DNA of 64,000 nucleotides from Pseudoalteromonas piscicida (GTDB lineage: Bacteria; Pseudomonadota; Gammaproteobacteria; Enterobacterales; Alteromonadaceae). The number at the start of each line of letters is the position of its first letter. Within the stretch, counting starts at the first letter, position 1. The notes under the pieces were generated by a model, which worked only from the letters and a program-made list of their open reading frames with translations, did not search any database and was not told the DNA's origin. This document shows positions 1 through 64,000 of the stretch, piece by piece. Made by a program: the position numbers and the translations under genes. The DNA lies in assembly GCF_000238315.3 (NCBI RefSeq), contig NZ_CP011924.1, forward strand, positions 2,210,501 to 2,274,500, in the 5' to 3' direction.

Positions 1-245
1 TTTTCCGTGGTGGTGGCTTTACTAAAGATCATCTCTACTTAAAAGGCTTTAAAGACATAGTGCAGCTTGCCAATACTCGCAGCTTAGATAATTTATATCT
101 CGGTAAAACGGGCATTGCGCACTTAGATGCGCTGGACGCGTTAGTAGAGCAAGGTATATTCACGAGGCCTAAATATCTGCCGGATACGAGCCGAGATCCT
201 AAGCCTGATGCAATCCTAAGTTATTTAATTTCTTCAATTAAATAG
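1..245 (+). CDS. C-terminal end of DUF1704 / QEGLA-motif protein (partial)
   Basis: An open frame enters from the left edge (first full codon at base 3) and stops at 245, so only about 80 C-terminal residues are present. The tail contains FRGGGFTKDHLYLKGF and, further on, YLGKTGIAHL and RPKYLPD. This matches my memory of the C-terminus of the DUF1704 family, annotated as flavohemoglobin expression-modulating QEGLA motif proteins and related to tyrosine-carboxypeptidase-like metalloproteases. The catalytic part would lie outside the window, so activity cannot be judged. A GTG at base 60 is an internal codon and not a start. Confidence 0.6.
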   Translation, partial: FRGGGFTKDHLYLKGFKDIVQLANTRSLDNLYLGKTGIAHLDALDALVEQGIFTRPKYLPDTSRDPKPDAILSYLISSIK

Positions 246-304
246 GCCAAATTCGCCACTGTGGTTATACTAGTGCCATCTAGTATCTACCCAGTGGCTT
301 TGTT

Positions 305-1090
305 TTGACACAACAGGAAATAGATTTACTCGCTTTTGAGCTGGCAAACCTTCGTCTCAAAGCCGATCTTACACTTGCACCGAAGTACAGTTACTTTTCA
401 GATAAACCCTACCCGCTTGGTCGCTGCCTAGAAATTCGCGATGAAATGTTTAAACTCGTCACCACAGAGCTCAAGCAAAATTCAGAACGTTTATCTGTGC
501 TCAGAAATTACATGCTTAAAGAAAGTGCCGAGCTCAAAAAAGTATGGGGTTCGCTACGCGATGAGTACTTTCAAAATGCGATGTTGGTGGGAGATTGGTA
601 TATAGATACCGCAAACGATACGGTCAATGCAAACAAACCCAGAGTTGAAATCAAACCCATCGCACAATCAGGCTTTTCCACCATCACTAATTTCGAGCAG
701 TTTGTGAAGATTGCTCGCGCTTACTGGCAAGTGGAGGTGTTTAAAAACACCGCCTTTCCAGCCATCGCGCCTTATCTACCGTTAATTTGTGTCAATGCAA
801 CAGGCGCTACTTGGTTAGCTGCGGCCAATGACGATATGATCAAGGTCGCTACCAACAGTGAGTTTAGGTTATCTGAGCAAATCCTCTGTCAGCTGCCAGA
901 GCCTGACACTAACCTAGTATCTCGCTGGCAGCAGACCCTAACTGGCGTCGATGCTTTAGATGACATCTTATTGCAAACAGGAAAGCCCGAGGGGTTTTGC
1001 CAACTATACAGAGCTGCCGAAAAAGCAGCGGATTTAGCATTTAGAGATAGAGTCGTACGCGCCTATATGAGCTTACCCAAAGGCGCGTAG
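305..1090 (+). CDS. Hypothetical protein, 261 residues, TTG start
   Basis: I do not recognise this protein. The frame is open from 284 (in-frame stop at 281-283), and the only early start codon is TTG at 305; the first ATG comes about 48 residues in. The product is soluble-looking, with no signal peptide or membrane segment, rich in charged residues and Leu/Ala, and probably mostly helical. It lies 59 bp after the DUF1704-type gene on the same strand, so the two may be co-transcribed. It converges with a lipoprotein gene that ends 10 bp beyond it. Its length and uninterrupted frame support a real gene; the start is uncertain. Confidence 0.6.
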   Translation: MTQQEIDLLAFELANLRLKADLTLAPKYSYFSDKPYPLGRCLEIRDEMFKLVTTELKQNSERLSVLRNYMLKESAELKKVWGSLRDEYFQNAMLVGDWYIDTANDTVNANKPRVEIKPIAQSGFSTITNFEQFVKIARAYWQVEVFKNTAFPAIAPYLPLICVNATGATWLAAANDDMIKVATNSEFRLSEQILCQLPEPDTNLVSRWQQTLTGVDALDDILLQTGKPEGFCQLYRAAEKAADLAFRDRVVRAYMSLPKGA

Positions 1091-1099
1091 CGTAGTGAA

Positions 1100-1378
1100 T
1101 TAGAAAGAAGCGGGATAAGTCGGTTTTTCGTCCGTAATTTCCCATTTATCTTCTGTTGGTCTATCCACTCGACATTGATTTTGCTGTTGGAAACACCTGT
1201 CCTCACAGTTTTGTACTTGCATCGGATCTGAGTAATCTTTGCGACAGCTCATAGAACACGAACGTGAATCACCTTCGCAATCGACCGGCACATTGCTGAC
1301 TCTAGTTGTAAAATGTCCACTACAGCCACTCACAAACACAGCGGCGAACACTGCTGCTACCCATAATTTTGTTGTCAT
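1100..1378 (-). CDS. Small Cys-rich lipoprotein
   Basis: The 92-residue product starts with a positively charged, hydrophobic signal peptide ending in a lipobox, VSGC, with the lipidated Cys at about residue 19. The mature part is short and unusually rich in cysteine (about eight, in the section with [10 protein letters not shown] and [12 protein letters not shown]), which suggests disulfides in the periplasm. The ATG overlaps the last four bases of yaaA (ATGA), so the pair is translationally coupled and yaaA is the upstream gene. I do not recognise a named family; function unknown. Confidence 0.7.
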
Positions 1379-2151
1379 TGTTCTGCTCTCAAAAACACCG
1401 GTTCTTGGGCCTTTTGCGTTGCTTCTTCACTAAAGCGGTATCCTGCAATATCAAACGCTTTCAGGCTTTCCAAATCCGATACTTGGTTCTCAATGATATA
1501 CCTTGCCATTATACCGCGCGCTTTTTTCGCGTAAAAACTGACGACTTTGTATTGACCATTTTTACAATCTTTAAAGATAGGAGTGATAATGTCGCCTTTC
1601 AACGCTTTCTTATCTACCGCTTTAAAGTACTCATTTGAAGCTAAGTTTACCAAGTATTGTGTTTGTGCCCCTTCCATGACCTTATTCAGTTTTTCAGCGA
1701 TAATCGTGCCCCAAAACTCATACAGGTTTTTGCCACGCGGGTTACTTAACTTTGTACCCATTTCTAAACGATAGGCCTGCATTAAGTCAAGTGGTTTTAG
1801 GATGCCATACAGCCCAGATAAGATACGTAAATGATTTTGCGCATAATTTAAATTAGCCTCAGTTAGGCTTTGCGCTTCTAAACCAACATACACATCGCCA
1901 TTAAAAGCAAAAATAGCTTGTTTAGCATTGTCTTGTGTAAAAGGCTCTGACCACTCGGCAAACCTTGCCGCATTTAAGCCCGCGAGCTTGTCGCTTATCT
2001 TCATTAAGCTACCGATCTGCTGTGGTGATAAATCGCGACAAACTTGAATAAGTGACTCGCTATGCTCCAGCAGCTCTGGCTGTGTGTGCATCTTGGTTGG
2101 TGCGGGTGTTTCATAGTCTAGGTTTTTCGCTGGAGAGATAACTGTGATCAT
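1375..2151 (-). CDS. yaaA: Peroxide stress protein YaaA (DUF328/UPF0246)
   Basis: At 258 residues the product has the usual YaaA length and begins with [14 protein letters not shown], the family's N-terminal signature; [12 protein letters not shown] and [13 protein letters not shown] follow in the C-terminal half. In E. coli YaaA is part of the OxyR response and lowers free intracellular iron during peroxide stress, and the fold binds DNA. It is the first gene of a two-gene unit with the overlapping lipoprotein. The intergenic region to tal (2152-2423) separates divergent promoters; no OxyR site was identified by eye. Confidence 0.9.
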
Positions 2152-2423
2152 GGTTTGCCTATTGACTTAGCTAGTAATTAATGTCAATTTCAACACTATC
2201 CCCAAGTAACTTCAAGTGTTTGTCCGCTTTCACTTGGGTTTAAGCAATTCGCTGTTACAGTACAGCTTCGCTTTACAACTCGACCTTATATAACAATAAC
2301 CCTAAATAACGAGTGTGATATGTCGCCCGATACGGACATATGACCTATTCAGCTATTTAATGGTGTTGCAACATAAGGCGTCTAATATCACTTCGCTGTT
2401 ATCAATATTGGAATGAGGAACAC

Positions 2424-3374
2424 ATGACTTCAGCATTAGATAGGCTAAAACAACATTCATCAATCGTCGCTGACACCGGTGACATTGAAGCCATCCGCAA
2501 GCTACAACCTGAGGATGCAACAACTAATCCTTCTCTTTTACTTAAAGCGGCAGAGACGCCTGCTTATCAGCCTTATCTAACAGAAGCTTGGGATTATGCC
2601 AAAGCCAATGAAAGTGACGCTGAAAAGCAATTAGCGCTTGCTTGTGACTATTTTGCCGTTGTGATTGGTAAAGAAATCGCAAACTCTGTGCCGGGATATA
2701 TCTCAACCGAAGTAGACGCACGTTTATCTTTTAATACCGAAGCGACTATCGCAAAAGCAAAAACGCTATTAAATTTATATGAAGCGCAAGGCGTAAGCAA
2801 AGACAAAATCTTGATTAAGATTGCATCGACTTGGGAAGGTATTAAAGCCGCTGAAGCACTGGAAAAAGAAGGTGTAAAGTGTAACCTAACGTTGCTATTT
2901 AGCGAAGCGCAAGCACGAGCATGTGCCGATGCAAACGTATTTTTAATCTCACCATTTGTTGGGCGTATTCTAGATTGGCACGTTGCCAACGGCCTAGAAA
3001 AACCAACTGATCCACTACAAGATCCGGGTGTACAATCTGTTCGTAGTATTTTTGAGTTCTATAAGCAGCACGGTTATAAAACCGTTGTAATGGGCGCCAG
3101 CTTCAGAAATACAGGTGAAATTCTAGCCCTAACGGGTTGCGATAAGCTCACGATTAGCCCTTCTCTATTAGAAGAGCTTGCTGCAATGCCTGCAAACGAA
3201 GATTACCTACTTGAGGCTGACTTTGAGCCTAAAGCAAAACCTGCTGCGCTTAGCGAAAGTGAGTTCCGTTGGTTACATAACCAAGACGCAATGGCCACAG
3301 AAAAGCTTGCTGAAGGTATTCGCTCATTTTCTGATGCACAAGAAACACTAGTCGCACGCTTCAAAGCACTGTAA
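2424..3374 (+). CDS. tal: Transaldolase
   Basis: The 316-residue product matches class I transaldolase B. The N-terminal DATTNPSLL motif and the Schiff-base lysine segment [11 protein letters not shown] (about residue 132) are both present, followed by NLTLLFS and [10 protein letters not shown]. It transfers a dihydroxyacetone unit between sedoheptulose-7-phosphate and glyceraldehyde-3-phosphate in the non-oxidative pentose phosphate pathway in the cytoplasm. A GGAATGAGGA ribosome-binding region sits just before the ATG. It is a single-gene unit with its own terminator. rpiA, from the same pathway, lies about 40 kb away in this window. Confidence 0.96.
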
Positions 3375-3397
3375 GTGCCTTAAACATTCGATTTCGA

Positions 3398-3424
3398 AAC
3401 GCCGCATATTGCGGCGTTTTTGTT
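3398..3424 (+). terminator. Rho-independent terminator of tal
   Basis: A perfect GC-rich stem, AACGCCGC / GCGGCGTT with a short ATATT loop, is followed by a run of T. It starts about 24 bp after the tal stop codon. Confidence 0.9.
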
Positions 3425-3780
3425 ATCGCTCTCAATACAAACCTTTCTGAACACCTCCTAGATATCACCCGAATTGACCTTCATCAAACTGTCACTTGGT
3501 TTTAACCCAAAAGACACAATTGTGTTTTATTTTTATCCCGTCTGTGGTATACCAATATCACTTGAAGTGAAAATTGATGCCGCTACTTTCTGGTTTTGGT
3601 ACAAAAAGCAAGCAACGCGGGGTTGTTTGTAGCGTACTTTAGCTATCAGACTTTTATCGGTTCCTCATATCGAGGTTTGCCAAATAGTATGAAGAAATCA
3701 ACGGTGTCATTGCAGTTGTAGTGCTAACAACAGCCAAAGCAAATGCCACTTTAGGTTGTTTTTATCAATAGGAGATTTTC
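3425..3780. other. 356-bp gap between tal and the DUF3545 gene
   Basis: No open frame, tRNA or clear RNA structure was seen here. A short ATACCAAT motif near 3550 resembles one end of the palindromic element described at 4008 but has no partner. The last bases carry a good ribosome-binding site (AGGAG) for the next gene, so part of this gap should be its promoter and leader. Confidence 0.4.
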
Positions 3781-3972
3781 ATGGATACCCTAGACGAGTT
3801 ATTAGAATTATTAGAAAGTCCGGATACTAGGAAAAAAACTTCATCTAAGGGCAAAAAAAGAAAATGGCGTGAAATTGAAGCGCTAAAAGATAAACAGCGA
3901 CTACGCAAAGAACTACAGGAATTGGATATTTTCGCAGACAGTGTTGATTTAGACGAATTTGATTTTAACTAA
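3781..3972 (+). CDS. Small DUF3545-family protein
   Basis: This 63-residue highly charged protein has an acidic N-terminus (MDTLDELLELLE), a lysine/arginine-rich middle (KGKKRKWREIEALKDKQRLRKEL) shown here only as a short stretch within residues 24-46, and an acidic end (DLDEFDFN). This arrangement fits the DUF3545 family of small gammaproteobacterial proteins of unknown function. AGGAG lies 8 bases before the ATG. It is followed at once by a strong terminator, so it is transcribed alone. The basic centre could contact nucleic acid, but that is speculation. Confidence 0.75.
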   Translation: MDTLDELLELLESPDTRKKTSSKGKKRKWREIEALKDKQRLRKELQELDIFADSVDLDEFDFN

Positions 3973-4003
3973 AAAGAGCGCCCTTCACGGCGCTCTTTTT
4001 TGT
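3972..4003 (+). terminator. Rho-independent terminator after the DUF3545 gene
   Basis: The stem AAAAGAGCG / CGCTCTTTT with a ten-base loop begins at the stop codon and runs into T6. Confidence 0.88.
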
Positions 4004-4007
4004 TGTT

Positions 4008-4169
4008 ATACCAATTCGCTTAATTAAGTGGTCTATTTTGAGGCGAGAAAATCTTGTCGATAACAAGGCAAAAATGTTGCTATTTAGTTGTTCTAAATAA
4101 TAAATTTTTAACGCAGTTAGCGTCAGATTTACTCCTTCAAATTGAGCAAGTATTAAGACTAATTGGTAT
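4008..4169 (-). repeat. 162-bp palindromic repeat element, copy A
   Basis: The element is bounded by ATACCAATT at 4008-4016 and AATTGGTAT at 4161-4169. Read on the minus strand it aligns along its length with the element after serA (46591-46752), which is also exactly 162 bp. Shared parts include CAATTTGAAGG, GTTAAAAATTT, ATTTAGAACAACTAAATAG and TTTTTGCCTTG. It is a long imperfect hairpin with its tip at TTTAGAACAACTAAA. It encodes no protein. One end meets the stop codon of ung: the TAA there overlaps the terminal repeat. Confidence 0.75.
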
Positions 4170-4837
4170 TATAGCTCGGCCAATCGCCAGTCGATTGGCT
4201 GCTTATCCATTTGGGTGAGCAGCTGATTGGTTTTACTGAAATGGCCACTACCAAAAAAGCCGCGATGTGCTGAGAGCGGCGAAGGGTGTGGTGCGTGTAA
4301 AACATGGTGACGGTTTGTGTCTATGCTCTTACCCTTTTTCTGGGCGTGTGAGCCCCAGAGTAAGAAAATCACACCTTCACTGTGGGCATTCAGCCTTTCA
4401 ATCACTACATCTGTAAAGCGCTCCCAGCCCAAATGCTTGTGTGAGTGTGCTTGGCCTTGCTCTACTGTCAACACCGTATTTAACAGCAGTACGCCCTGTT
4501 TAGCCCAGTCAATTAGGTAGCCATGATTAGGTATGCGAAAGCCATCAATATCCTGCACTAATTCTTTATACATATTATTTAACGACGGCGGCGGCTTAAT
4601 CCCTGGTAACACAGAGAAACATAGACCATGAGCCTGATTGGGGCCGTGATAGGGGTCTTGCCCTAAAATCACCACTTTAACCTGATCGAAAGGTGTGACT
4701 TTGAACGCTTCAAATACCTGTTCATGGGGCGGAAACACATTTATACCTTGAGCGCGACGCTCTGCCACGTAATCCATGGTTTGTTTAAAGTAATCTTGTT
4801 GTTTTTCCTGACCTAACACGTCACTCCACGTTGTCAT
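4169..4837 (-). CDS. ung: Uracil-DNA glycosylase
   Basis: This 222-residue family 1 enzyme removes uracil from DNA as the first step of base excision repair. The catalytic water-activating motif GQDPYHG (about residue 60) and the C-terminal [10 protein letters not shown] loop (about residue 183) are intact, as are GLCFSV and LLLNTVLTV. Its ATG overlaps the btuF stop by four bases, which makes it the last gene of the cobalamin operon, an unexpected partner for a DNA repair enzyme. Its stop codon is embedded in the end of a palindromic repeat. Confidence 0.96.
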
Positions 4838-5685
4838 GCTTCACCTTTTTTCATCATATTATAATGGCTTCGAGAAACGTCGAGTTTACCACATAAATCC
4901 GATATTCCCTCGAGCATACGATAGCTATAACGATGGAGCAGATCGGCATCTACCGAAATAGTTTGTTGGTACTTTACTGCAGGGATCGAAGGCCATTGCT
5001 GCCATGCAATTGCTTTGACCTCTTGTTTGGTCTTTTCTTCTGGGATTACAATCACTTGTGGTGATTTCAACAGAACATTCTCAATGCTAATTTGCGGATA
5101 GTCCGTGGTGGCGTCGGCAAAAACATTTTTCACATTACACACAGTAAATACTTGCTGTAACCAACTTTCGCCTCCCACAGTCATCAGCGGTGATGGCCAC
5201 AATTGATAAAATACAGCTAAGCTAGCGCTTTGTTTATACTGGGCTTTTAGTTCATTTAAACGTTTAGTAAATAAATCAGCCTGTTGCTGTGCTTGAGCTC
5301 CAAGGCCAGTAATTTTACCTAGGCGTAGCAACTCATCGGGTAGTTTATCTAGATATTTCGCTTCACTATAAATCACGTCAACACCAAAGCTTTCGAGCTT
5401 TTCAAGCATAGGAACGTGACTTGCATTTTTCCACGCAATGATAAGATCAGGCTTAAGTGCCAAAATTTTCTCAACCGAAATACCTTGATAGTCACCAACT
5501 TGAGGCAGTTGCTTGGCTGATTCTGGATAATCGGCATAGGCGACCGTGCCTACAATCCGCTCCCCAGCTCCTATTGCATAAAGATTTTCGACAATATGAG
5601 GCGCAAGCGCGATGATCCGCTCTGCGGGCTTAGCACTAACGCTAAAGGCAAAACCTAGAACAATAAATAAGGCGAATTTTAGCAT
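4834..5685 (-). CDS. btuF: Periplasmic cobalamin-binding protein BtuF
   Basis: The 283-residue product has a cleavable signal peptide (hydrophobic to about residue 18, SVSA-KPAE) and a type III periplasmic binding protein body. Recognisable stretches are [38 protein letters not shown] and a C-terminal helical lobe. It would deliver vitamin B12 or cobinamide to the BtuCD inner-membrane transporter encoded at the head of the same operon. It follows cobO with a one-base overlap and overlaps ung by four bases. The assignment rests on fold-level motifs and context; other corrinoid or heme binders share the fold. Confidence 0.85.
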
Positions 5686-6281
5686 CAGTAGTCAAACCCT
5701 TTTTGCGCCTTAATGCCGGCCTCAAACGCATGCTTCACATTACGCACTTCACTCACGGTATCTGCAAGCTCGGTCAGGCGTCGATGTGCACCGCGCCCAG
5801 TTACAATCACTGATTGCATGGTAGGACGGTTTTCTAGCGCCGTTATGACTTCGTCCAAATCTAGATAGTCATAGCTCAACATATACGTAATTTCGTCAAG
5901 CAATACCAAATCGATGCGTTCATCTTGTAGCCATACTTTCGCTTGCTGCCACGTCGCCTGGGCAGCGGCAGTATCGGTTTCACGGTTTTGCGTTTCCCAC
6001 GTAAAGCCTGTTTTCATTACCGCAAATGGCACGCCGACTTTTTCGAGCAAATTGCGTTCACCGCAATCCCAGGTTCCTTTAATAAACTGTACAACTGCAG
6101 CGTTCATACCATGACCGACACAACGCGCAACGGTGCCAAAACCAGATGTTGACTTACCTTTACCGTTACCTGTGATCACTTGTAAAATGCCCTGCTCTTG
6201 CTGCGCCGCGGCAATTTTTTCATCGACTTGTTGTTTTACTTTTTGCTGTCGTTGCTGATGCTTCTCTTGTTGTTCGCTCAT
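5685..6281 (-). CDS. cobO: Cob(I)yrinic acid a,c-diamide adenosyltransferase (CobO/BtuR type)
   Basis: The enzyme transfers the 5'-deoxyadenosyl group from ATP to the corrinoid cobalt. The P-loop-like VITGNGKGKST near residue 40 and VVQFIKGTWDCGER, LVLLDEITYMLSYDYL and VIVTGRGAHRRL further on are typical of the CobA/CobO/BtuR family. The N-terminal 30 residues are rich in Gln/Lys. I take the ATG at 6281 (MSEQQEK): GAGG lies six bases upstream, and it follows the cobQ stop by one base. A longer frame begins four residues earlier without a good ribosome-binding site. Confidence 0.93.
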   Translation of the reverse strand: MSEQQEKHQQRQQKVKQQVDEKIAAAQQEQGILQVITGNGKGKSTSGFGTVARCVGHGMNAAVVQFIKGTWDCGERNLLEKVGVPFAVMKTGFTWETQNRETDTAAAQATWQQAKVWLQDERIDLVLLDEITYMLSYDYLDLDEVITALENRPTMQSVIVTGRGAHRRLTELADTVSEVRNVKHAFEAGIKAQKGFDY

Positions 6282-6282
6282 G

Positions 6283-7755
6283 TTATTCCTCAATTATTTT
6301 CATCAATTTTTGCCAATCTAAATGTGCTTCACAGCTGTCGGCAAGACGCGTAATTTGCTGCTCTCTGTGCTTCGCTAAATCAATCGCGGCTGTTCCCGCT
6401 TGCTTACAACCAGCCCAAGACAAGATAGCCTGTGTCGCGGTGACCGTATCAAATAAACCATGTAAATAGGTGGCTGCAATTTGATTATCTCGAGAGATAA
6501 AACCATCTTTCACACTGTTATTTGGATGTGTGCTAAATCGCAAGAATGGCAGCTCTAGTGCCGCTCCAGAAGAAATCCCTGCATGGATCTCGTAACCACA
6601 AATTTCAGCACTTTGCTCATCCAATTGGCAAATGCCAGATACTTGCGTCAGTACTTTTTGCTCTGAAAGTGTAGTATCAAAGTCAGCCAGACCAAGCCCA
6701 GCGACTTCACCGAGAGTTGATTCCACCGCATTTGGATCTCTGATGAACTTACCTAACATTTGCAAACCGCCACACACACCTAGTACCTTACCACCGTACC
6801 TCAGGTGCCGTTTGATTTCTTCTGCCCAACCCTGTTTGCGTAAGAAGGTTAAATCGCTCAACACATTTTTGCTGCCAGGCAGAATGATTAAGTCACAAGG
6901 ACCGATAGATTCTTGATAGCGTACATAACGCAAATCCACTTCAGGGTTTAAGCGCAAGGTGTCAAAGTCGGTGTGATTGCTAATATGAGGAAATAGTAAA
7001 ACCCTGACGCTTAACGATCCCCGTTCACAGATATTGTCCACCGTCACCGCATCTTCTGCATCGAGCGCTAAGCCATGCAAATAGGGCAATACCCCAAGTA
7101 CAGGCTTACCCGTTTTTTGCTCGAGCCAGTCAAGTCCAGATTGCAATAACGCAATATCACCACGGAAGCGATTGATCACAAACCCTTTAACCAAGCTTTG
7201 TTCATAGTCACTTAATAACGCAAGTGTGCCAACCAAGTGTGCGAACACCCCGCCTTTGTCGATATCAGCGATAACGATCACGGGGCATGCAACTTCACAG
7301 GCAAACCCCATATTGGCAATGTCATTTTCACGCAGATTGATCTCAGCAGGGCTCCCTGCCCCTTCCACTATGCACAGCTCAAATTGTTCGCCGAGGCGTT
7401 GATGTGAGGAAAGTACAACCTCCATCGCTACCTTTTTGTAATCATGATAAGCGGCTGCTTCCATATTGCTAATGGCTTTGCCGTGAATGATCACTTGTGC
7501 GCCAGTGTCAGAGTTTGGCTTAAGCAAAATAGGATTAAAGTCTGTGGATAGTGGGACTTTTGCGGCCTCGGCTTGGAGTGCTTGCGCCCGACCAATTTCA
7601 CCGCCGCACGGTGTGACGGCACTATTTAGTGCCATATTTTGCGGCTTAAAAGGCGCAACCGATAAGCCTTTTTGTTGCAGCACCCGGCAAAGTCCCGCAA
7701 CCAGTGTACTTTTACCGGCATCAGACGTGGTGCCCTGCACCATTAAGGTTTTCAT
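6283..7755 (-). CDS. cobQ: Cobyric acid synthase (CobQ/CbiP)
   Basis: This glutamine-dependent amidotransferase amidates the b, d, e and g side chains of adenosylcobyrinic acid diamide. The N-terminal dethiobiotin-synthetase-like domain begins [13 protein letters not shown]; the C-terminal class I glutaminase-like domain carries [12 protein letters not shown] with the nucleophile Cys, and YLHGLFD with the His. Its length of 490 residues is normal. The ATG at 7755 overlaps the cobU stop (ATGA); the longer frame to 7776 lies within cobU. No corrin-ring genes occur in the window, so its substrate must come from elsewhere or from salvage. Confidence 0.94.
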
Positions 7756-8291
7756 ACGTCTTGACCTTTTAAACATTGTGGCAAGCCTGCAATAACAAAA
7801 TCGACTCTGTCGGCCACTTTAGCAATGTCTTGATGGAGCCAACCAGACTCATCAACAAACTCACGGCTTAGCTCGCCAAGCGGAATTATCCCATGCCCCA
7901 CTTCGTTACTCACCAAAATAACAGTGGCAGCACAGCTTTCTAGTGCCGCCAGCAAATGTTCTTTTTTGTCTATGGTCGCGGCTTTGCCCATTTCGCATAA
8001 GCCAAAACTCAGCCATAAAGTCAAACAATCGATAAGTAACAGCGCATCTTCGCGTGCAGTAGCAATAAGCTTATCAATATGCCATGGCTCTTCCACTAGC
8101 TGCCAGCGGCTATCGCGCTGCATCTGGTGAGCAAACACTCGGCTTTTCATTTCTTCATCTTGAGCTTTTGCAGTTGCAACATAGTAAAGTTCGTTCACCG
8201 CACCTTGCTCTAACATTAGAATAGCGCGCTGCTCTGCCAAGCGACTCTTGCCTGAGCGAGCACCGCCCAGTATTAACTGTATTTGTGCCAT
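7752..8291 (-). CDS. cobU: Adenosylcobinamide kinase / phosphate guanylyltransferase
   Basis: The 179-residue bifunctional enzyme phosphorylates adenosylcobinamide and then attaches GMP, giving adenosylcobinamide-GDP for CobS. The P-loop [12 protein letters not shown] is at residues 8-19, [11 protein letters not shown] in the middle, and [11 protein letters not shown], the usual CobU/CobP signature, near residue 127. It overlaps cobQ by four bases and shares one base with the cobS stop, consistent with translational coupling. Confidence 0.95.
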
Positions 8292-9073
8292 TAGAGATGA
8301 CCCACAATAAAAAGCAAAATAACAAGCTCAGCAAGTTGCTGCGCAGCCCCTAAACAGTCTCCGGTGTAACCACCGAGCTGCGCGTTAAACCATTTAATGC
8401 ACACAAGTCTTAACACAAATAAGCAAGTACACAGCATCAGCAAGTCGAACAGTGAAAGCGCAAGCCATGGCCAACAGAAAATTAAAATCGCGATGGTAGT
8501 AAGCGTAAGGCGAGTCGCCGCGGCACTCGATAGATATTTAGCTACAGGCTTAACTTTGCTCAGCTTATCAGCTTGTACATAGTCAAGTGCACCGATTAAA
8601 GACACCGCAAAGGCACGGCTTAGGCTATGGGCCAAAATAAGTGCAGCGAGTGTCACAGAAAAGTCATTAAAGAGCATGAGCAAAAGCGAAAATTTGGCCA
8701 ATAACAGCAATATCAGCGCACAACTACCGTATGTACCAAGACGGCTATCTTTCATGATCTCAAGCTTTTGTTCACGGCTCCAGCCACCGCCAAAACCGTC
8801 AAAAACATCGGCAAAACCATCTTCGTGAAAAGCACCGGTAAGTAAAATACTTGCAGCCAGTGCAACGGCGGCGCCGAACATTGGCGACACACCTCCACTG
8901 GCAACATAGCCAAGCATGGCCGAGAAACTACCAACAAATAAACCGACTAAAGAAAAGTAACCACTCACTTCGTTAAGTTCATCGGATGAAGGGGCAGGAT
9001 CCAAACGAATTGGCACTCGCGTTAAAAACACCACGGCAAGCTTAAACAGTCGCCACTCTTGTTGCCACTGCAT
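8291..9073 (-). CDS. cobS: Adenosylcobinamide-GDP ribazoletransferase
   Basis: This integral membrane enzyme joins adenosylcobinamide-GDP with alpha-ribazole to make cobalamin. The N-terminal FLTRVPI, the acidic motif GAFHEDGFADVFDGFGGG (about residues 78-95) and SRLGTYG are diagnostic, and several hydrophobic segments follow. I use the ATG at 9073 (MQWQQEW), which forms a TAATG overlap with the cobT stop; a longer frame to 9127 lies within cobT. Its other substrate depends on CobT, whose gene is frameshifted in this sequence. Confidence 0.94.
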   Translation of the reverse strand: MQWQQEWRLFKLAVVFLTRVPIRLDPAPSSDELNEVSGYFSLVGLFVGSFSAMLGYVASGGVSPMFGAAVALAASILLTGAFHEDGFADVFDGFGGGWSREQKLEIMKDSRLGTYGSCALILLLLAKFSLLLMLFNDFSVTLAALILAHSLSRAFAVSLIGALDYVQADKLSKVKPVAKYLSSAAATRLTLTTIAILIFCWPWLALSLFDLLMLCTCLFVLRLVCIKWFNAQLGGYTGDCLGAAQQLAELVILLFIVGHL

Positions 9074-10127
9074 TATGCGTCTACCACTTGCGTAACATGG
9101 GCATCGGCAAAGCTTGCCATTTCGCAAAAAAAGCCTAGCGCAGCTTGTAATAATGGAAGCGCTAGAGCGGCGCCCGTTCCTTCACCCAAGCGCATATCTA
9201 AATGTAGTAATGGCTCGGCATTTAACTGCTCTAACATTAACTTATGGCCTTGCTCCATAGAGCCGTGAGCAAACACCATATATTGCTTACTATGCGGTGC
9301 TATTCTACTTGCCAACATAGCCGCTGCGGTGGAGATAAAGCCATCCACTATGATTACTTTTTGTGCCCGTGCAACCGCCAGCATGGCACCAACCATTTGC
9401 ACAATTTCAAAGCCACCTAGGCGCTGCAAAATTTGTTCTGGTGTCGCAAGCTTATCTTGATGATATTCTAGAGCCTGTTTGATAAGTGCCCGTTTTTTGC
9501 AAAGCGTTTCATCGTCAATGCCTGTACCGCGCCCCACACATAATTCCACACTCGCCCCGCTGAGCGCCGCTAAAATTGCAGCTGCGGAACTGGTATTGCC
9601 AATCCCCATTTCACCAAAAGCAATCACGTTACTACCCGCTTCAATAGCGGGCATCACCACTTGCTCTCCATATTCAAGTCCTTGCTTGAGCTGCATTTCG
9701 CTCATCGCGGGTTGTTTATGGAAGGCATGAGTAATATCGCCAAGTCGCTGTGAGCGCAAATGCGGCGCAGGCTCGCATGGCACTAATGTGCCACAGTCTA
9801 CTACGGTTAACTGCCAACCAAGTTGCCGACAAAAGACGTTGATCGCGGCCCCCCCTGCACAAAGTTTGCAACCATTTGCCCAGTCACTTCGCTTGGCGCA
9901 ATAGAAACCCCATGGCTTGCAATACCATGGTCACCCGCAAAAACAAACATTGCAGGGCGTGTTATTGCTAACTGCTCGATGTTTAATTGCGTCTGCCTTT
10001 GTGAGAAGATCTGTACTAGCTGCGCAGCCAAGGCTTCAAGCTTACCTAGCGCACCTAGCGGTTTGGTTTTTAAGTCAATGCGCTGTTGAATAAGCGTGTT
10101 TAAGCGAGTATCTAACGGTTTAACCAT
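9073..10127 (-). pseudogene. cobT: Nicotinate-nucleotide:dimethylbenzimidazole phosphoribosyltransferase, frameshifted
   Basis: Two reading frames together encode a full-length CobT, which makes alpha-ribazole phosphate, the lower ligand of B12. The first frame (10127 to 9807) has FAGDHGIASHGVS and runs to NFVQGG, then goes out of frame. The second, read continuously from the same point, gives AAINVFCRQLGWQLTVVDCG and continues through AFGEMGIGNTSSAAAIL to the stop at 9073. The break is at a run of seven G on the coding strand (9849-9855); eight would restore one frame of about 351 residues, the family's normal length. No other damage is visible, so this is either a recent mutation, a phase-variable tract or a homopolymer sequencing error. 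Confidence 0.9.
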
Positions 10128-11145
10128 GGGTAACTCCGACGCCTCCAGAGCGGCGATTTTTGAAAATAAGCAATGCTAAGAAGAACACGCTGCCAATGGC
10201 GGCGGTGATCACACCCACGGGAAGTTCCTGATTATCGATAAGTGTGCGCGACAATACATCCACCCATAGCATCAAAAGCGAACCGCAAAGCGCGGTGGCC
10301 ACAAGCCCAATGACCTTTGCTTGCGAGATAAAAAAGCGCACGATATGCGGGATCATCAAACCTACAAATCCGACTCCACCGCACGCAGCCACAAGTACTG
10401 CGGTGAGTAAGGAGCTCAATAACAACATACCTATTCGCACTCGTCCTACATTCACGCCAAGCGTGGTGGCACTCTCATCTCCGAGCAACAAGGCGTTGAG
10501 TGGCCGACGCATCACTAAAAGCGTGATAAAACTCAGCAACACGACCAAACAAGGAAGCCATAGCCATTGCCAGCTCGCCCTTGCAAACGAGCCTAGATTC
10601 CAAAAGAAGATTGCACTGATGGCTTGAGGGTCACTCCAATAGAGCAACAAGCTAGTAAAGGCACTGAACAGAAAAGAAAGTGCAACGCCCGCCAAGAGCA
10701 TAGTTTCCACCTGCTGCATTGCATTGCGCTTTGCCACAAATAAAAGCAACAAAATAGACAGCAAACTTCCGACAAATGCAGCCCCAGACATCATTAGGCT
10801 AGACTGTGCACCAAATAGCGCAATAAGCACCACCACACCGAATGAAGCACCTGAAGAAATACCAAATAAATAAGGATCAGCTAGAGGGTTACGCGTCACG
10901 GTTTGCAAAATAAGACCCGCTATCGCCAGTCCTGCTCCCGCGCTCATCGCCAGTAACGTCCGTGGCAGACGAAGTTCAACTACCACCCGCTGTTGAAGTA
11001 CGTTTGGATCGAAATTAATAATCGCTTGTATAACCGTATGCCAAGATAAATCAATCACACCGATCTTAAGTGCCATCAGCATGCTAAAACAGCACAAGCT
11101 CAATAGCAGTATCGATATCAACGCGATCCGCTTTGCGGCAATCAT
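10120..11145 (-). CDS. btuC: Cobalamin ABC transporter permease BtuC (FecCD family)
   Basis: This 341-residue polytopic membrane protein shows the FecCD hallmarks: LRLPRTLLAMSAGAGLAIAG, the NPLADPYLFGISSGA motif, and GGVGFVGLMIPHIVRF near the C-terminus. About ten transmembrane segments are expected. It forms the translocation channel with BtuD, whose gene it overlaps by four bases (ATGA), and overlaps cobT by eight bases. Vitamin B12 specificity is inferred from the operon and riboswitch; the sequence alone would also fit siderophore or heme permeases. Confidence 0.9.
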   Translation of the reverse strand: MIAAKRIALISILLLSLCCFSMLMALKIGVIDLSWHTVIQAIINFDPNVLQQRVVVELRLPRTLLAMSAGAGLAIAGLILQTVTRNPLADPYLFGISSGASFGVVVLIALFGAQSSLMMSGAAFVGSLLSILLLLFVAKRNAMQQVETMLLAGVALSFLFSAFTSLLLYWSDPQAISAIFFWNLGSFARASWQWLWLPCLVVLLSFITLLVMRRPLNALLLGDESATTLGVNVGRVRIGMLLLSSLLTAVLVAACGGVGFVGLMIPHIVRFFISQAKVIGLVATALCGSLLMLWVDVLSRTLIDNQELPVGVITAAIGSVFFLALLIFKNRRSGGVGVTHG

Positions 11146-11939
11146 AATTGATACCCGTAATGAAAGCGTATATGTGGGATCTCACTGTTATTTGGCGGAT
11201 GGCGGACAGTAGAAACCTCTGCGCATACCCCAAAAACTTGGCTTAATAGGCTTTCGGTAATGACTTCAAGTGGCGACCCATCTGCAACAAGCTCACCGTT
11301 ATTTAATATTAATAAGCGGTCGCACAAGGCGCTAGCCAAATTTAAGTCGTGAAAAGACGCAATGATAGTAACACCAAGCTGTTTGGCCAGCTCCATAATT
11401 TGGATTTGATATTTAATGTCCAAATGGCTGGTGGGCTCATCCATTATCAATACTTGAGGCGCTTGCACCATGGCACGTGCGATCATTGCTCTTTGCTTCT
11501 CCCCACCAGACAAGGAGCTAAAACATTGCTCTAACTTATGGCTCAATCCAACTTGCTCAATGGCATGTAAGATTGCCTGTTTTTCAGCAGCCGTCGTTGT
11601 CGCGAGCAGTGATTTGTTCGGTGTTAGCCCCATCAATACCATATCAAATAATGGCAGAGTAAACTCAGCGGGGATCTCTTGTAGCACCACAGCAACATGT
11701 CTCGCGTAGGCTTTACGTCCATAACTAGCTAGCGGCTTATCATTGAAAAGTAGCGCCCCAGAACTTGGTGCTGTGTATTGATATAAAGTGCGCAGCAAAG
11801 TCGACTTTCCAGCACCATTCGGTCCGAGCAAACCAATAAATTCACCCGAATTAATAGCAAAGCTGAGTGCCTTTAAGATGGCTTTACCACCAAGCTGTAC
11901 GCTAAGTTTATCGACTTGAAATTGTGGAGTGACTGCCAT
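11142..11939 (-). CDS. btuD: Cobalamin ABC transporter ATPase BtuD
   Basis: The ATPase subunit of the B12 importer carries Walker A GPNGAGKST, the signature LSGGEKQRAMIARA, Walker B VLIMDEPTSHLD and the H-loop SFHDLNLA. I chose the ATG at 11939: AGAGG precedes it by four bases, while the frame extends to a TTG at 11963 without support. This is the first gene after the cobalamin riboswitch, so import is the first function shut off when B12 is plentiful. Confidence 0.92.
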   Translation of the reverse strand: MAVTPQFQVDKLSVQLGGKAILKALSFAINSGEFIGLLGPNGAGKSTLLRTLYQYTAPSSGALLFNDKPLASYGRKAYARHVAVVLQEIPAEFTLPLFDMVLMGLTPNKSLLATTTAAEKQAILHAIEQVGLSHKLEQCFSSLSGGEKQRAMIARAMVQAPQVLIMDEPTSHLDIKYQIQIMELAKQLGVTIIASFHDLNLASALCDRLLILNNGELVADGSPLEVITESLLSQVFGVCAEVSTVRHPPNNSEIPHIRFHYGYQL

Positions 11940-12021
11940 AGCACCTCTGATTGGGCACGGCAAAGTAGTAGCTTATAGAGAAGCGACAACTTTGACTTAA
12001 GTCTGCCCGCTTAAGTATATG

Positions 12022-12122
12022 GATAGGCCTTGGTATCTGACTTATGCAAGAGACAAGGCTCATACACTTACAGTTGCGGGGACAGTTGAGGACTCACACC
12101 TCATTCCCAATATCTGCCTATC
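12022..12122 (-). promoter_or_regulatory. Cobalamin riboswitch controlling the btuD-ung operon
   Basis: On the minus strand GATAGGC (12122-12116) and GCCTATC (12028-12022) form the closing stem. Between them lie the conserved core GTGTGAGTCCTC, CTGTCCCCGCAACTGTAAG and the B12-box-like AAGTCAGATACC. These match the adenosylcobalamin riboswitch pattern, in a compact form of about 100 nt. Downstream, before btuD, ACTTAAG and CTTAAGT can pair, and GGGCA can pair with TGCCC next to the ribosome-binding site. These are candidate expression-platform helices, so control may act on translation. cobC lies upstream of it and is not included. Confidence 0.9.
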
Positions 12123-12154
12123 ACGAAATTTGCAATATTATGAAGTCTAGACGT

Positions 12155-12754
12155 CTAAAATACAACTTTTGGCCAAGCAGTTTGGCAGCTGTCGTAAAAC
12201 ACCTCAACTTTTACTATACCCGCATAAGGAATATCTATCTTCGATTGGTATGCAGTAAGCTCAGGCGATAGGTCAAGAATAAGTGCTACAAGCGCTTTTA
12301 TTACTCCAGCATGTGCTACCACGGCGGTACACTCTTCACTTGGCGACGCCAAAATGCTGTGCCACCATGTGGCAACCCGATGATGAAAATCATACATAGA
12401 CTCGCCCTCAGGAGGCGTGTGCAGCCAAGGGTTGTGCCAAAAATCGCCAATACTTGGAGATTGGGTTTCTCGCCAAAGCGTATCATATGGTTGTCCATCC
12501 CATAACCCAAAATCAAATTCGGCGAGATTTGGCTCCACGTCAACGGGGAGTTGATACTGCTTTGCAAAGGCTGTGGCTGTATTCAGGCAGCGCTTCCTTG
12601 GAGAGCTAATAATACGCCGCAGGCCACTTAGACTCGTTAACGATTGCAGCAATTGCTGAGCGCCTATGGTACTGAGTTCGGGATCTGTCACTCCAAGTAA
12701 ATGGCCTGATAGGGTCGTTTCACCATGACGAACAAAATATAGCTGCCGCTGCAT
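12155..12754 (-). CDS. cobC: Alpha-ribazole phosphatase (histidine phosphatase family)
   Basis: The 199-residue protein has the phosphoglycerate-mutase-type motif FVRHGET at residues 7-13 and the second catalytic histidine in VVAHAGVIKAL (about residue 152). In this setting it most likely removes the phosphate of alpha-ribazole phosphate or of adenosylcobalamin phosphate. It ends 32 bp before the riboswitch that governs the other cobalamin genes, so it is probably expressed separately. Histidine phosphatases are functionally broad, and the name rests on the neighbourhood. Confidence 0.82.
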   Translation of the reverse strand: MQRQLYFVRHGETTLSGHLLGVTDPELSTIGAQQLLQSLTSLSGLRRIISSPRKRCLNTATAFAKQYQLPVDVEPNLAEFDFGLWDGQPYDTLWRETQSPSIGDFWHNPWLHTPPEGESMYDFHHRVATWWHSILASPSEECTAVVAHAGVIKALVALILDLSPELTAYQSKIDIPYAGIVKVEVFYDSCQTAWPKVVF

Positions 12755-12789
12755 TTTTACTTAACCTAAGGTTTGTTACCCAAAAAGCA

Positions 12790-12814
12790 AAAACGCAAGC
12801 TAAGCTTGCGTTTT
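12790..12814 (-). terminator. Terminator between nqrM and cobC
   Basis: A near-perfect palindrome, AAAACGCAAGC / GCTTGCGTTTT, with T on both sides, lies 21 bp after nqrM. It separates the nqr transcript from cobC. Confidence 0.8.
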
Positions 12815-12834
12815 CAATTAATATTATTCTACGG

Positions 12835-13047
12835 TTACAGGATCTGGTTTTCTTTCCACATCTCTTCTTTTGCTAACCGCTTTTTGCGTTTATCGCATGG
12901 ATCGTCGCAATCACAAATTTTGTCAATGCCCATTGAGCCCAAACCACCACAGCTACTTGCCATGGATTTCTTTTGTACGATAACGCCTACTGCCATCGCA
13001 ACAGCGATAAGCATAAGTAAACCGAAAGTAAGGAGGAATAAAGACAT
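12835..13047 (-). CDS. nqrM: Na+-NQR maturation protein NqrM (DUF539)
   Basis: This 70-residue protein has one N-terminal membrane helix (LLTFGLLMLIAVAMAVGVIV) followed by a cysteine cluster, SCGGLGSMGIDKICDCDDPC. NqrM is known to be needed to place the Fe centre liganded by NqrD/NqrE cysteines in Na+-NQR; the cluster here fits a metal-delivery role. It lies downstream of apbE, as usual for nqr operons. Confidence 0.92.
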   Translation of the reverse strand: MSLFLLTFGLLMLIAVAMAVGVIVQKKSMASSCGGLGSMGIDKICDCDDPCDKRKKRLAKEEMWKENQIL

Positions 13048-13147
13048 TATCTAGCCCCTTTTATTGCTACATTGAATTGAGTGACGACGCGCAAATTATA
13101 CGCTTTCATGACGTCACTCACAATTAAATTATGGGGTGTTGTAGAGC

Positions 13148-14179
13148 TTAATTCAAGTACGGCTGAAATGCTTCACTCGCGTAACTCTTGATCCCTTCAG
13201 GACTTTTATACATTAAATACACGGGGAGTTGATGCTCAGTGGCATACGCCTTTGCACGCTCCGTGCCCATCACAGTCAATGCTGTTGCTAAGCCATCAGC
13301 CGTCATCGCAGATGGATGCAGTACCGTTACTGATACTAGCTCATGTTTAACCGGGCGACCTGTTGTTGGGTCAATAAGGTGTGTAAAGGTTTCACCATCC
13401 ATTTCATAGAAAATACGGTAGTCACCTGAGGTCGCAATGCCATTTTTGCCAGGCTCTATCACACGGTGAATTTGGCGTTGACCAACAGGCGCATCAGGTT
13501 TCTCGATAGCAATACGCCACTCACCATCCGGCTTCTTACCTGAAACTCGCAGCTCGCCGCCAATTTCAACCATATAGTCATGAATATCATGACTCTCAAT
13601 CACCTCAGCGACCTTATCTATACCATAACCTTTAGCGGTTGCAGAAAATGATAATTCAAGTCCAGCAATTGTTTTAGCGAGGCCAGTGTCATTTAAAATG
13701 AGCTTATCGACACCGATACGAGTGCGCATATCGTCTAACTCAGCCTGTGACGGACGCATTGTTGGTCTTTTGTCAGGACCAAATCCCCACAAATCGATAA
13801 GCGGTCCCATCGTAACATCAAGCGTTTTTGTCGACTTCCCAAGGCGGATAGATTCAGCAACTACCAAGCGAAAGTCTTCACTGATAGGCATAACGGTATT
13901 TGCCGCTAAACGGTTGAACTGGTTAATCTCAGAATCTGGGATATAGGTGGACATAGATTGATTAACAGTCTTTAATGCTTGCTCAACCTCATCGTGCAGC
14001 TGCGCTTGTGAGAGCGACTTTTCGCCAGGGAATACTTTGATGTTGTAGGTTGTGCCCATGGTTTTACCAGACAGCACGATTTCCTTGGCTTCAGGTTTGG
14101 CGTCTTGGCACCCTGTTAAAAAAACGAATAAAAACGAAATAATAAAAAATCTAGATAAAAAAGCGTAACTTGCTTGCAT
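13148..14179 (-). CDS. apbE: FAD:protein FMN transferase ApbE
   Basis: The 343-residue lipoprotein (lipobox LTGC at about residue 24) uses FAD to attach FMN to threonines of NqrB and NqrC. Family marks include SGKTMGTTYNIK near residue 37, SFSATAKGYGIDKVAE and VEIGGELRVSG in the middle, and SAMTADGLATALTVMG near the C-terminus. It sits in the nqr cluster, but a terminator lies between nqrF and it, so it may need read-through or its own promoter. Confidence 0.94.
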   Translation of the reverse strand: MQASYAFLSRFFIISFLFVFLTGCQDAKPEAKEIVLSGKTMGTTYNIKVFPGEKSLSQAQLHDEVEQALKTVNQSMSTYIPDSEINQFNRLAANTVMPISEDFRLVVAESIRLGKSTKTLDVTMGPLIDLWGFGPDKRPTMRPSQAELDDMRTRIGVDKLILNDTGLAKTIAGLELSFSATAKGYGIDKVAEVIESHDIHDYMVEIGGELRVSGKKPDGEWRIAIEKPDAPVGQRQIHRVIEPGKNGIATSGDYRIFYEMDGETFTHLIDPTTGRPVKHELVSVTVLHPSAMTADGLATALTVMGTERAKAYATEHQLPVYLMYKSPEGIKSYASEAFQPYLN

Positions 14180-14215
14180 CAGAATTCCCTGAATTTAGTA
14201 CCAACGGGTATAAAA

Positions 14216-14250
14216 AAGCCCTCGAGCAAAGTATTTTGCTGGAGGGCTTA
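14216..14250 (-). terminator. Terminator after nqrF
   Basis: The long stem AGCCCTC-AGCAAA / TTTGCT-GAGGGCT has a T6 run on the minus strand. It lies 38 bp after nqrF and before apbE, suggesting that apbE and nqrM are partly uncoupled from the main operon. Confidence 0.82.
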
Positions 14251-14287
14251 TATTCTAACTTAAGTTCATTGTTAGACCGAAACCTAA

Positions 14288-15514
14288 TTAACCACCGAAG
14301 TCATCAAGTAGGATGTTTTCGTCTTCCACACCTAAGTCTTTAAGCATGTTAATAACTGCCGCGTTCATCATTGGAGGACCACACATGTAGAACTCACAAT
14401 CTTCTGGCGCTTCATGGTCTTTAAGATAGTTTTCAAAAAGTACGTTATGAATGAAGCCCGTGTAACCTTCCCAGTTATCCTCTGGTTGAGGATCTGAAAG
14501 GGCAACATGCCATTGGAAGTTATCATTTTCTTCAGCTAGACCGTCAAAGTCTTCCACGTAGAACATTTCACGCTTAGAACGTGCACCGTACCAGAAAGAC
14601 ATCTTACGCTTAGAGTTAAGACGCTTAAGCTGATCGAAAATGTGTGAACGCATTGGCGCCATACCAGCACCACCACCAACAAATACCATTTCTGCATCAG
14701 TGTCTTTCGCGAAGAATTCACCAAATGGACCAGAAATAGTAACCTTATCACCTTCTTTAAGTGACCAGATGTATGATGACATCTTACCACAAGGTAATGT
14801 TAGGTTATTTGGCGGCGGAGTTGCGATACGTACGTTTAGCATGATGATGCCAAACTCTTCTGGGTAGTTAGCCATTGAGTACGCACGGATCGTTTCGTCG
14901 TCAACTTTAGACTCTAGCTTAAAGAAACCAAAACGTTCCCAGTCAGCACGATATTCTTCAGGAATATCATAGTCTGCATATTTAACATGGTGAGCTGGTG
15001 CTTCAATCTGAATGTAACCACCGGCACGGAAAGGTACAACTTCACCTTCAGGGATGCCTAGTTTTAGCTCCTTGATGAAAGTTGCTTTGTTATCGTTAGA
15101 GATAACAGTACATTCCCACTTTTTAACACCGAAGATTGATTCTTCAACTTCGATTTCCATGTCGTTTTTAACGTTAACCTGACACGCTAGACGACAGCCT
15201 TCACGTGCTTCACCTTTAGAGATGTGGTCAAGTTCGGTTGGTAGAATATCACCACCACCCTCTTTAATATGTACGCGACACTGACCACACGAGCCACCGC
15301 CACCACATGCAGACGATACGAAAATACCCGCGTTTGCAAGTGCACCTAGTAGCTTACCGCCAGCAGGAGTCTTGATCGCTTTTTCAGGATCGCCGTTAAT
15401 ATCAATTGTCACGTCACCGCTTGCTACAAGCTTCGATTTCGCTGCAATGATGATAAGCACTAACATCACAACGATAGCGATGAACATGCTTACGCCTAAT
15501 ACAATAGTTTCCAT
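14288..15514 (-). CDS. nqrF: Na+-NQR subunit F (NADH dehydrogenase flavoprotein)
   Basis: NqrF takes electrons from NADH. The 408-residue sequence has an N-terminal membrane helix, a [2Fe-2S] ferredoxin domain with [12 protein letters not shown] and the fourth Cys in CRLACQ, an FAD domain with [11 protein letters not shown], and an NADH-binding domain with [14 protein letters not shown] and a C-terminal [10 protein letters not shown]. All cofactor ligands are present. It is the last of the six structural genes. Confidence 0.98.
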
Positions 15515-15534
15515 CGTATAGTTTCCTCGCTACC

Positions 15535-16143
15535 TTACAGTGAAATACCAGAGAATGACATGAAGCCAAAGCCCATTAGACCTACAGTAACAAAGGTAAT
15601 ACCTAAGCCACGTAAACCATCAGGAACGTCTGCATACTTCATCTTCTCACGAATACCTGCTAACAATACGATAGCAAGTGCCCAGCCCACACCTGAACCT
15701 AGACCATAAACTACAGATTCACCGAAGTTTAAGTTACGCTCAACCATGAATGATACCGCACCGAAAATCGCACAGTTAACTGTGATTAGCGGTAGGAAGA
15801 TACCTAGTGCGTTATATAGCGCAGGGAAGAACTTGTCCAATGTCATTTCTAGAATTTGCACAAGCGCTGCGATTACACCGATAAACGTCAAGAAGCGTAG
15901 GAAGCTAAGATCCACTTCAGGGAAGCCTAACCATTCCAATGCGCCCGGCGCTAGCACTGCATGATAAACCAAGTTGTTTACTGGTACAGAGATACCAAGA
16001 ACTACAACTACCGCAATACCTAGACCTAGCGACGTTGTTACTTTCTTAGATACCGCCAAGAAAGTACACATACCTAAGAAGAAAGACAAAGCTAAGTTTT
16101 CAATGAAAACTGCTTTTATAAATAAATTGATATATTGTTCCAT
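15535..16143 (-). CDS. nqrE: Na+-NQR subunit E
   Basis: This 202-residue protein with six hydrophobic segments is homologous to NqrD and to RnfA. The conserved stretches [14 protein letters not shown] (with the metal-liganding Cys) and [16 protein letters not shown] (second Cys) are present. Together with NqrD it forms the intramembrane iron-binding core on the sodium path. It follows nqrD by 10 bp. Confidence 0.97.
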
Positions 16144-16153
16144 CTCTCTCCCC

Positions 16154-16786
16154 TTATGCCTTCGCTTCTACTTGCTCTTTCTTCCAAGTACGTAGTGCCC
16201 AAATAAATGCACCTACGATGAAGAACGAACTGAATGGCATAACTAGTAGACCCATAGGCTGATACCAACCACCTTCAGAGATAAGTGGTAAGATTTCAAC
16301 GCCAAACAATGTACCCGCACCGAATAGCTCACGGATAAAGCCAACTGTTAGAAGTACAACAGAGTAACCTAAGCCGTTACCAATACCGTCAAGGAACGAC
16401 ATTGTTGGTGGTGACTTCATTGCGTATGCTTCTGCACGACCCATTACGATACAGTTAGTAATGATAAGGCCGATGAACGTTGATAGTTCTTTTGCTGTTG
16501 AGTAAACAACCGCTTGAAGCACTTGGTCTACAACGATTACTAATGATGCAATAATCGTCATTTGTACAATGATACGCACACTTGAAGGAATGTGGTTACG
16601 GATCATTGAGATAAATAAACTTGAAAACGCAGTAACCAATGTCAACGCGATTGACATGATAAGTGCATTTTTAAGGCTTGAAGTTACCGCTAGTGCAGAA
16701 CAGATCCCCAACACTTGCAGTGCAATCGGGTTGTTTGCAAAAACAGGACCAAACAAGACTTCCTTCATTTCTTTTGCATTAGCCAT
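16154..16786 (-). CDS. nqrD: Na+-NQR subunit D
   Basis: The 210-residue membrane subunit shows [17 protein letters not shown] near residue 25 and [17 protein letters not shown] near residue 105, each with the conserved Cys. It pairs with NqrE as an inverted-topology relative. Its start shares one base with the nqrC stop, which indicates coupled translation. Confidence 0.97.
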
Positions 16787-17535
16787 TAGTTCAATGCTCC
16801 TTTACGTACTTTCGCAAGGAATGGACCAAACGCTTTGTCGCTTGTCCAAAAATCAACTGTGTGATCAACACCGTTAGAAGTAAGTGTTGCACCAGATAGA
16901 CCGTCTACCTTGTGTTCGTTACCGCCAGCACTACCTTTAACTACATCGATAGGAAGCTCTTTACCTTCCCAAAGTGCAGTCCACTTAGGGTTTTGGATTT
17001 CGCCACCAAGACCTGGAGTTTCGCTGTGCTTATAAAAGTTGATTGACTTAATCGTCTCACCATCAGCTTCTAGCGCAAGGAAGCCATACATCACACCCCA
17101 AAGGCCATAACCTTGGATTGGTAGAATGATAGTAGACACTTTACCTTGGTCATCTTTTGCAAAATAAACTGGAGAGTTATTTGTGATACGTTGAATACCC
17201 GCTTTGTCTTCTGCTTTTGAAAGCTTGTAGCTACGTTTGGCATCAAACTTAGTCGCTTCAAAGTCAAAAGTTTCCGCTTTAACGTCTTCTACAAACTCAC
17301 CTGTTTTAAGACTAACAACACGTGATTCGATATTTTGGTTAAAAACTTCAGATACGTTTTTAACTTTATCGTAGCCAGCAACGGCTAAAATGTTACGTTG
17401 AATATCTTCGTTTTTGTTTGCTTGTTGCATAGGGCGAAGCTGAACCGAAGCAAAAGATACTACGATTGCACACACTAAACATAAGCCAACAACTACGCCA
17501 AGCGTTTTGCCCATTGATTCATTATTAGTTGACAC
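16786..17535 (-). CDS. nqrC: Na+-NQR subunit C
   Basis: The 249-residue subunit has one N-terminal membrane helix and a periplasmic FMN-binding domain. The flavinylation motif SGATLTS (about residue 215) provides the threonine that ApbE modifies. [14 protein letters not shown] and [11 protein letters not shown] precede it, as in other NqrC/RnfG proteins. It overlaps nqrB by 11 bases. Confidence 0.97.
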
Positions 17536-18727
17536 GTGCCAATCTCCTCTTCACATTAGACTGCACTACGAAGTGGTCGAATAGTGGAGCAAAAAGGTTA
17601 GCGAATAGGATTGCCAACATCATGCCCTCTGGGTATGCCGGGTTAACAACACGGATAAGCACAACCATTACACCGATTAGCGCACCGTATAACCACTTAC
17701 CTTTGTCTGTGAAAGACGCAGATACAGGGTCTGTTGCCATAAAGAACATACCAAATGCAAAACCACCAAGTACTAAGTGCCAATGCCAAGGCATAGCAAA
17801 CGCAGCATTTGTTTCAGAGCCAATTGCATTTAGAACGAATGACATTACAACCATACCAATGAATGTACCTAGTACGATGCGCCATGAAGCGATACGAACA
17901 TAAACCAGGAACAAACCACCAAGTAAGATTGCTAGTGTTGATGTCTCACCTACAGAGCCTTGGATAAAGCCATAAAACGCATTAAACCAAAGGTCCATAT
18001 TGCTGTAGTCTAGTGAACCTGCAGTTGCTTGACCTAGGTAAGTTGCACCAGAGAACGAATCAACAGCTGTCCACACTGTGTCACCAGAAATGTCAGCAGG
18101 GTATGCGAAGAATAAGAACGCACGGCCTGCAAGTGCTGGGTTTAAGAAGTTACGACCAGTACCGCCGAAGATTTCCTTCGCGATTACAACACCAAACGTA
18201 ATACCTAAAGCAGCTTGCCATAAAGGAATTGTCGCAGGCAGGATAAGCGCAAATAATACCGAAGTTACGAAGAAACCTTCATTTACTTCATGCTTACGAA
18301 CTGATGCGAATAACACTTCCCAGAAGCCACCAACCGCGAACACGGTAGCGTAAATAGGCAAGAAGAAACACGCACCGTAGAACGTTTTGGCGCCCCAACC
18401 TGCATCAGCAGTTAATTCACCACCAAGCGCTTGGAAGATAGCTACCTGCCAAGTATTAGCAAGCTCAAAACCGTTACCTAGTGCAAGCGCAGCTTGGTGA
18501 CCGATGTTGAACATACCAAAGAACATTGCTGGGAACGTCGCCATCCACACTAAAATCATAATACGTTTTAGGTCGATATTATCGCGAACGTGCGTTGCAC
18601 CTTTGTTTACATAACCAGGAGTATAGAAGATAGTTGCTACGGCTTCGTAAAGCGCGTACCACTTCTCGTGTTTACCACCAGGTTCAAAGTGAGGTTCAAT
18701 GTCTTCTAAAAATTTCTTTAAGGCCAT
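17525..18727 (-). CDS. nqrB: Na+-NQR subunit B
   Basis: The 400-residue polytopic subunit carries covalent FMN: the motif [12 protein letters not shown] contains the target threonine. [15 protein letters not shown] precedes it, and [13 protein letters not shown] and [16 protein letters not shown] mark the C-terminal half. The ATG at 18727 (MALKKFLED) has GAAGG upstream and follows the nqrA stop by two bases; the open frame extends 11 residues further into nqrA without support. Confidence 0.97.
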
Positions 18728-18729
18728 TT

Positions 18730-20073
18730 TTAACCTTCCTTCTCGATAGTAGTCAGGCAATCGCGTAGGATTGAACCGTACTCATATTTGCCCGGACATA
18801 CGTAAGTACATAGTGCTAAATCTTCTTCATCTAGCTCTAGTGCACCCAACGAAATCGCAGAATCTAGATCACGTGAAATAAGATCACGTAATAATAGCGT
18901 TGGCAAAATATCGAGTGGCATAACACGCTCATAGTTACCGATTGGTACCATCGCACGCTTAGAACCACCAGTAGACGTTGTCATCTTGAACAAACGGCTA
19001 GGTGTTAAGTGTGAAATGAATGTACGTGTTACGGAGAATTTGTCACTACCAGGAGCGATCCAGCCAAATAGCTCTTTCTCGCGACCTTCAAGTAAAACTG
19101 ATACTTGAGTATGGTAACGACCAAGGTAAGCGTGAGGGCCAGTTGCTGTTTTACCAGCTAACACAGAGCCAGAAATGACTCGGTTATCACCGTCTTCAAG
19201 CTCGCCTGCAACTAAATCTGTTAGCGACGCACCGACATGAGTTTTTACTAAGCGAGGGTTCTTAACTCGAGGACCTGCTAGAGCAATAACTCTGTCTGAG
19301 TAGATTTCACCTGTCAGGAACAACTTACCAAACGCGATGACATCTTGGTAACCAATGTGCCAAACTTGCTTGTTTGTACCTACAGAATCTAGGAAGTGAA
19401 TGTGAGTACCCACGTTACCTGCTGGGTGCACACCTGCAAACTCATGAACTTCTACTTGTGAGATAGAAGAACTAGGTACGTTAGCACCCGCTTTCTTACA
19501 CACAAATACTTTGCCTTCAGTCAAACGAGATACAACCGCTAGACCCGCTTCAAACGCTTCCACGTTTTCTGCGATGATAACAGCAGGATCTGCTGCTAAC
19601 GGATTAGTATCTGTTGCTGTCACAAAGATTGAGCTAGGTGTTGCACTCGGCACAGCGACACGGCTGAATGGACGTGCACGAAGCGCTGGCCACTGACCAG
19701 ACTCGATTAGCACTTCCTTCACTTTTTCAGAGTCTAAGTTGCTTAAATCAGCAGCTGAAAACTTCTCGAAAGTGATTTGCTCGTCGCCTTGAACTTCGAT
19801 CACAACGGATTGAAGTACACGCTTAGCACCACGGTTAATTTCTTTAACTACACCAGAAGCTGGCGCAGTAAACTTGACGCCTGGGTTCTTTTTATCTTCA
19901 AAAAGAACTTGGCCTTTTTTGACTTGGTCATCCACACGAATATGCATGGTAGGACGCATACCGATGAATTCTTCACCTAGCACAGCTACTCGTTTGACGG
20001 CAGAACCATCATGAATAACTTGCTGAGGTGCGCCCTCTATTGGTAAGTCCAGACCTTTTTTTATGTTGATCAT
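18730..20073 (-). CDS. nqrA: Na+-NQR subunit A
   Basis: NqrA is the soluble cytoplasmic subunit and first gene of the operon. The N-terminus [14 protein letters not shown] and the stretch [17 protein letters not shown] are characteristic, and [12 protein letters not shown] is near the C-terminus. I chose the ATG at 20073 because known NqrA proteins begin with [11 protein letters not shown]; an ATG four residues earlier (20085) is also possible, and neither has a clear ribosome-binding site. Confidence 0.96.
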
Positions 20074-20085
20074 ACGCACTTGCAT

Positions 20086-20448
20086 TACATTAACGGAAAG
20101 AAACTGAAAATATCTTTAGTCACCACAGCGCCACCTCGTTTGTACTAAGTATTAGGTATAAAGAGCAGAAAGTTATGAGTCCGGATAGGGTTCCCAAACA
20201 AGCCCCTTTAAAATACCCCTCAACGCGCACAAAAAAGCAGCGTCGTGATAAAAGTCCTCACATATTTCTCTGATTTTAACATTAATCGTACTGAGTATGC
20301 GAGTGGAATTATGAAATTAATACGACTTTAACGTGGATTTAGATTAGTTGAAAAATCCATCACTGGAGGGAGTATAGACCAAAGTTGCATAGATAAAATT
20401 TTTCTTACCCTAATCTACAAAATAAGTAAAAATTCACGGTCAAACAAA
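20086..20448. other. Leader and promoter region of the nqr operon
   Basis: About 360 bp with no credible reading frame lies between the fabV terminator and nqrA. The nqr promoter must lie here. I could not pick a convincing -35/-10 pair or regulator site, and I see no riboswitch core. The length is generous for a simple promoter and leaves room for a long leader. Confidence 0.35.
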
Positions 20449-20450
20449 AA

Positions 20451-20480
20451 CGGGCAAAGTACCAAGTAGCACTTTGCCCG
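20451..20480 (-). terminator. Terminator after fabV
   Basis: The ten-base stem CGGGCAAAGT / ACTTTGCCCG with a ten-base loop is followed by TTTTTGTTTG on the minus strand, 36 bp after fabV. Confidence 0.9.
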
Positions 20481-20515
20481 CAAAATCAAAAACAGTGAGA
20501 TCAAAAACCGTGAAA

Positions 20516-21706
20516 TTAAACTAGGTGACTAATTTCTACCGTTGCATCCACATCAGCTTCGTAATCTACGCCGTCAACTCCGAAGCCGAATAGCTTCAAG
20601 AATTCGTTGTGATAACCAACATAATCCGTCAATTCATCAATTGTATCAGTATCAACAGTATCCCAAATAGTTTGCACACGAGCTTGAACGCCGTCTTCTA
20701 GTTCCTTATAGTTTTGGAACAAGTGACCGCCATCATCAAAGCGTGGCGATTGACCATATAGATTTTCAGTAAACAGCCCATGAATTTGCTCGATTGTCCC
20801 TTCATAAGTTCCATCACCTTTCATCACTTTAAATAGTGCAGAGATATAAAGAGGCATAATTGGAATAGCAGAGCTTGCCTGCGTCACTACTGCATTCAGT
20901 GAAGACACATAAGCTTCGCCTTTAATATCAGCAGTGGTTTCGCGAATTGCCAGCGTCGCACGATCCAAGTCTTCTTTTGCTTTACCAATCGTTGCGTGGC
21001 CGTATATTGGCCAAGTCAACTCTTTACCAATATAAGTGTATGCCGTTGTTTTGAAACCATCAGCCAGTACATCTGCTTGCTTAAGCGCATCAATCCAAAG
21101 TTCCCAGTCTTCACCACCCATCACTTTCACCGTATTGGCGATTTCGTCTTCGTTAGCAGCTTCAACTGTCATTTCATCAATGACGCGCTTAGAAGTATTC
21201 AGGTTTTTAGTTGTGATAGCTGAGCCAATTGGCTTAAGTGTTGAAGAATAAACTTCATCAGATTTAGGGTCTTTACGACGAGGAGACGCAAGGCTATATA
21301 CCACTAAATCTACTTTACCCAATTCAGCTTTGATGGTGTCGATGGTTTTTTGCTTCAACTCATCAGAAAATGCATCGCCATTGATATTTTTCGACCACAA
21401 ACCCGCTTCTTCTGCAGCTTGTTGGAAGGCAGCCGTATTATACCAACCCGCTGACGCGGTTTTCTTCTCTGAGCCTTCTTTTTCAAAGAAGATACCTAAC
21501 GTTTTCGCACCGGCACCAAATGCAGCCGTGATACGCGATGCCAAGCCATAACCTGTCGATGCACCAATTACTAATACATTTTTAGGACCATTTTCGATTT
21601 GGCCTTGTTGTTTTACGTATTCAATCTGTTCTTGAACGTGTGCAGCACAGCCTACTGGATGCGCATTAGTACAAATAAATCCGCGAATTTTTGGTTTGAT
21701 GACCAT
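20516..21706 (-). CDS. fabV: Trans-2-enoyl-CoA / enoyl-ACP reductase FabV
   Basis: The 396-residue enzyme is the FabV type of enoyl reductase, which catalyses the last step of each fatty acid elongation round and is commonly triclosan-insensitive. [20 protein letters not shown], the NAD-binding [28 protein letters not shown] and [20 protein letters not shown] (the Tyr/Lys catalytic region) are all present. It is a single-gene unit between two terminators. Confidence 0.97.
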
Positions 21707-21740
21707 AAGAGATCCTATCCATTGATTTGATACAAAATAA

Positions 21741-21762
21741 AAGTGAGATTGGTCTCACTTTA
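21741..21762 (-). terminator. Terminator between bolA and fabV
   Basis: The perfect stem AAGTGAGA / TCTCACTT with a TTGG loop is followed on the minus strand by TTTATTTTG. It lies 50 bp after bolA and ahead of fabV. Confidence 0.82.
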
Positions 21763-21811
21763 TTAAAATTACTGCGTAGTGTACTGGCAGATATGTAAAA
21801 CACACATCTGA

Positions 21812-22126
21812 TCAGCTATCAAACTTAGAACCACCCAAACATTTTGGTGACTCTGGCGTCTGACCTTCTTTGTCTGAAAACTCTTCTGGTGTATAGGCAT
21901 GAATGGCCAAAGCGTGAATATGGTTTTGCAGCTCATCTTTTAGCACTTCATTGATCTTTCGATGACGCTGCAGCAGCCGCTGACCGATAAATTGTTCGCT
22001 TACAACAATGACTTTAAAATGAGACTCTTCGCCACGGCTGTGCATATGGCTTTCATTGATAACGTTCAGATGCTTGCACGCAACGGCTTCAGCTATTTTG
22101 TCATAAATCTGTGATTGCATTGACAT
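21812..22126 (-). CDS. bolA: BolA family protein
   Basis: The 104-residue product has the class II KH-like BolA fold. HMHSRGEESHFKVIVVSEQF contains the conserved histidines used with monothiol glutaredoxins for [2Fe-2S] binding, and RLLQRHRKINEVLKDEL and IHALAIHAYTPEEF follow. BolA in E. coli affects morphology, biofilm and stress responses. Its size and C-terminal extension fit BolA better than the shorter IbaG. The start could be Met-1 or Met-3. Confidence 0.9.
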   Translation of the reverse strand: MSMQSQIYDKIAEAVACKHLNVINESHMHSRGEESHFKVIVVSEQFIGQRLLQRHRKINEVLKDELQNHIHALAIHAYTPEEFSDKEGQTPESPKCLGGSKFDS

Positions 22127-22171
22127 TATACTTTGTCTCCTAGAGCAATTCGTGACGCTACTATACGCCGT

Positions 22172-22765
22172 TCAGCGCGTATTTCCAACACTTCGAAAAG
22201 TGAGATTAATACGCCCCTGAGTCACCTTGGCCTGCTTTGGCAAAGCATGTTGATAGTCGCGCTGGCTATCACCTTGCATTACCAATAAGCTGCCTGTTTC
22301 CAATAGAATATCAGTTACAGAGTGACTTACTTTGTGGCGTATTTTAAATTTACGGGTCGCGCCAAGCGACAGTGAAGCAATTATGGGCGTCAAACCGAGT
22401 TCAGGTTCATCATCACTGTGCCAGCCCATACTGTCTTGACCGTCACGATAAAAATTAGCCAATACTGCATTAAAAGGCATATTAAATCTGCGTTCTAGCG
22501 TTTGTCTGATCCCCAGCAATACCGAAGGCCAAGGAGCATTTTCAAGTCGCTTTCCAGAATAACTGTAATGCACGTCAGGGTCGGCAATAAATCGTTCAAG
22601 TCGAGGCGTTTGATGGGTCTTACCAAATAAGGTGATGGTATTTTGCTGCCACGCAAGGCTATTCAGTAGTACATTATATAGCGCTAGACTTTTATCGAAG
22701 CTAATAGCCTGTGCTTGATAGCTAAAACCGCACGGCAAGTTCCGTGCTTTGTCTACTGCTCTCAT
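22172..22765 (-). CDS. alkB: AlkB-type 2-oxoglutarate/Fe(II)-dependent dioxygenase
   Basis: This 197-residue protein carries the HxD iron motif in MGWHSDDEPEL (about residue 115), the ANFYRDGQDSM strand before it, ASLSLGATRKFKIRH, and a C-terminal QGRINLTFR with the 2-oxoglutarate-binding arginines. The form is close to the AlkB2/3 type that demethylates 1-methyladenine and 3-methylcytosine in nucleic acid. It is divergent from rlmG with 38 bp between the start codons. Confidence 0.9.
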   Translation of the reverse strand: MRAVDKARNLPCGFSYQAQAISFDKSLALYNVLLNSLAWQQNTITLFGKTHQTPRLERFIADPDVHYSYSGKRLENAPWPSVLLGIRQTLERRFNMPFNAVLANFYRDGQDSMGWHSDDEPELGLTPIIASLSLGATRKFKIRHKVSHSVTDILLETGSLLVMQGDSQRDYQHALPKQAKVTQGRINLTFRSVGNTR

Positions 22766-22803
22766 GTTAAACTACCCGCTGCTTTTATTTATAGAACATT
22801 CAC

Positions 22804-23934
22804 ATGACGACTGATGCAATTCTAGCCGGAAACCCTTTTACGCTACATAGGTTTCCACTCGATCAAAAAAATCGTAGCTTACAAGCTTGGGATTCAGCCG
22901 ACGAATACCTGTTAGATTATGTCTTTGAACATCACCGCGATGCAAATCGTATTCTCATTCTCAACGATAGTTTTGGCGCATTATGCTGTGCACTTGCTGA
23001 CAAGCACTGTACGGTAGTGACCGACTCTTATGTGAGTACCCTCGCCTATGAGTATAATTTAGAGGCCAACGAACTTGCGGACGCTAAGGTTGATGTACTC
23101 ACTAGCATGGATGAGCTGCCAAAGGATATCGATCTGATATTAATAAAAATTCCCAAAAACTCAGGGCTATTGCAAGCGCAACTTGCACAGTTAAGTAAAT
23201 TGACTATAGACATTCCCGTCATTGCGGCTGGCAAAGCAAAAGAAATTCACACCTCAACATTAAAAAGCTTTAGCCACTTTTTGACGGAGCCAACGACTAG
23301 CTTAGCGGTAAAAAAATCGCGTTTGGTGTTCAGCAAGACGTCAGCCAAAGCCATTGATAGTAAATTCCCTGTGTCTTGGCCGCTGGAAAAAACCGATTTT
23401 ACCTTGTCGAATGAAGCAAATGTTTTCTCACGAGATTCTCTTGATATAGGCGCACGCTTTTTTATCAATTACCTCCCTATGGGGAAAAAGCCATTGAAGG
23501 TCATTGATCTTGGCTGCGGTAATGGTGTCATCGGATTGATGACGCTCGCAAAAATGCCAAATGCCACCGTCACCTTTATCGACGAGTCCGCGATGGCGGT
23601 GCATAGCGCGGAGCAAAATGTCGTGGATAACCTACCCGAGCGTGTCGCTGATTGTCAGTTCGTTCAAAACGACTGCCTTACGGGTTTTGAAAATTACGGT
23701 GCGGATCTGATACTGTGTAACCCACCATTCCATCAGGCCAACGCAATCACCGATCACATTGCTTGGCAGATGTTTTTACAAGCTAAGGCTGCGCTTCGCC
23801 AAGGGGGAGAGTTAAGAATTATCGGTAACCGCCACTTGGAATACGACGACAAACTCAAGCGTTTGTTCGGTAACAGCAAGACACTAGGCAACAACAAAAA
23901 ATTCACTGTTTTAAGTGCAATAAAGAGGAGCTAA
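22804..23934 (+). CDS. rlmG: 23S rRNA (guanine(1835)-N2)-methyltransferase
   Basis: The 376-residue protein has the two-domain RsmC/RlmG architecture: a degenerate N-terminal methyltransferase-like domain (ILILNDSFGALCCALA) and a catalytic C-terminal domain with the SAM motif VIDLGCGNGVIGL and the active-site LILCNPPFHQ. HIAWQMFLQAKAALRQGGEL and the end GNNKKFTVL fit RlmG better than RsmC, as does the length. It methylates N2 of G1835 in 23S rRNA. It begins a forward cluster with yajG, a cyclophilin and ampG. Confidence 0.92.
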   Translation: MTTDAILAGNPFTLHRFPLDQKNRSLQAWDSADEYLLDYVFEHHRDANRILILNDSFGALCCALADKHCTVVTDSYVSTLAYEYNLEANELADAKVDVLTSMDELPKDIDLILIKIPKNSGLLQAQLAQLSKLTIDIPVIAAGKAKEIHTSTLKSFSHFLTEPTTSLAVKKSRLVFSKTSAKAIDSKFPVSWPLEKTDFTLSNEANVFSRDSLDIGARFFINYLPMGKKPLKVIDLGCGNGVIGLMTLAKMPNATVTFIDESAMAVHSAEQNVVDNLPERVADCQFVQNDCLTGFENYGADLILCNPPFHQANAITDHIAWQMFLQAKAALRQGGELRIIGNRHLEYDDKLKRLFGNSKTLGNNKKFTVLSAIKRS

Positions 23935-23938
23935 CTTC

Positions 23939-24496
23939 ATGCGTTTTTCATTGCTGATTATTTTGCTAACCTTGATACTCGTGGGCTGTGAAAGCTCACC
24001 ACGCAGTGTCATTCTTCATCCGGAGTATCAAGGACCTTCGTCAAACGCGCTTGCCGCCAACGTGGCGGTCAAAGTAAACGATCTACGAACCACAAAATAC
24101 ACCATTCGCGTGAAAAACCAAGAGCCCGCACTTTACGTACCTGATGCTAATTTACCAGTTAATTTCAATCAGGTATTAACGCAAGCACTCACCGCACATG
24201 GCGCGCAAATAACACCGGTCGCTGCTGCGCAAATCACTGTGAATATCAATCGCTTTAAAGCCATTATTGATGAATCTTTCTCGACTCATCAAAGTGATGC
24301 TGAAGCTGACGTCACCGTACTGATAAAGCAAGGCGCTCGCAGTTTCGAAAAGCAATATAAAGGTAGTGCTAATTTAAATGGCCCACTAAAACACGACCAA
24401 GCCAAAGTCGAAGAGCAGCTCAACAACCTAGCTCAACAGGTTGTTACTCGAATCGTTCAAGATCCTGAATTTATTCAATTTGTGAGAGGAAGTTAA
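23939..24496 (+). CDS. yajG: YajG-family lipoprotein
   Basis: The 185-residue lipoprotein has a lipobox LVGC (Cys about residue 17) followed by a YajG domain: VAVKVNDLRTTKYTIRV, and PVNFNQVLTQALTAHGAQIT further on. It starts five bases after rlmG and shares one base with the next gene. In enterobacteria yajG is adjacent to ampG, and the same association is kept here with a cyclophilin in between. Function unknown; envelope location is expected. Confidence 0.88.
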   Translation: MRFSLLIILLTLILVGCESSPRSVILHPEYQGPSSNALAANVAVKVNDLRTTKYTIRVKNQEPALYVPDANLPVNFNQVLTQALTAHGAQITPVAAAQITVNINRFKAIIDESFSTHQSDAEADVTVLIKQGARSFEKQYKGSANLNGPLKHDQAKVEEQLNNLAQQVVTRIVQDPEFIQFVRGS

Positions 24497-25113
24497 TGAA
24501 AAAAATAATTCTAAGCTTAACCGTCCTATTATTAAGTATGAATGTATTTGCCGAAATGAACGGTAAATTCGTACAAAAGAATAATCTATTCCCTCGAGTT
24601 CAGATCAATACCAGTAAAGGGCCGATTATTGTCGAACTAGACAGATCGAGAGCGCCTATCACAGTAAATAACTTTTTAACTTACGTTATCAATAAAGACT
24701 ATAACGGCTCTGTCTTTCATCGAGTTGAGCGTGATGAAGCCAACGAAAAAGACTTTGTTATCCAAGGTGGAGGTTACGACAAAGAGTACGATGGTATGTT
24801 TGAGCGCGAAGCTATCTTCAATGAAAGCGGTAATGGTTTGAAAAATGATATGTATACCATTGCCATGGCCTACCAAGACAACAAACCACACTCAGGTACC
24901 AGACAGTTTTTCTTTAATATGGATGACAACGATCACTTGAACCCGGGTAGAGGCTGGGGTTTTGCCGTGTTCGGAAACGTCTCTGAAGGCTATGAAACAC
25001 TGGACGCAATTATGAAGGTGGAAACCGGCTACAATGAAAAGCTTGGCTATACCTTTATACCCAAAGAGCCCGTCATTATTCTTTCAGTCGAAGTATTAAA
25101 GCAGCCAGAGTAA
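24496..25113 (+). CDS. Secreted cyclophilin-type peptidyl-prolyl isomerase
   Basis: A signal peptide of about 19 residues (ending NVFA) is followed by a cyclophilin domain: SKGPIIVELD, FHRVERDE, FVIQGGGYD, KPHSGTRQFFFN and GFAVFGNVSEG. Active-site equivalents (FHR and the QFFFN segment) are present, though the canonical region is slightly divergent, as in bacterial PpiA/PpiB. It should act in the periplasm on proline peptide bonds. ATG overlaps the yajG stop by one base. Confidence 0.9.
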   Translation: MKKIILSLTVLLLSMNVFAEMNGKFVQKNNLFPRVQINTSKGPIIVELDRSRAPITVNNFLTYVINKDYNGSVFHRVERDEANEKDFVIQGGGYDKEYDGMFEREAIFNESGNGLKNDMYTIAMAYQDNKPHSGTRQFFFNMDDNDHLNPGRGWGFAVFGNVSEGYETLDAIMKVETGYNEKLGYTFIPKEPVIILSVEVLKQPE

Positions 25114-25122
25114 TACCCTTTT

Positions 25123-26508
25123 ATGTTGATATCATCTAGCTTTTCGCAATATCTTGGTTATTACAAAGACAAACATCTATTAACTGTCTTTGCTTTTGGA
25201 ATAAGTAGCGGTTTTCCTTGGGTATTGATTGGCTCGGTGATGTCAGCTTGGCTTAAAGATGAAGGGTTAAGCCGTAGCACCATTGGCCTATTTGGCTTAG
25301 TATATGGCGCCTATACAATTAACTTTTTGTGGTCCCCACTCGTTGACCGCATAAAAATTCCCCTGCTGTATAATCGCTTAGGGCAAAGACGAAGCTGGAT
25401 AGCAAGTTGCCAGTTTATTATTATTGTTGCCACCTTTGCATTAGCCACTATTTCAATTAAAGACCATCTTTCGCATGCTGCATTATTGTGCTTTATTATT
25501 GCGTTATTTTCAGCTACCCAAGATATTGCAATAGATGCTTATCGCATCGACATTTTACCAGAAGACGAAAGTGAAAAGGCAACAGCAGCGGCAGCGATGG
25601 CGACTTCAGGTTGGTGGTCTGGCTATGCCTTACTCGGTGCAATTCCGTTCTTTATGGCTGATTTACCCGGCTTTAGTTGGCCCATTATCTATCAGATGCT
25701 AAGCGTCATCGTAGTGTGTTTATTAGTTGTCACTTTGTTGGCAAAAGAACCAAAGTCTCATCGCGAGCAAGTACAGGCACAGCTACAGAAGAGTTACGAG
25801 CAAAAACTTAACCACAGCGCTTCATCAAATGCTTCTAAAAAGATCTATGCCTGGCTTGCCGTGACTCTGGTTGAACCCTTTAAGCGATTTTTTGAAAAAA
25901 ATGGGGTTAAAACGGCATGCGCCCTACTCGCCTTTATTTTCCTATTTAAGATAGGAGAGGCCTTTTTAGCCCGTATGTCCATCGTATTTTATAAAGAAGT
26001 CGGTTTTACAAACACCCAAATTGGGCAATATTCAAAGCTTGGTACCGGTGTGATCACTATCGTATTTGCTTTTCTTGGCAGTATCTTTAACCATAAATAC
26101 GGTATCGTGAAGGGCCTATTTGTTAGTGGTGTTGCAATGGCCGCATCAAATTTAATGTTTTCTTGGATTGCGATTGCAGGCCCTAAAGAACATCTATACG
26201 CGCTAGCAATTGTGGTGGACGGCTTTACCCAAGCTTGGTCACTGGTAGCAATGGTGGCGTTTATTTCTATGCTTTGTGATAGAGCGTTTAGCGCAACCCA
26301 CTATGCCTTACTTGCATCACTTGGTAGCTTAGGCCGTACCGTGCTATCAGGCTATAGTGGTTTTGTGATAGATGATTTGCTTGGAGGTAATTGGGCACTC
26401 TTCTTCGCGCTAACTGCGCTTATGGTGCTTCCGTCATTATTGTTTTTATATTTAATTCGGCACAAGCTTTATGCTATTGAAAAGGCGTATCATGCTAACA
26501 AAAGCTAG
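25123..26508 (+). CDS. ampG: AmpG family muropeptide permease (MFS)
   Basis: The 461-residue polytopic protein has an AmpG-type N-terminus, with SGFPWVLIGSVMSAWLKDEG and LWSPLVDRI, then SATQDIAIDAYRIDIL, a signature of the AmpG branch of the major facilitator superfamily. It imports anhydromuropeptides (GlcNAc-anhMurNAc-peptides) into the cytoplasm for recycling. Ten bases separate it from the cyclophilin gene, so rlmG-yajG-ppi-ampG is probably one transcript, ended by the terminator at 26509. Confidence 0.92.
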   Translation: MLISSSFSQYLGYYKDKHLLTVFAFGISSGFPWVLIGSVMSAWLKDEGLSRSTIGLFGLVYGAYTINFLWSPLVDRIKIPLLYNRLGQRRSWIASCQFIIIVATFALATISIKDHLSHAALLCFIIALFSATQDIAIDAYRIDILPEDESEKATAAAAMATSGWWSGYALLGAIPFFMADLPGFSWPIIYQMLSVIVVCLLVVTLLAKEPKSHREQVQAQLQKSYEQKLNHSASSNASKKIYAWLAVTLVEPFKRFFEKNGVKTACALLAFIFLFKIGEAFLARMSIVFYKEVGFTNTQIGQYSKLGTGVITIVFAFLGSIFNHKYGIVKGLFVSGVAMAASNLMFSWIAIAGPKEHLYALAIVVDGFTQAWSLVAMVAFISMLCDRAFSATHYALLASLGSLGRTVLSGYSGFVIDDLLGGNWALFFALTALMVLPSLLFLYLIRHKLYAIEKAYHANKS

Positions 26509-26533
26509 AGGTGCAGGTCCTTGCACCTTTTAC
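26509..26533 (+). terminator. Terminator after ampG
   Basis: The stem AGGTGCA / TGCACCT with a short loop and a T run begins directly after the ampG stop codon and lies between convergent genes. Confidence 0.85.
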
Positions 26534-26552
26534 GTTCTTGCTAACTAAACAC

Positions 26553-26795
26553 TTATTGATCTTCTTTGATTAGCTGTAAGCCTTCATAAGGATCAACTTC
26601 TAACACTTCGCAGTAACGTAAAAACTCAATGACATCCAATCGACGCTCTTGGTTTTCAATTTTACCGATGAATGAATGAGGCGTACCTAACACCTGCGCA
26701 AGACTACGCATTGTGTGACCTTTCTCGTGGCGCTTTGATTTTAGCCACTTCGTTAGTTTGCCGTTTTCTTCAGAAGAAACCGTTTTACCCATCAT
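26553..26795 (-). CDS. Small XRE-family HTH regulator
   Basis: The 80-residue protein is essentially one Cro/CI-type helix-turn-helix domain: LKSKRHEKGHTMRSLAQVLG and HSFIGKIENQERRLDVIEFL cover the five-helix fold at residues 17-64. There is no second domain. Two ATG codons lie in tandem at the start, with GGAG about ten bases upstream. Repeated CTAAAT motifs just upstream of the start suggest autoregulation. Its target beyond that is unknown. Confidence 0.82.
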   Translation of the reverse strand: MMGKTVSSEENGKLTKWLKSKRHEKGHTMRSLAQVLGTPHSFIGKIENQERRLDVIEFLRYCEVLEVDPYEGLQLIKEDQ

Positions 26796-26823
26796 AATTA
26801 AACATCTCCTACTAGATGAAAGA

Positions 26824-26873
26824 CTAAATTATCTAAATGAAATATGCCCGTCTCATTTAGTTATTATCTAAAT
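26824..26873. promoter_or_regulatory. Candidate operator for the XRE regulator
   Basis: Within 50 bp, starting 29 bp upstream of the regulator's ATG, the hexamer CTAAAT occurs at 26824, 26833 and 26868, and its complement ATTTAG at 26855. The pair CTAAATGA (26833-26840) and TCATTTAG (26853-26860) is a perfect inverted repeat with centres 20 bp apart. The location is right for autorepression. Functional assignment is inferred only. Confidence 0.45.
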
Positions 26874-27264
26874 ATTACAGTTGTAGCTTATCGAGGAACT
26901 CTACAATGCAAAATGTTAAGCCTGTATGAACTCAGCATTTTGTCTTTAGAACTCGATCAAGCTTACAGTTTACCCCGAATGCGGTACAACTTACCAGCTA
27001 GCTGCGATAAGTTATACCAAACCAGTAACACGTAGACAAAATGTTAACTTGTCCCTATGTACCCAATTAGGTATAGACTAAAACACGAGTAACACCTAAT
27101 TAATTTTTTACTTTTTCTTAATTCATTAAGGGTTGTAATATCCAGTAACACTTTAACAAATTTTTTAAAAAATGTACCAGTATTTGAAATAAATTATTTT
27201 TCTTTAAAAAATAAAAACTTACAGCTAACATTTACTAAGTGGTTAAAAAAGAGGCTATTACTAG
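26874..27264. other. 391-bp AT-rich gap with short repeats
   Basis: No protein-coding frame with codon structure is visible here. CAAAATGTTAA occurs twice (near 26908 and 27036), and CATTTTGTC near 26937 is the complement of GACAAAATG near 27034, so long-range pairing is possible. The sequence becomes very A/T-rich from 27095 on, as expected of a promoter for the small membrane protein. Confidence 0.3.
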
Positions 27265-27441
27265 ATGATTCGATTACTGTTTTTACTGCCAATTCTATTG
27301 TGCTTAGGCTGGATTTACTTCCTTCGTTCTAACGGCGTGCCGCTTAAGCAAGGGAAAAAAGGCTTTATCTACATCTTAGTATTTTCATCTTTTGTTTTAG
27401 GCTTTTTTGTCTTAATGATGTATTTAACAGGTAGTTTGTGA
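27265..27441 (+). CDS. Small two-helix membrane protein, 58 residues
   Basis: An ATG at 27265 opens a 58-codon frame ending in TGA at 27439-27441. The translation begins MIRLLFLLPILLCLGWIYFL, a clear membrane helix, then a short polar loop (RSNGVPLKQGKKG) and a second helix (FIYILVFSSFVLGFFVLMMYL). Helix-loop-helix organisation and a lysine-rich loop make chance unlikely. GAGG lies about 11 bases upstream. I do not recognise a family. It converges with erpA, sharing the terminator region at 27479. Confidence 0.65.
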   Translation: MIRLLFLLPILLCLGWIYFLRSNGVPLKQGKKGFIYILVFSSFVLGFFVLMMYLTGSL

Positions 27442-27478
27442 CGAATAAAGCAAATTGAGTTGTGATGGGTAGAAACAA

Positions 27479-27507
27479 AAAGAGCCATGACAAACGCATG
27501 ACTCTTT
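27479..27507 (-). terminator. Terminator of erpA
   Basis: AAAGAGtCATG pairs with CATGgCTCTTT across a seven-base loop, followed by T5 on the minus strand. It lies 25 bp after erpA. On the plus strand the same hairpin could also end the small membrane protein transcript. Confidence 0.82.
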
Positions 27508-27531
27508 AGTGGAACGTAGTGCGAATAAAGT

Positions 27532-27870
27532 CTAGACGCTGAAACTTGCGCCACAGCCACAAGTGGTTGTTGCATTGGGATTGTTCACAAAGAAACGTGC
27601 GCCCTCAAGCCCTTCAGTATAATCCACGATGCCGTCGATTAAATACTGAATACTCATAGGATCGACAACCATAGTGACACCGTTTTTTACGATTTCCAAA
27701 TCACCTGGATTTACTTTTTCATCGAAAGTGAAACCATATTGAAAGCCTGAGCAACCGCCACCCGTTACATACACGCGTAGCTTAAGATTGGCATTCTCTT
27801 CTTCTTCAATAAGTTCCTTTACGCGGCTTGCGGCAGCGTCAGAAAACTGAATTGGTAATTGTTCAGACAT
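27532..27870 (-). CDS. erpA: Iron-sulfur cluster insertion protein ErpA
   Basis: This 112-residue A-type carrier has the three cluster-binding cysteines in GGGCSGFQY and [29 protein letters not shown] opens the sequence as in ErpA rather than IscA or SufA. It hands [4Fe-4S] or [2Fe-2S] clusters to target enzymes, including isoprenoid biosynthesis proteins. It is a single-gene unit here. Confidence 0.95.
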
Positions 27871-27941
27871 AGATTTAGACCCCTAATCCTGTAATCTGCA
27901 AATTATCTAATACCTGAGTATTTTAATCAAGTATAGCGTTT

Positions 27942-28090
27942 GTACCAATTATCTTTGATAAATGATCTATTTTTGGAGGAAAGAACTCGCCGTTCACCTG
28001 TCAAAAGGTTTCTATTTATTTTTTGTCATAGAGAGATTTTTAACTCTGCACCTAACCTGCTATTGAATGTATATTGATATAAATTGGTAT
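27942..28090 (+). repeat. Palindromic repeat element, degenerate copy B
   Basis: The 149-bp interval starts with GTACCAATT and ends with AATTGGTAT (28082-28090), the ends of the element at 4008 and 46591. The part after the left end, AAATGATCTATTTTTGGAGG, resembles copy A on the plus strand, but the centre has diverged and the hairpin tip is not preserved. It lies in the 327-bp gap between erpA and the ClC gene, which otherwise contains no gene. Confidence 0.5.
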
Positions 28091-28206
28091 CTATATGCTA
28101 AACCAAAGGAAATAAGACTATTGCCTCAGTTAAGTTGCGTTAGCACAAGGACTTAGTGTAAAAAATTTGATATTCTTAAACGGTTTACTATTGTGGAATG
28201 ACGTTC

Positions 28207-29889
28207 ATGTCGTTGGATACATTAAGACGAAGCCTTGCAAAACCTAAAACTTCAGCGCAACTGTGCCTACTTGGTGCCGGTGCTGGCCTGCTTGCGGCGA
28301 TACTTATCATTGCTTTTCGTCTTACTATTGAATTAATCCAAGGCACATTTCTCGATAAACCTGATGACTTTACCGAGCTTTCTGAGCTACATCGGCTATT
28401 TTTGCCTGTGCTTGCTGCGCTACTCATCGCGGTCTTTGCCGCCTTAACCGGGTTTAAGCATTACCGTTTGGGCATTCCATATGTGATCAACCGGATCAAA
28501 CACCACTACGGTCATATGCCAATTTGGAATTCTGCGAACCAGTTTTTTGGTGGTGCCGTTGCTTTGATCAGTGGTTTCTCTGTTGGTCGAGAAGGACCAT
28601 CTGTACACATGGGGGCAACAGCAGCGAGCATTCTATCAGAGCGTTTACATCTACCACTCAATGCCGCGCGAACTTTGGCCGGTTGCGGTGTAGCTGCAGG
28701 TATTGCTGCCTCATTTAACACTCCGCTCGCGGCGGTGATATTCGTTATGGAAGTCGTGCTCAGGGAGTATAAAATCCACATTTTCGTGCCCGTGATGTTA
28801 GCCTCAGTGATCGGTGCAATGAGCACGCAATATGTGTTTGGTAATAGTTCCGAGCTAGCGCTCATTCATATTACTCCGTTGAGTTTTTGGCATTACCCTT
28901 ATTTAATTATTTGTGGTGCAGCATTAGGAGCGGTTGCATTTGCCTTTAATCAAAATCTAATGCTGATCATCAAAACTTTTAAGCCCATCAGTATGTTCCC
29001 TCGCCTTTTATTAGCGGGTTTAATTGCGGGATTAATTGGCTACGCCGTACCGGGAGCCATGGGTTCAGGTATGAGCGCTATCACCCAAGCCGTTGAATCT
29101 CCACATAACTTACAGCTACTCACCACAATATTGATTGCTAAGCTGATGGCGACTTTATTTGCGATTGGACTTGGTATTCCCGGTGGTATTATTGGTCCAG
29201 TGATTGGGCTTGGGGTTATCATGGGCACCTTGATGTCTTTCTTTGCCCAGTTTATTGAACCCAGCGTCGATGTTGCAGGAACTTATGGTGTACTCGGTAT
29301 GGCAGGCTTACTTGCGGCGACTTTGCACGCCCCGCTTGCTGCACTCACAGCGGTAATGGAGCTGACTTCCAATCCAAAAATAATCGTTCCAGCTATGCTG
29401 GTGATCACCACAGCTTACGTTACGGCTTTACAGGCGTTTGGCAACCGCTCTATTTTTATCCAACAACTAGATTTCCAAGGGCTGCCTTACCAAGTATCCC
29501 CGGCAAAAGAGGCATTACAGAAAGTAGGAATAGTAGCCGAGATGGATGAGAATTTTAAACTGCTCTATTCCGATGACAAAGAGCAGATAAAGGAAACCCT
29601 ATCCGCGGTTGATAGCCAAACACCGCTCATTGTTTATGATGAACAAAGCGGCTACCGCTTAGCCGAATACGATTTAAACTTAATCTCCGAGGGCAGCGTA
29701 TCGGTCTCTTATATCGAGCTACAAGGGCTAAGCACACAAGCGACCTTAGCAGACGCCTTTGATGTGCTAAAAGATAAACGTTCAGGCGCAGTGTATATCT
29801 ACAACCAAAAGGATGAAAAACAAATACTTGGGTTATTGCGATGGGACCAAATTCGTCACATACTCACCACCAGAAACAGTTTACTCTAA
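28207..29889 (+). CDS. ClC-family chloride channel or transporter
   Basis: The polytopic protein of about 560 residues has the ClC selectivity-filter motifs GREGPSVHMGA (with the gating Glu), GSGMSAI and GIPGGIIGPVIGLG. It ends in a cytoplasmic region (residues from about 430) that looks like a degenerate CBS pair. It could be a Cl-/H+ exchanger or channel, and the sequence does not settle which. Two in-frame ATGs exist: 28198 has no spacing for a ribosome-binding site, while 28207 has GGA nine bases upstream and is preferred. Confidence 0.88.
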   Translation: MSLDTLRRSLAKPKTSAQLCLLGAGAGLLAAILIIAFRLTIELIQGTFLDKPDDFTELSELHRLFLPVLAALLIAVFAALTGFKHYRLGIPYVINRIKHHYGHMPIWNSANQFFGGAVALISGFSVGREGPSVHMGATAASILSERLHLPLNAARTLAGCGVAAGIAASFNTPLAAVIFVMEVVLREYKIHIFVPVMLASVIGAMSTQYVFGNSSELALIHITPLSFWHYPYLIICGAALGAVAFAFNQNLMLIIKTFKPISMFPRLLLAGLIAGLIGYAVPGAMGSGMSAITQAVESPHNLQLLTTILIAKLMATLFAIGLGIPGGIIGPVIGLGVIMGTLMSFFAQFIEPSVDVAGTYGVLGMAGLLAATLHAPLAALTAVMELTSNPKIIVPAMLVITTAYVTALQAFGNRSIFIQQLDFQGLPYQVSPAKEALQKVGIVAEMDENFKLLYSDDKEQIKETLSAVDSQTPLIVYDEQSGYRLAEYDLNLISEGSVSVSYIELQGLSTQATLADAFDVLKDKRSGAVYIYNQKDEKQILGLLRWDQIRHILTTRNSLL

Positions 29890-29909
29890 TCTAAAAAGTG
29901 GAATTTATA

Positions 29910-30344
29910 ATGAGCTTATTGCTAACGTATAAAGCCTTACATATCTTTTTTATGATTGCCTGGTTTGCAGGGATTTTTTATCTACCACGTCTCTTTGTTT
30001 ACCACGCGATGACTGAAGAAAAATCTTGTGGCTCAATGCTCAAAATCATGGAGCGCCGTCTGCTCTTTTTTGTAACCCCATTTGCTATTCTCACCGCTGT
30101 GTTTGGGGTCTTAACGATTACAGAATACGGACGTGAGTGGTTTAAGCACAGTATGTGGCTACACTATAAACTGACTTTAGTGATTTTACTCTATATGTAT
30201 CATGGTTATTGCTTTAAATTACTTGCCGACTTCAAACATGATCGCAATCGTAAAAGCGACAAGTTCTATCGTTTTTTCAACGAATTTCCCGTACTAATTC
30301 TATTAGCCATTGTCTTTCTTGCCGCTTTAAAACCTGCACTGTAA
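29910..30344 (+). CDS. hemJ: Protoporphyrinogen oxidase HemJ
   Basis: The 144-residue membrane protein with four hydrophobic segments matches HemJ (UPF0093). Conserved residues include the His in KALHIFFMIAWFAGIFYLPRLFVYHA and the later WLHYKLTLV (only short parts are quoted). It oxidises protoporphyrinogen IX in heme synthesis. The ATG at 29910 has GGA eight bases upstream; the frame begins at a GTG four codons earlier. hemL lies two genes downstream. Confidence 0.92.
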   Translation: MSLLLTYKALHIFFMIAWFAGIFYLPRLFVYHAMTEEKSCGSMLKIMERRLLFFVTPFAILTAVFGVLTITEYGREWFKHSMWLHYKLTLVILLYMYHGYCFKLLADFKHDRNRKSDKFYRFFNEFPVLILLAIVFLAALKPAL

Positions 30345-30361
30345 CCGTGCATTATTGGGGG

Positions 30362-30388
30362 TACTTGGGTATAATATGCGCCCAAGTA
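30362..30388 (+). promoter_or_regulatory. Promoter -10 flanked by an inverted repeat, upstream of pyrB
   Basis: A consensus TATAAT (30370-30375) sits between TACTTGGG (30362-30369) and CCCAAGTA (30381-30388), a perfect eight-base inverted repeat. A matching -35 is not obvious. The arrangement could be an operator covering the -10 region or, less likely, a terminator of hemJ without a T run. Confidence 0.45.
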
Positions 30389-30468
30389 ACCGCCCACAAT
30401 CTGCGTGTTATCTGGTTGGGTGAGCGACCTTGCAACCCGGTAGTCAATTTGTCTTTAGGAATCGCCAA

Positions 30469-31485
30469 ATGTTCAGTTTCCAAGGTGAAAACATTCTTTC
30501 TGTCAATCAATTAGACAGAGATTCTATTGAACACATCTTCTCCATTGCCAAAAAAATGGAACCCTATGCTAAAAAGCAAAAACGTACCCAAGTACTTAAT
30601 GGGGCGATTTTGGCAAATCTATTTTTTGAACCAAGCACGAGAACACGGGTAAGTTTCGGCACCGCATTTAACCTGCTAGGCGGCCTAGTCCGTGAAACCA
30701 CAGGTATGCAAAGCTCAGCACTGGCAAAAGGCGAATCTTTGTATGATACCGCCCGTGTGATTTCTGCTTATGCTGACGCCGTGGCTATGCGCCACCCAGA
30801 CGCAGGCTCAGTAGCCGAGTTTGCAACTGGTTCCGACGTTCCTGTCATCAACGGTGGCGATGGCCCTAATGAACACCCAACTCAAGCACTGTTGGACTTA
30901 CTGACGATTGACCGAGAGCTTAGCCGCTTTGGTACCGGAATTGACGGCATGCACATCGCCCTAGTCGGTGATTTAAAATACGGCCGTACCGTGCATTCTT
31001 TATCAAAGTTACTTAGCCACTACAAAGATATCCGCTTTACAATGGTTGCACCGGATGGCTTACAAATGCCTCAGTCTATTTTAGATGTCGTAGACAATGC
31101 CGGTCACCGTATTGAAGTCGTGTCTAAGATGGAAGGCAATTTAGCTGCCGATATCGTTTACCAGACTCGTATTCAAGAAGAGCGCTTCCCTTCTCAAGAA
31201 GAAGCAAACAAATACCGTGGTGGCTTTAGGATCAGCCAAGCGATTTATGACGCTCACTGTAAACCTAGCTCAGTATTAATGCACCCATTACCTCGCGACA
31301 GCCGTAGCGATGCAAACGAGCTAGACAACGACCTAAATAACAACGACAACCTAGCTATCTTCCGCCAAGTTCAAAATGGTGTATTGATCCGTATGGCACT
31401 TTTTGCCCTAACGCTAGGTGTTGAAAACCAAGTGGAAAAACACGAGGTAGAAGTACCTTGGTTTAGCCGCAAACGTGAAAGCTAA
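30469..31485 (+). CDS. pyrB: Aspartate carbamoyltransferase
   Basis: This cytoplasmic enzyme makes carbamoyl-aspartate in pyrimidine synthesis. It carries the carbamoyl-phosphate motif FEPSTRTRVSF, NEHPTQALLDLLTI and MHPLPRDSRSD. At 338 residues it is longer than the E. coli catalytic chain of about 310, with an extended C-terminus (EKHEVEVPWFSRK). No pyrI regulatory-subunit gene is adjacent. I place the start at 30469: AGGA lies eight bases upstream; an in-frame TTG at 30430 is less likely. Confidence 0.94.
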   Translation: MFSFQGENILSVNQLDRDSIEHIFSIAKKMEPYAKKQKRTQVLNGAILANLFFEPSTRTRVSFGTAFNLLGGLVRETTGMQSSALAKGESLYDTARVISAYADAVAMRHPDAGSVAEFATGSDVPVINGGDGPNEHPTQALLDLLTIDRELSRFGTGIDGMHIALVGDLKYGRTVHSLSKLLSHYKDIRFTMVAPDGLQMPQSILDVVDNAGHRIEVVSKMEGNLAADIVYQTRIQEERFPSQEEANKYRGGFRISQAIYDAHCKPSSVLMHPLPRDSRSDANELDNDLNNNDNLAIFRQVQNGVLIRMALFALTLGVENQVEKHEVEVPWFSRKRES

Positions 31486-31497
31486 AAAGGATCGACA

Positions 31498-32778
31498 ATG
31501 ACAATCAGTCAAGACTTATTTAAACGCGCCCAAGACTCAATCCCTGGAGGCGTTAACTCTCCTGTTCGCGCTTTTAATGGTGTAGGTGGTACGCCACTAT
31601 TTATTACCAAAGCCGAAGGCGTTCACACCTTTGATGCCGATGGTAAACAGTACATTGATTATGTGGGTTCTTGGGGCCCGATGATCTTAGGTCATAACCA
31701 TCCTGAGATTAAACAAGCAGTGCTTGAAGCAGTTGAAAATGGCCTATCGTACGGCGCGCCGACGGAAACTGAAATCCTAATGGCGGAAAAAGTAAAAGCG
31801 CTAGTACCATCTATTGAAAAAGTGCGCATGGTAAGCTCTGGTACAGAAGCGACCATGAGCGCTATTCGCCTTGCTCGTGGTTACACCGGCCGCGATAAGA
31901 TCTTAAAGTTTGAAGGCTGTTACCACGGTCACGCTGACGCTTTGCTTGTTAAAGCAGGTTCAGGTGCACTTACTATGGGCGTGCCTAACTCACCAGGTAT
32001 TCCTGCCGATTTTGCTAAGCATACGTTAACGGTTTCATTTAATAACCTTGATGAAGTAAAAGCTATTTTTGAGCAGTACAAAGATCAAATCGCCTGTGTG
32101 ATCATCGAGCCAGTTGCTGGAAACATGAACTGCATTCCACCAGTAGAAGGCTTTTTAGAAGGCCTACGCGAAGTATGTACTGACAATCAAAGTGTGCTTA
32201 TCTTTGATGAAGTCATGACAGGCTTTCGTGTTGCACTTGGTGGTGCTCAACAGTACTACAACATCACCCCAGACTTAACCTGTTTAGGTAAAGTGATTGG
32301 TGGCGGTATGCCAGTGGGTGCGTTTGGTGGTAAAAAAGAAATCATGGATTACATCGCCCCAGTTGGCCCGGTTTATCAAGCGGGCACGCTATCTGGTAAC
32401 CCAATTGCCATGGCTGCTGGTTTAAAAGCGCTAGAGCTGCTTTCAAAAGAAGGGCTACACGCAGAGCTTGAAGCTAAAAGTAAAGCCCTGTGTGAAGGCT
32501 TTCAAGCTGCTGCTGATGAAGCAGGCATCGCGCTTACGACTAACTACGCGGGTGGTATGTTTGGCTTCTTCTTTACTGACGCTAAAAAAGTAACCAGCTA
32601 TCAACAAGCAACTGAATGCGACCTAGAGCGCTTCAAAAAGTTCTTCCACTTGATGCTAGATGAAGGCGTTTATTTAGCCCCATCTGCATTCGAAGCGGGT
32701 TTCGTGAGCACAATGCATTCTGACGAAGAAATCACTAACACTATCAATGCTGCAAAGCGTGCATTTGCCAAGTTGTAA
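31498..32778 (+). CDS. hemL: Glutamate-1-semialdehyde 2,1-aminomutase
   Basis: The 426-residue PLP enzyme converts glutamate-1-semialdehyde to 5-aminolevulinate. The internal-aldimine lysine lies in [17 protein letters not shown], with [33 protein letters not shown] and [12 protein letters not shown] elsewhere. It starts 12 bases after pyrB, preceded by AAAGGA, and is probably co-transcribed with it. It ends in a strong terminator. Confidence 0.97.
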
Positions 32779-32811
32779 TCACTGATTGCAACCCACATTA
32801 GTTTGTATTTA

Positions 32812-32836
32812 AAAAGCCCGCTCAGGGCTTTTTTTG
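32812..32836 (+). terminator. Terminator after hemL
   Basis: AAAAGCCC / GGGCTTTT with a GCTCA loop, followed by T7, lies 33 bp after hemL. Confidence 0.92.
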
Positions 32837-32946
32837 TTTTTTCAGCTACGCTTTGAATAAGCTTTTCAAAAGCTTCGGTCTATTTAACCTAGGCGCACAT
32901 AATTAATAACACTGTGCAAAGTTAAAACTATCATACAGAGGAAGTG

Positions 32947-34788
32947 ATGGCTGGATTTAATACGCTTATTAATCCTGCAACCCGTTTGATGGCACGGTTG
33001 CGATACAAAACAAAAATGGCCGTTGTATTTGGCATTTTATTACTACCACTAAGCCTCAGCTTGTTTTTTCTAAACAGTGTACTTAACCATTCTATTTCAG
33101 TCAGTGAGATGCAGAGGCAAGGGCTCACACTTTACCCCAGTATGTTGGAAAACATTTTAGCGGGTAAAGCTTCCGATAATTCAATTTTATTGCAACGCAC
33201 TAAGTTACCCAAAGTGAGCGCCGTGGGCGCAAGCGCCCTTGAGCAGCTCTCAATTGCCTCTCAACTTGCCGTTGATGATGATCTTGGACGCAGTTACCTG
33301 AATCGCACACTTGTTGAGTCTGCGCCAAGACTTATATCGCAAATCAATGAAATTGAAGCGCAAGCAAGCGATATCATCAGTAGAGGCAGTTTTACTCCAG
33401 ATAGTTTTATTGCGCTGTCCAATTTAAACAAAGGATTGCCAGGCGTCACGACACTATTTTCAGGCAAACTTAACATTGCTATCAATGATAATCAGCGACT
33501 CAAAAAGCAGCTTAGTCAGCCCTTAGCTGAGCTTGAGTCTAGCCTCTCTGATTACCAGCAAGCGGTGAAAACAGGTTTGTTAGACCCTGATGAACTGGCA
33601 CTCTCACAAGCGCAATTTAACCGTTACTACCAAAGTGCAAGTGATGCTATCAAGCAGTTTGTTAATGTTGCAACACCCACGCTTGCCGGGCTTGTCGCCG
33701 AAAAACAAAACCAGCAACGGTGGATCAGAAACACCGTTGCCTTGGCTTCACTACTCGCACTGATCATCGCTATTTATCTTATGGTTGGCTTTTACTCCTC
33801 GGTCATGGGCACCATCACGACTTTCTCACATGCAGCGCAGAGCGCTTCCCGAGGGGATTTAAGCATCAAAGCGCAGACAACTGGTTCCGACGAGCTTAGC
33901 CAAATTATTGAACAATTTAATGCGGTACTACGTGCCTTTATCTCTTTGCTTGGCAACGTTCGATTAAGTAGTGACGAGCTACAGCATGCAACAAGAACAC
34001 TCAATAAAATAAGCCAAGATACTGAGAAGGACGTTGCCCAGCAGGAGAATAAAATCCAGTCTATCCACCATTCTCTCGAGAATATGGCACAGTCCGCTCG
34101 CTCAGTTGAGGATGCCGCATTTAGCGCAACAGAGCTGGCCTCCGTAGCAGCCAAACAAGTAAAGCAAAGTAGCGTCAATACCACAGCCCTTGCAGAGCAA
34201 ATGACCGAACTACAAGCTGAGTTTCAACAAAGTCGTGCAGCCTTAGATAAGCTAGCGGAAGACACGCAAAACATTAGTCAGGTGAGCTCCGCGATTAGAG
34301 AGATTGCCGAGCAAACCAATTTACTCGCGCTCAATGCCGCAATTGAGGCTGCTCGTGCAGGTGAACAAGGCCGAGGATTTGCGGTGGTAGCGGATGAGGT
34401 TAGAACGCTTGCGCAAAGAACGCAGCAACAAACGGAAGAAATACACAATATTATTCAATCTTTACAAGCTGCATCCAGAGACACGCAAGACAAAATGCGC
34501 AGCAGTGAAGACAATATGGCACAAAGTGTTATCGCCGCGAATGATACCAATGAAGTCCTACAGCACGCAGAGCAAAGCATGCGAGACATAGATGAACAAG
34601 GGAAACTGATCAGTCAGTTAGTGCAACAACAAACCCAAGCGACCGAACACGCATTGAATGAATCATCTGAGATCAGTAACTTAGCACAGCATACTCTGGG
34701 TTCCGCAAGAGCGACCCAAAGTGATGCACAAAAACTTGGCAAGCTCTCACAAACTTTAAATAAAGAAATCGATAAATTTAAAGCTTAG
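32947..34788 (+). CDS. Methyl-accepting chemotaxis protein
   Basis: A membrane helix at about residues 25-46 is followed by a periplasmic sensing region of some 220 residues, a second helix near 265-288 ([21 protein letters not shown]), a HAMP domain, and a cytoplasmic signalling domain with the hairpin tip [20 protein letters not shown]. The ligand is unknown. GAGGA precedes the ATG at 32947; a GTG directly before it is also in frame. It is a single-gene unit. Confidence 0.93.
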
Positions 34789-34790
34789 AG

Positions 34791-34823
34791 ACTGGCTAGG
34801 GTCAACAAACCCTAGCAGCCAGT
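34791..34823. terminator. Hairpin between convergent MCP and mrcB genes
   Basis: ACTGGCTAGGGT pairs with ACCCTAGCaGCCAGT. The stem is long, but T runs on either side are weak, so it may end transcription poorly from both directions. Confidence 0.6.
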
Positions 34824-34830
34824 AGTTTGC

Positions 34831-37152
34831 TCAACACCCAGGTCTTGGTTCGAACATGCTTTCTCTAATAGGTAGCTGCAATACAGGACCACAACTCGGA
34901 GGCGACTGCTTACCCGTTTTTGGATTGATAAACGCCCAGCGAATGGACTTTGGACGCTCATAAACAATCGCTTGTGGGTTCAGTGGTTTTAGGTAACGAA
35001 TATAGAGCTCAAGCGCACCTTGGCTGCCCGTTAACCCCGTTGGCTTGTTATCATCACGACCAATCCAAGCAACGGTGACCGTATTTTGGTCAAAACCGGC
35101 AAACCAGCTGTCTCTTAAATCATTACTCGTCCCCGTTTTCCCTGCAAGTTGAATAGAGGGGAAATGAAGATTGAGGCGTTTTGCCGTGCCTTTTTTAGTT
35201 ACGCGCTTCATGCCATATTTCGTCATGTATACTGCATCGCTGTCTAGCGTTTGGCTTTTTTGTACAGGATGTTCGTATACCAGTTTACCCAGTGAATCGG
35301 TGATAGCCATGACGCTGGTCAACTCGCTCTGCTTACCATCTGCAGCAAGTGTGGTGTAGGCCTCTGCAACATCAAAACTGGATAGCTCTAACGCGCCCAA
35401 CAATAAAGAAGGATAAAGTGGAATCGACTTAGAGACACCAAGCTCATTCAAAGTTTGTGCGACTCGATTAACACCCACATCCAGACCAAGGTTTACCGCT
35501 GGAATATTGATGCTATTGCTGAACGCTTCAAACATTGGCACTTGGCCTCTGAATTTATGATCAAAGTTCTCTGGAGACCAAACCTTACCTGAACCGTCGG
35601 TCACTTCAAGGGGACTGTCATCAAGTAGCATGCCCAAATGGTAGTTTGGATTCGACAAGGCACTCAAGTAAATAGCAGGCTTGACCAGTGAACCTATATT
35701 GCGCTCGGTGTCTAACACTCGATTAAAACCTGAAAACTTCAACTGACGACCAGCAACTAACGCCGATACACCCGCTTTTTCAACATTAACTGACAGCATT
35801 GCAGTTTCTAAATCTTCCGTTTTAAAGCGGCGCTCTAAGTAAGGCAAGCCCTTTTTAACGGCATCTTCCATCGCCGTTTGCTTTTGTAAATCGAGATAGG
35901 TAAAAATCCGAATTCCAGAGTCGACAATGTCATCATCAGGCACCAGTTTCTTTAACTCGCGATTCACCAACTCCAAATATCCAGGATAAGACTGCATACG
36001 GCTCGCTTTTAAAGGCTGTACGTCAATCGGCCTTGCCAGCGCTGCGCGGTACTCAGGCGTTGTGATAAGGTCGTTTTCCACCATTAGCCTTAAGACTAAA
36101 TCACGTCTTTCCATTACCCGCTCAGGGTAGCGTCTTGGGTTATAAAAAGACGGCCCTTTCACCATCGCGACTAACATAGCGACTTGGTCAAACTCAAGCT
36201 CGTCCACCGGCTTACCAAAATAAAAATCGGCCGCAAGCCCCATACCATGAACGCCTTGATTATAGGTTTGCCCCAAAAACACTTCGTTCAAATAGGCTTC
36301 GAGGATTTCATCTTTGCTGTAACGGAAATCTAAAATCAATGCGATGAACGCTTCATTCACCTTGCGGATTAAGGTGCGATCTCTGGTGAGATAAAAGTTC
36401 TTTGCGAGCTGTTGCGTAAGCGTACTGCCACCTTGCACGGTTCGCCCTGCTTTGATGTTGGCATACAGCGCACGTAAAATAGACAGCGCAGAAACACCAT
36501 GATGTTGGTAAAAGTCTCTATCTTCTACCACCAGCAGCGTTTCTTTTAAAATATTAGGAAATTTATCGAACGGAACAAACTCTCTGTCTTGCCGAGATTC
36601 ATTGCCGATCCGAGCAATCTGCACTGGTTCTAAGCGAGCGTCAGCTAAGCGTCGACCTTGATTATCAACAATATTGGCAAGCTTCTTACCAGCAAAATTA
36701 AGCGTAAAAATACGCGCGGTTTCTGGGCCATCGTAGAATTCGAACGCGCGACGATGGATGGTGATTGTGCGACCTTGAACGGTATATTGACCGGTACGGC
36801 TGATACGATTTACACGGGAATAATTAAGCCGCTTCAGCTCCCACAGCACTTCATCCTCATTAAGGAACTGATCAGGAAAAAACTGCATCGATCTGGCATA
36901 AACCTGCACGGGAAGTTCCCATTTATTGCCTTCAAACTGGCGGCTTATTTTGGCGTCTAAGTAGATGATATAGATTGCTACAAGGAATATCGCCGCAATA
37001 GTCCCCTTCCAAAAGAAAGACCACAACGTGCTCAGTACACGGCCTTTAATTCTTTGCATCTTAGAACCGTTTTGCTGGGTATTGTTTTTACGCGAAGTGT
37101 TCGCTTTGACGTTTGAATTTTTGGCAGGTGTTCTTTTCTTTTTATCCGTCAT
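34831..37152 (-). CDS. mrcB: Penicillin-binding protein 1B (bifunctional)
   Basis: The 773-residue class A PBP has a basic cytoplasmic tail of about 38 residues, a membrane anchor (residues 39-63), a UB2H-like region, a GT51 glycosyltransferase domain (VVEDRDFYQHHG, QGGSTLTQQLAKNFYL) and a transpeptidase domain with the SxxK box GSLVKPAIYL, SxN in FSNSINIPAV and AGKTGTSND. It polymerises and cross-links peptidoglycan. It is a monocistronic unit. Confidence 0.96.
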   Translation of the reverse strand: MTDKKKRTPAKNSNVKANTSRKNNTQQNGSKMQRIKGRVLSTLWSFFWKGTIAAIFLVAIYIIYLDAKISRQFEGNKWELPVQVYARSMQFFPDQFLNEDEVLWELKRLNYSRVNRISRTGQYTVQGRTITIHRRAFEFYDGPETARIFTLNFAGKKLANIVDNQGRRLADARLEPVQIARIGNESRQDREFVPFDKFPNILKETLLVVEDRDFYQHHGVSALSILRALYANIKAGRTVQGGSTLTQQLAKNFYLTRDRTLIRKVNEAFIALILDFRYSKDEILEAYLNEVFLGQTYNQGVHGMGLAADFYFGKPVDELEFDQVAMLVAMVKGPSFYNPRRYPERVMERRDLVLRLMVENDLITTPEYRAALARPIDVQPLKASRMQSYPGYLELVNRELKKLVPDDDIVDSGIRIFTYLDLQKQTAMEDAVKKGLPYLERRFKTEDLETAMLSVNVEKAGVSALVAGRQLKFSGFNRVLDTERNIGSLVKPAIYLSALSNPNYHLGMLLDDSPLEVTDGSGKVWSPENFDHKFRGQVPMFEAFSNSINIPAVNLGLDVGVNRVAQTLNELGVSKSIPLYPSLLLGALELSSFDVAEAYTTLAADGKQSELTSVMAITDSLGKLVYEHPVQKSQTLDSDAVYMTKYGMKRVTKKGTAKRLNLHFPSIQLAGKTGTSNDLRDSWFAGFDQNTVTVAWIGRDDNKPTGLTGSQGALELYIRYLKPLNPQAIVYERPKSIRWAFINPKTGKQSPPSCGPVLQLPIRESMFEPRPGC

Positions 37153-37240
37153 GACCCAAGTAAAACTAAAAAATGAATCGCAAGATGGTAGGGTAACCTA
37201 AATTAACAACTGCTGAAAGTAGAATAATATTTATAAAGAA

Positions 37241-37265
37241 AAGTGAGCCCTGCTGGACTCACTTT
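37241..37265 (-). terminator. Terminator after amtB
   Basis: AAGTGAG / CTCACTT with a ten-base loop is followed on the minus strand by TTTTCTTTA. It lies about 50 bp beyond amtB. Confidence 0.78.
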
Positions 37266-37313
37266 GTTTAGACAACGAGAACTTTACAATATTGACCGAG
37301 AGCCAAATTGGTA

Positions 37314-38543
37314 TTACTGTCCGCGAACTGTCACGAACTCGGGATAGGCATCTACGCCACAATCATGTTGATCCATACCGCTTAGCTCTTCTTCTTCACC
37401 AACGCGGATCCCCATGCTCGCTTTCAATACACTCCAAACAATATAAGAAGCAATGAAAACAAAACCTAAAATAGTGATAAGTCCCACAGCCTGACCTTGG
37501 AAAGTAGCGTCTGAGTTTGAAAATGGCACCATCATCACACCCAGCGCACCGCAGATACCGTGAACAGAGATAGCACCGACAGGATCATCAATTTTTGCTT
37601 TATCTAGCGCAACGATACTAAACACCACCAATGCACCGCCTATGGCACCGAGGATAAGCGCTAATACAGGTGTTGGAGAGGCAGGTTCTGCGGTAGTGGT
37701 CACTAGACCTGCTAGTGCACCATTAAGCACCATAGTTAAATCCGCCTTGCCCCACATTAATTTACACACCAACAGTGCAGCAACCGCACCTGCAGCCGCC
37801 GCCGCATTGGTATTTAGCATGATTTGGCTGACCGCGATGGCATTTTCTTTGTCGGCAAGGAACAGTTGAGAGCCACCGTTAAAGCCAAACCACCCCATCC
37901 ACAAAATAAATGTGCCTAGTGTAGCTAGTGGCATGTTGGAACCAGGAATTGGGTAAATCTCACCATTTTTGCCATATTTTCCTTTGCGCGCACCTAGTAA
38001 CAGAACACCCGCTAGTGCCGCAGCAGCACCGGCACCATGCACAATGGCAGAACCGGCAAAGTCAACAAAGCCAAGCTCAGATAAGAAACCACCGCCCCAC
38101 GTCCAATAGCCTTCTAACGGGTAGATAAAACCAGTTAACACCACACAAAATGCTAAAAACGCCCACAATTTCATACGCTCAGCAACAGCGCCCGAGACAA
38201 TTGACATGGCCGTTGCAACAAATACAACTTGGAAGAAAAAGTCGGATTGCAGTGCATGGTCGGCATCCTTAGCAGCACTGCCAATGAGCGCGCCAAGACT
38301 TGGTAAAACCCCACCTTCGGCATTATTCACATACATGATGTTGTAACCAATAAGCAGATACATAGTACAAGCAATAGCGTACAGTGCGACGTTCTTGGTA
38401 AGGATTTCAGTGGTATTTTTTGAGCGTACTAATCCCGCTTCAAGCATAGCGAAACCGGCAGCCATCCACATAACTAAGACGCCAGAGATCAAAAAGTAAA
38501 AGGTATTTAATGAAAATTTTAGTTCTATTATTGTATTTTCCAT
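37314..38543 (-). CDS. amtB: Ammonium transporter AmtB
   Basis: This polytopic ammonium channel carries both pore histidines, in SAIVHGAGAAAAL and AISVHGICGALGV, together with WMAAGFAMLEAGLVRSKN near the N-terminus and LGTFILWMGWFGFNGGS. The ATG at 38543 (MENTIIEL) has GGGGAG seven bases upstream and lies 13 bp after glnK; the frame extends 19 residues further into glnK without support. Coupled expression with GlnK, which plugs the channel, is the usual arrangement. Confidence 0.96.
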   Translation of the reverse strand: MENTIIELKFSLNTFYFLISGVLVMWMAAGFAMLEAGLVRSKNTTEILTKNVALYAIACTMYLLIGYNIMYVNNAEGGVLPSLGALIGSAAKDADHALQSDFFFQVVFVATAMSIVSGAVAERMKLWAFLAFCVVLTGFIYPLEGYWTWGGGFLSELGFVDFAGSAIVHGAGAAAALAGVLLLGARKGKYGKNGEIYPIPGSNMPLATLGTFILWMGWFGFNGGSQLFLADKENAIAVSQIMLNTNAAAAAGAVAALLVCKLMWGKADLTMVLNGALAGLVTTTAEPASPTPVLALILGAIGGALVVFSIVALDKAKIDDPVGAISVHGICGALGVMMVPFSNSDATFQGQAVGLITILGFVFIASYIVWSVLKASMGIRVGEEEELSGMDQHDCGVDAYPEFVTVRGQ

Positions 38544-38556
38544 TGCTCGGCTCCCC

Positions 38557-38970
<414 letters not shown>

Positions 38971-39013
38971 TTAACAATGAATTAAAGTGGGAGGTGGAAT
39001 TTAACGCATAAAA

Positions 39014-39034
39014 AATGCACCATCTAGGTGCATT
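39014..39034 (-). terminator. Terminator of the diguanylate cyclase gene
   Basis: AATGCACC / GGTGCATT with a five-base loop is followed by TTTTTATG on the minus strand, about 50 bp after the diguanylate cyclase gene and before the glnK promoter. Confidence 0.8.
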
Positions 39035-39084
39035 GATATTAAGTCTGAACTGAGTTGGTGCATAAACACCCAAATAACGAAAAG

Positions 39085-40314
39085 CTAATGCGCGATAACG
39101 CAATTTCGTTGTTTGTCCTTCGCTTTATAGAGCGCTTTATCAGCTTTGCGCATTACTTCGCTTAAACTCTTTGATTGGCAAGCCGCGAGGCCAATACTGA
39201 TGGTGCAATAATGCTTACCTTCAGGAATTTTAAATGCTTGCTGTGCAAGGCGCTCTCTAAAGTCTTCTAGCATGTGCTTTGCCATCTTCATATCTGAGCT
39301 TGGAATAAGCAAAGCAAACTCTTCCCCACCAATACGTGCGACAATGTAGTGACCAAATGCACTACGCAGTAAATCAGCAACTTGTTTAAGTACATCATCA
39401 CCGCTTTCATGACCATATTGGTCGTTAATAGATTTAAAATGATCGAGGTCTAACAATGCCAATATATGCTGGCTCGGTTTGTTTTTGATTAAACGCTCTG
39501 CCTGCTGACAGAAATAACGGCGATTATAAAGTCCTGTTAAATAGTCTCGATGCGCATATTCTTTGATTTCTGCAATCAAATTGAGCTGCTCCATCGTCTG
39601 CATGATGCGGCAATGAAACTCTTCACTCATAAAAGGTTTTGCCAAAAAGTCATTGGCACCGTATTTGATAAACTTTGCTGACAAGCCATGACTTCCAGCG
39701 CCAGACAGACCAATAATCGCCAACTCATCTCGTCCGCGACTATTACGAACGGATTTCACCAACTCAAAGCCATCCATCGTCGGCATCGCAAAGTCTGTCA
39801 GCAGTAGCTTAATTTCATGGTCAGATAGCAACATCTCCAATGCCTGTTCGCCATCTTGCGCCTCAAGCACTGTAAATAATTGCTTTTCAAGCATCTGCTT
39901 CATTACTGCTCGACTGATCACAGAATCATCGGCGATCAGCGCCTTGCAACCTTGGTTTCTCAACAGTCTAGATGCTAACTTGACCGCGTATAGGTATGAA
40001 TCACGGTTGTCTTTAATCACATAATCCACCACGCCCATTTCAAGCATTTGCTGGCGGCTATATTCATCTATTTTTGAGGTCAGCACCACAGTGGGAATTT
40101 TGTGGCTGAGCGTAAGCTGCACGACCTCTGCGTCCATCGCATCGGGCAGCGTTAAATCTACCAGCGCCAATGTATATTGGTGCTGTGCTAAGAAGTCCTT
40201 ACTTTCCTTGAGGGACCAAGCAAAATCGATTTCGACATCTAGATGCTGAGCAGCAAGGTGTCGCAATACCTGTTGTACGACTTTACTGTCTTCAACAATT
40301 AAAATTCTTTGCAT
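39085..40314 (-). CDS. Diguanylate cyclase with two receiver domains (PleD-like)
   Basis: The 409-residue protein has a receiver domain at residues 1-120 (LIVEDSKVVQQVL, ALVDLTLPD with the phospho-Asp), a second receiver at about 125-240 (ALIADDSVISRAVM, LLTDFAMPTMDGFEL), and a GGDEF domain from about 250 with the active-site GGEEF. The position where an RxxD inhibitory site would sit upstream reads otherwise, so product inhibition is not evident. It should make cyclic di-GMP upon phosphorylation. No kinase is adjacent. Confidence 0.93.
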   Translation of the reverse strand: MQRILIVEDSKVVQQVLRHLAAQHLDVEIDFAWSLKESKDFLAQHQYTLALVDLTLPDAMDAEVVQLTLSHKIPTVVLTSKIDEYSRQQMLEMGVVDYVIKDNRDSYLYAVKLASRLLRNQGCKALIADDSVISRAVMKQMLEKQLFTVLEAQDGEQALEMLLSDHEIKLLLTDFAMPTMDGFELVKSVRNSRGRDELAIIGLSGAGSHGLSAKFIKYGANDFLAKPFMSEEFHCRIMQTMEQLNLIAEIKEYAHRDYLTGLYNRRYFCQQAERLIKNKPSQHILALLDLDHFKSINDQYGHESGDDVLKQVADLLRSAFGHYIVARIGGEEFALLIPSSDMKMAKHMLEDFRERLAQQAFKIPEGKHYCTISIGLAACQSKSLSEVMRKADKALYKAKDKQRNCVIAH

Positions 40315-40589
40315 GGATTGAGATCTCTTAAGTACAACGAGAAGCGCAGTGAAACAAGAATTTAACGGGGCTAAATACTTTATTACTACATAATAAAGTA
40401 CTAAATATACGCGAATCTTGCACTAAAAAAAACCAAATCGGCTCAAATTCGTTACTTTTCGACAAACGAGGTTACAACAGTCTATTTTCAAACCTGCCGT
40501 TTTTTTTGTTGAGTTTGTCTCAATGGCTTTGAATTTCAGATGAAATACTTCTTTAATGCAGACATACCTAATGCAATACCGAGGAAGCA

Positions 40590-42101
40590 ATGAAAAAACT
40601 ACTACCACTATTGCTCGTGAGTTGTGCCCTGCTCTCAGCGCCAAGCATAGCTGAAGAGCACAACCGCGCAATTGAGATAGATCATAAAATAACAACTGAG
40701 CATAGAGCCGAAATAAAAGGTGAACGTATTAACTACACCGCAACAACAGGCACGCAGCCGGTGTGGAATGAAAACGGCGATGCAGTTGCAACGTTGCATT
40801 ACACCTACTACAAACGCACAAAAATTAAAGATATGAGCAAACGTCCGCTGCTGATCTCATTTAACGGTGGTCCGGGCTCTGCTTCCGTGTGGATGCACAT
40901 TGCCTATACTGGCCCAAGAGTATTAAAAATTGATGACGAAGGATATCCACTGCAACCTTACGGTTTGAAAGATAACCCATATTCGGTGCTAGATGTTGCC
41001 GATATTGTTTATGTAAACCCAGTCAACACAGGTTATTCTCGCGTACTCAAAAATGCTGAAGGTAAATATCCGAGTAAAGCCGAACAAACAAAGATGTTTT
41101 TTGGCGTCAACGCGGACGTGAAGTACTTAGCCGAATGGCTCAATACATTTATTCATCGCAATGAGCGTATGCTTTCCCCTAAGTACCTGATTGGTGAGAG
41201 CTACGGCACGACTCGAGTGTCAGGTCTTGCGCACGCGATGCAAAACAATCAGTGGCTTTATCTCAATGGCGTGGTGTTGGTATCTCCTACAGAAATCGGC
41301 ATTAAACGAGAAGGTCCGGTTGAAGTGGCAAACCGTTTACCGTATTACGCTGCTGCCGCTTGGTATCACAAGGCGTTATCTTCTGAATTACAGAATAAAG
41401 ATTTGCTCGAAGTGCTTGCAGAGGTTGAACAATATACGGTTGATCAGTATCTTCCCGCACTCGCCAAAGGCGCATTTATCAGCGCCCAAGAAAAACAAAG
41501 TGTGACACAGGCCGTTGCTAAATATAGTGGCTTAAGCGAACGCTTTGTAGCTCAAAACAACCTAGATATTCCTACTGCAGCATTTTGGAAAGAACTGTTG
41601 CGTGACCGTGGCTATACACTTGGTCGGTTGGACTCACGCTATCTTGGTATTGATAAAAGAGACGCCGGTTCTCGCCCTGATTATTGGCCTGAGCTGACCT
41701 CTTGGTTGCACTCATTTACGCCAGCGATTAATCATTACTTCGCTACAGAACTCAACTATAAAACCGATGTAAAATATAATATGTTTGGTTCAGTTTACCC
41801 TTGGGATAACAGCGATAATAATGTCGGTGAGCAATTACGATTAGCAATGGCACAAAACCCTTACCTAAACGTGATGATCCAATCTGGCTATTACGATGGC
41901 GCAACGAATTACTTTGATGCCAAATACAATATGTGGCAACTCGATCCGAGCGGAAAAATGCGTGATCGCTTAAGCTTTAAAGGTTACCGCTCCGGGCACA
42001 TGATGTATCTGCGTCATGAAGATTTACAAAAGTCGAACGAAGATCTCCGCGAGTTTATCTTAAAAACAACCCCCAAAGCGGATCAGTCTGCGCTTTACTA
42101 A
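40590..42101 (+). CDS. Secreted S10-family serine carboxypeptidase
   Basis: A signal peptide of about 21 residues (LSAPSIA-EEH) is followed by a serine carboxypeptidase-like fold: ISFNGGPGSASVWMH gives the oxyanion region, IGESYGTTR the nucleophile Ser, and YYDGATNYFD and YRSGHMMYL the likely Asp and His. Length is 503 residues. It would trim C-terminal residues from peptides outside the cytoplasm. It is divergent from the diguanylate cyclase with 275 bp between them. Confidence 0.9.
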   Translation: MKKLLPLLLVSCALLSAPSIAEEHNRAIEIDHKITTEHRAEIKGERINYTATTGTQPVWNENGDAVATLHYTYYKRTKIKDMSKRPLLISFNGGPGSASVWMHIAYTGPRVLKIDDEGYPLQPYGLKDNPYSVLDVADIVYVNPVNTGYSRVLKNAEGKYPSKAEQTKMFFGVNADVKYLAEWLNTFIHRNERMLSPKYLIGESYGTTRVSGLAHAMQNNQWLYLNGVVLVSPTEIGIKREGPVEVANRLPYYAAAAWYHKALSSELQNKDLLEVLAEVEQYTVDQYLPALAKGAFISAQEKQSVTQAVAKYSGLSERFVAQNNLDIPTAAFWKELLRDRGYTLGRLDSRYLGIDKRDAGSRPDYWPELTSWLHSFTPAINHYFATELNYKTDVKYNMFGSVYPWDNSDNNVGEQLRLAMAQNPYLNVMIQSGYYDGATNYFDAKYNMWQLDPSGKMRDRLSFKGYRSGHMMYLRHEDLQKSNEDLREFILKTTPKADQSALY

Positions 42102-42239
42102 ATTCCCAACCCATTGTGGCCGCGCAAGCGGTCACTTATCTAATGCTCACCAGATTGTAAAAATTTCCTTTTATCCTTCTACAGTTACCTATAATCTAGA
42201 TATACTCAATACTATCTCTCTACAACTTAGGCACGCACC

Positions 42240-42773
42240 ATGAACGAGCAGTTTAAAGTCGTCTTCGTTGGCATGGCCGACGGTAAGGATCAACAAAGCG
42301 CCGCTATCGCAATTGCAGACAGGTTGAAAACCTCACCCTCAAAGATCCAGCAATTTTACGCTGGCAAAAACTTGTTTGCTCCTGCAGATAAAGCCAAAGC
42401 ACTAAAACAGGTAAAATTACTTGCAAGCGCGGGGATCAATGCCAAGCTACAAAGCCAAACAGCCGCTACTCCAACCAACGCAGATCAAGAGCGCGTATTT
42501 GAAGCGTTGGATTACATCACCAGCAGTCTAATACGCATCGAAGAGCGATTAGAGGAACTTGAGCAACGCGTAGCACCAACTCCCCATACTAAAATAGAAG
42601 ATACAACAGACGAAGAGTGGGAAACGAAGGAGCTATTTGATGAGCTGGACTTTGAGCCTAGCCCTCCGGCTAAATCTAAGACTTGGCTATATTATCTGCT
42701 CGCTGTATTAATTATTTTATTTATTCTGCTTGGTGTAAGTTTGTTTTTCCCTGAGTGGCTCGCGTTAGAATGA
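42240..42773 (+). CDS. Hypothetical protein with a C-terminal membrane anchor
   Basis: I do not recognise this 177-residue protein. Residues 1-80 form a small alpha/beta region (FKVVFVGMADGKDQQSAAIA), then a short linker, a probable coiled coil (IRIEERLEELEQRV), an acidic stretch, and a single C-terminal membrane helix (YYLLAVLIILFILLGVSLFF), suggesting a tail-anchored inner-membrane protein with its bulk in the cytoplasm. It overlaps the next gene's ATG by four bases, so the two are translated together. Confidence 0.72.
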   Translation: MNEQFKVVFVGMADGKDQQSAAIAIADRLKTSPSKIQQFYAGKNLFAPADKAKALKQVKLLASAGINAKLQSQTAATPTNADQERVFEALDYITSSLIRIEERLEELEQRVAPTPHTKIEDTTDEEWETKELFDELDFEPSPPAKSKTWLYYLLAVLIILFILLGVSLFFPEWLALE

Positions 42774-43411
42774 GTAAAACTAATAACAACATAAATAAAT
42801 CTCAAGTTACTCGTGCTTATTTGAGAAAAATGATTAGAAACGCAAGAAACTCGCTATCAGCAGAGCAACAGAAGACAGCCGCGGCACACCTTAACATTAA
42901 TTTTTTTCAACAAATAAAACTTCCTAAAAATGCCAATGTTGGGGTCTATATTCAAAACGATGGAGAACTAGATACATCCCTTTTAATTCAATCGCTTTGG
43001 GATAAAAAACACCAAGTTTTTCTACCCATAATCCACCCCTTTAATCATGCTAATTTGCTCTTCCAGAAGTATGAAAAAAACTCACCCATGAAGGCAAATC
43101 GCTATGCTATCTTGGAACCTAAGTTAGATTGTTCAGCAGTGGCACCGCTTGCATCATTGGATTTCCTTTTGATGCCTCTGGTTGCTTTTGATGAGCAAGG
43201 TAATCGCCTCGGTATGGGCGGTGGGTACTACGATAGAACATTGGCGTTACACTACGCTGAGCAGCGAGCTAAACCAGCACTTGTTGGTCTTGCTCATGAT
43301 TGCCAGCAAGTTCCAAGCTTACCAACAGCAGCTTGGGATGTACCGCTCCCAACTATCCTCACTCCAACCCAACTATACACTTGGCCAAAAAATAATTTAG
43401 CAGGCAAATAG
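42770..43411 (+). CDS. 5-formyltetrahydrofolate cyclo-ligase
   Basis: The 213-residue enzyme (the YgfA/Fau family) converts 5-formyl-THF to 5,10-methenyl-THF using ATP. Diagnostic parts are RKMIRNARNSLS, VGVYIQNDGELDT and the ATP-binding GMGGGYYDRTLAL. The ATG at 42770 overlaps the preceding stop codon (ATGA); the longer frame starts at a GTG inside the upstream gene. In enterobacteria this gene follows 6S RNA; here a membrane-anchored protein gene is in that position. Confidence 0.92.
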   Translation: MSKTNNNINKSQVTRAYLRKMIRNARNSLSAEQQKTAAAHLNINFFQQIKLPKNANVGVYIQNDGELDTSLLIQSLWDKKHQVFLPIIHPFNHANLLFQKYEKNSPMKANRYAILEPKLDCSAVAPLASLDFLLMPLVAFDEQGNRLGMGGGYYDRTLALHYAEQRAKPALVGLAHDCQQVPSLPTAAWDVPLPTILTPTQLYTWPKNNLAGK

Positions 43412-43503
43412 TTAAGCGCATTTTGAGGCACTTTTGACCATGACGCTGACACTTTGATTGAGTTATACTCCATACAACTTCAATGACAACTAAGTGTAGC
43501 GTT

Positions 43504-44157
43504 ATGACTCAAGATGAAATGAAAAAAGCCGCGGCATGGGCAGCTTTGAACTATGTAGAAGAAAACACCATTGTTGGGGTTGGTACAGGCTCAACGGTAA
43601 ACCACTTTATTGATGCGCTTGGCAGTATCAAGGATCAAATCAAAGGGGCAGTATCAAGCTCTGAAGCTTCAACAGAGAAGCTAAAAGCACTTGGTATTGA
43701 AGTTTTCGAGCTAAACGATGTGTCAGAGCTTGCGGTATATGTTGATGGCGCAGATGAAATCAACAGCACCAACGAAATGATAAAAGGTGGTGGCGCAGCA
43801 CTGACGCGCGAGAAAATCGTTGCAGCTGTTGCCAAGAAATTTGTTTGTATCGTTGATAATACAAAGCATGTTGAGACGCTAGGCGCATTTCCACTACCTG
43901 TTGAAGTGATCCCAATGGCGCGTAGTTACGTGGCAAGAGAGTTACTAAAATTAGGTGGCGATCCAGTTTACCGTCAAGGCGTTATCACTGATAACGGCAA
44001 TGTCATTCTTGATGTGCATGGCCTAGAAATTAGCGCAGCAAAAGCGCTTGAAGAAAAAATTAACCAGATTGTTGGCGTCGTGACTAATGGCTTATTTGCC
44101 GCGCGTGGCGCTGACGTTGTAATAACAGGCACTCCAGAAGGGCCTAAAATCAACTAG
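43504..44157 (+). CDS. rpiA: Ribose-5-phosphate isomerase A
   Basis: The 217-residue enzyme interconverts ribose-5-phosphate and ribulose-5-phosphate. [24 protein letters not shown] and [12 protein letters not shown] are all present. I use the ATG at 43504 ([10 protein letters not shown]), matching E. coli RpiA; an ATG seven codons earlier is in frame. serA follows 11 bp later, the same rpiA-serA neighbourhood as in enterobacteria. Confidence 0.96.
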
Positions 44158-44168
44158 TGAGATTACAG

Positions 44169-45398
44169 ATGAGCAAGGTTTCGTTATCAAAGGATAAAAT
44201 TCGAATTTTGTTGTTAGAAGGCGTGCATCAAAGCGCTGTTGAGACGCTAAAGCGCAACGGTTATAGCAACATAGACTACGTTAAAACATCCTTACCGGAG
44301 CCTGAGCTGATCGAGCGGATCAAAGATGCTCACTTTGTCGGGATCCGCTCACGTACCCACCTTACAGAAGCAGTTTTAGAACAGGCTGAAAAGCTGGTCG
44401 CGATTGGCTGTTTCTGCATCGGCACCAACCAAGTGGATTTGGATGCTGCTAAAAAACGCGGTATCGCCGTATTCAACGCACCATTTTCTAACACCCGCTC
44501 TGTGGCTGAACTCGTCTTAGGTGAAATTCTCTTGTTATTGCGCCGTGTTCCTGAGCGTAACGCAAAGGCGCATCGCGGTGAGTGGGATAAATCTGCCGAT
44601 GGTTCATACGAAGCCCGTGGTAAAACGCTGGGTATTATTGGTTATGGTCACATTGGCACCCAGCTTGGCATTATGGCTGAGAATATCGGGATGAACGTCG
44701 AGTTTTATGACATCGAAGATAAGCTCACGCTCGGCAACGCAACGCAGTTACACACGCTAACGCAACTGCTACAAAGAGCGGACGTGGTCAGTTTGCATGT
44801 ACCAGAGACATCACAGACCAAAAACCTTATCGGCATGGCTGAAATTGAAGTGATGAAACAAGGCGCAATCCTAATTAACGCATCACGTGGAACGGTTGTT
44901 GATATCGACGCCTTAGCTGAAGCTTTAGCCGCGAAGAAACTTTCTGGCGCTGCTATCGATGTATTCCCCGTTGAACCAAAATCTAATCATGAAGAGTTTG
45001 TCTCACCACTACGCGAGTTTGACAATGTACTGCTAACCCCACACGTTGGTGGTTCTACCCAAGAAGCACAAGAAAACATTGGTGTGGAAGTCGCGGGTAA
45101 GTTGGCGAAATATTCAGATAATGGTTCAACAGTCACGGCAGTTAACTTCCCCGAGGTTTCTCTACCTGAATTATCAAACCGAAGCCGTTTATTACACGTA
45201 CACGTAAACCGCCCAGGCGTACTAACGCAAATCAACCAAGCGTTCGCTCAGCACGGTATCAATATTGCGGCGCAATACCTACAAACGGATGAATCTATTG
45301 GTTACGTGGTTATCGACGTCGATAGCGACCACTCTGAAGTGGCGTTGAAAGAGTTAAGTGCAGTTGAAGGAACTATCAGAGCACGTATTCTTCACTAA
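44169..45398 (+). CDS. serA: D-3-phosphoglycerate dehydrogenase
   Basis: The full-length 409-residue enzyme oxidises 3-phosphoglycerate in the first step of serine synthesis. It shows IRSRTHLTEAVL, the NAD-binding GIIGYGHIGTQLG, INASRGTVVDIDALAEAL, LLTPHVGGSTQEAQ with the catalytic His, and a C-terminal ACT domain (VHVNRPGVLTQINQAF). The ATG at 44169 fits E. coli SerA; the frame begins four codons earlier. Everything from codon 32 to beyond the stop is repeated directly downstream. Its TAA stop overlaps the end of a palindromic element. Confidence 0.97.
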   Translation: MSKVSLSKDKIRILLLEGVHQSAVETLKRNGYSNIDYVKTSLPEPELIERIKDAHFVGIRSRTHLTEAVLEQAEKLVAIGCFCIGTNQVDLDAAKKRGIAVFNAPFSNTRSVAELVLGEILLLLRRVPERNAKAHRGEWDKSADGSYEARGKTLGIIGYGHIGTQLGIMAENIGMNVEFYDIEDKLTLGNATQLHTLTQLLQRADVVSLHVPETSQTKNLIGMAEIEVMKQGAILINASRGTVVDIDALAEALAAKKLSGAAIDVFPVEPKSNHEEFVSPLREFDNVLLTPHVGGSTQEAQENIGVEVAGKLAKYSDNGSTVTAVNFPEVSLPELSNRSRLLHVHVNRPGVLTQINQAFAQHGINIAAQYLQTDESIGYVVIDVDSDHSEVALKELSAVEGTIRARILH

Positions 45399-45458
45399 TA
45401 CCAATTGAATTAATTCTCTAATCAATTTGAAGGGTGAAATAGCATATTAGCTTCGTTA
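45398..45458 (+). repeat. Palindromic element, 61-bp left part only (copy C1)
   Basis: This begins with ATACCAATT overlapping the first serA stop codon and follows the complete element (46591-46752) exactly for 61 bases, to CTTCGTTA. There the serA sequence restarts. It was truncated by the tandem duplication, not independently inserted. Confidence 0.88.
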
Positions 45459-46591
45459 GCAACATAGACTACGTTAAAACATCCTTACCGGAGCCTGAGC
45501 TGATCGAGCGGATCAAAGATGCTCACTTTGTCGGGATCCGCTCACGTACCCACCTTACAGAAGCAGTTTTAGAACAGGCTGAAAAGCTGGTCGCGATTGG
45601 CTGTTTCTGCATCGGCACCAACCAAGTGGATTTGGATGCTGCTAAAAAACGCGGTATCGCCGTATTCAACGCACCATTTTCTAACACCCGCTCTGTGGCT
45701 GAACTCGTCTTAGGTGAAATTCTCTTGTTATTGCGCCGTGTTCCTGAGCGTAACGCAAAGGCGCATCGCGGTGAGTGGGATAAATCTGCCGATGGTTCAT
45801 ACGAAGCCCGTGGTAAAACGCTGGGTATTATTGGTTATGGTCACATTGGCACCCAGCTTGGCATTATGGCTGAGAATATCGGGATGAACGTCGAGTTTTA
45901 TGACATCGAAGATAAGCTCACGCTCGGCAACGCAACGCAGTTACACACGCTAACGCAACTGCTACAAAGAGCGGACGTGGTCAGTTTGCATGTACCAGAG
46001 ACATCACAGACCAAAAACCTTATCGGCATGGCTGAAATTGAAGTGATGAAACAAGGCGCAATCCTAATTAACGCATCACGTGGAACGGTTGTTGATATCG
46101 ACGCCTTAGCTGAAGCTTTAGCCGCGAAGAAACTTTCTGGCGCTGCTATCGATGTATTCCCCGTTGAACCAAAATCTAATCATGAAGAGTTTGTCTCACC
46201 ACTACGCGAGTTTGACAATGTACTGCTAACCCCACACGTTGGTGGTTCTACCCAAGAAGCACAAGAAAACATTGGTGTGGAAGTCGCGGGTAAGTTGGCG
46301 AAATATTCAGATAATGGTTCAACAGTCACGGCAGTTAACTTCCCCGAGGTTTCTCTACCTGAATTATCAAACCGAAGCCGTTTATTACACGTACACGTAA
46401 ACCGCCCAGGCGTACTAACGCAAATCAACCAAGCGTTCGCTCAGCACGGTATCAATATTGCGGCGCAATACCTACAAACGGATGAATCTATTGGTTACGT
46501 GGTTATCGACGTCGATAGCGACCACTCTGAAGTGGCGTTGAAAGAGTTAAGTGCAGTTGAAGGAACTATCAGAGCACGTATTCTTCACTAA
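45457..46591 (+). pseudogene. serA: 5'-truncated second copy of serA
   Basis: The frame continues from codon 32 of serA to the normal stop but lacks the first 31 residues and any translation start. Upstream, a stop lies at 45440-45442, and no ATG/GTG/TTG in frame occurs until a GTG at 45626 (the Val of NQVDLDAAKK), which has no ribosome-binding site. If started there, a 321-residue protein with the NAD and ACT domains but without the first part of the substrate domain would result. I regard it as non-functional on its own; it could recombine with the intact gene. Confidence 0.88.
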
Positions 46592-46752
46592 TACCAATTG
46601 AATTAATTCTCTAATCAATTTGAAGGGTGAAATAGCATATTAGCTTCGTTAAAAATTTCTCATTTAGAACAACTAAATAGCAAAATTTTTGCCTTGCTAC
46701 TAAAGCTATTTCCCCGCTTCAAGATAGATCATTTACTTAATACAACTGGTAT
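46591..46752 (+). repeat. 162-bp palindromic repeat element, copy C2 (complete)
   Basis: The ends are ATACCAATT (46591-46599) and AACTGGTAT (46744-46752). The arms pair as GAAGGGTGAAATAGC against GCTATTTCCCCGCTTC, then AAAAATTT against AAATTTTT, with the tip CATTTAGAACAACTAAATAG. It has the same size as copy A (4008-4169, opposite strand) and, like it, abuts a gene's TAA stop. Non-coding. Confidence 0.8.
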
Positions 46753-46772
46753 AAGAAGAATCACACATAAAA

Positions 46773-46804
46773 AAACCAGTCGCTGTGAAGCGACTGGTTT
46801 TTTG
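46773..46804 (-). terminator. Terminator of mdh
   Basis: AAACCAGTCGC / GCGACTGGTTT with a six-base loop and T runs on both strands lies 13 bp after mdh, and may also end serA transcripts. Confidence 0.92.
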
Positions 46805-46816
46805 TATCAATCTGGC

Positions 46817-47749
46817 TTACGCCATGAAATCAACACCTTCTTTGATGTCTTTTTCAAGTGTCGCTAGCATGTCGTCTTTTGCTTTTTGCTCAAACGCGCT
46901 TAGCTCACCGTAAGGTAGTAACTTCTCTACACCGTTTTTACCAAGGATAACTGGCTGTGCAAAGAATGTTGCATCGCCTGTGTTACCTTCAACGTATGCG
47001 TACTCAAGTACTTCTTCACCTTGTAGGCCTTTCACTAGTGAGAAGCAGAAACGTGCTGCTGCTGCACCCATTGAAAGCGTAGCTGAACCGCCACCCGCTT
47101 TAGCTTCAACCACTTCAGTACCCGCGTTTTGGATACGAGTCGTTAGTGCAGCGACTTCTTCGTCAGTGAACTCAACACCTTCAACTTGAGAAAGTAGAGG
47201 TAGAATTGTAGTACCAGAGTGACCACCAATTACTGGGATCTTAACTTCAGCAACGTCTAGACCTTTAAGCTCTGCGATGAAAGTTTCAGCGCGGATAACG
47301 TCAAGCGTTGTTACACCGAATACGCGAGCTGGATCATAAGTGCCTGCTTTTTTGAACACTTCAGCAACGATTGGTACCGTGCCATTTACTGGGTTTGTGA
47401 TGATACCAACAAGTGCTTTAGGGCAGCTTCTAACGATACCTTCAGCAAGTGTCTTGATGATACCTGCGTTAACGTTGAATAGGTCAGCACGGTCCATACC
47501 AGGCTTACGAGGCATACCAGCAGGGATAAGCACTACGTCAGCACCAGCAAGAGCTGGGTCTAGGTCGTCTTTACCATAACCCGCTACTTTTACCGCAGTT
47601 GGGATGTGAGATAAGTCAACTGCAACACCAGGTACAACAGGTGCAACGTCATAAAGCGCTAACTCAGAGCCAGCTGGAAGACCATTTTTAAGCAATAAAG
47701 ATAGAGCTTGACCGATACCGCCAGCGGCACCTAATACAGCAACTTTCAT
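46817..47749 (-). CDS. mdh: Malate dehydrogenase
   Basis: The 310-residue NAD-dependent TCA-cycle enzyme has the Rossmann start [29 protein letters not shown] and the catalytic [13 protein letters not shown]. The start at 47749 follows GGAGA; the open frame reaches 47818 but the extension has no ribosome-binding site. It is divergent from argR, the usual gammaproteobacterial arrangement. Confidence 0.97.
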
Positions 47750-47990
47750 TTGAATTCTCCATAATTTGAAGGTGGAATTGAGTGTGCAGTAAAGATAATG
47801 AAAAGCGCTGTTAAACACAAATTAATCACGGTTATTTTCGAGATTTTTTGACTAATGTCTTAAATAAAAGTGTAAAGATCGCGACACTTTGTACACTTAT
47901 GCTTTACGACTGCCATTTTGGTCGCGCAAATTTGGGAATCTCGGCGGTTTTGTGTAGAATTTAAAGATTAGCCGTAAAAGAAGACAGACT

Positions 47991-48458
47991 ATGCAGCCGC
48001 AAGAAAAACAAGAAGCACTGATCAAAGCATTTAAAGCCATTTTAAAAGAAGAAAACTTTGGCTCTCAAGGTGAAATTGTTGATGCTCTAAAACAACAAGG
48101 ATTTGACAACGTCAGTCAGAGCAAAGTGTCGCGCATGCTGAGCAAGTTTGGTGCTGTGCGTACACGTAATGCCAAACAAGAAATGGTTTACTGCTTACCC
48201 GCCGAAATGAGCGTACCAACAGCAAAAAGTCCTTTACGTCAGTTAGTCGTTGATATTATGCACAACGAAATGATGATTATTATTCGAACCAGTCCTGGTG
48301 CTGCACAGTTAATTGCGAGGCTACTTGACTCATTAGGCACCGCAGACGGCGTATTAGGTACCATCGCTGGCGATGACACGATTTTTATTGCCCCTGCCAA
48401 AGTATCTGAAATCGACGTTACTTTAGATAAAGTAAAAACTCTGTTCGATAACGTTTAG
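47991..48458 (+). CDS. argR: Arginine repressor
   Basis: The 155-residue regulator has an N-terminal winged helix ([20 protein letters not shown], with the SQSKVSRML recognition helix) and the C-terminal hexamerisation/arginine-binding domain with [16 protein letters not shown]. It represses arginine biosynthesis genes when arginine is bound. The divergent 240-bp region to mdh contains a GTGT..ACAC type repeat around 47871-47900, but I could not define an ARG box with confidence. Confidence 0.96.
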
Positions 48459-48861
48459 TCTATTATTTTTATCGGTGCTAACTCACAGGTTAGCACATAC
48501 TCTGATACTCTAGCTTCTACGAACACGCTTCCCGACTATCACGATAAACAGAATAAATTGCTTAACTTTACAGCAAAAAACGTTTGACATAATATGTCTA
48601 ACTGTGGCAACTTTAGAAACACATGTGAGGCTTTCTCACAACGCATGGATGGTTTTTAAGCTGATTGACTAGCTTCTCGGATTTGTTTCCTACAGTGTCT
48701 CCGTCTTACCGGACACGAACGCTATTCGCTTCACTCAATCATCTCACATTCTATGATGCGGAACTCACCGCTTGATACACACAAAGACACCTTACGGCGC
48801 TGAGTGGACAATTCACTTACTTAACCGCTTAAAAGGAAATGCAAGGAACTAAGGATCAGCA
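48459..48861. other. 403-bp gap between argR and the yqiJ-like gene
   Basis: A perfect hairpin GTGCTAAC / GTTAGCAC lies near 48475-48496, without a following T run on the plus strand, so it is a doubtful terminator for argR. TTGACA at 48584-48589 is a candidate -35, but no good -10 sits at the right spacing. The rest shows no coding frame. AAAAGGAAAT and AAGGA near the end provide ribosome-binding capacity. A long leader or unrecognised regulator target may be present. Confidence 0.35.
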
Positions 48862-49473
48862 ATGGAATTTTTAAATACTGCATTTACGTTTCCCACTGTT
48901 ATTTTTTCAACACTACTACTGATAGTGTTGTTGTTCTGGCTAATTGCTTTACTCGGTTTTGCTGATATCGATATCTTAGAAGGCGATGTTGATATTGAAA
49001 CCGAAGGCGCAAGCTCTGGTTCTTTTTGGGAAGTCGCTTTTGGCGGCGTCCCTGTGAGTATTTCATTGAGTTTAATCATCGCGCTGGGCTGGATTGTCAG
49101 TATTTATGTACAACAGTTTTTTGCTTACCTACTAGGCAATGGCATTTTCTACTACCTGATGGGCACGGTATTTATGCTTGTTAGCCTCATTGCTGCATTA
49201 CCACTAACCGCCGTCATTGTAAGACCATTACGACGCTTTTTCGAAAGCCAAGAAACCACATCAAAGCAAGCGCTGGTTGGGCTCGAATGCGTTATTGCAA
49301 CATCGAGAGTTAGCAACACGTTCGGTCAAGCCAGAGTATATATTCAAGGAACAGAGCAACTCATCGAAGTGCGCTCGGATGAAGATAACACTTTCACACT
49401 AGGAGACAGTGCCTTACTTATCGAACATGACACCCTTACACATAGCTACACGATTGTGGCTAAACCTTGGTAA
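48862..49473 (+). CDS. YqiJ-like inner membrane protein with OB-fold domain
   Basis: This 203-residue protein has an N-terminal hydrophobic helix (residues 12-36), an acidic loop with DIDILEGDVDIETEG, two or three further hydrophobic segments (70-125), and a C-terminal soluble beta-rich domain (SKQALVGLECVIATSRVSNT). This fits the YqiJ/NfeD-like partners of bacterial flotillins. It lies 83 bp upstream of a YqiK-like flotillin gene. Such NfeD-type proteins typically pair with flotillins in membrane microdomain systems. Confidence 0.8.
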   Translation: MEFLNTAFTFPTVIFSTLLLIVLLFWLIALLGFADIDILEGDVDIETEGASSGSFWEVAFGGVPVSISLSLIIALGWIVSIYVQQFFAYLLGNGIFYYLMGTVFMLVSLIAALPLTAVIVRPLRRFFESQETTSKQALVGLECVIATSRVSNTFGQARVYIQGTEQLIEVRSDEDNTFTLGDSALLIEHDTLTHSYTIVAKPW

Positions 49474-49502
49474 TAGTACGGAAAATAACGGAATTTAGGA
49501 AC

Positions 49503-49527
49503 GAGTTGGTATAGCTAATACCAGCTC
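49503..49527. repeat. 25-bp inverted repeat inside the flotillin operon
   Basis: GAGTTGGTAT and ATACCAGCTC pair across AGCTA. The arms are those of the palindromic element's ends (TTGGTAT / ATACCA) brought together, as if a 162-bp copy had lost its centre. It lies between the yqiJ-like and yqiK-like genes and may modulate their relative expression. Confidence 0.45.
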
Positions 49528-49556
49528 AAACAATATAGCGCAACGCAGGAAAAAAC

Positions 49557-51734
49557 ATGGAATTTCTAAACAACCTCGGACCGGTGCTCGCAATCGTGGG
49601 CATATCCATCGTCATTATTTTTGCCATTCTACTTCTGATTGGAAAGTTCTACCGCAAGGTTGAACAAGGTCAGGCATTGATCATCAACAAGATGAAAAAC
49701 GAGCCGGATGTCACGACTACAGGCGGCATTGTGCTACCTGTGATCCAAAAAATGGAAGTCATGGATATTTCAACTAACCGCATGGTATTGGAGCGTCGTG
49801 AAAACAGCGGCCTGATCTGTAAAGACAATATCCGTGCCGACATCGCCATCACTTTTTACATTCGCGTAAACGAAAACAAAGAAGATATCCTACGCGTTGC
49901 TAAACAAGTTGGCTGTGCCCGCGCATCGGCACCAGAAACCTTACAAGCATTATTTGAGGCAAAATTCTCCGAAGCCTTGAAAACCGTTGGTAAGCGCATG
50001 AATTTTGAGGAGCTATTTACCCATCGTAATGAGTTCCGAGATTCTATTAAAGAAGTGATTGGACAAGATTTATCTGGCTATACGTTAGAAGATGTGGCGA
50101 TTGATTATCTTGAACAAACCTCTATCGACAAGTTAGATCCAAATAACATTCTTGACGCTGAAGGTATTCGCCGTATTACCGAAAAAACCTCACGCCAAAA
50201 CGTGGAAACGAACCAACTTAAATGCGATGAAAAAGCGCAAATCGACAACCAAAATCAAGCAGCCTTTGAAAAAGCCGCAGAAGTCGAGCGCCAACGAGAA
50301 GATGCCAGCGCGAGACAGCGTCGTGAAATCGAATCGGTGCGCGCTCGCGAAGCCGCAGAAGCTGAACGTGTTAAGCATGAAGAGCGCTTAAAAGCCGAAG
50401 AAGCACGCCTCAAAGCGGACGAAGCAATTGCAATTGCAGAGCACAATAAACAGCGTGAAATCGATGTTGCAGAGCAAAACCGCCTTCGCTTACTCGGTAT
50501 AGAAGAAGAAAAAGTCACGCGTTCTCGCCAGATTGAAATTATCGAACGTGAGCGTGAAACCGAAATACTACGTATTCAAAAGGCCAAAGCGCTAGAAGTT
50601 GAACGTAAAGAGATTGCCGATGTTCAGCGTGAACGGGTTGCCGTAGAGAAAACCGTTGCCGAAGAACAAGAGCGCATCAAAGACGTACAATGTATTGCTG
50701 AAGCCGAGCGTGAAAAACAAGCGAAAATTATTCTTGCTCAAGCTGAGGCTGAAGAAGCGTTGGTTAAAGATATTGAAGCAGCTAAAGCTAAAGAGCAAGC
50801 TGCCGAGTTTAAAGCCCGTGAAATGGAAAAAATGGCCGCAGCAGAACTACGTATTGCGAACCAAACCGCAGAGTCGAAGAAAATTCTTGCCGAAGCTGCC
50901 CAAGTTGAAGCGGCAGCGCCTGGTCTTGCAGAAGCTGATATCATCAAGGCTAAAGCCGCTGCAAGTGCCATACAAGGCGAGACTGACGCTAAAGTACTAC
51001 AACAAAAACTAGAAGCAGAAGCACAAGGTAAACGTGATATTGGCCGCGCCGAAGCCGAAGTACAAGCAGCAATGGCTGAAGCAACTAAGAAGCAAAGTGA
51101 AGCCGAAGCGCAAGGCAAACGTGAAATTGGTTTGGCAGAAGCTGAGGTTCAATCAGCAATGGCTGAGGCAATTGAAAAACAAGGTGAAGCAGAAGCTATC
51201 AACCTTGAGCGTAAGATGTCAGCAGAAGCCAAAGGTCTTACAGAGAAGCTGGAAGCACTGAATAAGATGGATAAAGACGCCCGTGAATACGAAGGCTTTA
51301 CACTACAGCTAAATCAACAGAAAGAGCTGACGCTTGCGAGTATCGAGGCAAACAAACAAGTTTCTGCAAGTCAGGCTGAAGTATTAGGTAAAGCACTGAG
51401 CGGTGCTGATATCAACTTTATGGGCGGCGACGGCCAGTTCTTTAACCAGTTTATGAATGCCATCACAGTGGGCAAGTCAATTGACGGCTTAGTCGGCGAG
51501 AGTAAGACGGTACAAACCGTATTTAAAGATCACCTAAACGGTGAGCGTAATTTGATGGACGACCTAAAAGGGGTGTTGGCTGGTGCCAATGCGTCGTCGG
51601 AAACGCTAAAAAACATCAACATGAGTAAGTTCTTCCAACAGCTAAGCAATAGCTCAGATGCGGATAAACAGCAGCTACTCAAGTTACTTGGCGGCTCGTT
51701 AAATGGCAGTAAACAAAGCGAACCACTAGAGTAA
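49557..51734 (+). CDS. Flotillin-like protein (YqiK type)
   Basis: The 725-residue protein starts with a membrane segment (LAIVGISIVIIFAILLLIG), then an SPFH/PHB domain (about residues 35-220, including TTGGIVLPVIQKMEVMDIST). A very long charged coiled coil (about 220-590) follows, rich in Ala/Glu/Lys with near-repeats such as AEAQGKRDIGRAEAEVQAAM and AEAQGKREIGLAEAEVQSAM. The C-terminal 130 residues are globular (NFMGGDGQFFNQFMNAI). Flotillins assemble into membrane-bound oligomeric cages. AGGA precedes the ATG. A giant ATPase gene follows 71 bp downstream. Confidence 0.9.
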   Translation: MEFLNNLGPVLAIVGISIVIIFAILLLIGKFYRKVEQGQALIINKMKNEPDVTTTGGIVLPVIQKMEVMDISTNRMVLERRENSGLICKDNIRADIAITFYIRVNENKEDILRVAKQVGCARASAPETLQALFEAKFSEALKTVGKRMNFEELFTHRNEFRDSIKEVIGQDLSGYTLEDVAIDYLEQTSIDKLDPNNILDAEGIRRITEKTSRQNVETNQLKCDEKAQIDNQNQAAFEKAAEVERQREDASARQRREIESVRAREAAEAERVKHEERLKAEEARLKADEAIAIAEHNKQREIDVAEQNRLRLLGIEEEKVTRSRQIEIIERERETEILRIQKAKALEVERKEIADVQRERVAVEKTVAEEQERIKDVQCIAEAEREKQAKIILAQAEAEEALVKDIEAAKAKEQAAEFKAREMEKMAAAELRIANQTAESKKILAEAAQVEAAAPGLAEADIIKAKAAASAIQGETDAKVLQQKLEAEAQGKRDIGRAEAEVQAAMAEATKKQSEAEAQGKREIGLAEAEVQSAMAEAIEKQGEAEAINLERKMSAEAKGLTEKLEALNKMDKDAREYEGFTLQLNQQKELTLASIEANKQVSASQAEVLGKALSGADINFMGGDGQFFNQFMNAITVGKSIDGLVGESKTVQTVFKDHLNGERNLMDDLKGVLAGANASSETLKNINMSKFFQQLSNSSDADKQQLLKLLGGSLNGSKQSEPLE

Positions 51735-51805
51735 TTAACCCTGAGGAGTCAATCTTCTTGGCTCCTCTCCCCCATTTGCGACAGCGCACATAGGAAAGCA
51801 AAAGA

Positions 51806-54800
51806 ATGACGGAAGCAACGCAACAAGCGCCAGAGCGAACGCTCGAACAAGACTCTTATCAACTGATTAAACGCCGGCTTAGTAACTTTGGCAGTGAACT
51901 GAAAAGTCAGATAGATAACCTCAACCAACAGCGTGTTGACACTTTTGGCAGCACCGAGCTTAAAGTGAAAGGTCGAGCAAGAGTTCGCACTGAGCATAAC
52001 TGCGTGCCGCGCGACATCGTACTGATCGGCGACAAGCTTATCTTTGCTTATAATGTCTTTATGGGGCTTAAACAAAATACCCAAGTCAGCGATGTATTCA
52101 CCGTACAAAAGCTACACTTGCAAGAAGATCATTACGAAATAGAACCTTACCCGCAAGAAACCAAATTCCTCACTGATCAACGTTTCTTACGGGACTTCGA
52201 CGAACTATACACGTATTACAAAGACACCCGTCTACAGCACCTATTTGTTAAATCAAACAAGCTTTTTGCACTATTTCAGATTGGCGAAAAGCTCTCTGAT
52301 GTCCGCGTGTTTCGCTGGCAAATCGCCAAAGACGAAACCTTAGATTACATTGATAACCGAGGAGAGCGTGACCTAGGCGAAGTGGAAAACTTTGACTTTG
52401 AATGGCAAAAAACCGATCGCGCCGATCACGTCGAAGGCCGTCACCCACATATTAATGTAAACGACAAAGTATTTATTGAAGTATCGAGTGGCAAACTCAC
52501 CGTAAAAATAGAAAACAATACCCAAAGCGGTGAAGGTATTTATCAAGAAGCCGTTGATGACGCCAGTCAATCACTCGCAGATTGCGATTTACGTTTTGCC
52601 GAAGTTGGCGAAATGGTGTTGTTAAAGTTACTTCCCTACCGAGAAAAACAATGGCGTTATTTTATTTATAATTGCCGCACCCAACAGGTATTGCGCCAAG
52701 ATGCGCTGGGTGGTGCCTGTGTTCAATTACCTGAGAACCAAGGAATTATTTTTCCTGGTGGCTATTATTTACAATCTGGGCAAACACGCTATTTTGACGA
52801 CCAACTGGACGATTTAATTTTCCATCGCCAGATCAAATCACCCAATGGTGAAGATGTACTGTATATCTTCTACGAACCAAACGAGGGTCGCTACGCACTT
52901 TTCTCTTACAATATTATTGAGAAAAACCTGCAAAATCCTATTTATTGTCATGGCTATGGAATTTATGACGATGGCTTAGCGCTAACCTTTAAAGCAGAGC
53001 CTGAGCCTGAGCGCGTGCACCCTATTCAAATCTGGCAAAGCCCATTTTGTGGCAGCGAGTTTGCCGCACAAGCCCCTCGCGCAAGCGGCTTATTTGGCCG
53101 GATCGGCAACCCGGATTTAGTACGCGCGATTTCTGATTTATACAGTGTGTTCAAAGCCATTAACGAACAAAGCCCCACGGTCTTTCATTATGAAGATTTA
53201 ATTGCCCTCACCCGCAGTATTTTAGACCGCTATCATTGGCTTGCTGAAGCGGACTTTGCAGACGTCACAGCAAAACTACATGAAATTTTTGAAACTTCGG
53301 AGCAGGTACTCGACGAATTTGAAAAGGTAAGCCAAATTGAGGCCGACGCTCGGCGCGCAGAAGCGGAAATAGAGCAAGCCATGCAAGATGTGCTTCGCGA
53401 GGTGAGACCTGATAGCTTTAAAACAGCGGAGCAATTCGTTCAGAGCTTAGAATATCTCAAACGCTTGAAAGGCAAAGTGATAAGCCTTGAAGAAGTGAAG
53501 TATATCAATCTTGGCGCGCTATCTGTCATGCTGCAGCAGATTGATGAGCAAACCTTGAGTTTAAGCCATAAAACCGCGGAGTTCTTGCAGCAAGATAGTG
53601 CTTTGGCGCCCTACTACGAGCAACTAGACTCCTTAGAGCAAGCCAGAGCACAGACAGAGAGTGTCACCGAGCTTAACGGCTTTTTGGCAACCTTGGAAAC
53701 CTTGAGCGCTGAACTTGATTTGCTCAACCATACCATGCTGGATCTCGACATTGACGATAGCCGCATTCGCACTAAAATTTTGGAAGATGTCAGCGCCATT
53801 TATGGTCAAGTAAACCGCGCCAAAGCAGCGTTAGAAATCCAGAAAAAGAGCGTGGGCAGTGTTGAAGCAAAAGCCGAATTCGCGGCTCGCTTTAAGCTTT
53901 TCAGCCAAAGTATTACCAGCGGTCTAAGCGCTGCCAAAACCCCAGAGCAATGTGACGACCAGCTCTCTCGCTTACTTATCCAATTAGAAGAGCTCGAGTC
54001 TCAATTTAGTCAGTATGATGAATTTTTAACGGAGATCTTGGCTAAACGTGATGACGTTTATGAAAGCTTTGAGGCGCATAAACAGCAGCTCATCGACGAA
54101 AGACAGCGCCGAGCACTAAGCCTAGCAAACGCTGCTGAGCGTATTTTACAGGGGGTGAATCGACGCTCGCAAAGTTTTAAAACCTTAGACGACATCAATA
54201 GCTATTTTGCCTCCGATCCTATGATTGGCAAGCTGCGTGATTTAACGCAAGAGCTAAAGCGCCTAAGCGATGAAGTGAAGGCGGATGATATTCAAGCCAA
54301 ACTCAAGGCCTGCAAAGATCAAGCAATCCGCGCTTTGCGAGACAAGCAAGATATTTACATTGATGGTGGCAATACCGTTAAAGTCGGCAAACATGCGTTT
54401 AGTTTCAATAAACAAATCCTTGATTTGACTTTGCTGCCTCGTGGTGAACAGCTGATGTTACACCTCACCGGCACTGAGTATTTCGATACTATTCCTGACG
54501 CCACTGTCAATCAACAACTCAATGACGCAAGCACATACTGGCAGCAAAACCTGATCTCAGAAAATCGTCACTTATATCGAGGCGAGTACCTTGCAGCTCA
54601 AGTATTAGCAGCTGCGGAGCAAGACGGCAACGACTTTAGTCAAGCAGATCTAGAACTTGCCGTTGATGACGGAAGTTTACTGCCCATCGTACAAAAATTT
54701 GCAGAACCCAGATATCAAGAAGGCTATGAAAAAGGCATTCATGATCAAGATGCCAGCCTGATCTTAGCTAATTTACTAAAACAAAAACGACAGCTTGAGT

Positions 54801-57304
54801 TACTCGTCTACCCTGCTAGCTGTCGAATTGCGGCACAGCTATTTTATACTCAACAAAGCAAGGCTGAGCTAGCTGAATTGGCGTTTCAGGCCACACAAGC
54901 AGAGCTGATGGCAACGAAGTTAGATGACCATAGTTTTAGCCAACAGCTAAGCAAAGAATTGAGTGAAAAGATCACGGCATTTTGCCAACAAAATTTATCG
55001 AGCTATTTAACCGAGCTACACCGCTTTTCAGGCGAGTTAAGCGCAACTTACTTAATTAAAGCCCTTGCCAAGCAAGTTAAGCCGAGACAATTTGATTTGG
55101 CTTCACCTGCAAAACACACCAGCGAGCAGTTTATCTCGATGGCAAAGGCCAAAGGCGTTTGGCAACAGCTTGAAGACTCATTAACACATTTGACTAAACT
55201 TGCGGACAAATGCCGCCTGTTAAGTAGCTGGCTGCGCGCCTATGGCAGTAAGCAAAATGAAAGTGCTGAAACCTTGCTTGAGGCCGCTAACTACATTTTG
55301 CTTTCCACTCAGTTAGATATCACCTACCAAGTCAAAGAAGCCGAAATAAAAACCGAAATTTCAGGTTTAATGGGCCAACACCCACGTATCGAGAACCAAG
55401 TGTTACGCCTAGATTACGCAGACTTTTTTGCCCGTAGTAACGAGTATCTCACGGTTCATGTTCCGGCCTACAAACAGTATCAACAGTTAAAAGCACAAGT
55501 GCTTGAGGCGCAAAAGCAGCGCTTGCAATTGGATGAGTTTAAACCCAGACCGCTAAGCTCATTTGTACGTAACCAGCTGATTGACAAAGTCTACTTCCCT
55601 ATTATTGGCGATAACTTAGCAAAACAAATCGGGGCTGCAGGAAACAATAAACGCACCGACTTAATGGGCATGTTGCTGCTTATCTCCCCACCGGGCTATG
55701 GTAAAACCACGTTAATCGAGTATGTGGCTAACCGCTTAGGACTCACCTTTGTTAAGGTCAACTGTCCATCCATTGGTCACGACCAAGTCTCTTTAGATCC
55801 TGCTCAAGCCATCAACGCGACCGCCGCAAAAGAAATTGAGAAGATCAACCAAAGCTTTGAGATGGGCAATAATGTGATGCTGTACCTTGACGATATTCAG
55901 CATACCAACCCCGAGTTTTTACAAAAATTCATCTCTTTATGTGATGGTTCAAGACGCATAGACGGTGTGTGGAATGGCCGCAGTAAAACTTATGATCTGA
56001 GAGGCAAAAAATTTGCCGTTGTGATGGCAGGAAACCCCTACACCGAATCCGGTGAATCCTTTAAGATCCCAGATATGCTTGCCAACCGTGCGGATATTTA
56101 CAACCTCGGTGACACCCTCAGTGGCTGCGAACAAGAATTTGCCATGAGCTTTATTGAAAATACGCTCACTTCCAATGCGGTGCTTGCGCCACTTGCCAAT
56201 CGTGGTATGGAAGACTTGTACAAGCTAGTACGCATTGCCGACGGAGAAGACATCTCCATCAATGAATTGGAATTTAATTACTCTCAAGCGCAAGTGAATG
56301 AAGTTGTCAGCGTACTGAAAAAGCTGCTCACCATCCGCAACACCGTGCTCAAAGTAAATGCCCAATATATTGCCTCAGCAGCGCAAGATGATAACTATCG
56401 AACCGAGCCGCCGTTTAAGCTACAAGGCAGTTACCGGAACATGAATAAGATGGCTGAAAAGGTGGTTGCTGCCATGAATGACAGTGAACTTGAATACCTA
56501 ATTCAAGATCACTATCGCGGTGAAGCACAAACGCTTAGCAAAGGCAGCGAAGAAAACTTACTGAAACTGGCTGAATTACGCGGTACCTTAACGGATGAAG
56601 AAGCAACGCGCTGGCATGAAATCAAGGCCGAATATGCCCGCCTGCACCGCAATAGCGATGAGGGAAGCCCTGCGCAATTGGCAGTTGAACAGCTAAGCTT
56701 TGTCAATAAATCCCTTTCGCAAATCGCCGCTAAACTCGACAAAGAGCAGCTTAGCTTTGATTACAGTGCGCTATTGCAACAATTGGCTCAAGTGCTTAAC
56801 GAGCAAGAGTTTGCCACGCAGTTAACTGAGCTACGTGAGGCCTTAACGCAGCAACCTTACGCTACACCGCTAAAACAATTGATAGCTTCACAGCAACAAG
56901 TCGCTGAGGAAATTGCGGGGCTGCAAAACGCTATCAAACACACCGCGAACAACGAGCAGCTACTCACTAACCTTGGCAAACTCAATGACTTGCTCAGCAC
57001 CCAAGCGCAAATACAACAAGCATTGGGCCAACAAGGTCAGCAGCAAAATACGTTATTTGAAAACCTGTCTGAGCGCTTAGAAGCGGTGGCACAACCGCAT
57101 ATTCAAGTCGACAATCACATTGATGATAGCAGTGCAAAAGCGCTTGAAGCCGTCACCACTTTGCTAACAAATACCTTGGCAAACTCAAACGCTGAACAAG
57201 TCCAGCAGCAACAGCTAAAAGACATTTTACAAAAGCTAGAGGATATTCAATCAAGGCCTGTAGTTAGTAATGGTTCACCAGCGAAAAACCCGTATATGCT
57301 GTAA
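51806..57304 (+). CDS. Giant 1832-residue AAA-type ATPase
   Basis: Residues 1-480 are a mixed, beta-rich region without a motif I recognise; about 480-860 is predicted coiled coil; 860-1270 is helical; and an AAA+ type ATPase lies at about 1270-1560. Walker A is SPPGYGKTT (K1300) and Walker B is VMLYLDDIQH (D1362, D1363), with a sensor-1-like VVMAGNPYTESG after. The C-terminal 250 residues are Gln-rich coiled coil. Proteins of this type are annotated as DNA repair ATPases, but I see no nuclease, helicase or clear DNA-binding motif. Its place directly behind the flotillin suggests a joint membrane-associated machine. No stop, frameshift or composition break was seen. Confidence 0.88.
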   Translation: MTEATQQAPERTLEQDSYQLIKRRLSNFGSELKSQIDNLNQQRVDTFGSTELKVKGRARVRTEHNCVPRDIVLIGDKLIFAYNVFMGLKQNTQVSDVFTVQKLHLQEDHYEIEPYPQETKFLTDQRFLRDFDELYTYYKDTRLQHLFVKSNKLFALFQIGEKLSDVRVFRWQIAKDETLDYIDNRGERDLGEVENFDFEWQKTDRADHVEGRHPHINVNDKVFIEVSSGKLTVKIENNTQSGEGIYQEAVDDASQSLADCDLRFAEVGEMVLLKLLPYREKQWRYFIYNCRTQQVLRQDALGGACVQLPENQGIIFPGGYYLQSGQTRYFDDQLDDLIFHRQIKSPNGEDVLYIFYEPNEGRYALFSYNIIEKNLQNPIYCHGYGIYDDGLALTFKAEPEPERVHPIQIWQSPFCGSEFAAQAPRASGLFGRIGNPDLVRAISDLYSVFKAINEQSPTVFHYEDLIALTRSILDRYHWLAEADFADVTAKLHEIFETSEQVLDEFEKVSQIEADARRAEAEIEQAMQDVLREVRPDSFKTAEQFVQSLEYLKRLKGKVISLEEVKYINLGALSVMLQQIDEQTLSLSHKTAEFLQQDSALAPYYEQLDSLEQARAQTESVTELNGFLATLETLSAELDLLNHTMLDLDIDDSRIRTKILEDVSAIYGQVNRAKAALEIQKKSVGSVEAKAEFAARFKLFSQSITSGLSAAKTPEQCDDQLSRLLIQLEELESQFSQYDEFLTEILAKRDDVYESFEAHKQQLIDERQRRALSLANAAERILQGVNRRSQSFKTLDDINSYFASDPMIGKLRDLTQELKRLSDEVKADDIQAKLKACKDQAIRALRDKQDIYIDGGNTVKVGKHAFSFNKQILDLTLLPRGEQLMLHLTGTEYFDTIPDATVNQQLNDASTYWQQNLISENRHLYRGEYLAAQVLAAAEQDGNDFSQADLELAVDDGSLLPIVQKFAEPRYQEGYEKGIHDQDASLILANLLKQKRQLELLVYPASCRIAAQLFYTQQSKAELAELAFQATQAELMATKLDDHSFSQQLSKELSEKITAFCQQNLSSYLTELHRFSGELSATYLIKALAKQVKPRQFDLASPAKHTSEQFISMAKAKGVWQQLEDSLTHLTKLADKCRLLSSWLRAYGSKQNESAETLLEAANYILLSTQLDITYQVKEAEIKTEISGLMGQHPRIENQVLRLDYADFFARSNEYLTVHVPAYKQYQQLKAQVLEAQKQRLQLDEFKPRPLSSFVRNQLIDKVYFPIIGDNLAKQIGAAGNNKRTDLMGMLLLISPPGYGKTTLIEYVANRLGLTFVKVNCPSIGHDQVSLDPAQAINATAAKEIEKINQSFEMGNNVMLYLDDIQHTNPEFLQKFISLCDGSRRIDGVWNGRSKTYDLRGKKFAVVMAGNPYTESGESFKIPDMLANRADIYNLGDTLSGCEQEFAMSFIENTLTSNAVLAPLANRGMEDLYKLVRIADGEDISINELEFNYSQAQVNEVVSVLKKLLTIRNTVLKVNAQYIASAAQDDNYRTEPPFKLQGSYRNMNKMAEKVVAAMNDSELEYLIQDHYRGEAQTLSKGSEENLLKLAELRGTLTDEEATRWHEIKAEYARLHRNSDEGSPAQLAVEQLSFVNKSLSQIAAKLDKEQLSFDYSALLQQLAQVLNEQEFATQLTELREALTQQPYATPLKQLIASQQQVAEEIAGLQNAIKHTANNEQLLTNLGKLNDLLSTQAQIQQALGQQGQQQNTLFENLSERLEAVAQPHIQVDNHIDDSSAKALEAVTTLLTNTLANSNAEQVQQQQLKDILQKLEDIQSRPVVSNGSPAKNPYML

Positions 57305-57330
57305 CGGCGGAAAAACGCTTGCGAAACAAG

Positions 57331-57354
57331 CCAAAGCCCATGGATGGGCTTTGG
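57331..57354. terminator. Hairpin between convergent ATPase and DyP-like genes
   Basis: CCAAAGCCCAT / ATGGGCTTTGG is a perfect 11-base stem with a two-base centre. There is no T run after it on either strand, so termination by it is uncertain. Confidence 0.55.
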
Positions 57355-57375
57355 AGATGTAAAGTGGCAGATAAC

Positions 57376-58290
57376 TTACTCCGGCATTTTTGCCATCACC
57401 GCCAAAAACTCTAGTGAGGGTGCAAAAAACGCAGAGCCCATATCGGCACTAGAATAATCCAATATGGGGTCGTATTCATCCCCTTCCCCCAATCGGCTTC
57501 TTAGCACCAGCTCAAAAGCATCGCCCTTGGCACTGCAACTTAGCGACAAGCTTCCTTGTTCAAATACATCACCAAATGGCATGCTTTGGTTAAGCAGTAG
57601 CGCATTACCGTTTGCGTCTTTCAATTCGGTTAATGCCGCATGATTACAGGGTTCGCAATCTTCAATTAGGTCATTGTCGAGACGCGTACGCCCCATTAAT
57701 TGCTCTTGCTCAGCAAGCGGCAACGCCTGCCAGCGCAGTAAATCAAACTTCACCCGCTGTACGTGAATATAACTACCAAGGTGGTCGGCTGCATTTGGGT
57801 TGTGCACAAGTGCAACTTCCCGTTTATTGCGCCCTCTAGGGATGTCTGCACCATAAATAAAGCCATTAAAATCACGACCATCTAAGAAACGGAAAGCGCG
57901 CACATGTGCCACCATTTCAACTAGACCGTTTAGCATGTGCAGCACACTTTGAGCAAAGATATGATTAACGTCTTCTCGGTCGGAGCGGATCACGTAAAGC
58001 AAGTCAAAAGGCTGAGTATGCACGGTGTGCTCAGCCTCAACAATATGTGGAAAGCTTTTTAACTCTTTAGGAATAAACTCAGGATAAATGTGCGGCCAGT
58101 ATTGCGCACCAACCGCGACAAAGCTCGACAGCATAGACTCGGAGAATCTGTCTTCCAACTCCTCTTGCAAGCGTCCACAATTTGCGAGCGCCGCTCTTAG
58201 CGCCTCGTCTTGCCCTTCAAGCACATTGAAGAACAAGTGTAAGCCGTGCAAATTGGCTTCAGCACACACACCTGATTGGGCAAGCGCCAT
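57376..58290 (-). CDS. DyP-type peroxidase relative lacking key heme residues
   Basis: The 304-residue protein aligns by eye with YfeX-type dye-decolorizing peroxidases: FLDGRDFNGF, EVALVHN, GSYIHVQR, GRTRLDN, QSMPFGD and a C-terminal SAFFAPSLEFL. Two essential positions are changed. The GxxDG motif reads GFIYG, with Tyr146 in place of the catalytic Asp. Where relatives have the proximal heme His (Y-x-H-D after the GSY strand) there is Phe182 (VKFD). Arg201 is kept. It has no signal peptide. It follows fbpC by 30 bp in a Fur-box operon, so a role in iron handling rather than peroxidation seems likely. Confidence 0.82.
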   Translation of the reverse strand: MALAQSGVCAEANLHGLHLFFNVLEGQDEALRAALANCGRLQEELEDRFSESMLSSFVAVGAQYWPHIYPEFIPKELKSFPHIVEAEHTVHTQPFDLLYVIRSDREDVNHIFAQSVLHMLNGLVEMVAHVRAFRFLDGRDFNGFIYGADIPRGRNKREVALVHNPNAADHLGSYIHVQRVKFDLLRWQALPLAEQEQLMGRTRLDNDLIEDCEPCNHAALTELKDANGNALLLNQSMPFGDVFEQGSLSLSCSAKGDAFELVLRSRLGEGDEYDPILDYSSADMGSAFFAPSLEFLAVMAKMPE

Positions 58291-58320
58291 GCTCTACTCC
58301 CTGCGTTTATTCATTTGCTA

Positions 58321-59352
58321 TTAAGAAAAGAAATTTACAGCATGTGCCTTAATTTTTAAAGAGATTGGTTGATTTAAGTCGAGCGGTTCATGCGCTGGAT
58401 GCGGTACTTCGAGCTCTTGACCCTCTAATGCAACACGGTAAATGTACTCTGTTCCCATAAAGCGCTGATTGAGTATTTTAACGCTGCCAAGCTCGGCGTT
58501 TTCTAACGTAATGTGCTGCGGCCTCACATACATTTCACCCTTCGCGTCGATATTACCGAGCTCAACGAGTGATTTTACGGCACCAAATTGGGTTTCTACC
58601 GAAGCGCCATTCACTCGTTGTGCAGGAATATAAATTCCCTGACCCAAAAACTCGGCAACCATTTTGCTCTTTGGTCGTTGGAATAACGTTCTCGGCTCAC
58701 CCACTTGTGCGATTTTCCCTTTATCCATTATTGCCAACCGATCGGCAAAAGCAAAAGCTTCTTCTTTCGAGTGACTAACAAAAATCGCGGAAACTTGCTG
58801 ATCTTTGATTATACGGCGAATATCGTTAATTAACTGAAACCGCACTTGAGCATCTATATTTGAAAACGGCTCATCAAGCAGCAACAGATTTGGCTTGTAC
58901 GCCAGTGCTCGCGCAATTGCGACACGTTGTTGTTGGCCACCTGAAAGCTCGTGTGGAAAACGGTCGCTATAGTCTTGCAGCTGCACCAAATGGAGCATTT
59001 CAGCTACTCGGTCTTGACGTTCACGCTTGCTTTTTAAGGTTAAACCAAACGCCACATTTTGCGCCACAGTGAGATATGGGAATAGCGCATAGTCTTGAAA
59101 CATCATGCCAATATTGCGTTTTTGTGGAGGTACAAAAGCGCCATTACCATTCATGGCTTTGCCTAAAATACTCACCGAGCCTTGAAATGGTTCTATCAAG
59201 CCCGCTATCGCCTTCAGCGTGGTCGTTTTACCGCAGCCACTGGCACCAAGCAAACAAACAATCTCGTTTTGTTCTACTGTCAGATTTAGGCTATCCACAA
59301 CGGCTTCACCGTCATAACGATAAGAGAGATTTTCAAGCACTAAACTATGCAT
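58321..59352 (-). CDS. fbpC: Ferric iron ABC transporter ATPase (FbpC type)
   Basis: The 343-residue ATPase has Walker A GASGCGKTT, the signature LSGGQQQRVAIARAL, Walker B LLLLDEPFSNID, the H-loop FVSHSKEEA and a C-terminal TOBE-like domain. ATG overlaps the fbpB stop (TAATG). The substrate assignment comes from the FbpA/FutA-like binding protein and the Fur box; the ATPase itself is similar to sulfate, spermidine and sugar importers. Confidence 0.92.
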   Translation of the reverse strand: MHSLVLENLSYRYDGEAVVDSLNLTVEQNEIVCLLGASGCGKTTTLKAIAGLIEPFQGSVSILGKAMNGNGAFVPPQKRNIGMMFQDYALFPYLTVAQNVAFGLTLKSKRERQDRVAEMLHLVQLQDYSDRFPHELSGGQQQRVAIARALAYKPNLLLLDEPFSNIDAQVRFQLINDIRRIIKDQQVSAIFVSHSKEEAFAFADRLAIMDKGKIAQVGEPRTLFQRPKSKMVAEFLGQGIYIPAQRVNGASVETQFGAVKSLVELGNIDAKGEMYVRPQHITLENAELGSVKILNQRFMGTEYIYRVALEGQELEVPHPAHEPLDLNQPISLKIKAHAVNFFS

Positions 59353-60983
59353 TAACTTCGCTGCTCCATAGAACGGTTTACAACATAAAGCGGAATTAAA
59401 CCAACCAACACAATAAATAACGCAGAGACAGAAGCCAACTCCAGCTGCTCATCACTCACATATTGGAAAACGTGTGTTGCCAGTGTTTCATAATTAAAGG
59501 GTCGTAATAACAATGCCGCTGGAAGTTCTTTCATACACTCAATAAAAACCAACAGTGCTGCGGTTAAAATACCGCGACGCAGCAATGGCAAATGTATTGA
59601 TAACATGGTTTTGAAACGATTGCGACCCAACGAAAAACTTGCCATATCTAGACTTGGACTGATCCGCTGATAACTCGATTCGACCGCGCCTTGCGCAATC
59701 GCATAAAATCGTACAACGTAAGCAAAAACCAGTGCAAAAATCGTCCCGCTGAACAGCAAACCAGGCTCAAATGAGGAGCTTTCAAGCCAAGTATTTAGCT
59801 TGTCGTCTAATAAAGTGAGTGGAATAAGTACTGCAATTGCCAGCACAGTGCCCGGTAGCGCGTATCCGGTACTCGCAAGCTTACCCGGCAGCGTGACGCG
59901 TTTACCACTGCTAACTCGCTGGTTAAACACCACCAGCATGCTCATGATAATTAATACCACACTTACCCAAAACGCTATTTTTAAACTTTGCCACGCATAC
60001 AAGAAAAAGTCGTCATTCCAAGCTTGTTCAAAATAGTCGACGGCGTAATCTGCAAGCACCCATGTAGGCACGATAAAAGCCGCAATAAGAATAAGCCAAC
60101 AAAAAGCGCTAGCGAACCAAGCCTGCGCGCCTTTAAGATGATAAAGCGTGGTACTGTTAACACTCGATTGGCGCTCATGCACTACCTGAGTTGGGCGGCT
60201 TACTCGCTCCAGTGTTAGGGCTAAAAATAAAAACAGTAGCATGATGCCTGAAATTTTAGCCGCAGCAGTAAGTGAATAATAACCCAACCAAGTATCGTAA
60301 ACGGCGGTGGTTAGTGTACTCACGGCAAAGTAATGTACGGTTGCAAAATCTGCCATGCTTTCCATGGCGATCAGTGCCAGCCCCGCCACAATCGCCCCTC
60401 GCGACAAAGGTAAACTTACCTTAAAGAAGCTCTGTGAAGGCGACTTACCCATCAATTGGCTGGCTTGCACCAGCTTAAACGACTGCTCTCTTAGCGCCGT
60501 TCTAAAAATCAAAAACAAATAAGGATAAAGCACCAGTGCAATCATCACGATAGCACCTGACAAAGTGCGAATATCAAAGAACCAATAATCATCTGGAGAT
60601 TGCCAGCCAAACCACTCTCGCAGCGCTATTTGTACAGGCCCAGCGTAATCCAGCAAATCGGTATACACGTAAGCAATCAAATAGGTTGGCATCGCAAGGG
60701 GTAGCATCAACGACCATTCGAAAAAGCGCCGTCCAGGAAACTCACAGTACGCGGTTAGCCAGCCAAGTGGTAGCGCGATTAAAGCGCAAAGGATGCATAC
60801 ACCTACAATCAGCCAAATCGTATTGCGGACATAGTCCCACAAAACGGTGTTCCAAAGGTGAGCAAAGACTTCGGAGTCAGGTTGTAGCGACTCAAAGATT
60901 AAAAACATCAGCGGGACTGATAGGCTAAGCCCTATCAGCCACGCAAAACTCTGCCATTTAGACAGTGAAAATGATAATTGCAT
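59352..60983 (-). CDS. fbpB: Ferric iron ABC transporter permease (FbpB type)
   Basis: The 543-residue protein is a fused permease with two BPD_transp_1 domains (about residues 60-260 and 335-535) and roughly 12 membrane segments. The N-terminal half shows GWLTAYCEFPGRRFFEW and LPLAMPTYLIAYVYTDLL; each half has an EAA-like loop (for example LMGKSPSQSFFKVSLPLSRG). It makes the inner membrane channel for Fe3+. Both ends form TAATG overlaps with neighbouring genes, a strongly coupled operon. Confidence 0.92.
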   Translation of the reverse strand: MQLSFSLSKWQSFAWLIGLSLSVPLMFLIFESLQPDSEVFAHLWNTVLWDYVRNTIWLIVGVCILCALIALPLGWLTAYCEFPGRRFFEWSLMLPLAMPTYLIAYVYTDLLDYAGPVQIALREWFGWQSPDDYWFFDIRTLSGAIVMIALVLYPYLFLIFRTALREQSFKLVQASQLMGKSPSQSFFKVSLPLSRGAIVAGLALIAMESMADFATVHYFAVSTLTTAVYDTWLGYYSLTAAAKISGIMLLFLFLALTLERVSRPTQVVHERQSSVNSTTLYHLKGAQAWFASAFCWLILIAAFIVPTWVLADYAVDYFEQAWNDDFFLYAWQSLKIAFWVSVVLIIMSMLVVFNQRVSSGKRVTLPGKLASTGYALPGTVLAIAVLIPLTLLDDKLNTWLESSSFEPGLLFSGTIFALVFAYVVRFYAIAQGAVESSYQRISPSLDMASFSLGRNRFKTMLSIHLPLLRRGILTAALLVFIECMKELPAALLLRPFNYETLATHVFQYVSDEQLELASVSALFIVLVGLIPLYVVNRSMEQRS

Positions 60984-61987
60984 TAAAGGTCAAATTTTAC
61001 CTCATCGATTAGCTTAAGCGCTAACGGACGGTATTTACTGATCTCTGACAATGGTAGGCTGTCTTCCTTAAACTCACCCCAAGATGCCACAAGTTTCGAT
61101 AACTCGACGCCAGGTTTAACCGGGTATTCCATATTCATCGACGCATACATATTTTGCGCCTTATTGTCGGTCATAAACTCAATGAGTTTCAAGGCATTTT
61201 CTGTATTTTTAGCGTGCTTGGTCAAGACAACACCAGAAACGTTGATATGAGAACCACGATCTTGTTGATTTGGGAAGTTGATATATACCGCTTCAGCCCA
61301 GGCTTTTTGCTTTTCATCTTCCATCATCTTACCGAAGTAATAGCTGTTTCCGATGGCCAAATCACACAGTCCTTCTTTTACTGCTTTGACTTGTGCACGG
61401 TCGTTACCTTGAGGCTTACGAGCTAAATTTTTCTTCACACCTTCAAGCCATTCTTTGGTCTTTGCTTCGCCATGATGGGCAATCATAGACGCCACTAAAC
61501 CAAGGTTATAGGGATGCTTACCTGAGCGTGTACAAATTTTACCGCGGTATTGTTCATCCGCTAGCGCTTCATACGTAAGCGCATCTAACTTGCCTACACG
61601 GTCTTTTGCAGAATATACATTGCGTACACGCTTAGTAAGCGCAACCCACTGACCTTCAGGATCTCTGAAGTTCGCTGGGATATTCTTGGTTACAGCTTCG
61701 CTGTTAATTGCTTGTGTTAGGTTTTCGTCTTCAAGTTGAATTAGCGCACTGAAGTTTGAAGTGAGTACGAGATCAGCACGGCTATGCTTGCCTTCACGCT
61801 TAACACGCTCGATTAAGCCTTTTTTTGCAAAAACCACATTGGTCTTGATACCGGTTTGCTTGGTGAAGTCATCCAAAATAGGTTGGATCAGAAAAGGTTG
61901 TCTAAACGAGTAGATATTAACTTCCTCTGCAGCCATTGCAGGTAGGCAAGTAAGCGTTGCCAGTATAGTAACAAGTGCTTTTTTCAT
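60983..61987 (-). CDS. fbpA: Ferric iron-binding periplasmic protein (FbpA/FutA type)
   Basis: A signal peptide ends near residue 19 (PAMA-AEE). The mature protein has EVNIYSFRQPFLIQPILDDF, ICTRSGKHPYNLG and the tyrosine pair in GNSYYFG that ligates Fe3+ in this family. It is the first gene of the operon, 20 bp downstream of a Fur-box match. In the periplasm it binds Fe3+ and delivers it to FbpB/FbpC. Confidence 0.94.
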   Translation of the reverse strand: MKKALVTILATLTCLPAMAAEEVNIYSFRQPFLIQPILDDFTKQTGIKTNVVFAKKGLIERVKREGKHSRADLVLTSNFSALIQLEDENLTQAINSEAVTKNIPANFRDPEGQWVALTKRVRNVYSAKDRVGKLDALTYEALADEQYRGKICTRSGKHPYNLGLVASMIAHHGEAKTKEWLEGVKKNLARKPQGNDRAQVKAVKEGLCDLAIGNSYYFGKMMEDEKQKAWAEAVYINFPNQQDRGSHINVSGVVLTKHAKNTENALKLIEFMTDNKAQNMYASMNMEYPVKPGVELSKLVASWGEFKEDSLPLSEISKYRPLALKLIDEVKFDL

Positions 61988-62006
61988 AAAGACTCCATTA
62001 GGTAAA

Positions 62007-62021
62007 CAATAATTATTATCA
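62007..62021 (-). promoter_or_regulatory. Fur box upstream of fbpA
   Basis: On the minus strand the sequence TGATAATAATTATTG matches the 7-1-7 Fur consensus TGATAATNATTATCA at 12 of 14 defined positions. It lies 20 bp before the fbpA start codon and probably represses the operon when iron is sufficient. Confidence 0.78.
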
Positions 62022-62116
62022 ACTAATTCTACCTGTAATTGTGCCGTTTTACACCCTGAATATTTGAAACTACGCTCAAGATAAAATTAGCGTTGTAGAA
62101 AACGGGAGAATTACCT

Positions 62117-62132
62117 GTGAGATATATCTCAC
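62117..62132 (+). promoter_or_regulatory. GacA/UvrY-like binding palindrome upstream of the CsrB-like RNA
   Basis: GTGAGATATATCTCAC is a perfect 16-bp palindrome preceded by T. It resembles the UvrY site I recall for E. coli csrB (TGTGAGAGATCTCTTACA). It lies about 160-175 bp before the likely RNA start, the kind of distance described for csrB, with an A/T-rich stretch (62187-62222) in between that might bind IHF. Confidence 0.65.
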
Positions 62133-62289
62133 TTAGCTACCAGAAATTGAGTAAAGATGCGCTGAAATAACACTCAAAATAACAGTAAGTAATTAAAAAA
62201 TAATAAGTTATTAATTATTACTAGAAGAAGGCGCAAAAAAGATTGAATTTCACTGCTCCCGATTTTTTTTAGTCTGCTTATACTTAACA

Positions 62290-62922
62290 ACATCTCAGGA
62301 AGAGAGATAAAGGATACACGGGATACGCTCAGGGCAGGATTTGCTAATGGATAAGCACCCACTTAAAGGAATATAGGGAAAAGCGAGCGAGATTGTATGT
62401 CACATGGTGTGATTACATTAAAGGACAGGGATTAAAGGTTCATGATGAGCCTAAGGATTGCTTCAGGGGAGAGGCTAAACGTTGAGGGATAACGTTACTG
62501 CATTGGATATGCAGGTGGTTAAGGATGAGGAAGGAAGGTACATCGGATGTACTGGTAAAATGTGGCTTAGGAGATGCCAATTGTTGCAATTAACAGTGCA
62601 ACACCTAGCTTGAAGCAACACGTTCAGGCTACCAAGTGCCAAGGTAAAAAAGTGATGATTGGCACTGCTATTTTGGAAAGTAGCAAATAGGGGCAATTAG
62701 AACAAGGGCTTGTTCTTAGCAAGTGGATGGCAATGGATAAGACATCGGACGTGTAAAAGGAAGATGGACACAGGGCAAGATGCCTTTATTCGCAAAACGA
62801 GAACACCAAGCGATGCCATGGAAGAGGAAAGATTCAGGACGTTGAACTACTCAACTTTGCAGGATGCATTTAGAAGATTCCGTAAGCGCGACTCAGCAAT
62901 GGGTCGCGCGCTTCTTATTTTG
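62290..62922 (+). ncRNA. csrB: CsrB-like regulatory RNA (GGA-rich)
   Basis: About 630 bp on the plus strand hold some 28 GGA triplets, many more than chance, in AAGGA, AGGGA and TGGAT contexts. Several are presented in hairpin loops: AACGTT-GAGGGAT-AACGTT (62479-62497), TGCAT-TGGAT-ATGCA, GTACA-TCGGA-TGTAC, TGCTA..GGA..TAGCA and TGCA-GGA-TGCA. This is the design of CsrB/RsmZ RNAs that sequester CsrA. A -10-like TATACT at 62279 precedes it, and a terminator ends it near 62920. The size is large for CsrB, so two tandem RNAs are possible. Short open frames inside lack coding character. Confidence 0.78.
62884..62922 (+). terminator. Terminator of the CsrB-like RNA
   Basis: AAGCGCGAC pairs with GTCGCGCgCTT around a ten-base loop, followed by CTTATTTTGTT. 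Confidence 0.75.
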
Positions 62923-62954
62923 TTCCTATTTATCGCGTGATATTACGTTTGTGT

Positions 62955-63300
62955 TGTCGAGATAAATCTCGACCTACCGCCGTCTTGCTCGCTGTACCGC
63001 GTAAACAATTCAGCTTTTTGTCGAAATAAATTTCGACCTACCGTCATCTTGCTCGCCGCATTTAGTAAACAATTCAGATTTTTGTCGAAATAAGTCTCGA
63101 CCTACCGGCATCTTGCTTGCCGTATTTCGTAAACAATTCAGCTTTTTGTCGAAATAAATTTCGACCTACCGGCATCTTGCTTGCTGTATTTCGTAAATAA
63201 TGCAGCTTTTTGTCGAGATAAATCTCGATCTACTATCATCTTGCTCGCCATATTTCGTAAATAATGTGGTTATTTTGTCGAGATAAACCTCGACCTACGG
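62955..63300. repeat. Array of six 64-bp tandem units, each with a hairpin
   Basis: TGTCGA begins units at 62955, 63019, 63083, 63147, 63211 and 63276, giving spacings of 64, 64, 64, 64 and 65. Each unit opens with an inverted repeat (TCGAGAT-AA-ATCTCGA or TCGAAAT-AA-ATTTCGA) followed by CCTACCG, then about 30 bases with CATCTTGCT and CGTAAACAATTCAG. Changes in one arm are often matched in the other. The array lies between the convergent CsrB-like RNA and the DTW gene. No frame runs through it. Confidence 0.9.
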
Positions 63301-63312
63301 TTAGGGCTCAGC

Positions 63313-63990
63313 CTACAGTTTACTGCGCTTACCCTTTAAGTAGGCATCTCTGATATCGATAAAATGCGCGGTTAATTTAGCTGCCGCATCCTGCTCGCCG
63401 CATTCGGCAAACAACACACACGCAACTTCTGCCGTACCAAGCTGATGTTCATGCGGCGCGACTCGTAGCTTGTAATCCGAGAGCTTTTCAGGGGCGATGG
63501 ATAACACAGGTAAACTATCGAGGTAGGGGCTCTTTCTGAACATTTTCTTAGCTTCACGCCATGTCCCATCCAAAAAGATAAATAGTGGTGTTTTATTTTC
63601 AGTGCGAGTCACCTTAGTAATTACCCGTTCAGGCTCCACGCCTTGCTCTGGGAAAACGACTATTGGTGCATATTGCTCGTCCAAAAGAAGCGCTAATAAC
63701 GCAGCGTCAGGCTCAGTTCTGTCCCAACGAAAGGCATGATTATCTGGGATCACATCGGCAATCAAGCGTCCGGTGTTGGAGGGCTTAAAGCTTTCATTAT
63801 GATACATAAGCAAACACACCGCACAGTCTGCTTTGGCCACTTCGACTTTATCGCAAATACATAGAGTCGTGGCTAATAAGCAGCATTCACAACGCGCAAG
63901 CTTTGATCCCCTTGCCTTATATTCGCGTTGAGCCGCAGCGATTTGACGCTGTCTAAGCGCTAGTACTGAATTATTCACTCTGTTCCCCAT
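63313..63990 (-). CDS. tapT: DTW-domain tRNA-uridine aminocarboxypropyltransferase
   Basis: The 225-residue protein has a Cys cluster, RCECCLLATTLCIC (residues 33-46), and the DTW-family core FIFLDGTWREAKKMFRKSPYL (quoted in part; residues about 137-157), with LRVAPHEHQLGTAEVACVL after it. Family members (TapT) put the acp group on U47 of tRNA using S-adenosylmethionine. Length is somewhat less than that of E. coli YfiP. The start at 63990 (MGNRVNNS) lies near the right edge, so the promoter is not visible. Confidence 0.88.
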   Translation of the reverse strand: MGNRVNNSVLALRQRQIAAAQREYKARGSKLARCECCLLATTLCICDKVEVAKADCAVCLLMYHNESFKPSNTGRLIADVIPDNHAFRWDRTEPDAALLALLLDEQYAPIVVFPEQGVEPERVITKVTRTENKTPLFIFLDGTWREAKKMFRKSPYLDSLPVLSIAPEKLSDYKLRVAPHEHQLGTAEVACVLFAECGEQDAAAKLTAHFIDIRDAYLKGKRSKL

Positions 63991-64000
63991 CTAAAAATGC

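Follow-up and report, generated by a model that had tools for sequence, protein, structure and literature searches.

A flotillin-linked giant ATPase with a MoxR-like fold and its predicted role in membrane maintenance in Pseudoalteromonas piscicida

What does an ATPase of 1,832 residues do when its gene lies directly behind that of a flotillin, and does its database name, DNA repair ATPase, fit it? The question is raised by a locus of Pseudoalteromonas piscicida that we analyzed within a window of 64,000 nucleotides, the whole stretch of DNA under study. Three open reading frames on the forward strand fill positions 48862-57304, with intergenic gaps of 83 and 71 nucleotides. They encode a YqiJ/NfeD-like inner-membrane protein of 203 residues (48862-49473), recognized by its hydrophobic segments and its profile match to Escherichia coli YqiJ, a long SPFH flotillin of 725 residues (49557-51734) and the giant ATPase, which belongs to the DUF3686 family (51806-57304). 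Open reading frames and Pfam matches confirm these three same-strand genes, which a first-pass annotation had already pointed out. An inverted repeat, terminator-like on the reverse strand, lies at the junction between the ATPase gene and a convergent DyP peroxidase gene (57331-57354). Since the GC content of the triad (0.452) falls inside the range of same-length stretches across the window (0.412-0.466), the base composition offers no hint of a recent acquisition from elsewhere.

Domains and relatives of the three proteins

The 203-residue protein combines N-terminal hydrophobic segments with a predicted OB-like domain at its C-terminus, and profile-profile comparison relates it to E. coli YqiJ with a probability of 97.4%. 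In the Pfam search it matched no family, YqiJ_N and YqiJ_OB included; both models are matched by E. coli YqiJ and by two relatives that lack the ATPase. Solved structures searched by sequence returned no convincing match for it. As judged from its sequence, the protein is a remote homolog of YqiJ and not an ortholog. Of the OB-fold membrane protein initially proposed, the hydrophobic segments are therefore present, and the OB fold is assigned by remote homology only, with no Pfam match.

The flotillin carries, as expected, a Band_7 (SPFH) domain at residues 34-182 (49656-50102, forward strand; Pfam, E = 3.6e-7), together with a single N-terminal hydrophobic segment at residues 2-36. Its identity with E. 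coli YqiK is 28% over residues 2-450 only, and YqiK is shorter (553 residues) and ends in another C-terminus. The C-terminal part of the triad flotillin (residues 501-725; 51057-51731, forward strand) differs from the YqiK type, and ATPase-linked flotillins form a separate clade (support 0.92) with this distinct C-terminus when compared with six ATPase-less sequences. Among 60 relatives, this type of flotillin is present in all 21 genomes that bear the ATPase and absent from the remaining 39. The sequence comparisons point to a sister type of YqiK rather than its ortholog, so that the likeness to YqiJ/YqiK pairs seen by the first-pass annotation holds in kind and fails as orthology, given the separate flotillin clade and the lack of a YqiJ Pfam match. 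No solved structure was retrieved by sequence for the flotillin.

The architecture anticipated for the ATPase, with N-terminal beta-rich, coiled-coil and AAA+ parts, is borne out by Pfam and predicted structure. The DUF3686 domain (residues 31-477; 51896-53236, forward strand, as are all features below; Pfam, E = 1.8e-188) is a predicted beta-propeller, residues 14-500 being modeled as such with a pLDDT of 91. This assignment combines a prediction with a generic fold match: the VIA listing for the domain consists mostly of generic WD40 propellers and singles out no relative, and solved structures searched by sequence with the domain profile returned none. The propeller is followed by a long helical or coiled-coil arm (residues 478-850; 53237-54355) with DUF7902 at residues 599-681, by a middle region (residues 851-1245; 54356-55540) modeled as a small beta part and then mostly helical, and by the AAA+ module (residues 1246-1600; 55541-56605). 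Residues 455-1640 were modeled as long helices followed by AAA+ (pLDDT 85). The structure alignments contained 74 (A2) and 70 (A3) of 79 thinned sequences, plus the window. No hydrophobic segment was found in the ATPase.

Pfam AAA_5 and AAA match the ATPase at about residues 1290-1415, while AAA_3, which we take to be the MoxR model, is absent among matches up to E = 0.1. Among solved structures, the nearest folds to the AAA+ module are the MoxR ATPases CbbQ and NorQ. Conservation was counted in 99 loci and the window, leaving out one locus (L043) with the ATPase in two pieces. K1300, which had been singled out beforehand, is the lysine of Walker A (residues 1294-1301; 55685-55708) and is invariant in 100 out of 100 aligned sequences. 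Walker B (residues 1357-1363; 55874-55894) ends in D1362-D1363 instead of the usual D-E; D1363 is found in all 100 sequences, and the catalytic glutamate of the MoxR family is absent there.

Gene order and neighboring genes across loci

One scan returned at least 574 confirmed stretches of the ATPase family. In the best 80 of these, a six-frame profile search placed the flotillin gene upstream of the ATPase in every locus that has 2.5 kb or more on that side (72 out of 72; the 8 loci with less were left out), and the YqiJ-like gene upstream in 68 out of 68 loci with at least 5 kb. The profiles were built from the same loci as were counted. This recount found genes hidden by the open reading frame filter and supersedes the filtered counts (YqiJ-like 65/68, PLD 15/67, TelA 5/67). 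A second set, composed of 20 of the 27 non-own matches from the searches of relatives and of the phylum, gave 20 out of 20 for the flotillin and 18 out of 18 for the YqiJ-like gene. The triad order is kept in all 20 of these fetched loci, two of which have a disrupted ATPase gene. Because the order recurs in 20 out of 20 loci, the grouping of the three genes is not due to chance and is upheld as first drawn. ATPases regularly lacking flotillin or YqiJ, which the first-pass annotation had regarded as counterevidence, did not appear in the 72 and 68 loci. The two sets overlap (L038 and L057, as well as L041 and L055, look like the same loci), and thus 100 loci is not the number of distinct genomes. 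The triad is patchily distributed, occurring in 8 of 398 genomes sampled from the phylum. The ATPase system was also detected in 12 records of a plasmid collection, 6 of which exceed 1.6 Mb and are therefore perhaps chromosomes.

In the window genome, a DUF2170-PspA dyad lies about 110 kb upstream of the triad and not beside it; in some congeners the two halves are contiguous. PspA is common with the triad and not universal: it occurs in about half of the loci (the superseded count on filtered open reading frames gave it jointly with DUF2170 in 31 out of 68). DUF2170 was found in 8/8 triad genomes versus 42/390 others in the phylum sample, and in 21/21 versus 25/39 among the relatives, which had suggested that the triad always needs DUF2170. 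Within the genus the contrast is not significant (17/17 versus 17/19, P-value = 0.49) since almost all genomes of the genus have the dyad, and the idea was rejected after an analysis of loci with no DUF2170 beside the triad. The first filter had returned 46 such loci out of 80; four of them (L081, L085, L089 and L127) do carry DUF2170 beside the triad, leaving 42.

TelA joins some triad operons. It is present in relatives from Stenotrophomonas, Xanthomonas and Luteimonas, in which neither PspA nor DUF2170 was recovered. The possibility that TelA replaces the PspA-DUF2170 pair, the two being mutually exclusive, was dropped because a Lysobacter locus (L084) holds PspA, DUF2170, TelA and PLD together.

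Comparison with described systems

The operon class is already described, since Ravi et al. 2024 (PMC11237479) precedes our analysis. That work reports operons combining CesT/Tir-PspA, a band-7-flotillin, an AAA+ beta-propeller protein and YqiJ, names abbreviated operons without PspA, and treats PLD as an extra in some. With the same three protein types, the window triad fits the abbreviated form; it differs from the full form in that CesT/Tir (DUF2170) and PspA are not in the same operon. The words 'Rhomboid' and 'TelA' are absent from the main text of that article, which calls it unknown how PspA homologs regulate assembly when they have no AAA ATPase associated with them. The bacABCDEF operon of Pseudomonas aeruginosa is very probably a relative: RT-PCR products span bacA to bacF, and the operon has phenotypes (Wallart et al. 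2024, PMC10948618). BacA is a DUF2170 protein (PDB 8Q8O) and BacB is PspA, as in the dyad, while BacC is NfeD-like and BacD is an SPFH protein (PMC13086221). The ATPase family includes a listed P. aeruginosa protein, and, going by the gene order in other Pseudomonas loci, the ATPase would correspond to BacE and the PLD protein to BacF. With the class described and phenotypes on record for this probable relative, the term 'uncharacterized', initially applied to the system, no longer holds.

The pairs YqiJ-YqiK of E. coli, SO1376-SO1377 and SPFH2-NfeD2 show a membrane partner and a flotillin in the same order as the triad; unlike in the triad, no ATPase gene follows yqiK in E. coli K-12. The HflK/HflC cage with FtsH likewise joins an SPFH scaffold to an AAA+ motor, as proposed below for the triad. 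FtsH, however, is a membrane protease, and the triad ATPase has neither a hydrophobic segment nor a protease domain among its Pfam matches.

Proposed function and competing explanations

We see an even chance that the triad is a flotillin-docked, MoxR-like motor that works at the inner membrane to remodel proteins and is often coupled to PspA. The three proteins would constitute a cytoplasm-facing machine of the inner membrane, in which the flotillin and its YqiJ/NfeD-like partner form a scaffold or cage and the ATPase acts as the dedicated motor, its AAA+ domain probably assembling into an oligomeric ring. The predicted propeller on its long helical arm may capture partners or substrates. The partner-specific C-terminus of the flotillin leads to a direct docking hypothesis, and the ATPase would most likely dock there. 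We infer that ATP hydrolysis would power the pulling on, or rebuilding of, complexes associated with the membrane when the envelope is under stress, with the ESCRT-III-like PspA and the CesT/Tir-like DUF2170 as a frequent client or effector pair. An action of the ATPase on the flotillin scaffold, as the first-pass annotation had imagined, is thus retained as plausible.

A possible but rather unlikely alternative is a chaperone dedicated to the assembly or quality control of one membrane enzyme or transporter, in the way that NorQ serves nitric oxide reductase, with the scaffold only localizing the motor and PspA as a bystander. The proximity to the folds of CbbQ and NorQ is in its favor, as is the finding that 7 of the 29 triad genomes without DUF2170 have no PspA either. 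The triad ATPase departs from these two proteins in its fused propeller and arm, its DD Walker B and an identity of 13-16% in structural alignments. Against the chaperone reading, besides PspA, DUF2170, rhomboid, PLD and a small unknown protein, neighbor clusters reach at most 12 out of 100 loci. NorQ and CbbQ have NorD and CbbO as partners, and no VWA protein was recognized among the annotated representatives of the triad neighbor clusters, with clusters 25, 26 and 30, each drawn from 5-6 loci, and those of lesser size lying outside this set.

Distinctly unlikely is a bacterial counterpart of Vps4, in which a flotillin-anchored MoxR-type motor would take apart or recycle ESCRT-III-like PspA polymers at the inner membrane and DUF2170 would act as the PspA chaperone; TelA may then have taken over as helical client in the Stenotrophomonas, Xanthomonas and Luteimonas relatives. 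It is quite improbable that the flotillin scaffold controls lipids or membrane fluidity, the ATPase setting the lipid environment with PLD and rhomboid enzymes. A PLD-like gene lies downstream of the ATPase in 16 out of 67 loci and a rhomboid protease gene in 12 out of 67, which would fit, yet both are accessory and neither is among the annotated neighbors of the window triad.

An anti-phage or conflict system with PLD as effector is very improbable; defense against phage, without PLD, had already been considered in the first reading of the locus. The patchy distribution, the plasmid-collection records (half of them perhaps chromosomes) and the downstream PLD-like gene are compatible with it. 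Against it, the PADLOC matches of the ATPase were weak and of the P-loop kind only (E = 0.011 and 0.018), 50,697 phage records gave no match, and none was confirmed in viral contigs with a Pseudomonas ATPase as query. PLD as an EAD1-domain effector was rejected, with a match in 1 of 15 proteins and below its cut-off. Finally, a DNA-repair ATPase is barely credible in spite of the name used in Pfam and NCBI and of a weak RuvB-type similarity, since the likeness to RuvB and p97 is confined to the P-loop region, the fold is closer to MoxR, membrane and stress genes are among the neighbors, and recJ, several kb downstream in 10 out of 100 loci, looks like background synteny; the early doubt about this label was justified, as neither motif nor neighborhood supports it.

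The triad and the distant PspA-DUF2170 pair are probably a membrane-maintenance machine of the kind sketched in the literature and not a DNA-repair enzyme. To this picture our analysis adds the flotillin 5' of the ATPase in every countable locus, its sister-type identity, the MoxR-like fold with a DD Walker B, the remote position of the DUF2170-PspA half, the non-universality of PspA and the presence of TelA in some operons. The database name of the ATPase is misleading: a widespread protein, tied to one flotillin type and accompanied by PspA in about half of its loci, is a candidate membrane-remodeling motor.

A conserved triad within a published operon class

The triad is composed of three genes on the + strand, which encode a YqiJ-like membrane protein of 203 aa (48862-49473), an SPFH flotillin (49557-51734, 83 nt after the first gene) and an ATPase of 1,832 residues (51806-57304, 71 nt after the flotillin gene). 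It is flanked by argR on one side and a convergent DyP-type peroxidase gene on the other, with a terminator-like inverted repeat at 57331-57354. The ATPase, a DUF3686 family protein, shares up to 72-73% identity with the nearest named ATPases, from Pseudoalteromonas. By scanning a genome collection we confirmed at least 574 ATPase stretches and used the best 80 as loci. They cover Pseudomonadota and Actinomycetota, together with one planctomycete and a few MAGs labelled Deltaproteobacteria or Bradymonadaceae; plasmid records extend the range to Deinococcus and Hymenobacter.

We counted neighbors in these best 80 loci by searching all six frames with profiles. Flotillin is upstream of the ATPase in all 72 loci with at least 2.5 kb of upstream sequence, and the YqiJ-like gene in all 68 with at least 5 kb. 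PspA occurs together with DUF2170 in 35 of 68 loci. Downstream of the ATPase, 16 of 67 loci have a PLD-like protein, 12 of 67 a rhomboid protease and 6 of 67 TelA. A second, overlapping set of 20 loci returned flotillin in 20/20, YqiJ-like genes in 18/18, PspA with DUF2170 in 5/18 and, downstream, rhomboid in 1/17, PLD-like proteins in 3/17 and TelA in 0/17. Plasmid pQBR103 is annotated with the order YjfI - PspA - rhomboid - DUF2491 - DUF350 - DUF1190 - glutathionylspermidine synthase - hypothetical - SPFH - ATPase, and the Hymenobacter plasmid with 'chaperone Tir' - PspA - DUF1449 - hypothetical protein - ATPase; the genes immediately upstream of the Deinococcus plasmid ATPase all encode hypothetical proteins.

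The triad is a real, conserved system, and the DNA-repair name of its ATPase, for which the first-pass annotation had seen no supporting motif, is misleading. What had been taken there for an uncharacterised membrane system joins an operon class already described in words by Ravi et al. 2024 (PMC11237479). Our literature search returned no paper mentioning DUF3686, none bringing together YqiJ, YqiK, flotillin and ATPase, and none pairing flotillin with 'DNA repair ATPase'. According to Wallart et al. 2024 (PMC10948618), bacA, bacB, bacC, bacD, bacE and bacF of P. aeruginosa form one operon by RT-PCR, where bacA is DUF2170 (PDB 8Q8O) and bacB is PspA. Disruption of bacA reduced rhamnolipid secretion, swarming and biofilm, and raised the other five Bac proteins 6.1 to 13.5-fold (PMC10948618). 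Deletion of bacD, named PaFlo3 in a 2026 paper, led to about 20% less biofilm; pyocyanin and swimming did not change significantly (PMC13086221). Since one protein cluster of the ATPase family is named after P. aeruginosa (3,222 member sequences) and Pseudomonas loci have the order DUF2170-PspA-YqiJ-flotillin-ATPase-(rhomboid)-PLD, bacE is very probably the triad-type ATPase and bacF the PLD protein.

Several further features were observed. A conserved protein, mostly of 106-121 aa, lies between the PspA and YqiJ-like genes (L138:10409-10735 and 15 clustered loci); it has no Pfam match above cut-off and is present in 33 of 36 genus genomes. A protein of 76-95 aa adjoins flotillin or ATPase (L061:9491-9766, L062:9028-9270 and six more loci), with sub-threshold TerB/EF-hand-like matches for the L062 copy and none for that of L065. 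The ATPase gene is disrupted, by mutation or assembly error, in L043:8218-13708 and L031:6417-11510, where the flotillin and yqiJ-like genes are still open. Within the window, 44264-45398 and 45457-46591 are an exact 1,135-bp tandem copy (100% identical) of most of serA, the second lacking codons 1-36. In the close relative L044 only one serA stands at the corresponding place, so the tandem copy either arose by duplication very recently or is an artefact of assembly. A cobalamin riboswitch (Rfam RF00174, 46.6 bits) lies at 12009-12136 (- strand), with a CobB/CobQ-type gene (6283-7776) farther downstream on the same strand. At 57376-61987 (- strand), the DyP-type peroxidase gene adjoins a three-gene ABC transporter, whose ATPase scores best against the 2-aminoethylphosphonate PhnT2 model, though under its cut-off.

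Flotillin and YqiJ-like partner

Flotillin matches at E 1e-20 occur in 26 of 60 relatives, and 21 of these are exactly the 21 ATPase-bearing genomes, in all of which the match runs past residue 600. The other five matches, in genomes without the ATPase, are confined to residues 1-454, with 27-30% identity; 34 further relatives that lack the ATPase have none at this threshold. In a tree of 41 sequences, with E. coli YqiK added and ATPase-linked flotillins thinned, the latter form a single clade (support 0.92), and the six ATPase-less sequences form no clade under the rooting applied. ATPase-linked flotillins have a conserved Gly-Gly...Phe-Phe...Gly-Lys pattern in the C-terminus, whereas the E. 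coli YqiK C-terminus has a different one. With its separate clade and C-terminus, the window flotillin is not YqiK. For the 203-aa protein there is no Pfam match, whereas YqiJ_N and YqiJ_OB match E. coli YqiJ and two relatives that lack the ATPase; homology of the 203-aa protein to YqiJ is visible by profile comparison only. Judged from these sequence differences, the two proteins are the triad's own types, a pair sister to YqiJ-YqiK. SO1377, knocked out in Shewanella, encodes a flotillin of the YqiK type (592 aa, accompanied by the DUF1449 protein SO1376; PMC1468410, whose main text lacks the word ATPase), and the knock-out phenotype should thus not be applied to the triad.

In one relative (G048), with neither DUF2170 nor ATPase detected, a PspA-family gene (L220:141-809) immediately precedes a classical yqiJ-yqiK pair; the PspA-flotillin link therefore also occurs without the motor.

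The DUF2170-PspA half and TelA

The window genome (two contigs, 4.25 and about 1.2 Mb) has one DUF2170, three PspA and six Band_7 matches. DUF2170 and one PspA cluster with DUF350, spermine-synthase, DUF4178 and a 108-aa gene, and this cluster ends 110.6 kb upstream of the triad. Its nearest copy, in a congener (G017; 67-83% identity per gene), adjoins the triad with one 138-aa ORF in between. Among the 60 relatives, 10 of 21 triad genomes have DUF2170 at most 7 kb from the ATPase domain (on the opposite strand in G054); the chance of this under random placement is about 3e-20, although the ten cases are not independent because several share one arrangement. DUF2170 is found in 34 of 36 genus genomes, making its pairing with PspA nearly universal, and the triad in 17.

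Among 46 triad genomes without DUF2170 beside the triad by a first filter, 4 do have one there. In the other 42, DUF2170 is elsewhere in 13 and absent from 29, of which 22 have some PspA and 7 none; as MAGs are among the assemblies, a missing gene may reflect a gap. Four of these seven are TelA-bearing loci (L090, L093, L096, L102) of two Stenotrophomonas, one Xanthomonas and one Luteimonas. In related Lysobacter/Lysobacteraceae loci (L087, L089, L127), PspA and DUF2170 are next to the triad and TelA is absent. Lysobacter locus L084 carries PspA, DUF2170, TelA and PLD around the triad, which rules out TelA as a strict substitute and makes it an added member. TelA gain followed by PspA-DUF2170 loss would fit.

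A protein is encoded between the ATPase and TelA genes (L102:15304-16011, L090:15304-16005, L096:15187-16059); no Pfam family matches its L102 copy at E 0.01.

A possible flotillin-docked motor

The triad has its three parts in this order, conserved ATPase machinery and a dedicated flotillin. By analogy with PMC11260169, the flotillin may form a cytoplasm-facing cage or patch, whose own C-terminus would receive the ATPase. The AAA+ domain would assemble into a ring, and propeller and arm may recognize the client, putatively PspA-DUF2170 or another partner. An SPFH-PspA coupling has an experimental precedent in B. subtilis, where PspA membrane localisation needs YdjI (PMC8581546). We consider the balance even for the general reading, a flotillin scaffold with a docked ATPase motor acting on PspA-DUF2170 or another client. 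The sharper, Vps4-like version, in which the motor disassembles or re-uses PspA polymers, is improbable in our estimate.

In the literature searched, no relevant paper linked TelA or tellurite to flotillin or SPFH, and none combined flotillin, rhomboid and PspA; neither rhomboid nor TelA is mentioned in the main text by Ravi et al. (PMC11237479). To the known class, the triad adds a dedicated flotillin, a MoxR-like fold, a split operon and the associations with TelA and rhomboid.
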